Positions 1 to 29,838 of a DNA stretch of 29,838 nucleotides are shown here, piece after piece. Below the pieces are notes generated by a model, which saw only the letters and a list, made by a program, of their open reading frames with translations, did no database searches and was not told the origin of the DNA. Both the position numbers and the translations under genes were made by a program. This DNA comes from a virus: IMG/VR virus record IMGVR_UViG_3300005340_000068, positions 1 to 29,838 of that record; one strand, 5' to 3'. Position 1 is the first letter of the stretch, and each line of letters starts with the position of its first letter.

Positions 1-1
1 A

Positions 2-160
2 AAGAAAGGCGGATGGCCGAAAGGCAAGCTCCGCAAGGTGCTGAAGGAACTGGACGCTTTCGAGGCAAAGTCAAAGCTCGCAAACCTCGTCGTCGGCCCG
101 CGCAAACCCAAGGCGTCCGTCCGGCGGCAGAACGACAAGCTGAGAGATGCCGCCACATGA
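2..160 (+). CDS. 3' end of an unidentified gene (partial, runs off the left edge)
   Basis: This frame is open from the first bases to a TGA at 158-160. It encodes about 52 residues of a basic, Lys/Arg-rich, helical-looking C-terminus ending KLRDAAT. The stop overlaps the ATG of the next gene in an ATGA arrangement (157-160), which is the typical sign of a real coupled upstream gene. The alternative frame over the same bases, an extension of the next gene, is Arg-rich and less protein-like. No family can be assigned from this fragment. The ATGA coupling to a Mom-like protein suggests the two are made together, perhaps as DNA-modification or nucleic-acid-binding functions, but that is inference. 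Confidence 0.6.
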   Translation, partial: KKGGWPKGKLRKVLKELDAFEAKSKLANLVVGPRKPKASVRRQNDKLRDAAT

Positions 161-804
161 ACGCTCCGAATAACACGCAAGACGCGATGGCGGCATTCTC
201 TCCAGCGACTGGTTCGGGGACGGTCGGATTACGCGCAGATGATGTAAGAGATAACATGCCGCTATTCCGTAGCGGATATGGCGGTGCGACTCCGACCTCT
301 GCGCTCCAACTGAAAATCCGCCGCGTGAACGTCCATCGCGCAATCGAACTCAATGCGACGTGGCACTCTCGCCTGCCCAATGTGGACTGGTCGAACATCG
401 TGCGGGCAAGTCCGTCCGCGTGCTTCATGGCGGAATACAATGACATCGCCTACGCATCGGCAATCTGGTCTGCGCCGTGCGCTCGCCTGCTCAATGGTCG
501 GCACTGGCTGGAACTCCGCCGCCTCGCGATTGCGCCGGACGCACCGAAGAACACGGCGACACGGATGCTGCGCGTGATGCGTCTGATGATAGCGAAAGAC
601 CTGCCGGAAATCGTGAACCTCATCAGCTACCAGGATACCGAAGTCCACACCGGAACAATCTACCGGGCCGCCGGCTGGAAACCCACCGTGCGAAACGAGT
701 GCGGCGACTGGCAACGGCCAAACAGACAACGAAACGTCGCGCAATCGCTCTCGCCAAAGGTGCGGTGGGAATACGCCCTGCGCGAGTCCCCGAACTCTTA
801 TTAA
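157..804 (+). CDS. GNAT-fold phage protein, candidate Mom-like DNA-modification enzyme
   Basis: The 215-residue product starts at the ATG that overlaps the upstream stop (ATGA), with a weak GAGAG about 10 bases before it. The ORF could be opened to 13, but that extension is the shadow of the upstream gene; Met34 (256) is an alternative start. The core (residues 50-180) has WHSRLP at 69-74, then FMAEY, AIWSAPCAR, ELRRLAIAPDAPKNTATRML at 119-138 and YQDTEVHTGTIYRAAGW at 158-174. The order of a substrate helix, a central acetyl-CoA-type strand/helix (APDAPKNTATRML) and a terminal HTGTIYRAAGW segment is that of GNAT-fold phage proteins. I recall similar sequences being compared with Mu Mom, which modifies adenine against host restriction. 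The substrate is not shown by the sequence; a plain N-acetyltransferase is the main alternative. Confidence 0.6.
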   Translation: MNAPNNTQDAMAAFSPATGSGTVGLRADDVRDNMPLFRSGYGGATPTSALQLKIRRVNVHRAIELNATWHSRLPNVDWSNIVRASPSACFMAEYNDIAYASAIWSAPCARLLNGRHWLELRRLAIAPDAPKNTATRMLRVMRLMIAKDLPEIVNLISYQDTEVHTGTIYRAAGWKPTVRNECGDWQRPNRQRNVAQSLSPKVRWEYALRESPNSY

Positions 805-817
805 GCATCACTCCCGT

Positions 818-1792
818 ATGTTTAAGGACGATTTCATAACAGTGGCTAGGGCGCATCATTTAAGCCTTTCTACGGAACGCGCATATTGGGACTGCGCCCG
901 GCGCCACATCAAATGGCTTGGGGCTAAGTCAGCGCAAGATTTGACCAAAGACCCGACGGCGCAATTCAGACAGCACCTAACCGAATTGGCGAACACCAAT
1001 GGCAACAGGTCTGAAGGTGATGAAGGGGTGTCCGCTTCCACGCAAAATTTATTCTTTCACAGCCTTCGGTTCCTTTATGAGAAAGTTATCGGCGTGGAGC
1101 TTGGGGATTTGTCGAAAATACCAAAAGCAACGGGGCATGAGCGAATCGTTCAAGTGCCGGATGATGATATGGCCCGGAAATTGGTAGAATCTGTTCCCGG
1201 GCAGAACGGGGTAGCGTTGCGGTTGATCTACGGCACCGCTGGCCGGCTTAATGACATCCTGCGATTGCGCGTTAAGGATTTGATGTTTGAACGAAAGTTA
1301 ATCGCCATCCAGCAAAGCAAGGGCGACAAGGCTCGGCTTGTCCCAATGCCAAAGAGTCTGATCCCGGAGCTTCTGGCTTTGGTGCGCGAGCGTGAACGCA
1401 TCCACTCAACCGATCTTGCTGAAGGATTTGGTTGGGCACACATGCCGGGCGCACTGGCGAAGAAATATCCGGGTGAAGAAAACTCTCTTGGTTGGCAGTA
1501 TGTATTCGCTTCGTCCACGCGGTCAAAAGACCCGAGGACTGGCAAGATTGGGCGGCATCATATCTTTGACGTGACACTTCAGCGCGCCTTCGCGTCCGCG
1601 CGGGTTAAACTAAGGATCAAGCGGCATTACACCATTCATAGCCTTCGTCATGCCTCTGCTCAATGGATGGAGCGTAATGGGGTGGAGCGATCCATGATTA
1701 CGAAATTGCTGGGACACAAGAATTCTTCGACCACAGATCGCTATCTACAATCGGGTGTTAAAAGCGTGGCGAAGATTCCGACTCCGATTTAG
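818..1792 (+). CDS. tyrosine recombinase of the integron-integrase (IntI) type
   Basis: The 324-residue product has an N-terminal SAM-like core-binding domain (about 5-90) and a C-terminal catalytic domain. The catalytic set is visible: Arg143 (GTAGRLNDILRL), beta-hairpin Lys168 (QSKGDKARLVP), His274/Arg277 (HSLRH), His300 (LLGH) and the nucleophile Tyr309 (TTDRYL). Residues 198-249 carry the extra segment typical of IntI proteins, with DLAEGFGWAHMPGALAKKYP, WQYVFAS, KDPRTGK and RHH. This segment separates IntI from XerC/XerD. The motif-I sequence is AGRLND, where IntI usually has GLRLME. The phage probably uses it for integration. It is convergent with the late operon, whose last stop lies 2 bases away. 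No attI, attC or core site was recognised nearby. Confidence 0.9.
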   Translation: MFKDDFITVARAHHLSLSTERAYWDCARRHIKWLGAKSAQDLTKDPTAQFRQHLTELANTNGNRSEGDEGVSASTQNLFFHSLRFLYEKVIGVELGDLSKIPKATGHERIVQVPDDDMARKLVESVPGQNGVALRLIYGTAGRLNDILRLRVKDLMFERKLIAIQQSKGDKARLVPMPKSLIPELLALVRERERIHSTDLAEGFGWAHMPGALAKKYPGEENSLGWQYVFASSTRSKDPRTGKIGRHHIFDVTLQRAFASARVKLRIKRHYTIHSLRHASAQWMERNGVERSMITKLLGHKNSSTTDRYLQSGVKSVAKIPTPI

Positions 1793-1793
1793 C

Positions 1794-2054
1794 TCACGGT
1801 TCGGTTGGTTCGGTTGATTCTTTTTTGGCCTTCTGACTGATGTGATCCGCAAATGCGGTTGACCGGAATAGCTTCACCGCGAGCAACGCGGCCGCCGCGC
1901 AACCCACCGCTGTTTTTATCCAGAACAGCCATCTCAGGTCAATGTATTTCCCAGCCTCATCGGACGCGAACTGGATTTGCAGGAATTGGAACGCGGCCAG
2001 AGATGCGTAAATCGCACCGTCAATATTGACTGATGGCATTGGCTTTATTTGCAT
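1794..2054 (-). CDS. small single-pass membrane protein (possible holin-like)
   Basis: The 86-residue product has one clear membrane segment (WLFWIKTAVGCAAAALLAVKLF), an amphipathic N-terminal half, and a charged C-terminal tail ending in a Thr-Glu-Pro repeat. The ATG at 2054 overlaps the stop of the preceding gene by 10 bases; the ATG at 2039 (MPSVNIDG) is an equally possible start. It is the last gene of the late operon and is convergent with the integrase. Holins and related lysis proteins often occupy this spot and look like this, but the sequence gives no family signature, so the role is inference. The Thr-Glu-Pro tail is encoded by a short tandem repeat at 1799-1815. Confidence 0.55.
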   Translation of the reverse strand: MQIKPMPSVNIDGAIYASLAAFQFLQIQFASDEAGKYIDLRWLFWIKTAVGCAAAALLAVKLFRSTAFADHISQKAKKESTEPTEP

Positions 2055-2260
2055 TTGGCGCACTTGCGAGTGATGGTCCGCGCCGCAGTAGTCAGTTGGA
2101 CGCACTGCCATTCGCCTTTGGGATTATTTTGTTGGAGTATATCAATCTGGTCGAACACGGATTGCGGGTCGTCAAAGTATCCGCAGTCGCCCCACGATCC
2201 GTCTTTGCGGCGAACTTGCAGAACGTATGAGGTTTTGAGGACGGTGGTCACACTTTTCAT
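2045..2260 (-). CDS. hypothetical protein, 71 aa
   Basis: A small soluble-looking protein whose ATG overlaps the stop of the lipoprotein gene upstream (ATGA at 2257-2260), which supports that it is translated. It contains YVLQVRRKDGSWGDCGYFDDPQSV and ends in a Cys/Lys-rich tail with a CAKC pair. The aromatic, acidic central part resembles small phage proteins that read as compact beta/alpha domains, but I do not recognise a family. The terminal CxxC could bind a metal or form a disulphide. It sits between two membrane-associated small proteins at the end of the late operon, in the region where lysis or superinfection-control genes are common. Confidence 0.6.
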   Translation of the reverse strand: MKSVTTVLKTSYVLQVRRKDGSWGDCGYFDDPQSVFDQIDILQQNNPKGEWQCVQLTTAARTITRKCAKCK

Positions 2261-2706
2261 TTTGCTCGCGGGTCTTTGAGAACCTCGTCAATCGCGGCAT
2301 CCTTGACGCCAAGCTGACGAAGGATAAGCGCGTGGACTTGAGCGCGAGTGCGTTTCTCGCTATCTGTGTCGCTGGCCATGCGGTCAAGACGCTTGATGAT
2401 TTCCACAAGCTCACGGCTTTGCTCTCCGAGTTCCCGATTCTGGCCATAGGTCAGCCGATACAAGCCGATCATACCAATCAACATCACTCCCAGGAGGAAA
2501 TTGATGATGACATCGCGCGCCGGGCCGGAGCGCGGAATTTTGAGCGTCCCATCAATGTCGTCGTATCCGCCGGGCATGGCGGTCGGTCGGTTGACGACAT
2601 CCAGCCTTGGTGTTGGTTGGGGCGGTTCAACGTCTGCTGGCCGCAAAGCGTTCGAGCAACTCATTAGCACGATGAGAGAGGCCAATACCACAAGACCACG
2701 CATCAT
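2257..2706 (-). CDS. lipoprotein-like protein with a membrane segment and coiled coil
   Basis: The 149-residue product begins with a short hydrophobic leader ending in a lipobox-like LMSC (Cys17). A Pro-rich linker (24-62) follows, then a second hydrophobic segment (66-85, VIINFLLGVMLIGMIGLYRL) and a charged coiled-coil-like stretch (88-112, ELGEQSRELVEIIKRLD). The start is fixed by ATGA overlap with the stop of the beta-helix/SGNH gene. A lipid anchor plus a transmembrane helix in one small phage protein recalls unimolecular spanins, which join outer and inner membranes. The order differs from the known type, however: the membrane helix is central and about 60 residues follow it. A plain two-helix membrane protein is an alternative. 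Confidence 0.6.
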   Translation of the reverse strand: MMRGLVVLASLIVLMSCSNALRPADVEPPQPTPRLDVVNRPTAMPGGYDDIDGTLKIPRSGPARDVIINFLLGVMLIGMIGLYRLTYGQNRELGEQSRELVEIIKRLDRMASDTDSEKRTRAQVHALILRQLGVKDAAIDEVLKDPRAK

Positions 2707-4823
2707 AAGCGCCCCTTCGCGGTTTTTCCAACGACGGTGAGCGTTCCGGCTGCGGCGGCCGGCAGCATGGCGTTGAACCAGTTCGTCGCCATCTTTCGGT
2801 ATCCGTTCGTTTCAAAGTGCGTTTCGTCAAACATCACGTCAGTATGGAGAATCGGAATTGCGGTTAGCGAGTTTGTCCGCATGTCGCAAAAGTAAACCAG
2901 CTTTCCCGCGGCAAACTTGGTTGCGATGATGGCCTGGACGTAAGGATGATAAAGCAGGTCGAGCGAATTGTTCGTCGGCGCTAATCCTTGCCAAGGGTTC
3001 ATCGCGCTCACGATCAGCTTGGCCGTCGGATAATTGGTCGTCACCGAATCAATCAGCATCTTGAGCCGGTTGGTCATGTTCTGCAAATCGTTGTTGTGCC
3101 GTGCGTCGTTCACCTCGCCCTGCATTAGAACCCAGTCCGGCGCGTAGGCCAGACCGGACGCATAAGTTGAATAGTTCGTGGCCAATTCTCCGACTTCGAT
3201 TCCGCCATAACCGTCGTGGAGCGGATAGGGGTTCACCGTTCCGGCGTTGCTGCTGGTGTTACCGACGAAAACACAATTCACGCCCCGGTTGGTCAGCAGC
3301 GTGTAAAGAATATCCCGGTAGCCGCCGAACACAAAGTTCGTGCCCGTGCTCGACCCGCCGCGCGTCAGCGAGTCTCCCAGAGGCTGAACGTATGTCTTTG
3401 GGTAGCCTCCGAGCAGTGGAACGCTCGCGCTCCCGCCGTTGTCCGTGAACGTTGCGAAGGAGGCCGCGTAAACGTTCGTTGCGTAAAACGTCACGGTCAA
3501 GTTGGTGCTCTGACCGTTGGTGAGCGAGTAGCTTGTCGTGCCGGTCAGCTGCCAGGCGTTCGTGATCGTGAGCGTCACAGCGCCGGTCAGCGTTCCTCCA
3601 CCGATGTTCTGCACCGTGAGCGTCACGTTGCTGCTCCCGCCAATAATCGCGGTGATGTCCACGGACGCGGGCGAGACGGAAACGGCGGGGTTGTCGCTTC
3701 CATCCCAGAACGTCACGAGCGGATGCGGATAGGTCAACCGCGTGTAAGGATAGAAGTTGTTGCTGCTGACAATCGCGTGTGTGAAATAATGCGTGCCGAG
3801 AATCACGTAAGGAGTCGAGTCGTGGCCGGAGTAGTTTTCGATTTCAATGCCCGTCGTGGTCGTTCCGTTCAGCGTGTTCGCGTAGAAAAAGCTGTTGGTC
3901 ATCCTGTCCGTCCCGTCGAAAACGCCCGCGGTCGAAACGCCTTCATTCTTCAACTGGAACATCGTTCCGATTGACCCGGTGAAATCGTTGCTGTAGCAGA
4001 TCATGATTCCGCCGCGCAGATTGAATCCCCTGTCCGTGGTCACGCAGTCCCACTTGTTGCCGTAGATTTCGTAGAGCACCGTGCCGCGGCCAGCGCCTCC
4101 CGGCAGGTTGCCGTGCGCGTCCACCATGTATGCCGCGGTGTCGGTCGTGTCCTGCTGGAAATGGTTGAACCGAAACATGCACCTTGCGCCCTCCTGCCCG
4201 TAGAGCGTTTCATCGGTCAATTCTCCATTGACCGCGCTCGTCCGTTGAAACCAACAATCCTCCACGACGATTGCGTTTGTCGTTCCCGGTTTGATTTCGA
4301 GCAGCCAAGATTCCGCGCCGAGATTTGCAAGCCGAAGCCACGGGTAAATCTCGCCGTCGGAGTCGAGGAAGTGGCAATGGTCAACGACTCCGTAGTCGAG
4401 CGAGCCGCGCGTGAATATGACCTTGCTCCCGCCACGGAAACGGCAATGGTCTATTCGGAATTGTTTGTTCGTCGCCTCAAGGCTTATCGCCGTGTGGTCG
4501 CTCCGGCTGAACGCCCCCAGGTCGAAAAAGATATGCGAGATGCGAGCCTTGCCTGTTCCACCCGAGTAGTTCACCGCATTGACGCCGGTGGAAGTTGCGA
4601 TTTTCGTGTTGTTCGTCCCGTTCCCTTTCAACCAAATCGCTTTGTTCATGTCCAGCGGGCTGCTCCACGTCACCGTCCCGGTTGGTATCTGCAACACGTC
4701 GCCGTCATTGCAAAGCCCCATCGCGGTCGTCACCGCTGACAGTGACGCGCTCGCCGCGGTGTTCGTCACCGCGCGCGTGGACGCGCACGCGAAGCAAATC
4801 AGGATGGCAATTAGAATCCTCAT
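2703..4823 (-). CDS. secreted-type beta-helix protein with Ig-like and SGNH-hydrolase domains (tailspike-like)
   Basis: The 706-residue product starts at the ATG overlapping the upstream stop (ATGA at 4820-4823) and begins with a signal peptide (MRILIAILICFACASTRA). Residues about 20-375 look like a right-handed parallel beta-helix of the pectate-lyase or tailspike type, with repeated IDHCRF, VVDHCHF and VEDCWF rungs. Residues about 380-470 form an Ig-like beta domain (SVSPASVDITAIIGGSSNVTL). Residues about 476-688 form an SGNH/GDSL hydrolase: Ser485 in GDSLTRGG, Gly in HDGYGG (536-541), Asn572 in GEVND, and Asp666/His669 in DETH. Such enzymes remove acetyl or other acyl groups from carbohydrates. 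Its place at the end of the fibre genes suggests recognition and trimming of a surface glycan; the actual substrate is unknown. Confidence 0.85.
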   Translation of the reverse strand: MRILIAILICFACASTRAVTNTAASASLSAVTTAMGLCNDGDVLQIPTGTVTWSSPLDMNKAIWLKGNGTNNTKIATSTGVNAVNYSGGTGKARISHIFFDLGAFSRSDHTAISLEATNKQFRIDHCRFRGGSKVIFTRGSLDYGVVDHCHFLDSDGEIYPWLRLANLGAESWLLEIKPGTTNAIVVEDCWFQRTSAVNGELTDETLYGQEGARCMFRFNHFQQDTTDTAAYMVDAHGNLPGGAGRGTVLYEIYGNKWDCVTTDRGFNLRGGIMICYSNDFTGSIGTMFQLKNEGVSTAGVFDGTDRMTNSFFYANTLNGTTTTGIEIENYSGHDSTPYVILGTHYFTHAIVSSNNFYPYTRLTYPHPLVTFWDGSDNPAVSVSPASVDITAIIGGSSNVTLTVQNIGGGTLTGAVTLTITNAWQLTGTTSYSLTNGQSTNLTVTFYATNVYAASFATFTDNGGSASVPLLGGYPKTYVQPLGDSLTRGGSSTGTNFVFGGYRDILYTLLTNRGVNCVFVGNTSSNAGTVNPYPLHDGYGGIEVGELATNYSTYASGLAYAPDWVLMQGEVNDARHNNDLQNMTNRLKMLIDSVTTNYPTAKLIVSAMNPWQGLAPTNNSLDLLYHPYVQAIIATKFAAGKLVYFCDMRTNSLTAIPILHTDVMFDETHFETNGYRKMATNWFNAMLPAAAAGTLTVVGKTAKGRL

Positions 4824-6271
4824 TTGAACACGACGATGGCACACGTCCAGAGTTCGGAGTTCGCGGGCGTGGCCGTGGCCTGCACAGCGCCGGTGATGCA
4901 GGTTGTTATCCGGTCGCTTGTCTTGAGCCGCTCGTCGGCGGCCGTCGTCCGCGTGGTCGAGCCATCCGACGGAGTAATTGCGAACCCGGACGAGTCACCG
5001 AAGGTCTCGTAGAGCACCGAGCGGCCCGATGTTTGATTCACGTAACCGCTGGCCATCGCTTGCGACGACTGCGTAAATATCTGGTAGGTGTCCAACGTCG
5101 TCACGCCGCTGTATTCATGGGTCGCAATTTTGACCAGCAGGTTCGTGTTCTGCCGGATGTAAACGCGGTTCGCTCCCGTCGTCACGTTCGCTTTGTAATA
5201 CGTATAGAGCGAATGCGCGGACGAAAAACAGTCAATGTTCGTGATGAGCGTGTAAGAATCCCCGACGTTGTTCGTCACCGTGCTCACCGTTCCGTCCACG
5301 CCGTCCTGCCAGATGGACACGACACTGAGATTGCCCGCCGTCATGTTGGCCGCGAGATTCACGAACACGTTGGATGATCCTCCCACGACTGCGACGTTCG
5401 TTGTGTTGCCCTGGACGAATGCCGGCGCGGTCGTGAAATCGCAGATTTGGCAGTTCGTTCCGGCCCGAACCTCGATTGCAATAGTAGCCCAATCGCGCGA
5501 CGTGGCCGTGTTCGTCACCGTGGTCATCAGTGCCGCGTTGTTTGTATAGCAAACCTCCAATCCAGTCGCGGGAGTGTTGTAAGCTGTCTCGGAAAGTTCC
5601 GTCCAGTTTTGATTCGGAGCGATGTCCGATGCGCTGTTCACGTCGTCGGCCACGGCGAACAGCATCGTATTCAACGCGTTGTTGCCTGGCGCTACGAACT
5701 GGTTTGTCGGGTTCGCCGATGCGTTCACGCCATACGCGACGGCCTGCACGATTGCATTCGTTCCGTTGGTGATGACCTGCGAAGCGCCGGTGATCTGAAC
5801 AAGAGCCATGTTTACGCCGCTACCGGAAGCGATGGCGACCGACACCGAAGTCGAGAACGGAGCTTGTCCCTGCGGCATCTGCGCGACCCAAGCCGATAGC
5901 CGCGCCGTCGGCGTTCCGGTCACGTTGTAATTCGTCCCAGTCACCGGCTGCCACCAAGCCAGCGGCGTGGTGGAGTTGCTCACGCTCTCAGTGCCAAGCT
6001 GCGGCGTGCCGGCCACAAACAGGATGTAGGTCGCGTTGGTCGCAGTCGTGAAAGGGTCGAGCGTGTAGACGACGTTGTTCGACGTGTTCCCGAAGGCTTC
6101 GATGAGCGTAACGGCGAGTGTGTTCGTTCCGGCGGTGCAGGCTGCGGCGGCGGTGCTGGCGCGCTTAAAGTTTTTCACGCTGGCCAGATCGTCCCAAGTG
6201 TAGGCCTGACCGAAGGCCGCCGCTGGAAAAACCAGCAGGGCAATCAGCCGGATTAGTAAAGCGGTGTCCAT
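4820..6271 (-). CDS. secreted-type beta-sandwich repeat protein (fibre/adhesin-like)
   Basis: The 483-residue product has a signal peptide (MDTALLIRLIALLVFPAAAFGQ). The frame is open far upstream of 6271, but the upstream part has no protein-like composition, and 6271 overlaps the preceding stop by 19 bases. The mature protein is Thr/Asn/Ala/Ser-rich and has two related halves. Each begins with a spaced N-T-V/S strand set, contains a T-Y-x-L strand and a conserved Y-x-A/K segment, and ends in an aliphatic strand (WATIAIEVRAG near 245; LWTCAIVVFK at the C-terminus). This resembles an Ig-like jelly-roll domain common in bacterial secreted proteins. The function is probably structural or adhesive. 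It lies between a giant fibre and the SGNH spike. Confidence 0.7.
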   Translation of the reverse strand: MDTALLIRLIALLVFPAAAFGQAYTWDDLASVKNFKRASTAAAACTAGTNTLAVTLIEAFGNTSNNVVYTLDPFTTATNATYILFVAGTPQLGTESVSNSTTPLAWWQPVTGTNYNVTGTPTARLSAWVAQMPQGQAPFSTSVSVAIASGSGVNMALVQITGASQVITNGTNAIVQAVAYGVNASANPTNQFVAPGNNALNTMLFAVADDVNSASDIAPNQNWTELSETAYNTPATGLEVCYTNNAALMTTVTNTATSRDWATIAIEVRAGTNCQICDFTTAPAFVQGNTTNVAVVGGSSNVFVNLAANMTAGNLSVVSIWQDGVDGTVSTVTNNVGDSYTLITNIDCFSSAHSLYTYYKANVTTGANRVYIRQNTNLLVKIATHEYSGVTTLDTYQIFTQSSQAMASGYVNQTSGRSVLYETFGDSSGFAITPSDGSTTRTTAADERLKTSDRITTCITGAVQATATPANSELWTCAIVVFK

Positions 6272-9200
6272 GCGGCGTTCGTGGCTGAGATTCCCGTTGC
6301 TCCAGACCATTCCACCGTCAGCTTGGCCATTTTCCCGTTCGTCACATAATAAACCCGAGAGCCGTCGGGCGTGCCCCATTGAGCAGGAAGGAAAACCCCA
6401 TACGTCGTGCCGCTGGAATTGGTCAACGTCATCACGCCCGTCAGGATTGATCCGCTGACAATGCCGGAAACATTCGTGAGGCTGCAATCGTTGGTCACCG
6501 TGTAAGCGGTCTGCGCGGCGGGCCAGCCAACGGCCAGAGCATTGGTGCGCGTGGCCTGCGTTGCAACCGTCGGCGCAATCAAAGCCAAGGCAGACGGCAC
6601 GTTACCGATGATGTTCGTCCCGTTGTAATTCGTGATTGATGATCCGTTGTAAGGCCCGTTCGTGCTCAACGTGACTAGCGTGGGATTGTTATAGCCGTCC
6701 GATGGGTGAAACCAGCCCGTGCCGTTGTAGCGAAGCGCGTAGGACAGTTGGGACAGGCCGTCCACGGTGAGGGTCGAAACTACGGTGCGCGTCGCCTCGT
6801 CATAAACATTGTTCGGCAGCGTGTAAACCTTGCTGCTGGCCGACGAGTTGGTGATGACGAGCATGAACTCCTGATCCGTGCGCGCCGTTCCGCTGCTGGT
6901 CAATGTCGCGTTGGTGTCCGTCGTCAAATAGAGCCGAGGCTTACCCGTGAAATCCATGTTCAACCCGGTTGACTGCGACACGTAAATCGGCCCTTCGGAA
7001 CGCAACCCAGCACTGAATGAATTCGACGCGGAAAACCGCTGCGCGGCGGCGAGTGTCGCAAGCGTGGAAAGCTCGGTCGATGAAGCGGTGATCGTTCCCG
7101 TCGTGTCGAACACAGCAACCCGGCTTACCGCGGCTGCCGCTTGGTTTGTGATCGTGAGCGAACCTCCAAAGATCGTAATGTTGCCAGCCGTGGCGAAGTT
7201 CCCGCTTTCGTCCAAGAATCCAATCCTGCCGCCAGATGCGTCATACCATTGCGCGAAGTTGTTGCCCGTTCCCATGACGATGCGCTGATCCGGGTCGGTG
7301 TTGCTGTAATAAGTGTTCGTGCCACTCCCGCCGCCGCTGTCCGCGTCTGCGCGCCATGCCGGAATTCCGCTCGCGTCTGTTTTCCACACGAGGTTGCTCT
7401 TGCCCTGCGAACTCTCCACGATTCCAGAGACGCCCCACGCATTGGTGTTCAGCTTGGATGTCGGGATAAACCCAGAGCCGAACAGGTTCGTCGGGTTCGC
7501 GTTCGTAACCGCTGACCCGTTGTTATTGAACGCGACCACGGCGAGATTCTGCGTCGCGTAGCCCATCGGCGCCGTGAGCTCCGTGTCCCGCGTGATCGTC
7601 GAGGCCAAGCGCGCGTCCGCAACCGTGCCGGTCGCTATCGCAGCGCCGTCCAGATTCGTGATGCCCGCGCCGTCGCCCGCCGCAACGCCCGACGACGAGA
7701 AGAAAAACTTCGCCGCGCCAGCCGTGTCATTGATTGAAAGCGATGAGTTCGTCGCTATGGTGATCCGCGCCGCTCCGGAAGCGTCCGCGACGTTGCCGTT
7801 GGCCGATGTGAACTGGAACGCTCCCGGAATTGAGATGCTAGTTCCGCCGCCAGATCCGAGGAATGTCCCGACGTATCGGTTGCTCGCCAGATTGTTGAGA
7901 TTTGACGACGCTTGGAAAACGTTGCTCAACTGTAAAAAGTTGAACGTGCCGCTTCCGCCCGTGCCGAAGCTCGCAATCTCGGCTTCAGTGACCGTCCGGC
8001 TGGACGGAGAACCCTCGATGTAGAGGACCGCAGACCCGCTATTGGTCGAGCCGTAGAGCGAGATGTAGCCCGCACCGTTGGTGTTGAGCAATCGGAACAA
8101 TCCGCCGCTGACTTTCCCGGCGCTCGAAAGAATATCGCCGTTGACATCCAGCGCAGCGTCAGCCGTGGACTTGTTGATGGACACATAATGCCCCGCGCTG
8201 ATAGAGCCGCCGCCCCCGTCGTTGTCGTGGAACACGACGAGATTGGTTTTGTTCGGCGTATTGAAGCGATAGCCTCCGTAGTCGTTCTGGCGCGAGAAAA
8301 AATCCAGCTTTCCCGTGCCGGTGTTGCGTTTCAAAATAAACGTCTCCGTCGGGCTTACCGTTCCGATCTCAACAATCGGAAACGGATTTCCCATCATTGG
8401 AGTAAAGGTGTTGTCCTGGTTCTGAAACTCCCATCTGTTCAGGTTCGCGTCGGAGTTAGTGCCGTTCCAGCGGATGCTTTTAGGTGACCCGACCGTTCCC
8501 ACGGTCAACCGCAAATCCGAACCCTGGGCGTTCGCGCCCTTAAAGAAATAGGCGTTGTCGTAAGTGCCGCCGCTCCCGAAAAGATAGTTGCTCCCGCGCT
8601 TGCCGATCACGCCAGAGCCTTCGCTTGTGATGATCCACTCGTTTGTTGCAACCGTTGCAATGTAGCCCTTGTTGATTCCAATGATCCCTTCGTTGTTCGT
8701 GTTGTTTGCGAACGTCATCCACGGAGTGCCGTCGCCGAACTGGGTTCGGAAATCGATTTGGTCGCCGGAGAACGCCCCTTTGGTGAATCCGTTGGACAAT
8801 CCGAGCGTATATCCGAATCCAACATCAGTCCCGTTTAGCAATCCGTTGGTGAGAGTTACGCGGTCGTAAATCTCCATGACTGGGTGATTGAACGGATTGA
8901 ACCACGTGCTTTCGTATCCTCGAATCCATAGCGGCAAGTTCGCCTTGTATCCGGCGCTCGTGGTCAGGTTATAGCCGTAGTGAAGCTGCACGTCGCTCAA
9001 GCCGCTGAACGCGCTCGCGCCGTTCACGGCTGGGTTGAACCCGTTCGTTACAGCAGTCATTCTCCACGTAAACGGTCCGGCGTTGGTGTCTCCTGTATAA
9101 CCCTCCATCCACGGCTGTGAGCTGTTCGGCGGCACTGTGACCGTAGCCCGGACAATCGGAAAGGCGTTAGTAGACAAAAGGTTTCCGCGGTAAGCCAGGT

Positions 9201-10011
9201 TCAGCAGGTTGTTGTTCGTCCCCAGACCGCCGCTCTTCTCGATTCCGCTTCCGGTGATCCCCGTCAACTGGCTGCCGTCCACGGCGGGCAGAATCGCGGG
9301 GAAGCGCGCGTCGGGGATCGTGCCGGCAAGCAGATTGTTCGCATTAAGGTTGGTTGGATTCCCGTAGATAGTCACAACTGCCCCGTTGGTGCTCGCCAGC
9401 ACGTTCGTTCCTGCGGCCACGCCCTTGACCGGAATCGTCGTGCTGACCGTCACCACGCCGCTATTTGTTGTCGCGGTCGAGTCACCGCCCGCCGTCACGC
9501 CCACACCACTGCCGCCTGTTGCCGTTCCGTGAATGGTCAAACTGCCATCCGTGTTTGTCACGTAAACAATGTTCGTCCCTTGCCGCAAATACTGGTTGAT
9601 GTTCGTTCTCAGAAACCGCGCATCGGCCTGATTGCGACTCCATCCGAAAGCATTTCCATCAACGATTGTCGGCGGGGTCAGGTAGTCCACGGCGTTGACG
9701 TTGCCGACGACGTTCGTATCGAAATTGTTCGTGATCGTCGTTGTCGTTGTCGGCCCCAGGAATTCGACGCGATAGCTGCGACCGTTGACCATGTTGCTGA
9801 CGGTCAGGCTTGAGTTGTTGGCCGTCGTATAACTGCGCCGGTCGCCCGTCAAGATGTTCGTTCCGCTGATGCCGTAGGGCGCGATTGTTGTGATGTAAAC
9901 AGCGCGGACGTTCAATCCGCCTTGCGTAAAATCCGTGAAGTTCCAGCGGCAATTAAACGCGAGCGCATTGCTGGCCGCGAGCAACGCCAGCAGGCCAAAG
10001 AGTTTTTTCAT
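6253..10011 (-). CDS. giant tail-fibre-like protein with signal peptide
   Basis: The 1252-residue product starts at an ATG overlapping the preceding stop (ATGA at 10008-10011) and has a signal peptide (MKKLFGLLALLAASNALAF). An N-terminal beta domain (about 20-115, ending VNAVDYL) precedes a long Gly/Thr/Asn/Ser-rich region. Fibre-style modules are visible: two spaced copies of a GT(I/V)xDAR(F/L) motif (GTIPDARFP, GTVADARLAS), a LDVNGDILSSAG segment as in phage fibres with a collagen-like or peptidase-type tail region, and several GSGxG linkers. No enzymatic motif was found. It is by far the longest virion-type gene, consistent with a central or side fibre. What is odd is the export signal, since phage fibres normally assemble in the cytoplasm. 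Confidence 0.8.
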   Translation of the reverse strand: MKKLFGLLALLAASNALAFNCRWNFTDFTQGGLNVRAVYITTIAPYGISGTNILTGDRRSYTTANNSSLTVSNMVNGRSYRVEFLGPTTTTTITNNFDTNVVGNVNAVDYLTPPTIVDGNAFGWSRNQADARFLRTNINQYLRQGTNIVYVTNTDGSLTIHGTATGGSGVGVTAGGDSTATTNSGVVTVSTTIPVKGVAAGTNVLASTNGAVVTIYGNPTNLNANNLLAGTIPDARFPAILPAVDGSQLTGITGSGIEKSGGLGTNNNLLNLAYRGNLLSTNAFPIVRATVTVPPNSSQPWMEGYTGDTNAGPFTWRMTAVTNGFNPAVNGASAFSGLSDVQLHYGYNLTTSAGYKANLPLWIRGYESTWFNPFNHPVMEIYDRVTLTNGLLNGTDVGFGYTLGLSNGFTKGAFSGDQIDFRTQFGDGTPWMTFANNTNNEGIIGINKGYIATVATNEWIITSEGSGVIGKRGSNYLFGSGGTYDNAYFFKGANAQGSDLRLTVGTVGSPKSIRWNGTNSDANLNRWEFQNQDNTFTPMMGNPFPIVEIGTVSPTETFILKRNTGTGKLDFFSRQNDYGGYRFNTPNKTNLVVFHDNDGGGGSISAGHYVSINKSTADAALDVNGDILSSAGKVSGGLFRLLNTNGAGYISLYGSTNSGSAVLYIEGSPSSRTVTEAEIASFGTGGSGTFNFLQLSNVFQASSNLNNLASNRYVGTFLGSGGGTSISIPGAFQFTSANGNVADASGAARITIATNSSLSINDTAGAAKFFFSSSGVAAGDGAGITNLDGAAIATGTVADARLASTITRDTELTAPMGYATQNLAVVAFNNNGSAVTNANPTNLFGSGFIPTSKLNTNAWGVSGIVESSQGKSNLVWKTDASGIPAWRADADSGGGSGTNTYYSNTDPDQRIVMGTGNNFAQWYDASGGRIGFLDESGNFATAGNITIFGGSLTITNQAAAAVSRVAVFDTTGTITASSTELSTLATLAAAQRFSASNSFSAGLRSEGPIYVSQSTGLNMDFTGKPRLYLTTDTNATLTSSGTARTDQEFMLVITNSSASSKVYTLPNNVYDEATRTVVSTLTVDGLSQLSYALRYNGTGWFHPSDGYNNPTLVTLSTNGPYNGSSITNYNGTNIIGNVPSALALIAPTVATQATRTNALAVGWPAAQTAYTVTNDCSLTNVSGIVSGSILTGVMTLTNSSGTTYGVFLPAQWGTPDGSRVYYVTNGKMAKLTVEWSGATGISATNAAWTPLY

Positions 10012-11429
10012 GGTGCGAGAGAAACGAGAATCCAGCGTGAATCCGCCGCAGAGTAAATTAGGGTCGCGCACCCGTCCGCTGTCGTGGCCTGATCCGAACC
10101 TGTCAGCGTGTAAATCCGGTTTGCCGCTGTCGGGTCAACGCCGCTGTCATTGGCTACGGTCATATTCTGCCCGGTGCGGTTCAGCAAAATCACATAGCGA
10201 CCATCTTCGCCGCCTGCAATTCCGTTGACTGTGAATGCACCACTCGGTCCGCTGAGTTGGACGAAGACGTTTGTGGAAATATCCACGGCAGCGTTGTTCC
10301 CATTTGCGAGACTGGAATTAGCTTTGCGCGTGTAGGCAATGCTGCCGCTGAATCTGTTGGTGCCATCGGCAACGAATCCGCGCAGGACTCCCGGGACTGA
10401 AACATGATGCGAGGATGTGCCGAGCAATACCTGATTCGTTTCGGTCGTTTCGACGCCGCTTCCCAAAGCCACCGAATTTCCGAAGGTAGCAAGTGCTGAC
10501 TGTCCTATCGCCACTGAGTATTCACCGGCGGCTGAACTGCCACCGATTGCTGTGGAATAATCAGACGCAGCACTAGCCCCAGAGCCAGCGGCTAACGAAG
10601 ACGATCCGCTTGCCGTTGCTGATTGACCCAAAGCCACGGCATTAAGGCCGCTTGATCCCGCCCCAAAGCCGAATTGTTCAGAACCTGCTCCGCTTCCTGG
10701 GCTACGAAACGCATTTCCTCGATTGATGCCGTTGGTAAGAACAGGATTGACGAGCGTGCCGGCATACCAAAGTCCGTTGGAAAGCAGGTTCACAATTCCG
10801 GTGAAATTCGTGGATGACATAACGCCGACGACGAGCACGCCGGCGCGGTTGGTGACGATAACCACGCCGGAAAATGTTTTGTCGCCGCTGATCGTCTGCG
10901 AGTTCGTGCGGCCAACGAGATTTGAAACGCTGCCGGAATTTTCAAATAGCGATTTGGCGGTTGGGAGATTCAGCCAGTCCACCAGTCCGGCGCTGATCGT
11001 TGGCCGCGTGGCCGACGCGATGACGGTGTAGGGAACGACAACATCATAGGCGCTGCTCACGGTCTGCGTGGAATAGGTCACGCTGAAATAATTCGTCACG
11101 CCGCTGATGATGAGCGGTGCGCCGGTTTGAGCGTCGAGCCGCAGCACAGCCGCGCCGGTCATAAATGGAGTGACCCGCGATGGAGGCGTCGAAAGCAGAT
11201 GGTTGTAAAGGTTGGTCGCAATCCCGTTGACGGTCGAATTGGTCAGGAGTTGCGTGGCTGGATTCGTCACGCTGGCATACCAAGTGCGCGTATCACCGTT
11301 GATCGTAATTGTCTGACCGTTGGTTGTTGGTGCGTTGGTGATCGTCAGGGTTGCCGTGATCCGGTCGGTAGCCCGGATTGGAACGCAGAACGCCAGCATC
11401 AGGAACAGGGTCGGGTAAATCTTTTTCAT
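10008..11429 (-). CDS. trimeric-fibre-like protein with YadA-type head repeats and signal peptide
   Basis: The 473-residue product starts at an ATG in ATGA overlap with the preceding stop and begins with a signal peptide (MKKIYPTLFLMLAFCVPIRA). Residues about 262-337 carry about five YadA/Hep-Hag head-type repeats of roughly 14 residues, for example NAVALGQSATASG, YSTAIGGSSAAG, YSVAIGQSALATFG and NSVALGSGVET. This pattern forms left-handed trimeric beta-rolls in trimeric autotransporter adhesins and in some phage fibres. The N-terminal part (20-240) is Thr/Asn-rich beta. The C-terminus (GEDGRYVILLNRTGQNMTV) resembles fibre-tip modules. No autotransporter membrane anchor is visible, which favours a phage fibre over a true adhesin. 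Confidence 0.8.
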   Translation of the reverse strand: MKKIYPTLFLMLAFCVPIRATDRITATLTITNAPTTNGQTITINGDTRTWYASVTNPATQLLTNSTVNGIATNLYNHLLSTPPSRVTPFMTGAAVLRLDAQTGAPLIISGVTNYFSVTYSTQTVSSAYDVVVPYTVIASATRPTISAGLVDWLNLPTAKSLFENSGSVSNLVGRTNSQTISGDKTFSGVVIVTNRAGVLVVGVMSSTNFTGIVNLLSNGLWYAGTLVNPVLTNGINRGNAFRSPGSGAGSEQFGFGAGSSGLNAVALGQSATASGSSSLAAGSGASAASDYSTAIGGSSAAGEYSVAIGQSALATFGNSVALGSGVETTETNQVLLGTSSHHVSVPGVLRGFVADGTNRFSGSIAYTRKANSSLANGNNAAVDISTNVFVQLSGPSGAFTVNGIAGGEDGRYVILLNRTGQNMTVANDSGVDPTAANRIYTLTGSDQATTADGCATLIYSAADSRWILVSLAP

Positions 11430-12088
11430 GTCAGGTAATCAGTCGGGTTGCCGTCATTGTCCACGCCGGGGGCTTCTCGCGTATGCGACCCGTCAGGCGA
11501 AACGAAGATTGGAGTTTTGCCGTAGCTGGCCGCGATTCGATTGTCCCATCGAACAAACATCGCATCCAGTTGGGCGGCGGTGTAATAGCTGGCCGCGGGC
11601 GTCGGTATGCTCGCCGCTCCCGATGGGTCTTTGACCACGGAAAGAACCGTGATCGAGGTCTGGAATACCGGCGCAAACGCCCCGCCGCGGCTCATCTGGA
11701 TTTCAAAAAACGTGGCGATGGAGTCGTTCGTGCCAACGGCGGTATTCATCTCCGTCGTGTTGAGGTCGAAATCCGCGTAGAAATAGCCGCTCTTCCCGTC
11801 GGAGTCCGGCGCACTTTGTTTCGCCCAGGTCGGTTGCGATGCAAGCAACGCCTGCGCGCCCGCGCGAGGGCCGGCTACGACGTAAAGTTCCAACCCGGAA
11901 AGCGGGACGAGCGAGAAGTAGGGCGCGTTGATCTGGTTGCCGGTGGGCACGACCGGATAAAATCGAAACTTGAGAAGCTGCCCCTGATAGAACGGCCCAA
12001 GCGTGATTTGTGTCGTGTCGCTCAACCCCTTCACGATTGCACCCTGCGGCGTCGAGATGTTCAGAAAGACTTCAATCGCGTCCGTCAT
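11426..12088 (-). CDS. tail-tip/baseplate-region protein, unrecognised
   Basis: A 220-residue, beta-rich acidic protein without a signal peptide. It contains FLNISTPQGAIVKGLS, then a region with TTQITLGPFYQGQLLKFRFYPV, and ends in a segment with AAQLDAMFVRWDNRIAASYGK. Its stop is in ATGA overlap with the start of the YadA-type fibre. It is the last protein of the tail block without a signal peptide, so it may be the adapter that joins the tail tip to the fibres. That role is inferred only from position. A 47-base gap separates it from the previous gene, a rare break in this otherwise coupled operon. Confidence 0.65.
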   Translation of the reverse strand: MTDAIEVFLNISTPQGAIVKGLSDTTQITLGPFYQGQLLKFRFYPVVPTGNQINAPYFSLVPLSGLELYVVAGPRAGAQALLASQPTWAKQSAPDSDGKSGYFYADFDLNTTEMNTAVGTNDSIATFFEIQMSRGGAFAPVFQTSITVLSVVKDPSGAASIPTPAASYYTAAQLDAMFVRWDNRIAASYGKTPIFVSPDGSHTREAPGVDNDGNPTDYLT

Positions 12089-12135
12089 AATTAGATACAG
12101 TTATCCGGCTTATTAGTCGTCAAAGTCAATGCGAT

Positions 12136-12696
12136 TCACGGCCAGCCGATGAGGTCCAAGTTGAAGGTTTGCTCCCAGGCGGACGGGCTAAGATCAAATT
12201 CGGTTCGATTTGCCCCGCTGTCGCCAGGGCCATTATTGGGCGCGCCTGGAATTGGTATTTCAAAATGCGCCGGGTATGGCACATCAAAGAATCCGCCGAA
12301 CGTCCAAATGGCCGGGCCTGGATTTTGGAAAAAAGAATTTACGATCCATCCATTATTGAAGCCGCGTATGATGGTACGTTGAGCTATCATCACTTGTTGG
12401 CCTGATTGAATTTGGCGACGGAGCGCGGATTCGCCGGGCGCTTCGCTCCCGCCATCGAGGATAACGAGAACATCATCTACGCCGTAGTTGAACGATCTGC
12501 TGCGACCCCAGGCGATTTGGTTGAAATCAAAGTCTAGGACCACCTGCCGGACAAAACTGTAGGTGGTGTCGAAGCGAGCGGCTGCGACGTGTTTGGTCTC
12601 AAGAAATCGGACTCCGTTTCCAACGCGACAATGCGTTCGCGCCTCCCTGAATTGATGCGCCCGGGATTCATGAAAGGCGAAAGCTCGTCCGCGCAT
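12136..12696 (-). CDS. minor tail protein, unrecognised
   Basis: A 186-residue protein starting 3 bases after the preceding stop. The first 40 residues are His/Arg-rich and the rest is beta-rich and aromatic, with FNQIAWGRSRSFNYGVDDVLVILDGG, repeated Asn/Gly/Pro turns (FFQNPGPAIWTFGGFFDVPYP) and an FNLDLIGWP C-terminus. No family is recognised. Its place downstream of the tape measure, with two similarly sized partners (12700-13266 and 13263-14024), fits the small tail-tip proteins found there in lambda-like phages. Its start is less certain than most because the early residues look less structured. Confidence 0.65.
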   Translation of the reverse strand: MRGRAFAFHESRAHQFREARTHCRVGNGVRFLETKHVAAARFDTTYSFVRQVVLDFDFNQIAWGRSRSFNYGVDDVLVILDGGSEAPGESALRRQIQSGQQVMIAQRTIIRGFNNGWIVNSFFQNPGPAIWTFGGFFDVPYPAHFEIPIPGAPNNGPGDSGANRTEFDLSPSAWEQTFNLDLIGWP

Positions 12697-12699
12697 GGC

Positions 12700-13266
12700 T
12701 CAACCCGTAAACGCCAGCGCCCAGGCGCGAGCATCAACGTTCAAATCAATCCACTCGATGGTATCACCAACAATATCGGGCGCGGCAGTCACAACGCCCG
12801 TGCCGCCTTCGGGCTTCGCTGCATAGATGTGATCTCCTGTCAGATGCCACGGCACGACGATTTGACTCTCGAAAAAAGTCGAGAACGTGGCCACGCGGCT
12901 AACCTCACTCACGTAGCTGTAAGTGATCGTATTCCCGCCGATGATTTCCGAGCCGATGCTTTTTCGCAATTTCGCAGGACGGGCCACATGAACGATGGTT
13001 GAACTGGTTGGCCTGTGACACAGGTAGTAATCCCCCCGAACGGTAGTGACGATGAATCGCTCGACTGGCGATGTTGCCTCTTCTTGGCGCCGGCCAGCGC
13101 CGGGCAGAATTTCAAGCACTGTCCCGCCCTCCGTATAGCGAACCTTGTAACCCAGGCCGGAAAGCATCGTCCGCTTACGCACAGCACGGCGCAAGCGGTT
13201 CAGCCAAACGCCGAGCGGATTCGGGTTGCCGAGGTCTCCCGGAACATCTGATGCGCCTGCGCTCAT
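12700..13266 (-). CDS. minor tail protein, unrecognised
   Basis: A 188-residue protein. The ORF can be extended to 13311, but Met at 13266 forms an ATGA overlap with the preceding stop and is the better start. Residues 20-50 are basic (VWLNRLRRAVRKRTMLSGLGYKVRY); the rest is beta-rich and ends in IEWIDLNVDARAWALAFTG. The middle part (RFIVTTVRGDYYLCHR, PWHLTGDHIYAAK) suggests a compact beta-barrel. I do not recognise a family. Position after the tape measure and before the fibres suggests a distal-tail or tail-hub component. Confidence 0.65.
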   Translation of the reverse strand: MSAGASDVPGDLGNPNPLGVWLNRLRRAVRKRTMLSGLGYKVRYTEGGTVLEILPGAGRRQEEATSPVERFIVTTVRGDYYLCHRPTSSTIVHVARPAKLRKSIGSEIIGGNTITYSYVSEVSRVATFSTFFESQIVVPWHLTGDHIYAAKPEGGTGVVTAAPDIVGDTIEWIDLNVDARAWALAFTG

Positions 13267-14024
13267 GTAACGAAATCGTGAAGCAGCGCCGGCCAAAGTC
13301 CGTATTCCCATTCTTGCGAGACGTTCCAGCGATTGTTTCCGGTCTGCTGAATGTTCGGATGCTTCTTATACCAGGCGTAGCCGAAGCCGCTTTTCGCCGT
13401 CGTGAAGTTTGGGAGATTGAACAGGATGCCTGCCGGGATGCTTTCCTGAATCGAAAGCGCCGTCGTCGTGATGACTTTTCCAACGTTGTCGAGCGTGGCC
13501 TTTACCCCATACGAACCGCTGACCAGCTTTGACACTTTGAGCGTAGGCACGTTGACGCGGTAGCTTCTCACACCGCCCAGCATCAACTCGTATAGGTCTT
13601 GGACGTTCAGGATGAGCGGGTCAGTTGGATCAAAGTCCGGCTCGCTGTCCGGGTTTGGTGCGGCGATGGCATCACGCAAGACGCGCTTGTTTTCTGAACT
13701 GATGGAATTGATCGTTGAGATGTCGGCTTCGAGAATGTCGATCTCGACGACGTTGGCGAGATACTCCCAAACCTGTTGCGGCTGCTCTGTTCCTGTTCCT
13801 CCTGGTTCGGGCGAGCCGATGGTCTCGAAAGTGATTGCGGCATTCGGAGATTTCGTGCACGAATATCGGAACGAATAGCCCAGCCCAGCCAGCTGGTTAA
13901 TCATGGGCCGCACAGCTTCTTTCGGTCCTTCGGTTTCCCAACGACCAGACCAGCCTTGAGACGGTGAGAAAGTGATTTCCTCACTGTTCTGGGTTGCAGT
14001 TTTTTTGCCTCGAATCGTGCTCAT
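13263..14024 (-). CDS. tail-tip protein, unrecognised
   Basis: A 253-residue protein whose ATG overlaps the tape-measure stop (ATGA at 14021-14024). It has an N-terminal beta region (EITFSPSQGWSGRWETEG), a central acidic helical region (VVEIDILEADISTINSISSENKRVLRDAI) and a C-terminal part with YAWYKKHPNIQQTGNNRWNVSQEWEYG. The C-terminal sequence, with tryptophans and the phrase NRWNVSQEWEYG, resembles structural proteins that describe domain edges rather than enzymes. As the first gene after the tape measure it occupies the position of the distal tail protein of siphophages, which caps the tail tube. That assignment is positional. Confidence 0.65.
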   Translation of the reverse strand: MSTIRGKKTATQNSEEITFSPSQGWSGRWETEGPKEAVRPMINQLAGLGYSFRYSCTKSPNAAITFETIGSPEPGGTGTEQPQQVWEYLANVVEIDILEADISTINSISSENKRVLRDAIAAPNPDSEPDFDPTDPLILNVQDLYELMLGGVRSYRVNVPTLKVSKLVSGSYGVKATLDNVGKVITTTALSIQESIPAGILFNLPNFTTAKSGFGYAWYKKHPNIQQTGNNRWNVSQEWEYGLWPALLHDFVT

Positions 14025-15202
14025 GATAGCGGTGGGATGTTTTCAGCCGTGCCTTTCACGACGCCAATCTTTTGCAGAATCTCATTCGTCTTTTTTGCAA
14101 CTTCGAGATGCTGCCTTGCGACCTGAAGCTGCTGGCCTGCGATGTTGTTCACGAGCGCCGGATTGCGCCCTAAGAAATTGCCGATGCCAACGAGCGCGTC
14201 GGTTGGCAGGTGAATGCGTGGTTGCCGGTCGCGCTCCAGTCCCGGCGGCTCGAATCCTGGCGGTCCTTGCTCCCGCCGCCTTCTCGCTTCGTGCATCCTG
14301 TCTCTGGCTGACTCCATCCTGTCCGTTTCGTCCTGCTGCGCTGCGGCCTCGGATACCGCGGCTTGCGAGCCAGCATCAACAGCGGAAATTATTTTCGATT
14401 CGCCCTTGAACGCTTTGAGCAAATCGCCCATCGGATCAACCGCGAATTTTACAACATCCGTCGGCGTAACTTTTCCGGTCGCCCCGCCGAGGAATGCGCC
14501 GGCCTGTTTTGCCGAATTGATGAAATCCCGCACGGCCCTGGCGACAAGCAGAATTGCCGGCGCTAGGTCGATCATCAGAGTGCGTCCAAGGATTGTGAAC
14601 TCATCCCCAATGTCGTCGAGTTGATTGATTACGTCCTCGGTGAAAATCGGAGCGTCCGATTGAAACTGATCGTGAAAGGCAGCCAAAAGATTCCTTGCAG
14701 TCCGCCCACCGACGGCCTCGACATCAACAGCGGTCTGCGCGGTTGCCCCCTGTCCGAATGCGGCAACCAGCTTGTCGAAGAATGCTGCCGTGTTCATCGC
14801 CTGAACCTCTTCGCCGCTGAACCCGAGACGCTGGAATCGCCTTGCCTCTTCTCCTCCCGGCTGCTGGACCGCTGCCGCACGCGATTTATTGATCTGGTCA
14901 ATGAACTTTGCGAGATCGTCCTCGCTCGCGCCGGCCAACGCCGCGGCATTGGCACGTTTCTGAAACCATTCGACGTTGACCCGCAATGCATCCGACACAT
15001 CGCGCAGATGGCTCGCAAATTCAATCGTCCTGCGAGACAGCGCGGAGATTGCTCCGACGGTAAACGCCCCGGCGATGATGTTTTTCAGCGGCGCGATTGA
15101 TGAGGTTGCGAACTGCCGCACGCGCGCATCGGCGCGATTCATCATCGCGTTAAAACCGCTTCCGTCCCCGCCAAGTTCCGCAACAAGTTTCAGGCCGGGC
15201 AT
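14021..15202 (-). CDS. tail tape measure protein (short)
   Basis: A 393-residue, mostly helical, Ala-rich protein. The N-terminal part reads like a tape measure start (LVAELGGDGSGFNAMMNRADARVRQFA). A hydrophobic stretch (37-56, IAPLKNIIAGAFTVGAISAL) and several long helices follow, then a charged linker and a C-terminal segment (LPTDALVGIGNFLGRNPALVNN) leading into a coiled coil. It follows the tail tube and likely chaperone, the canonical order. At about 0.15 nm per residue it predicts a short tail of roughly 60 nm, an estimate from length only. It overlaps the preceding gene by 13 bases. Confidence 0.8.
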   Translation of the reverse strand: MPGLKLVAELGGDGSGFNAMMNRADARVRQFATSSIAPLKNIIAGAFTVGAISALSRRTIEFASHLRDVSDALRVNVEWFQKRANAAALAGASEDDLAKFIDQINKSRAAAVQQPGGEEARRFQRLGFSGEEVQAMNTAAFFDKLVAAFGQGATAQTAVDVEAVGGRTARNLLAAFHDQFQSDAPIFTEDVINQLDDIGDEFTILGRTLMIDLAPAILLVARAVRDFINSAKQAGAFLGGATGKVTPTDVVKFAVDPMGDLLKAFKGESKIISAVDAGSQAAVSEAAAQQDETDRMESARDRMHEARRRREQGPPGFEPPGLERDRQPRIHLPTDALVGIGNFLGRNPALVNNIAGQQLQVARQHLEVAKKTNEILQKIGVVKGTAENIPPLS

Positions 15203-15813
15203 TGTTCCCCCATCAGATTCTTGAGCGCGTCAAGTGCGGCGTTGTTCGTTTGGATTTCCTCGGCGTCCTCGGGTGTGAGCAGCCGAATCAATCCCTCACT
15301 CTCGGCCAGCTTGTAGTATTCCGCGAGAGCCTTCGACAGAGGCATGTTGAGCGCGGATTGCTCGTCGTAATGAAGCCGCGTCATCAGCGTCATCTTCACG
15401 TTCTGCGACCATTCGCCCGTTCCTTCGCCGCTGTTGATCTCGATGTATTCCGGCTCGTGCAGGCTTTCATCAAGGTAACGCTGGAACAATCCAGCTTTTG
15501 CGGTCAGGTCGAAGATGCCGACTCGCTTGCCCCATTTCCTGACTTCGCTCCAGAATCCTTTGCCGGAGATGAATTCGAGAAACTCATTGTTCCACATGGA
15601 ACAAATCAGCACGCCTAATAGAACATCTTCGCGGGTAATCGGTTGCGGTTCGCTGGCAACGAACGCGCAGTTGAAACGCTGTAAGAGCAGATAGTGACCG
15701 AGGCAAAACGGCTTGAGACGAAGCCCGAGAATGCGGTAGGGATCGGGTAAAGCGGCAACGGCGTAACCTTGCGCCGGTTTCGGTTCAGTCGCCGCTTGTG
15801 CCGTCTCGTGCAT
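15190..15813 (-). CDS. tail assembly chaperone-like protein
   Basis: A 207-residue, mainly helical soluble protein directly between the tail tube gene and the tape measure gene, the normal place of tail assembly chaperones. The N-terminal part (YRILGLRLKPFCLGHYLLLQRFNCAF) resembles proteins of this position in other phages that begin with a description of a helical fold binding the tape measure. The C-terminal part (ALAEYYKLAESEGLIRLLTPEDAEEIQTNNAALD) is acidic and helical. I saw no obvious slippery heptamer for the programmed frameshift that many such genes use, so it appears to be a single-frame gene. Function is positional. Confidence 0.6.
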   Translation of the reverse strand: MHETAQAATEPKPAQGYAVAALPDPYRILGLRLKPFCLGHYLLLQRFNCAFVASEPQPITREDVLLGVLICSMWNNEFLEFISGKGFWSEVRKWGKRVGIFDLTAKAGLFQRYLDESLHEPEYIEINSGEGTGEWSQNVKMTLMTRLHYDEQSALNMPLSKALAEYYKLAESEGLIRLLTPEDAEEIQTNNAALDALKNLMGEQCPA

Positions 15814-15816
15814 TCA

Positions 15817-16257
15817 TCAGGTCGCAGTCGAAGTGATTCCAACGCGACGACGCAACGGCATCGTGATTTCGGCAATGTCCGTGTTTCCGCCTGATACTTT
15901 TGGCCCGCCCTCAGTCACTATCCAGTTGGTTTGCACAAGGTCTGGGCGGGAAACACATGCGGCGATGGTGATGATCGTTCCGGGAATGATGTTTGTCAGG
16001 GATGTGTTCGCAAGTGCTCCGGCGAGGCTTGACCCGCTCACTTTCCAGACAAGTTGAGCGGTGAATCGCGGGTCGTAATAAACATCCGTGACGGTCACGC
16101 CGTCACCATCGCGCACCGAGGCAAGTTCGGATTCCGCTCCGTGCTCCATGCTTTGCACGAGCATCCCGGCCAGCGTTGCGCTTGGCGTCGAGACTGTGCC
16201 GATGCCTGCCCCGCTGCCGAATGCGAAGTTTACCGGAGTTCCTTTTTGCGCTGACAT
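15817..16257 (-). CDS. probable major tail tube protein
   Basis: A 146-residue beta-rich protein with one of the clearest ribosome-binding sites in the window (GAGGAA, 4 bases before the ATG), fitting a highly expressed structural protein. It contains VTDVYYDPRFTAQLVWKVSG and ends TMPLRRRVGITSTAT; the strand-rich middle and Thr/Val composition fit the tube-protein fold. It lies after the head-tail joining genes and just before the chaperone and tape measure. Family identity cannot be confirmed by eye, so the call is mainly from size, composition and order. Confidence 0.65.
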   Translation of the reverse strand: MSAQKGTPVNFAFGSGAGIGTVSTPSATLAGMLVQSMEHGAESELASVRDGDGVTVTDVYYDPRFTAQLVWKVSGSSLAGALANTSLTNIIPGTIITIAACVSRPDLVQTNWIVTEGGPKVSGGNTDIAEITMPLRRRVGITSTAT

Positions 16258-16269
16258 AGTGTTCCTCGG

Positions 16270-16524
16270 TTAGATGTCCAAATGTTCCCCCTGGACCGTG
16301 CATTGATGCAGCACGGAACGATTGCCTTCCACCTCTCCATTGACGGAAATTGCGACGGCGTTGATCTCGGGCGGCAGCGAGTCAATTTGCGAAATTAGGT
16401 AGGTCTTCGCCGCCTCGATCTGTCGTTGGTCGCCGTCCTCTGGCTTTGCGCGTTCCGCCGCGAGCGCAACCTTGACCGCCTCGCGTGCGCCTCGGCGGGT
16501 GATTGAGAATCGCGCATTGCTCAT
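16270..16524 (-). CDS. hypothetical protein, 84 aa
   Basis: A small protein with a basic helical N-terminus (ARFSITRRGAREAVKVALAAERAK) and a C-terminal beta segment (NAVAISVNGEVEGNRSVLHQ). It lies between the joining genes and the tail tube, separated from each by 12-35 bases, unlike the coupled genes around it. No family recognised. A minor neck protein or an adaptor is possible by position. The gene is supported by its protein-like composition and by filling the only open frame here on the late strand. Confidence 0.6.
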   Translation of the reverse strand: MSNARFSITRRGAREAVKVALAAERAKPEDGDQRQIEAAKTYLISQIDSLPPEINAVAISVNGEVEGNRSVLHQCTVQGEHLDI

Positions 16525-16558
16525 TTCAGACTGATACTGAGATTTAGCTTTCCTAATG

Positions 16559-16786
16559 TCAACCGGAAATCAGAACGGGGTTTTTGAAGTCGCAACTTGT
16601 TTCATTGCCCTGGCGGGTTATCTTTACAAGCCTAACCGGAGGTTCCATCACGATTAGATAAACCGCGTGGCCGTCCGTAACGCGAACAAGCCCGCGCTGC
16701 TTCTCCAGCACGTATTCAAAACCTGCCGGCAACTTCGGCCGCAGCTTGGATTCCGCTGCAAGCATTTTGATTCCGTATTGAGTCAT
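16559..16786 (-). CDS. hypothetical protein, 75 aa
   Basis: The ATG at 16786 forms an ATGA overlap with the stop of the upstream gene, so it is preferred over 16807. The product has a basic middle with KLRPKLPAGFEYVLEKQRGLVRVTD and ends in a beta segment with YLIVMEPPVRLVKITRQG. No recognised family. Coupled translation with the preceding tail-terminator-like gene suggests a role in head-tail joining. Confidence 0.6.
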   Translation of the reverse strand: MTQYGIKMLAAESKLRPKLPAGFEYVLEKQRGLVRVTDGHAVYLIVMEPPVRLVKITRQGNETSCDFKNPVLISG

Positions 16787-17265
16787 ACAAGCGCAAGTGA
16801 GCAGCAATACAGCCGCAGCAAGATTCCGCTCGAATAAACCTCATCGTTCTGCGCGCGGGTCGGCTGCCGGTCATGAACCGCGAATACATGGAAGTCCGTT
16901 CCCGCCGCAGTCAGAACTTCGGGCAGGTCGTCAATCAGGATTGCATCCTCGACCACGGCGGCCACGGCTTGATGCTTGTCAAGCTGGCTCGTGGAGTCGG
17001 TTGACAAAGATGATGCAAGATCGGCGTCGGTCTGAATGCGCGTCGGCGTGCGAACCTCAACCTCGGCTTGATACCAGAAGTTTCCGGTGCTCTGCGGGGT
17101 TTCGGCTTCCGCATTTTCAGCGGCCCAGCATCGAACGTATTGCGCGGCCAAATCCTCATCCGATTCGCCCGGCTTCACCTGATCGGAAGCGACGAAATAA
17201 TCCGGGTAGGTCTTGGTCTGCAAATAAGCGACCAACGCGAATTCGATTTTCTCGGCGAGTTCCAT
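16783..17265 (-). CDS. tail terminator/completion-like protein
   Basis: A 160-residue protein with the mixed alpha/beta look of lambda gpU-type tail terminators: an N-terminal helix (LAEKIEFALVAYLQTK), a strand pair (FWYQAEVEVRTPT), a central helix (KHQAVAAVVEDAI) and a terminal strand (GILLRLYCCS). It comes after two head-tail joining genes and before the tail tube, the expected place of the terminator. Identity is inferred from architecture and order. Its start (17265) follows the upstream stop by 2 bases, and its stop overlaps the next start as ATGA. Confidence 0.6.
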   Translation of the reverse strand: MELAEKIEFALVAYLQTKTYPDYFVASDQVKPGESDEDLAAQYVRCWAAENAEAETPQSTGNFWYQAEVEVRTPTRIQTDADLASSLSTDSTSQLDKHQAVAAVVEDAILIDDLPEVLTAAGTDFHVFAVHDRQPTRAQNDEVYSSGILLRLYCCSLALV

Positions 17266-17267
17266 AT

Positions 17268-17891
17268 TCAGTTGGTTCGGATTCCCAGACTTTTTGCCGT
17301 GTCTCTCATCTTGCGCTCGATGTATTGGCGCATCGAGGCAATCTCGAAATCGAAAGCGCGTTGAAGCGCCGGCCCGCCGTAAAGCGCGAGCGCCTCTTTC
17401 TTGTCACGCCGAGCCAGGGCGTGATTCTCGATCTTGCCGCCAACGCGCCAGCCTGGGGATGCGACGATAGCGAATCCCTTCGGCGCTCCGCGTTGTTTAG
17501 CAGACCTATCATTCCGAGCCGCACCACGGCGAAACTTCGGGTCAATGTGGCCTTCCAGCTTTTTGATGGATGGTAGCCAGCCGGATTTCAGGAACGCGAC
17601 GGAACTTCGCCTTGCGCTCCAAACTTTTTTGACTTCATCGGCCATGTCCTGCCCGCGAATCCCCCGCTCGCCGCCAGCCTTCCGGCGCTTATTGATTATT
17701 TTGGCGAGCATAACAGCAATGGCTTTCGTCAGAGGTCCAAGCTTGGCTTTTGGAGTCTCGATGACGGCGCGCCGGGCGATGAAAAAAAGCTTGGTGTTGA
17801 TGTTGAGCGCGAGGTCGCGCTTGTTCAGTTCCATGTAACGCGGAAAGACGCGATTCCATTCCGTTTTGTTGAGTCGGAAAGCTTCGGCCAT
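17268..17891 (-). CDS. neck / head-tail joining protein
   Basis: A 207-residue basic protein, Lys/Arg-rich throughout. It contains IARRAVIETPKAKLGPLTKAI, VWSARRSSVAFLKSGWLPSI and RNDRSAKQRGAPKGFAIV. The phrase ARRSSVAFLKSGW resembles HK97 gp10-like and related neck proteins, which join head and tail. Length and position, directly after the joining protein at 17893 and before the terminator-like gene, support this. The family assignment is by partial resemblance only. Confidence 0.6.
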   Translation of the reverse strand: MAEAFRLNKTEWNRVFPRYMELNKRDLALNINTKLFFIARRAVIETPKAKLGPLTKAIAVMLAKIINKRRKAGGERGIRGQDMADEVKKVWSARRSSVAFLKSGWLPSIKKLEGHIDPKFRRGAARNDRSAKQRGAPKGFAIVASPGWRVGGKIENHALARRDKKEALALYGGPALQRAFDFEIASMRQYIERKMRDTAKSLGIRTN

Positions 17892-17892
17892 A

Positions 17893-18219
17893 TCACTTCG
17901 CCAGATTTGCGTTTGGATCAGCGCAGACCAATCGGAGGAATGGCTCGCCCGCGGGCGCGACTACGTTCTCGATGCGCCAGGATTTTTCCGCGTAAGTAAG
18001 CGTCTGTTTGCTGGCCGGCCTCCCGCCAGAGCCGAACAATTCAACACGGACGAATAAGACAAGCTCTGCCTCTGGCTCAAATCCACCGCTGTCCAAACGC
18101 TTTGAGCGCCGGTCACTCGATACCGCGCACGGAAAAGACGACCCGTTCCAAGTGAAAGTTTTCGGAATCTCGCTTTCGAGTTCGAGCAGGTCCGCAGCGA
18201 TTTCTTCGGCAATGGTCAT
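17893..18219 (-). CDS. head-tail joining / tail attachment protein
   Basis: A 108-residue protein starting at ATG 18219. An upstream frame extension begins with a TTG at 18279 inside the opposite-strand gene and is less likely. It contains EEIAADLLELESEIPKTFTWNG, an acidic segment and FGSGGRPASKQTLTYAEKSWRIENVV, the layout of small head-tail joining proteins of the lambda gpFII type (helix, then beta barrel). It is the first minus-strand gene after the plus-strand cassette, so it should begin the tail transcription unit, with a candidate promoter just upstream (18262-18290). Confidence 0.65.
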   Translation of the reverse strand: MTIAEEIAADLLELESEIPKTFTWNGSSFPCAVSSDRRSKRLDSGGFEPEAELVLFVRVELFGSGGRPASKQTLTYAEKSWRIENVVAPAGEPFLRLVCADPNANLAK

Positions 18220-18225
18220 CCGATA

Positions 18226-18257
18226 TTGAAATGAGATTTTATAACCGTTACCATAAT
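18226..18257 (+). promoter_or_regulatory. candidate plus-strand promoter of the TPR-glycosyltransferase gene
   Basis: TTGAAA (18226-18231), a 17-base spacer and TACCAT (18249-18254), with CATAAT as an alternative -10 at 18252-18257. The predicted start falls at or next to the ATG at 18262, which would make the message leaderless. The -10 region contains ATAACCG (18242-18247 region) and ACCATAA (18250-18256), the same elements as in the palindrome at 19642-19659. Confidence 0.4.
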
Positions 18258-18261
18258 CCGC

Positions 18262-18290
18262 ATGATAGATGCCCGCCAAGCTGAGTTCAA
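18262..18290 (-). promoter_or_regulatory. candidate sigma-70-type promoter of the tail operon
   Basis: Read on the minus strand: TTGAAC (18290-18285), a 17-base spacer, and TATCAT (18267-18262). It would start transcription near 18255, about 36 bases before the ATG at 18219. The -10 box overlaps the start codon of the plus-strand gene at 18262, so this promoter and the plus promoter should interfere. Confidence 0.45.
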
Positions 18291-19599
18291 CAATCTTTAT
18301 CGTTCCGCCGTTGCGCTCGCCCAGGAAGAAAAGCCGGTTGAAGCAGAGTTAGCGTTTGTGCGGGCAGCCGCATTCGCGCCCGAGAAATGGTGCGACGTCG
18401 CCACGAAACTCGCTAAAGACGGCGAGGAAGCGATGGCGATTGAGCATTTCAGGACGGCGTTGCAAATCACGGAACATCCCGGAATCCGGTCGGGCATATT
18501 TTCCAACCTCGCAATCATCTATCTCAAGCGCGGACAACTAAACGACGGCGAGGCGATGCTGTGCGAGTCGCTGCGGATCAATCCCAACTCCGCCGATGCG
18601 CTGGTGAATATGGGCCAGCTTTATAAGTGGCGCGGCAATCTCGCGATGTCGGAACGCTATTGCAATGCCGCGCTCAAGCTGAACCCGTGGCATTCCGAGG
18701 GCCAATTTCTCCGGGCGTTGAACGCTCTCGACCAGTGCGACTACGCGCACGGATGGCCGCTGTATGAGTGCCGCTGGAGGTCCAAGACAAATGGGTATCG
18801 CAAAATGGAATGCTTTCAACCTGAGTGGGCAGGACCGGGAAGCGAATTCAACGGCGAGATGTTGAAGCGCCTTTTCGTCTATTGCGAGCAGGGCGCGGGA
18901 GATATTTTTTTGATGCTGCGATACGCTCCGCTGATTCGCGCTGCTGGAATGCAACAAGCGTGGGCGCTGAAACCCGGTATGGCCGCGCTCGTTGGTGATC
19001 TCGTGGACGCCTGCAACGACGAAGGCACGGCGCCAGATGGCTTCGATTGCCACGTCGCTTCCGCCTCGCTGCCTTACATTTTCAAGACGCGGTTGGAAAC
19101 AATTCCGCCATGCCCATATCTCAGAGCGCCATCGCCCGTGGATTTTGGCCCGGGCTTTCACGTCGGCATTTGCTGGCGCGGAAATACCGGCCAATACAAC
19201 GACGCTATCCGGTCCACCGCGCTCGCAGATTGGCTGCCGGTGCTCGACGTGCCAGGCGTGAAGTTCCACAGCTTTCAGGTTGACGGCGCGGACGAGGCTT
19301 TGCTCTATCCGCAAATCCAGATTCACGACCGCCCGAAAGACTGGCGCGAAACTGCGAACCGCATCGCTGGCATGAATTTGATAATCACAGTGGACACCGG
19401 CTTGCTCCACCTCGCCGGCGCGATGGGTCTGCCGGTCTGGTGCGCGCTGCATTGCCGGCCGTATTTCGTTTTCCCGATCAAGCGACCGGATACGCCCTGG
19501 TATCCATCAGTGAAACTGTTCAAGCAGATTAGGGCTTATTATTGGAAAGATGTGTTTTGCGCCATTTCCAAGGAATTGAGCCGAGCAATTCGAGCATAA
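18262..19599 (+). CDS. TPR-domain glycosyltransferase (GT9-like catalytic part)
   Basis: A 445-residue protein. Residues about 10-170 are TPR-type helical repeats, for example SNLAIIYLKRGQLNDGEAML and VNMGQLYKWRGNLAMSERYCNAALKLNP. The catalytic part follows with motifs seen in bacterial TPR glycosyltransferases: YCEQGAGDIFLMLRYAPLI (207-225), VGICWRGNTGQYNDAIRSTAL (301-321) and the nucleotide-sugar-binding ITVDTGLLHLAGAMGLPVW (375-393). The architecture is that of protein O-glycosyltransferases and heptosyltransferase-like enzymes. It is the first gene of the plus-strand cassette, starting opposite the tail operon. The acceptor is unknown: a virion protein or a host surface glycan are both possible. 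Confidence 0.8.
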   Translation: MIDARQAEFNNLYRSAVALAQEEKPVEAELAFVRAAAFAPEKWCDVATKLAKDGEEAMAIEHFRTALQITEHPGIRSGIFSNLAIIYLKRGQLNDGEAMLCESLRINPNSADALVNMGQLYKWRGNLAMSERYCNAALKLNPWHSEGQFLRALNALDQCDYAHGWPLYECRWRSKTNGYRKMECFQPEWAGPGSEFNGEMLKRLFVYCEQGAGDIFLMLRYAPLIRAAGMQQAWALKPGMAALVGDLVDACNDEGTAPDGFDCHVASASLPYIFKTRLETIPPCPYLRAPSPVDFGPGFHVGICWRGNTGQYNDAIRSTALADWLPVLDVPGVKFHSFQVDGADEALLYPQIQIHDRPKDWRETANRIAGMNLIITVDTGLLHLAGAMGLPVWCALHCRPYFVFPIKRPDTPWYPSVKLFKQIRAYYWKDVFCAISKELSRAIRA

Positions 19600-19615
19600 C
19601 TAAAGAGTATGCTCG
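19591..19615 (+). terminator. hairpin across the stop codon of the TPR-glycosyltransferase gene
   Basis: A perfect 8-base inverted repeat (CGAGCATA at 19591-19598 and TATGCTCG at 19608-19615) with a 9-base loop. It contains the TAA stop (19597-19599). There is no T-run after it, so it may be a weak terminator or a message-stability or processing hairpin. Confidence 0.35.
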
Positions 19616-19630
19616 GGATTCCGATTTCCT

Positions 19631-19659
19631 TTGACGCTCTCACCATAAGCGGTTATGGT
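19631..19659 (+). promoter_or_regulatory. promoter with an operator palindrome over the -10 box
   Basis: TTGACG (19631-19636), a 17-base spacer and TATGGT (19654-19659). A perfect palindrome, ACCATAA-GCGG-TTATGGT (19642-19659), covers the -10 box and half of the spacer, as a repressor site would. The predicted start is at about 19666, the ATG of the next gene, so the message would be leaderless. Confidence 0.6.
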
Positions 19660-19665
19660 GCGCGT

Positions 19666-19935
19666 ATGAACAAGGCCGCCCAATCTCTCGGACGCCTCTC
19701 CAAAGGCAGGCCGAAACACTACAGCGCCGAGGAAATCAAACGGCGCTCGAAAATCCTGGCGAAGGTGAATGCCGGGAAACAGGCCAACGCCCGACTCGTC
19801 GAGGCCGCACGAACGATGCTCGAAACATTGCAAGCTTTCGATGCCTGGCTGCTCTCGCCATCACTCACCCCAAAAGCGATTGAAACAATGCGCGCGAAAG
19901 CCCGCGCAGCCATCGCGAAAGCAACCGAGGTTTGA
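19666..19935 (+). CDS. small basic protein, 89 aa, unrecognised
   Basis: The start chosen is the ATG at 19666, which sits at the predicted transcription start of the promoter at 19631-19659. An ORF extension to 19609 would lie across that promoter. The N-terminal third is strongly basic (SLGRLSKGRPKHYSAEEIKRRSKILAKVNAGKQ would span several motifs; here GRLSKGRPKHYSAEEIKRR at 8-26), and the rest is helical and Ala-rich. A DNA-binding role is possible from the charge, and it is the first gene after an operator-like palindrome, but no helix-turn-helix is clear. Function unknown. Confidence 0.6.
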   Translation: MNKAAQSLGRLSKGRPKHYSAEEIKRRSKILAKVNAGKQANARLVEAARTMLETLQAFDAWLLSPSLTPKAIETMRAKARAAIAKATEV

Positions 19936-19981
19936 AAATTGTGGGTTGCACCCGTCCTCCCCTTCCTTACAAGTTGAAAAA

Positions 19982-20323
19982 ATGGAAACCGAACATTCAG
20001 AACGAATTGAGCTTCGCGCGCACCGCGAACCGTGGCTATCCGATTCAATCGCAATCCGAATCGCACAAATACTGGAACGCGACGGCAAGACGCGTATTGC
20101 CCTAGCTCAACCAATAGTATTGAAAACGCTTTCGCAGGCTGAGCTTAATTGCGAAATGCCGCCGACTTTCAGACTTAGGCTGGAAGATTGCCAGCAATTC
20201 ATGGACGAACTTTGGCGCGTTGGAATTCGGCCCACTGAAGGCGCTGGCAGCGTTGGGCAGTTGGGCGCAATCAAGGCGCACTTGGAAGACATGAGGACGC
20301 TTGTTTTCAAATCCAAAACATGA
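19982..20323 (+). CDS. hypothetical phage protein, 113 aa
   Basis: A 113-residue acidic protein starting at METEHSER, after a purine-rich GTTGAAAAA. Longer ORF extensions to 19769 run over the previous gene and are not credible. The C-terminal segment (QQFMDELWRVGIRPTEGAGS, followed by QLGAIKAHLEDMRTLVF) resembles a small protein that I have seen in many phages without a function. The N-terminal half reads as a beta/alpha domain. Its stop overlaps the next ATG (ATGA), so the next gene is coupled to it. Confidence 0.7.
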   Translation: METEHSERIELRAHREPWLSDSIAIRIAQILERDGKTRIALAQPIVLKTLSQAELNCEMPPTFRLRLEDCQQFMDELWRVGIRPTEGAGSVGQLGAIKAHLEDMRTLVFKSKT

Positions 20324-20568
20324 GCACCGCATCACCAAAGTGGAAAAAACCCATAAGCGCGCGCGATAAATTGCGACGCGAGAAAAAACTCGAACGAATG
20401 CGAGTTTTGAAACCCGTCACTGTCATGTTGAGCAAGGGTCAGATAGCCCTTTGCCGCCATCTATGCCGAGCGACCAAAAAGCCACACCCGACAATGGCGG
20501 AAATGTTGGCCGTCGCATTGATAAAGGGATTGCTGCAACTGGATAATGAGCGATACACAAACGGATGA
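20320..20568 (+). CDS. small basic protein, 82 aa
   Basis: Starts in ATGA overlap with the previous stop and ends in ATGA overlap with the FkbM methyltransferase start, which strongly supports translation. The N-terminal half is very basic (KWKKPISARDKLRREKKLER) and the C-terminal half is helical (MAEMLAVALIKGLLQLDNERY). There is a Cys-His-Cys set (ALCRHLCRATKK), which is not a complete zinc motif. It could be a small nucleic-acid-binding protein; no family is recognised. Confidence 0.65.
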   Translation: MSTASPKWKKPISARDKLRREKKLERMRVLKPVTVMLSKGQIALCRHLCRATKKPHPTMAEMLAVALIKGLLQLDNERYTNG

Positions 20569-21377
20569 ACCCTTCACCCAAATACACCGTCCTATTACCA
20601 TCGCGCTGGGGATGGTTTGTCGGCCTGAGGGCTGACCCATTCCAGACCGGCGCAATAGCCACGATGGGCGAATGGTCGCCGGACGAGAGCCAGATTCTCC
20701 GCGGCTTCCTGCGCCCCGGCGATACGGTAGTTGACGTGGGCGCGAACGTTGGCAACCACACGATGGCTTTCGCTGCCGCGGTTGGCGACTCCGGCCACGT
20801 CCTCGCGTTCGAGCCGCAGCGTTATTGCTACTTGTGCTTGTGCGCGAACATCGCATTGAATTCGCTCGTGCATTTCGTCGAGCCGTTCCAACTGGCCGTC
20901 GGTGCGGAGGTCGGCGTGATTGATGTTCCGATCCTGAACCCGCTTGGCCAGATGACCAATTTCGGCGGTGTCTCACTCACCGACAAGCACACGTCGCCAA
21001 CCGAAAAAGCCAACTGCGTCACGATTGATTCCCTGAACCTTTCGGCGCTCACTCTGCTAAAGATTGACGTCGAGGGAATGGAGCCGGCCGTCCTGCGCGG
21101 CGCGGCGCAAACCATCAACCGATTCCGTCCGGTCATCTGGAGCGAATGCCTCAAGGATCGGGGAACGAAAGATGAGTTGCTGGCCATCTTCGCAGAGTTG
21201 AATTATCGCGCTTGGTGGTGCGCGACTGAATTGTTCTGCCAGCAGAATATCCGCCAATGCCGCCACAATCTTTTCACCTTCCCGGACGGCCAGAAAATGC
21301 AGGATCATAACGTGCTCGCGTTGCCAGCGGAAAAGAATCCGCCGCCGTGGACTGAGAATGCACAACCCTTCGCATGA
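20565..21377 (+). CDS. FkbM-family SAM-dependent methyltransferase
   Basis: A 270-residue protein with a SAM-binding glycine motif (VDVGANVGN, 56-64), an acidic end of strand 2 (FEP, 82-84), and the family's KIDVEGME motif (166-173), followed by LRGAAQTINRFRPVIWSEC. FkbM-type enzymes commonly methylate hydroxyl groups of sugars or polyketides, and they are frequent next to glycosyltransferases in surface-glycan loci. Here it lies between small genes and a GT4-like glycosyltransferase, so methylation of a sugar added by the neighbours is the simplest reading, by inference. Its start is in ATGA overlap with the gene before. Confidence 0.85.
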   Translation: MNPSPKYTVLLPSRWGWFVGLRADPFQTGAIATMGEWSPDESQILRGFLRPGDTVVDVGANVGNHTMAFAAAVGDSGHVLAFEPQRYCYLCLCANIALNSLVHFVEPFQLAVGAEVGVIDVPILNPLGQMTNFGGVSLTDKHTSPTEKANCVTIDSLNLSALTLLKIDVEGMEPAVLRGAAQTINRFRPVIWSECLKDRGTKDELLAIFAELNYRAWWCATELFCQQNIRQCRHNLFTFPDGQKMQDHNVLALPAEKNPPPWTENAQPFA

Positions 21378-21488
21378 CCACCAAACTAGCTTCTAGCAAA
21401 ATCGTTGTTCAATTCCGATTTCCTGTCGGGAATCGCATCCGACTTTGAAATTCCGACTTGCGTTTATCCATGCAAGGGTGGTTTACGA

Positions 21489-22595
21489 ATGAATCGCCTC
21501 TATTATCTCGGCTCGCCTGACCCGCGCTTCGGCTGGGGCGTGGCCAACGAAAACCTCATTCGTGAATTATCCAAGCTGTGCGATGTCGCGGTTGACACAT
21601 CAAGCCAGTGTGTTGACGGCCCGGCATTCATTCCAATTCTCGATTCCAACCTGACGCCATGCCGGAATGTCGTCGCTCCGCGCAAGATCGGCTATTGCTT
21701 CACGGAATGGCCGCTGGGTGATGAGGCAAAACGGAATGCGCGGCAATACGATTTGATCTTCACCGGATCAACTTGGAACGCGCAAAGGCTAGCCGAGAAG
21801 GGAATAAAATCTGAAGTCCTGCACCAAGGCATTGACTTCGAGCGGTTCAAGGTTCAGCCGTGGATGCCGTTTCCTTTTGAGACCGCCGACGGCAAACCCA
21901 AGTTCGTCGTTTTCTCTGGCGGCAAATTCGAGTTCCGTAAGGGGCAGGATTATGTCATCGCGGCCATGCGCCACTTCATGAAGGTCCATCCTGTTGTCCT
22001 GCTTACCGCCTGGCACAACATCTGGCCAGCCAGCCGAGCAACCATGAGCAATTCATGGCTGATTGATGACATCAATAATCCCGTCGCAGAACTTCCGAAA
22101 GAGCGCGTTATCGCGTTGCCGCAACTTCGCAACGAGCAGATGCCGGAGATTTACGCGCAGGCGCATCTCGGTGTCTTCCCGAACAGGTGCGAGGCCGGAA
22201 CGAACCTCGTGATGTGTGAATTCATGGCTTGCGGTCGGCCCGTGATTGCCACAAGCGCAACCGGCCATGCAGACGTATTCTTCGACCTGCGCTGGAATCC
22301 TGCTGGCCATATCGAGTTTCCAATAGGTTACAACGGCAACGCCCGCCGAGGCTATTATCCTCTTGAGAATTGCACCTTTGACGCGGCGGGCTGGTGCAAT
22401 CCAAATGTTTCAGACATCATCGCGCACCTGGAACACGCCTACCAGCACAAGGACGAGTTGCTGAACCGCGGCCTCGAATGCCGTAAGCTCGTCGAGCGGT
22501 TCACTTGGTCCGAGTGCGCTTTGAAGGTTTTCCGGGCGGCGTTTCCGCAGGCTGCGGGTCGCGGCTCTCAATCTCCGGCTCTCGCGTCTCGATAA
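21489..22595 (+). CDS. GT4-like glycosyltransferase
   Basis: A 368-residue product. An ORF extension to 21405 exists, but ATG 21489 has an AAGGGTGG-type site about 10 bases upstream and begins a typical domain (MNRLYYLGSPDPRFGWGVANE). Middle: GGKFEFRKGQDYVIAA (144-159), a GT-B sugar-nucleotide region. C-terminal: EAGTNLVMCEFMACGRPVIA (235-254), the E-x7-E-type motif of GT4 glycosyltransferases. The last 31 codons overlap the end of the convergent minus-strand gene at 22501-22755, and the C-terminal tail (QAAGRGSQSPALASR) reads as antisense of that gene. It is probably the last gene of the cassette. Confidence 0.8.
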   Translation: MNRLYYLGSPDPRFGWGVANENLIRELSKLCDVAVDTSSQCVDGPAFIPILDSNLTPCRNVVAPRKIGYCFTEWPLGDEAKRNARQYDLIFTGSTWNAQRLAEKGIKSEVLHQGIDFERFKVQPWMPFPFETADGKPKFVVFSGGKFEFRKGQDYVIAAMRHFMKVHPVVLLTAWHNIWPASRATMSNSWLIDDINNPVAELPKERVIALPQLRNEQMPEIYAQAHLGVFPNRCEAGTNLVMCEFMACGRPVIATSATGHADVFFDLRWNPAGHIEFPIGYNGNARRGYYPLENCTFDAAGWCNPNVSDIIAHLEHAYQHKDELLNRGLECRKLVERFTWSECALKVFRAAFPQAAGRGSQSPALASR

Positions 22596-22755
22596 CCTCC
22601 GGCGCGCCGGTCACGCCGTCGGACGCATCTGCCAAGCGCGCACCGCCCAATCCTTCGAGCGTCTGGAACGTGTTTGCTGGGACTTCGAGCACGTCACCAA
22701 CATGCGCGTTTGGATGACCGGCAACGGCCATCGGTTTCAGGAGAATTATTTTCAT
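22501..22755 (-). CDS. small capsid-adjacent protein, 84 aa
   Basis: The ORF can be opened to 22992, but ATG 22755 starts the plausible protein (MKIILLKPMAVAGHPNAHVGDVLEVPANTFQTL). The first half, with HVGDVLEVP, resembles small phage proteins found next to the major capsid gene. The C-terminal half is Pro/Glu/Arg-rich and probably disordered. It lies beyond the terminator at 23308-23341, so it may need read-through or its own promoter. Its last 95 bases overlap the convergent glycosyltransferase gene. Confidence 0.6.
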   Translation of the reverse strand: MKIILLKPMAVAGHPNAHVGDVLEVPANTFQTLEGLGGARLADASDGVTGAPEVIETREPEIESRDPQPAETPPGKPSKRTRTK

Positions 22756-22770
22756 AATCGCAAGGAAGGT

Positions 22771-22798
22771 TGCCGCCGTAAACCTAAAAACGACGGCA
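22771..22798. other. imperfect hairpin upstream of the 84-aa capsid-adjacent gene
   Basis: TGCCGCCGT (22771-22779) and ACGACGGCA (22790-22798) can pair over 9 positions with one mismatch and a 10-base loop. There is no T-run on either side. It lies 16-43 bases upstream of the minus-strand start at 22755 and could be a translational or RNA-stability element. Confidence 0.3.
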
Positions 22799-22894
22799 AT
22801 CCGAGACCCACCAATACGTGCATTCGATTGCATATTGCACCTTGCGCGGTGGATTGCAATAGCGATTTCTGAGGAAAAGTCTTGACCTCGTTTC

Positions 22895-23002
22895 ATGGAT
22901 GCGTTGCACGAGATGAACATTTTCCAGCAGAAATACGCCAAGCTTAAACAGTTGGCCGGCGTTTTCTCGGAAATCAAAAAAGTCCGCAGCAAGGCGGCTT
23001 AA
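22895..23002 (+). CDS. possible small ORF, 35 aa
   Basis: An ATG-to-TAA frame encoding MDALHEMNIFQQKYAKLKQL and a basic C-terminus (KKVRSKAA). It reads as a single amphipathic, coiled-coil-like helix, which is more protein-like than the overlapping minus-strand frame. A GAGGA is present but lies about 19 bases upstream, further than usual for a ribosome site. It is in the same direction as the glycosylation cassette and could be its last gene. The support is weak. Confidence 0.3.
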   Translation: MDALHEMNIFQQKYAKLKQLAGVFSEIKKVRSKAA

Positions 23003-23005
23003 TCA

Positions 23006-23229
23006 TGGCAGGCGTTGTGAGTCGTTTTACGGTCCTGACCGGCAAATCACGGCGTGGCAGGCAATGCGCGGCGCTGATTCGCGCTGCCGTATCTTGCCCT
23101 CACAGGAGTGGACAGCCCTGCATATCATGGCAAGGCAGGCAAGGCTAGTCTTTGATCTGAGGGTCGTTTCGACGAAATGCGATTCGCGGCTTTGCGATTC
23201 GCTGCGGAGTGCGCGACGGCATGGCAGGC
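23006..23229. repeat. dispersed GGCAGGC-type short repeats
   Basis: TGGCAGGC occurs at 23006-23013, 23055-23062 and 23222-23229, and a variant with AAGGCAGGC lies near 23132-23140. The first and last are preceded by CA (CATGGCAGGCG). They lie in a gene-free stretch and are unevenly spaced. They could be protein-binding sites or remnants of a rearrangement. Confidence 0.35.
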
Positions 23230-23307
23230 GAATCTCGTAAGTTCACTGACCGACAGTTCAAGGCACTGCGCGGAAATGAGTAGCGCGGCGGGAACTGGGC
23301 AATGCAA

Positions 23308-23341
23308 AAAGCGCGGCTGGGAGAAATTCCAGCCGCGCTTT
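23308..23341 (-). terminator. rho-independent terminator of the capsid operon
   Basis: A perfect 13-base inverted repeat, AAAGCGCGGCTGG (23308-23320) and CCAGCCGCGCTTT (23329-23341), with an 8-base loop. On the minus strand, the hairpin is followed by Ts (from the A-run at 23306-23310), 22 bases after the capsid stop. On the plus strand it is followed by TGTTT, so it may work in both directions. Confidence 0.85.
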
Positions 23342-23362
23342 GTTTCCCAAAAAAGAATGCGC

Positions 23363-25264
23363 TTAAGAGTCCAAAATTCCCAAAAGCACACCAAACGAAG
23401 CCGGATGGCGAACTGCAACGTCCGTCCAATGACGGGCAATTACGCGCACAACTGCGTTAGCTGCAAGGACATACGGATCAACCACCAAGTCGGTTGCGCC
23501 GTTGTTGAACGAAGCGATGAGAACGTCTTGCCAGTTGCCGAAGAAGACACTTGAGCAAATTGTGGTTGCTGTGCCTTGTGTTTGGATTGAAGAAACCTGG
23601 TTGCTCACCTCGGCGCGGTAGCCGTTCACCTCGCCGTTGACCCCACCAGTCCAGACCCATCGTGCCGTGTTGGTCGCGGCAGACTCGTCGATCATTTTGA
23701 GCCGTCCGCGCATTTTGGCGTTGGTCAGGTAGGCGAGCGTTCCGACGTCCGCGTTTGCGGTCGCCACAGCGGTTTCGAGCGAGACGACGCTGGATCGGCC
23801 GTTGGCAACCGAGAAGGCAGCGCCGTTCGCACCAATCGCAATAGTGGTAACGCCGGTCGTGCCGGTGATGCCCGTAGGCTGCGGCGCGCCCGAGCCGTGG
23901 AGCACAGCGCGGTCAATTTCGAGCGCGATGATCTGCATGATGTCATCGCGGATCAAAGTGTCAATTGAGGGATCGCTCTCTGAGAGCAATTGTTTTCCGT
24001 ATTGCTGGAAGGCAGACAAGCCGAGTGGCGAGAGCGTGATCTGCGTGAAGTTGCCCGTGCTGAGAGTGGCAGCAACGGTTTCACCCACCCAGTTCACAGC
24101 GCCAGCCGCGTTCTGGCGGGGAATCGTTACCGGATTACTCAGATTTATCATCCTCGCGCCCAGCATTGCGACCTTGGCCCGATTGCGGAGAAGTTCGATG
24201 AACTGGCTGCCGAGATTGTCAGTCTGGACGAGCATCCCACCTAGTGTTCCCGTGCCGGCGATGAAATTACGGCCGGCCATGACCATCGCTTCGCGGGGAA
24301 CCCAGACGCCTTCACATCGCGCACCGCCTTTGAGTGAAATCTCCTGCGAGATTTCGTTTTCGAGGCCATCGCGTTTCTGTCCGGGCAACTGCATTTGGAT
24401 TGCGCGGCGGATGGAGTATTGCGCCCAATCGCGCGGGCGGACGGCCAGCGGTTCGGCGGCGCGGATCGGCGTTACGGTGGGCAGGCGATTGAACGCTTCC
24501 TTGCGGAATTGTTCGACCGTCCATCCTTCGTTACGGGCTTGCGCGGCGAGCGCCTCGACGTTTTCGACCTTTCCTTTCAGTCGGTCCGCGATGCCGTCAA
24601 TTTCGGCAATGGTTGCGCGATACTCGTTCAGGATTTGCAGCCGGTCGGCAGCCGTGGGCGGTGCGGGCGGCGGGGTCGTCGCGGGTGGATTCCCGCCGCT
24701 CGCCGCGGTAGGAGGACTTGCTTCACGTAAAATTCTCATGTCTTCGATTGTTGTTTCAAACTGCGTTTCCTCGGAGCGGCCAACGCCAACACTGGCATCG
24801 GCTGGAACGCTGACGAGGGAGATTTCCAGAGGAGTCCACGACATGGCCCGGAGGGTTTCCACACCCTTCTCGACCTTCTCAGTGACCATTTTTTCTATCC
24901 GATAGCCGACGCTCACCAAGCGCCGGATGCCGTCTTTTACGTCCTGGAAAATTTCCTCCGCGCGCGCGGATTTGCCGAAGCGAACCACGGCGCGGGCTTT
25001 CCTGTCGGAATCAACGCGAGCATGTTCGACCACGCCGATTTGGTCGCCGGTGCGGTGCTCCATCAGGAGAGCGCCACCGGAGTTCAGCCGTAAAAGATTC
25101 ACACTCGACGGAGAGTGGTCGAGGATTTCGGTTCCAAACCAACGCTCAACCGGCTCTTCGGAGGAAAAGGAAAGTTCAACGGTCCTCTTTTCGGTATTCA
25201 CCGCATCGCGGGCAACCTCGAAAGTGCGATGCAGGACGGGCGTTTGAATCGTCTTAATCTTCAC
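23363..25264 (-). CDS. fused prohead protease and HK97-fold major capsid protein
   Basis: The 633-residue product starts at GTG 25264, 11 bases over the portal stop; a TTG at 25303 is the alternative. Residues 1-175 form an S78/U35-type prohead protease: His70 (LLMEHRTG), Ser118 (RLVSVGY), and the acidic residue in TPLEISLVSVPADA (145-158). A Pro/Ala/Thr linker (about 183-207) and a coiled-coil delta-like region (about 208-265) follow. Residues about 290-633 are an HK97-type capsid protein (VPREAMVMAG, GGMLVQTDN, IDTLIRDDIMQIIALEIDRA, RHWTDVAVRHP). Protease and shell protein are therefore made as one chain, with the protease able to remove itself and the delta region during maturation. The terminator at 23308 ends this unit. 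Confidence 0.9.
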   Translation of the reverse strand: MKIKTIQTPVLHRTFEVARDAVNTEKRTVELSFSSEEPVERWFGTEILDHSPSSVNLLRLNSGGALLMEHRTGDQIGVVEHARVDSDRKARAVVRFGKSARAEEIFQDVKDGIRRLVSVGYRIEKMVTEKVEKGVETLRAMSWTPLEISLVSVPADASVGVGRSEETQFETTIEDMRILREASPPTAASGGNPPATTPPPAPPTAADRLQILNEYRATIAEIDGIADRLKGKVENVEALAAQARNEGWTVEQFRKEAFNRLPTVTPIRAAEPLAVRPRDWAQYSIRRAIQMQLPGQKRDGLENEISQEISLKGGARCEGVWVPREAMVMAGRNFIAGTGTLGGMLVQTDNLGSQFIELLRNRAKVAMLGARMINLSNPVTIPRQNAAGAVNWVGETVAATLSTGNFTQITLSPLGLSAFQQYGKQLLSESDPSIDTLIRDDIMQIIALEIDRAVLHGSGAPQPTGITGTTGVTTIAIGANGAAFSVANGRSSVVSLETAVATANADVGTLAYLTNAKMRGRLKMIDESAATNTARWVWTGGVNGEVNGYRAEVSNQVSSIQTQGTATTICSSVFFGNWQDVLIASFNNGATDLVVDPYVLAANAVVRVIARHWTDVAVRHPASFGVLLGILDS

Positions 25265-26747
25265 TATTAGCTGATTGAATACCTGCTGGCACTGGTTTGT
25301 CAACGGGGAATTCGAGATCGTAGCTCTCGGCCAAGTCGTTGTCCTCGGATTGCTCTTGGAAAATGTCCTCCACGTCCGCGCCTTGCTCCGCGATGATGCG
25401 CCGGCGCGAACTGAATCCGTTATTCACGGCGTCAATGTTCGCCTGCATGTCTTTCGCCGGGTCAACCCACGGCCAGCGGCGCGGCTTCCACTCGGCGGCG
25501 CGGAATTTCTCGAACTTGCCAGACGGAAGCGCCGAACCATTCGCGAGTTTAATCGCGCCGGCGGCCAGAGACATCTCAAGCCACGGGTCGAACACTCGCT
25601 GATGCAGAGATTCAACGAGCCAGCATTGCAGAGTCTTCCATTCCTCACGCTCTTCGAGCAGGCCGGCGCGGATTGAGGAATAGTTGACTCCTTCGAGGTC
25701 GTTTGAAAGCGACGTGTAAGAAACACCCAGGCCGGATGCGAGTCCGCGCAACACTCCTTTGATGAAAGTCGAGTAAGCTGTGTTCGGATGCTTCGGGTCA
25801 TGCTCGACGAAAGACTGGCCGGGTTCGAGTTCGCGGATCAAGCCCGGCTCCATTTCCATTTCCTGATTGCCCTGCTCGTCCACGGCGTCGCCGACGAAAT
25901 CTTCCGGCGCGGTCTTGGTGATGAATCCGCCCTTGCAAGCGTTCTCGCGCGCGGCAATTAATTCGGCCTCCTCATAGCCGTTCAGCATGTTCAGCCGGAG
26001 CATTGCGGAAACCAGTCGCGGATATCCCATCGTTTGCGCGATTCGTTCGGGCAACATGATGTGAAGCATTTCCGACGCGGACACGGCAACCCGCTGGCGT
26101 GCGTTTTGGTATTGGTCTCCCGGATGCTTCGTCCAGATGTGGTAAGCGACAATGCGCCCGTCCGGGTCAATCTCTACGCCCATGCGGATTTCGTTTCCGC
26201 CCGGCATGGCTCGGTTCAAGTCTTGGTCGAGGTGGTCGATCTCCAAAGGCTGCAATGTGAACCCGTATGGATTCGCTTTCGTGATGATCTTGCGAACCAA
26301 AGCACCGCCGTCGCGGATGGCGCTTCGCAGCACGAGGCTTTCGATTCGTCGCCAACTCATGCGCTGATTCATGCTCGCGGTTTCGCGCCTGCCCCAATTC
26401 TGCCATCCGAGTTCGATCGAGTTGTTCGCCCCTTTGTCGTAATCACCAGCCGGGTCTTTTATCTTCATCTGAAGCCCGATTCCCTCCGCGCCGAGGATGT
26501 TGTTCTCCGCGAGCGAAAGGTAGCGCCTTACGTAATCGTTCCCGCGCTCAAGTTGGCGGCATCGTCCGATGAGCGTGGGCAGGCTGGCTTTGATTTCAAC
26601 ATCGGCGCTCGTGCTGGGCGATTGCCAGTCGTTCGTCAAGCGATTGATCTGCGCGCCAGGAAATGAGCGCAGCTTTTTCGGAGTAATATCCCGATGCTTG
26701 CCGCCAAATGAGAAATTGAAACTGCCGAGTTGGATGGAGAATTTCAC
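25254..26747 (-). CDS. lambda-type portal protein
   Basis: The 497-residue product starts at GTG 26747, in GTGA overlap with the preceding stop. It has the lambda gpB-type sequence: an N-terminal wing region (NDYVRRYLSLAENNILGAEG), RSAIRDGGALVRK, FTLQPLEIDHLDQDLN, IRMGVEIDPDGRIVAYHIW, the stem region (RQRVAVSASEMLHIMLPERI), a helix-turn (GLGVSYTSLSNDLEGVNYSS) and a C-terminal acidic tail. It forms the dodecameric ring through which DNA enters the head. It lies between the connector-like gene and the capsid gene, as expected. The length is close to the family's usual 500. Confidence 0.95.
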   Translation of the reverse strand: MKFSIQLGSFNFSFGGKHRDITPKKLRSFPGAQINRLTNDWQSPSTSADVEIKASLPTLIGRCRQLERGNDYVRRYLSLAENNILGAEGIGLQMKIKDPAGDYDKGANNSIELGWQNWGRRETASMNQRMSWRRIESLVLRSAIRDGGALVRKIITKANPYGFTLQPLEIDHLDQDLNRAMPGGNEIRMGVEIDPDGRIVAYHIWTKHPGDQYQNARQRVAVSASEMLHIMLPERIAQTMGYPRLVSAMLRLNMLNGYEEAELIAARENACKGGFITKTAPEDFVGDAVDEQGNQEMEMEPGLIRELEPGQSFVEHDPKHPNTAYSTFIKGVLRGLASGLGVSYTSLSNDLEGVNYSSIRAGLLEEREEWKTLQCWLVESLHQRVFDPWLEMSLAAGAIKLANGSALPSGKFEKFRAAEWKPRRWPWVDPAKDMQANIDAVNNGFSSRRRIIAEQGADVEDIFQEQSEDNDLAESYDLEFPVDKPVPAGIQSANSED

Positions 26748-27346
26748 GGCGATACGAAGCGGGTTAGGATTCTTCTCCCAGTGCGCTTGCCCGCCGCGCG
26801 CAAGACTTTCATTTCCTCATTCTTCACAATGGCCGCGTATCGGTCGCGCTGCCGTTGCAGTTCCGCCATGAGCAACTCGGGCGATGTCCGTTTGATGTGC
26901 AGCCCTTCCACGGTCCACTCGCTGATTGAGCCGGAGCGCCCAGACGATTGAGCTTTGGCAACGGCCAGAATCGCAGCGTCAAAAGCGTCCAGTGTTCTGC
27001 GCGCTATCGTGCGCGTGTCCTGCCCGCCACTGAGAACATAATCCGGGTTGACCGTCAGCTTGCCTTCCCAAACTTTGAAACGTTCCGTCGCTGAATCAAT
27101 GAACGCCTGACCGTTGTAATCGCCGGGCAGCCAGGTTTGCGTTATCGCTTTCTCGACGCTGACGAGGTGATCCGCACCGGAAGCGCCAGCGGAAAACGTA
27201 ATCGGCATTCCTGAATCGAATCGTAGGAACGCATAGGAAAGCGTCCAGCCTTCGTCCGCTGGATAATTGGCCAGCGTGATTTTCCACTCCGCCGTCTCAC
27301 CTGCGACAACGGACACCGGAACTTCAGTTGGAATTTCGCGGCCCAT
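26744..27346 (-). CDS. head connector-like protein with an N-terminal beta domain
   Basis: A 200-residue protein whose ATG follows the terminase stop directly (TGA then ATG). Residues 1-100 read as an Ig-like beta sandwich (VPVSVVAGETAEWKITLANY, DEGWTLSYAFLRFDSG). Residues about 105-200 are helical and basic (DTRTIARRTLDAFDAAILAV, then TVEGLHIKRTSPELLMAELQ). The C-terminal part has the size, charge and order of lambda gpW-type joining proteins, which lie between large terminase and portal. A short gpW-like protein is usual there, so the added beta domain is an apparent fusion. The gpW comparison is by eye. Confidence 0.6.
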   Translation of the reverse strand: MGREIPTEVPVSVVAGETAEWKITLANYPADEGWTLSYAFLRFDSGMPITFSAGASGADHLVSVEKAITQTWLPGDYNGQAFIDSATERFKVWEGKLTVNPDYVLSGGQDTRTIARRTLDAFDAAILAVAKAQSSGRSGSISEWTVEGLHIKRTSPELLMAELQRQRDRYAAIVKNEEMKVLRAAGKRTGRRILTRFVSP

Positions 27347-29350
27347 TCAGCGTTTCCATCGGTTGATGAATCCGCCCGGACGCTGCGGGCGAAACGGTTT
27401 CTTGGGAGCGGAAGGTTGCGTCGGTGTCATGTCAGTTTTGGCGTCGGCATTTTCTTTCTCGCTCTCGTCGGATTTGGCAACACTTTCGCTTGAAATGCAA
27501 GAGGATTTAAGTTTGCGTGATAGTGCGGATAAGTTTGGCTTCAAGATGTCGAGGCACGCCAGCCAATAGACGCGGAGGTCCAGCGCCTCGTTTCGGTCGC
27601 GGGTCTTCTCGTAAAATTGCGTCGGGAATCCGTGCGCGTATTTCGTTTTCAAAACCTCGGCGGTGAGTTGCAGAAAGAATTCCTCGTCGTATCCGAACCC
27701 TTTTGGAAAGTGCATGTAGCGCGGGCCCATCACATCAACGCGCAGCCGTGAAAATATCGTATCCTTGCCGAGCTTGGTTTGCACCGCGTAGGTGCGAAGG
27801 TGGTAGTGCTTGTTGAATCGCGTTGTGACCAGAATCGGTTGCGTTCCGGCGATGCCATAAACTGGATACACGCGAGGCAGACCGCATTCGCCAGCGAACT
27901 TGCGAACCTTCTGCGGTTTGTGCCGCATGTCTATTGCGGTCGCACTGATGCTGATTTCTGCTCCATCGGCGCGCTGATACTTTTTGGCCAACGCGTTTGC
28001 GAGATCGTCCCATACATCGCCCTGCTCGGTGTCCCCAAAAAACGCCAGCCGCTCGATGCCCCAGGACTCATCATTCAACCCGACGCCAACGGTTTCAAGT
28101 TCGAGCCGGTCGCGTTGCACGTCCACTTGCGCGGTTGCTAAGACGATTTGCTCCGGCAGCGTCGTCGGAGAATATGTCTCGCCGCGAAGCAGCAATGGCC
28201 CGTGCTCGATCTTCTCGGACTCCTCCTCGAATGTCTCGGCGAGGAACGTGTTCACCCAGGTTTTGAACGTCTCGCGTCCGCCGTGCTTGGCTTCGAGAAA
28301 CCCAGACACCATCTGATGCAGCCGGGACTCGAATCCTTTCTTGGCTTTGAATGGTGAAGCAATCCCGTTCAGATGGTAGCCGCGTTTCCCGTTGAACGGT
28401 GCGGTAGCCCGCCACTCGCCGGTCAGCACCATTTTGAGACGCTCGCTGTCCGACAAGTGGGCGTGGCATCCTTCGCATTCGTAAATCGCATCCGCCCCGG
28501 TTTCGGATGCTGCCTGTTCCACGACATAACCCCATCGCTTTGCAGCCTCGACGCGGCTCTTTCCCCACAACACATGCGACCATTTAAAATGCTGATGATG
28601 TCCGCACTTTGGACACGGACAAAACCAGCGGCGTTTGTCGGTCTGGTCGAATGCGGATTCGATGCGCGAGAATCCTTTTACCGTCGGCGTGCTCGTCCGG
28701 TAGACAACCGCGTTCCAAAATGTTTCCGTGCGGCGTTCTGCCAGTGAGCACGGGTCACCTTCCGTTCCCGCGCTGGCCGGGAATCGGTCAACCTCGTCCA
28801 TCAGCACGACCCGCCGCGGCCGGCCGGCGAGACCGCCAGGAGCATTCGCGCCGACGAAAGCGAGGCTGCCGCCAGGAAAAGATTTCAGGCTGATCGTGTT
28901 GCCGCTGTCGCGAGACCGCGCTTCTTTCACCTTGCCTTTGAGCGCCGGCGTGTCGCGCACCATCGGCGTTATTCGCTCCTTGGAAAAACTCTCAGCCATT
29001 TCAACCGTTGGCTGCACCATCAGGATCGGCGCCGGGTCAATGTCAATGAAGTAGCCGATTACGTTCGTGAGAATTTCAGACTTTCCGATTTGCGAGCACC
29101 ACATCAGCGTAACACTCTCAATGGTCTGGTCGGTCGCGTCCTCCATCGGCGCACGCTGAAACGGCGCGTAGCTGCTCCGGTATTTACCGGGTCGCGCCGA
29201 AGATTCAGGGGAAAGAAATCGCCGCTCGTCGGCCCACTCAAGAACGTTGTAGCGTGGCGGCGGGGTCAGGATTTCCAGCAGCCGGCGCGTTATCAGGTCC
29301 AAGCCCGCCCGGTTCTGAAAGATCGTGACTCTTGATCCCGCGCAAATCAT
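27347..29350 (-). CDS. terminase large subunit, lambda GpA type
   Basis: A 667-residue protein. The N-terminus (PPPRYNVLEWADERRFLSPE) is typical of GpA. The ATPase has a Walker-A-like SQIGKSE (86-92) and a Walker B VVLMDEVD (181-188). A zinc-ribbon-like cysteine set follows (CPCPKCG 244-250, CEGC 292-295), then the nuclease domain begins with ATAQVDVQRDRLELE and includes SATAIDMRHKPQKVRKFA. It cuts and packages phage DNA with the small subunit. Its ATG has AAGGA 11 bases upstream but lies 113 bases inside the small-subunit gene; a TTG at 29302 would shorten the overlap. Confidence 0.95.
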   Translation of the reverse strand: MICAGSRVTIFQNRAGLDLITRRLLEILTPPPRYNVLEWADERRFLSPESSARPGKYRSSYAPFQRAPMEDATDQTIESVTLMWCSQIGKSEILTNVIGYFIDIDPAPILMVQPTVEMAESFSKERITPMVRDTPALKGKVKEARSRDSGNTISLKSFPGGSLAFVGANAPGGLAGRPRRVVLMDEVDRFPASAGTEGDPCSLAERRTETFWNAVVYRTSTPTVKGFSRIESAFDQTDKRRWFCPCPKCGHHQHFKWSHVLWGKSRVEAAKRWGYVVEQAASETGADAIYECEGCHAHLSDSERLKMVLTGEWRATAPFNGKRGYHLNGIASPFKAKKGFESRLHQMVSGFLEAKHGGRETFKTWVNTFLAETFEEESEKIEHGPLLLRGETYSPTTLPEQIVLATAQVDVQRDRLELETVGVGLNDESWGIERLAFFGDTEQGDVWDDLANALAKKYQRADGAEISISATAIDMRHKPQKVRKFAGECGLPRVYPVYGIAGTQPILVTTRFNKHYHLRTYAVQTKLGKDTIFSRLRVDVMGPRYMHFPKGFGYDEEFFLQLTAEVLKTKYAHGFPTQFYEKTRDRNEALDLRVYWLACLDILKPNLSALSRKLKSSCISSESVAKSDESEKENADAKTDMTPTQPSAPKKPFRPQRPGGFINRWKR

Positions 29351-29747
29351 TCAGCAGTTCGTCCTTCTCATGGTCCTCAAGTGCACTGGCCAGAATGCGG
29401 GCGCGCAGAGCAATAAACAAGGATTCAAAATGCTTATACACAGCTTCAATCTCAACTAATTTGCCGCGGGTCTTCTCATTTTCGAGCGCGAGCTTGTCGG
29501 CTTCCTCGGTTGTTTTACGCAAACGCTCCGCGCCAAGTTCATCGCTGTCCCTGCGCTGGTATTCGATGAAGGCGAGCAGCGCCTCGAAGAGCGAAACCTT
29601 CCCGCCGACCGGCTTTGGGATGTGGCCTTGCGTGGAAAGATTGAAAATATGCCTCTCGGATAGCTGCAAAAGCACCGCCAGCTTGGTCAGTGTAATCTTA
29701 ACGCCATCAGCGGCTTTCAATTCAGCCGGATCAATTTGTCTTGACAT
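29238..29747 (-). CDS. terminase small subunit, Nu1-like
   Basis: A 169-residue protein with a winged helix-turn-helix at the N-terminus (KITLTKLAVLLQLSERHIFN, 17-36, then GHIPKPVGGKVSL), a coiled coil (LRKTTEEADKLALENEKTRG) and a C-terminal acidic/Pro-rich tail. This is the layout of lambda Nu1, which binds the packaging site and recruits the large subunit. It is the first late gene, with the Shine-Dalgarno AAGGA 4 bases before its ATG. The C-terminal coding overlaps the large-subunit gene by 113 bases. Confidence 0.85.
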   Translation of the reverse strand: MSRQIDPAELKAADGVKITLTKLAVLLQLSERHIFNLSTQGHIPKPVGGKVSLFEALLAFIEYQRRDSDELGAERLRKTTEEADKLALENEKTRGKLVEIEAVYKHFESLFIALRARILASALEDHEKDELLNDLRGIKSHDLSEPGGLGPDNAPAAGNPDPAATLQRS

Positions 29748-29756
29748 GAAATCCTT

Positions 29757-29775
29757 AAAAACGGCCTAATGGCCG
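29757..29775 (-). terminator. hairpin with a T-run just before the small-terminase ribosome site
   Basis: On the minus strand: CGGCC-ATTA-GGCCG (29775-29762) followed by five Ts (29761-29757), then AAGGA and the ATG at 29747. It looks like a short intrinsic terminator placed between any upstream promoter and the late genes. It may end the upstream unit, or it may be a control point opened by an antiterminator before late expression. Confidence 0.45.
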
Positions 29776-29838
29776 GTATTCCCGATTGTAATGGTCAAAT
29801 TTCCCTATAGCTAGCCTAACGCGTCAAGTCGGGTAACC

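Follow-up and report, generated by a model that had tools for sequence, protein, structure and literature searches.

Gene organization of the fibre array

The window is a viral contig of 29,838 bases from a metagenome. The late genes form a compact operon on the minus strand, and the head genes (terminase, portal, head-tail joining and protease-fused head proteins) are of the lambda type. Four consecutive fibre-type genes, P0001 to P0004, lie after the tape measure and hub and before the lysis genes, which is the position of receptor-binding fibres (Table 1). The coordinates of these open reading frames had been given exactly in the first-pass annotation, all four are on the minus strand, and the N-termini quoted there are identical to those found here.

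ATGA overlaps are present at the junctions 11429/11426, 10011/10008, 4823/4820 and 2706/2703. As had been claimed, three starts (11429, 10011 and 4823) are set by such an overlap with the preceding stop. The last junction couples a fifth gene (2706 to 2257), which had been overlooked and which probably belongs to the lysis cassette. The start of P0003 is ambiguous, being either ATG 6271, with a 19-nt overlap, or the in-frame ATG 6310, which adds 13 residues; the hydrophobic leader is present with both.

Table 1. Genes and predicted leaders in and around the array.
Feature	Coordinates	Strand	Description
Tape-measure-like protein	14021..15202	-	phrog_9483, E 4.6e-9; its position puts the array immediately after the tail genes
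Last leaderless gene before the array	11426..12088	-	candidate fibre connector, from position and C-terminal YYTAAQLDAMF motif
Fibre-type gene 1, P0001	10008..11429	-	473 aa; Sec leader and mature fibre with YadA-head-type repeats, without YadA membrane anchor
P0001 leader	11370..11429	-	MKKIYPTLFLMLAFCVPIRA, then TD; predicted cut after residue 20
Long fibre gene 2, P0002	6253..10011	-	1252 aa; shares modules with the long fibre of L081 and with fibres in L064 and L069 that bear leaders
P0002 leader	9958..10011	-	MKKLFGLLALLAASNALA, then FN; predicted cut after residue 18
Fibre-type gene 3, P0003	4820..6271	-	483 aa; leader-bearing homologues in L081 (57% over 287 aa), L064 and L083; leaderless homologous domain in L084
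P0003 leader	6209..6271	-	MDTALLIRLIALLVFPAAAFG, then QA; predicted cut after residue 21; alternative start ATG 6310
Gene 4, P0004	2703..4823	-	706 aa; leader, repetitive N-terminal region, GDSL/SGNH esterase domain
P0004 leader	4770..4823	-	MRILIAILICFACASTRA, then VT; one among several permitted cuts
Fifth coupled gene	2257..2706	-	149 aa; lipoprotein-type leader LVVLASLIVLMSC, lipobox LMSC, internal transmembrane segment

P0001 contains YadA-head repeats (PF05658, E 2.3e-8) and has weak PHROG matches; its closest solved chain is the head of the trimeric autotransporter BpaC (7o23). The C-terminal YadA outer-membrane anchor was not found among its Pfam matches at E up to 0.1. P0001-P0004 gave no match to an anchor of the membrane, PEP-CTERM, T9SS or YadA type, so retention at the surface is not indicated, and there was no Pfam match to the Ail/Lom outer-membrane barrel in these proteins. 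P0003 matched no Pfam family and its AlphaFold model had a pLDDT of 34. The esterase domain of P0004 was identified by PF00657 (E 9.7e-10) and by the lipolytic enzyme 2vpt (E 1.7e-16), and its catalytic blocks are present as QPLGDSLTRG (the Ser block GDS), GEVND (the Asn block) and DETHF (the Asp-x-x-His block). By eye, the repetitive N-terminal region of P0004 resembles a beta-helix. The product of 11426..12088 had no Pfam or PHROG match, and between the tape measure and the lysis genes of the window no long-fibre candidate without a leader is left. The array would encode the receptor-binding fibres of the window phage together with a fibre-associated esterase.

Several other genes of the window were identified. 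On the plus strand, 157-804 gave a Mom-family match (PF25680, E 1.2e-10) suggesting Mom-type DNA modification, and 818-1792 encodes a phage integrase whose nearest family is that of the integron integrases (TIGR02249, E 1.7e-69, 234.6 bits vs. a curated cut-off of 265). Also on that strand, opposite to and between the head and tail genes, 18262-22595 encodes a TPR/glycosyltransferase-9-like protein, an FkbM methyltransferase and a GT4 glycosyltransferase, possibly a glycan-modification cassette that could act on the virion or the fibres. A 5.3-kb contig from another metagenome (L002) carries a terminase and portal 100% identical to those of the window, so the phage has been sampled more than once.

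Predicted signal peptides of the four proteins

Signal peptides were scored with a home-made heuristic, not SignalP, in which a re-typed von Heijne matrix was combined with hydropathy and charge. All of P0001-P0004 were called (P0003 being read from 6271), in agreement with the earlier claim of Sec signal peptides on the four fibre-type genes. No further window gene longer than 100 aa scored as leader-bearing; the preceding tail genes are leaderless, as had been stated. The features of leaders cut by signal peptidase I, namely a positive or neutral n-region, a hydrophobic core and an AxA-type cut site, are found in all four.

Among about 2550 internal 45-mer positions of P0001-P0004, 46 scored. 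The background was taken from 61 loci picked by terminase only, where 5 of 260 genes of at least 200 aa scored, several of the five being doubtful; the chance of four out of four at this rate is about 1e-7. Two consecutive scoring genes of at least 150 aa were seen in none of these loci. The gene caller chose ATG 6310 for P0003, and the automatic count of consecutive scoring genes thereby loses the run in the window. When shuffled N-terminal residues were used as the null, 8-40% passed; this null does not discriminate, as the composition itself carries the signal. A cut exposing Gln at +1 is permitted in one of the four window leaders; those of P0001, P0002 and P0004 fall outside the Q-rule described below, so that the Q-rule test is mute on the window itself.

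As far as sequence can tell, the leaders in the window are confirmed as real and beyond chance. It was considered whether they could be artefacts, either hydrophobic starts that arose by chance or misassigned start codons, given that the predictor is heuristic and the start of the third gene ambiguous. This explanation is largely refuted by the background rates, the fixed ATGA starts, and the recurrence and Q-rule evidence presented below, and we regard it as scarcely credible.

Recurrence of leader-bearing arrays in other contigs

The contigs that share the array architecture are otherwise unrelated to the window. In L064, of 77.7 kb, four genes in succession carry leaders and two of these are partly homologous to P0002 and P0003; its array also encodes a beta-helix protein. 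Within the same fibre array, 14352-15059 encodes a protein that combines a Sec leader with a lysyl oxidase domain (PF01186, E 2.5e-11). A purple-acid-phosphatase N-terminal domain is likewise included in arrays outside the window. In L081 the leader is kept on the P0003 homologue (57% identical, with a different leader sequence) and on the next protein, of 670 aa. The first long fibre of this contig (5167-9995) is an exception: its frame opens at ATG 5167 with a Cys-rich N-terminus that contains a short LYRDEINNALYQAT segment, and a leader-like hydrophobic stretch follows only after about 70 residues, with no usable start codon adjoining it. L069, L070, L068 and L083 each have two or more fibre genes with leaders.

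Fibre-type modules of P0002 or P0003 are shared with other phages, namely L064, L081, L069, L077, L079, L083 and L084. The fibre genes of L071-L080 with a GTVADAR-type motif and the P0003-type domain of L084 are leaderless; thus, modules occur both with and without leaders. For P0003, P0009 and P0006 the leader is kept though its sequence has been replaced. No close relatives of the window's fibres were found among annotated phages.

Arrays with virion records in Cellulophaga phages

The nearest counterparts by architecture are in Cellulophaga phages of the Assiduviridae and Pachyviridae. Phage phi19:1 has four consecutive post-tail genes, gp101-gp104, each with a clear leader, and phi10:1 gp91-gp94 and phi18:3 gp85-gp87 have the same position and a leader on every gene. 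Like the window, phi19:1 gp101-gp104, phi10:1 gp91-gp95 and phi18:3 gp85-gp87 are consecutive post-tail fibre or pectate-lyase genes with Sec leaders; unlike the window, they belong to phages of Bacteroidota and their leaders follow the Q-rule. No direct sequence match between the proteins of the two sets was found, and the likeness is of architecture only. L083, which combines a P0003-type domain with Q-rule leaders, is a partial bridge between them. By position and leader, similar arrays are present in phi13:2, phi46:3, phi19:3, Nekkels_1 and Ingeline_1, which together with phi19:1, phi10:1 and phi18:3 fall into three families. The leaders of phi18:3 gp85 (with the gp84, gp79 and gp87 homologues) and of Ingeline_1 gene 34 are under the matrix threshold and clear by eye. 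A small fibre-like protein with a leader, distant from the structural genes, was also noted in Flavobacterium phage FCL-2 (gp71; L100 45363-45806); this type occurs in 78 Flavobacterium phage records, covering at least 80% of its length in 65 of them.

According to the notes of the GenBank records, from which their MS/MS status was taken, phi19:1 gp101-gp104, phi10:1 gp91-gp94 and phi18:3 gp85-gp87 are virion or structural proteins by "experimental MS/MS proteomics analysis". The leader-bearing array member phi10:1 gp95 is without such a record. No leader is present on the head, tape-measure and hub proteins that were detected by MS and examined in these phages.

In Bacteroidetes, signal peptidase I exposes Gln at +1 in most substrates, with a mean of 71% (PMC5837995). 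Such a cut is permitted in 17 of 18 distinct leaders from the eight Cellulophaga phages and, after removal of near-duplicates, in 11 of 12; the figure for random 35-mers is 7.9% (P about 8e-12). The leader of the gp102 type, compared over seven phages, has 74 synonymous and 0 nonsynonymous codon differences, indicating that leaders are under purifying selection. By these measures the leaders of the Cellulophaga arrays look genuine. The leader and the next 20-60 residues are nearly identical between families and the remainder is variable, so that this portion looks like an exchangeable unit of leader plus docking segment. Assiduviridae and Pachyviridae have different N-termini in gp101, the product of the array's first gene, which may therefore be a tail-specific adaptor that provides the docking site for the other fibres.

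The cut sites bear on the earlier suggestion of membrane tethering. In that case uncleaved leaders would anchor the fibres in the inner membrane where tails are completed. In favour of such a function, the hydrophobic cores are long and strong and a lipoprotein gene is coupled at the end of the array. However, AxA-type sites are present in all four window proteins, the strong +1 Gln signature of the Cellulophaga set (17 of 18) is sensible only with cleavage, and uncut fibres in the virion would bear a hydrophobic N-terminus facing the tail. Tethering is accordingly disfavoured and in our view very improbable.

Alternatively, the leaders could be passive relics of host secreted proteins, with late expression leaving most of the product to assemble in the cytoplasm. 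Export may be impaired when the holin acts, and fibre-like modules do circulate with and without leaders, as in L084 and L071-L080, which have none, or phi4:1 gp48 compared with phi19:1 gp104. Purifying selection on the leaders, their persistence on P0003, P0009 and P0006 despite replacement, and the presence of a leader on every array gene in many phages are difficult to reconcile with relics, and we consider this explanation decidedly unlikely. The first-pass annotation had raised the prospect that the same leaders are common among related fibres assembled in the cytoplasm; leaders do recur in other phages, but nothing points to cytoplasmic assembly there.

Leaderless fibres and the host

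Fibres without leaders were found in phi18:1 and phi4:1, which infect the same host genus and have MS-detected fibres, and in phi38:1, crAss001, B124-14, 11b, P12024S and P2559Y. The fibres of P8625, the first lytic verrucophage, also have no leader (PMC4642752). The examples of phi18:1, phi4:1 and crAss001 indicate that neither host genus nor phylum dictates leaders, and, with P8625, that export is not obligatory. Judged from these comparisons, the leader trait is a property of the fibre module and not of the host.

A search of genome contigs with the fibre profile for a prophage or host gave no match. Terminase relatives were found in genomes named Phyllobacteriaceae, Sericytochromatia, Gastranaerophilales and Lachnospiraceae, in which no such array was seen. 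A Shine-Dalgarno-like motif precedes only 2 of 26 window genes, as in phages of Bacteroidota and Verrucomicrobiota; the other phage loci examined mostly differ in this. This weak use, together with leaders that do not show a +1 Gln rule (1 of 4), fits a diderm host outside Bacteroidota; Verrucomicrobiota, from composition, is only a guess.

Proposed route of the fibres to the virion

It is probable, and we hold this with moderate confidence, that the receptor-binding fibres are exported by Sec, processed, and docked on tails in the periplasm or outside the cell at lysis. The fibres would be made late, alongside the tail and lysis proteins, exported via Sec and cut by signal peptidase I, and they would reach their folded, trimeric state in the periplasm or further out. 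Meanwhile the cytoplasm would produce heads and tails that lack fibres, and the mature fibres would dock on the tail tip upon failure of the inner membrane at lysis or just after release. The case for export and cutting of the predicted leaders is strong in the Cellulophaga set and good in the window. Virion membership is on record for the Cellulophaga proteins, and those of the window phage would share it by analogy. Docking outside the cytoplasm would follow from export and virion membership, and its place and time are proposed on that footing. Exported fibres joining the virion outside the cytoplasm had been one of three readings offered at first pass; it is the best supported of them through the Cellulophaga arrays with MS/MS records, and would extend to the window phage by analogy.

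The main rival, above all for the enzyme-bearing members, is that P0001-P0004 are exported and are not parts of the virion. They would instead be secreted depolymerases or adhesins that strip polysaccharide from the host ahead of release, cover its surface to block superinfection, or benefit the lysogen. The GDSL/SGNH domain of P0004 looks complete, the lysyl oxidase, beta-helix and purple-acid-phosphatase N-terminal domains of arrays elsewhere are typical of extracellular enzymes, and the gene for the exported Lom protein of lambda sits in the tail-fibre region (PMC12309495). Moreover, phage-encoded periplasmic or vesicle proteins could co-purify with virions in MS/MS. Against this, three Cellulophaga phages have similar proteins on record in their virions, translational coupling ties the genes into a late tail-lysis operon so that they are not set apart like morons, and the window phage would be left without a long fibre gene. 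Secretion alone is unlikely for these reasons. Secreted cargo, as first suggested, is the weaker reading for the whole set, but single enzyme members, such as the GDSL esterase here or the lysyl oxidase of L064, could act free.

More tentatively, since we would put it somewhat below an even chance, a large share of the tailed phages that infect diderms with weak Shine-Dalgarno use (Bacteroidota and probably Verrucomicrobiota-like hosts) may use two-compartment assembly, with the leader and a short docking segment swapped between families as a module. The capsid and tail would be built in the cytoplasm, and the receptor-binding fibres would pass through Sec export and periplasmic processing and attach to the tail while the cell lyses or afterwards.

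If whole receptor-binding sets are exported first, the picture of the place and moment at which host-range proteins are added to the particle changes. Exported fibres would have a window of time in which to modify or shield the host surface, and would be exposed to periplasmic chemistry such as disulphide formation, pyroglutamate formation and glycosylation. Expression and annotation would also be affected, in that leaders are to be removed and not taken for tail-binding domains. The proposal is directly testable in the isolated Cellulophaga phages.

Comparison with known systems

The usual view is that assembly of tailed phages takes place entirely in the cytoplasm. The coat proteins pIII and pVIII of filamentous inoviruses enter the membrane via a cleaved signal peptide. 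A literature search, with most subscription papers outside reach, found no published account of tailed phages with arrays of fibre genes that bear leaders. The main text of the paper on Nekkels and Ingeline mentions neither signal peptides nor tail fibres (PMC8776804), and according to a survey of diversity-generating retroelements (DGRs) the phage targets are without signal peptides (PMC6199706).

The trimeric autotransporter adhesins YadA and BpaC resemble P0001 in having a Sec leader and YadA-head repeats; P0001 differs in that no C-terminal membrane anchor was matched. Lambda Lom is likewise an exported protein from a tail-fibre region (PMC12309495). However, it is an outer-membrane beta-barrel of the lysogen and no fibre, and P0001-P0004 gave no Lom match. 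Inovirus pIII and pVIII are, as is proposed for the array proteins, structural phage proteins with a signal peptide, but they are membrane-anchored and assembled during extrusion, and are neither tailed-phage fibres nor joined at lysis. Conventional fibres and tailspikes (phi4:1, phi18:1 and Bacteroides crAss001) share with the array the post-tail position, fibre-type modules and beta-helix and lyase-type domains, and differ in their leaderless N-termini. On the proposed reading, the array is ordinary as a set of receptor-binding fibres and unusual in its route to the particle.
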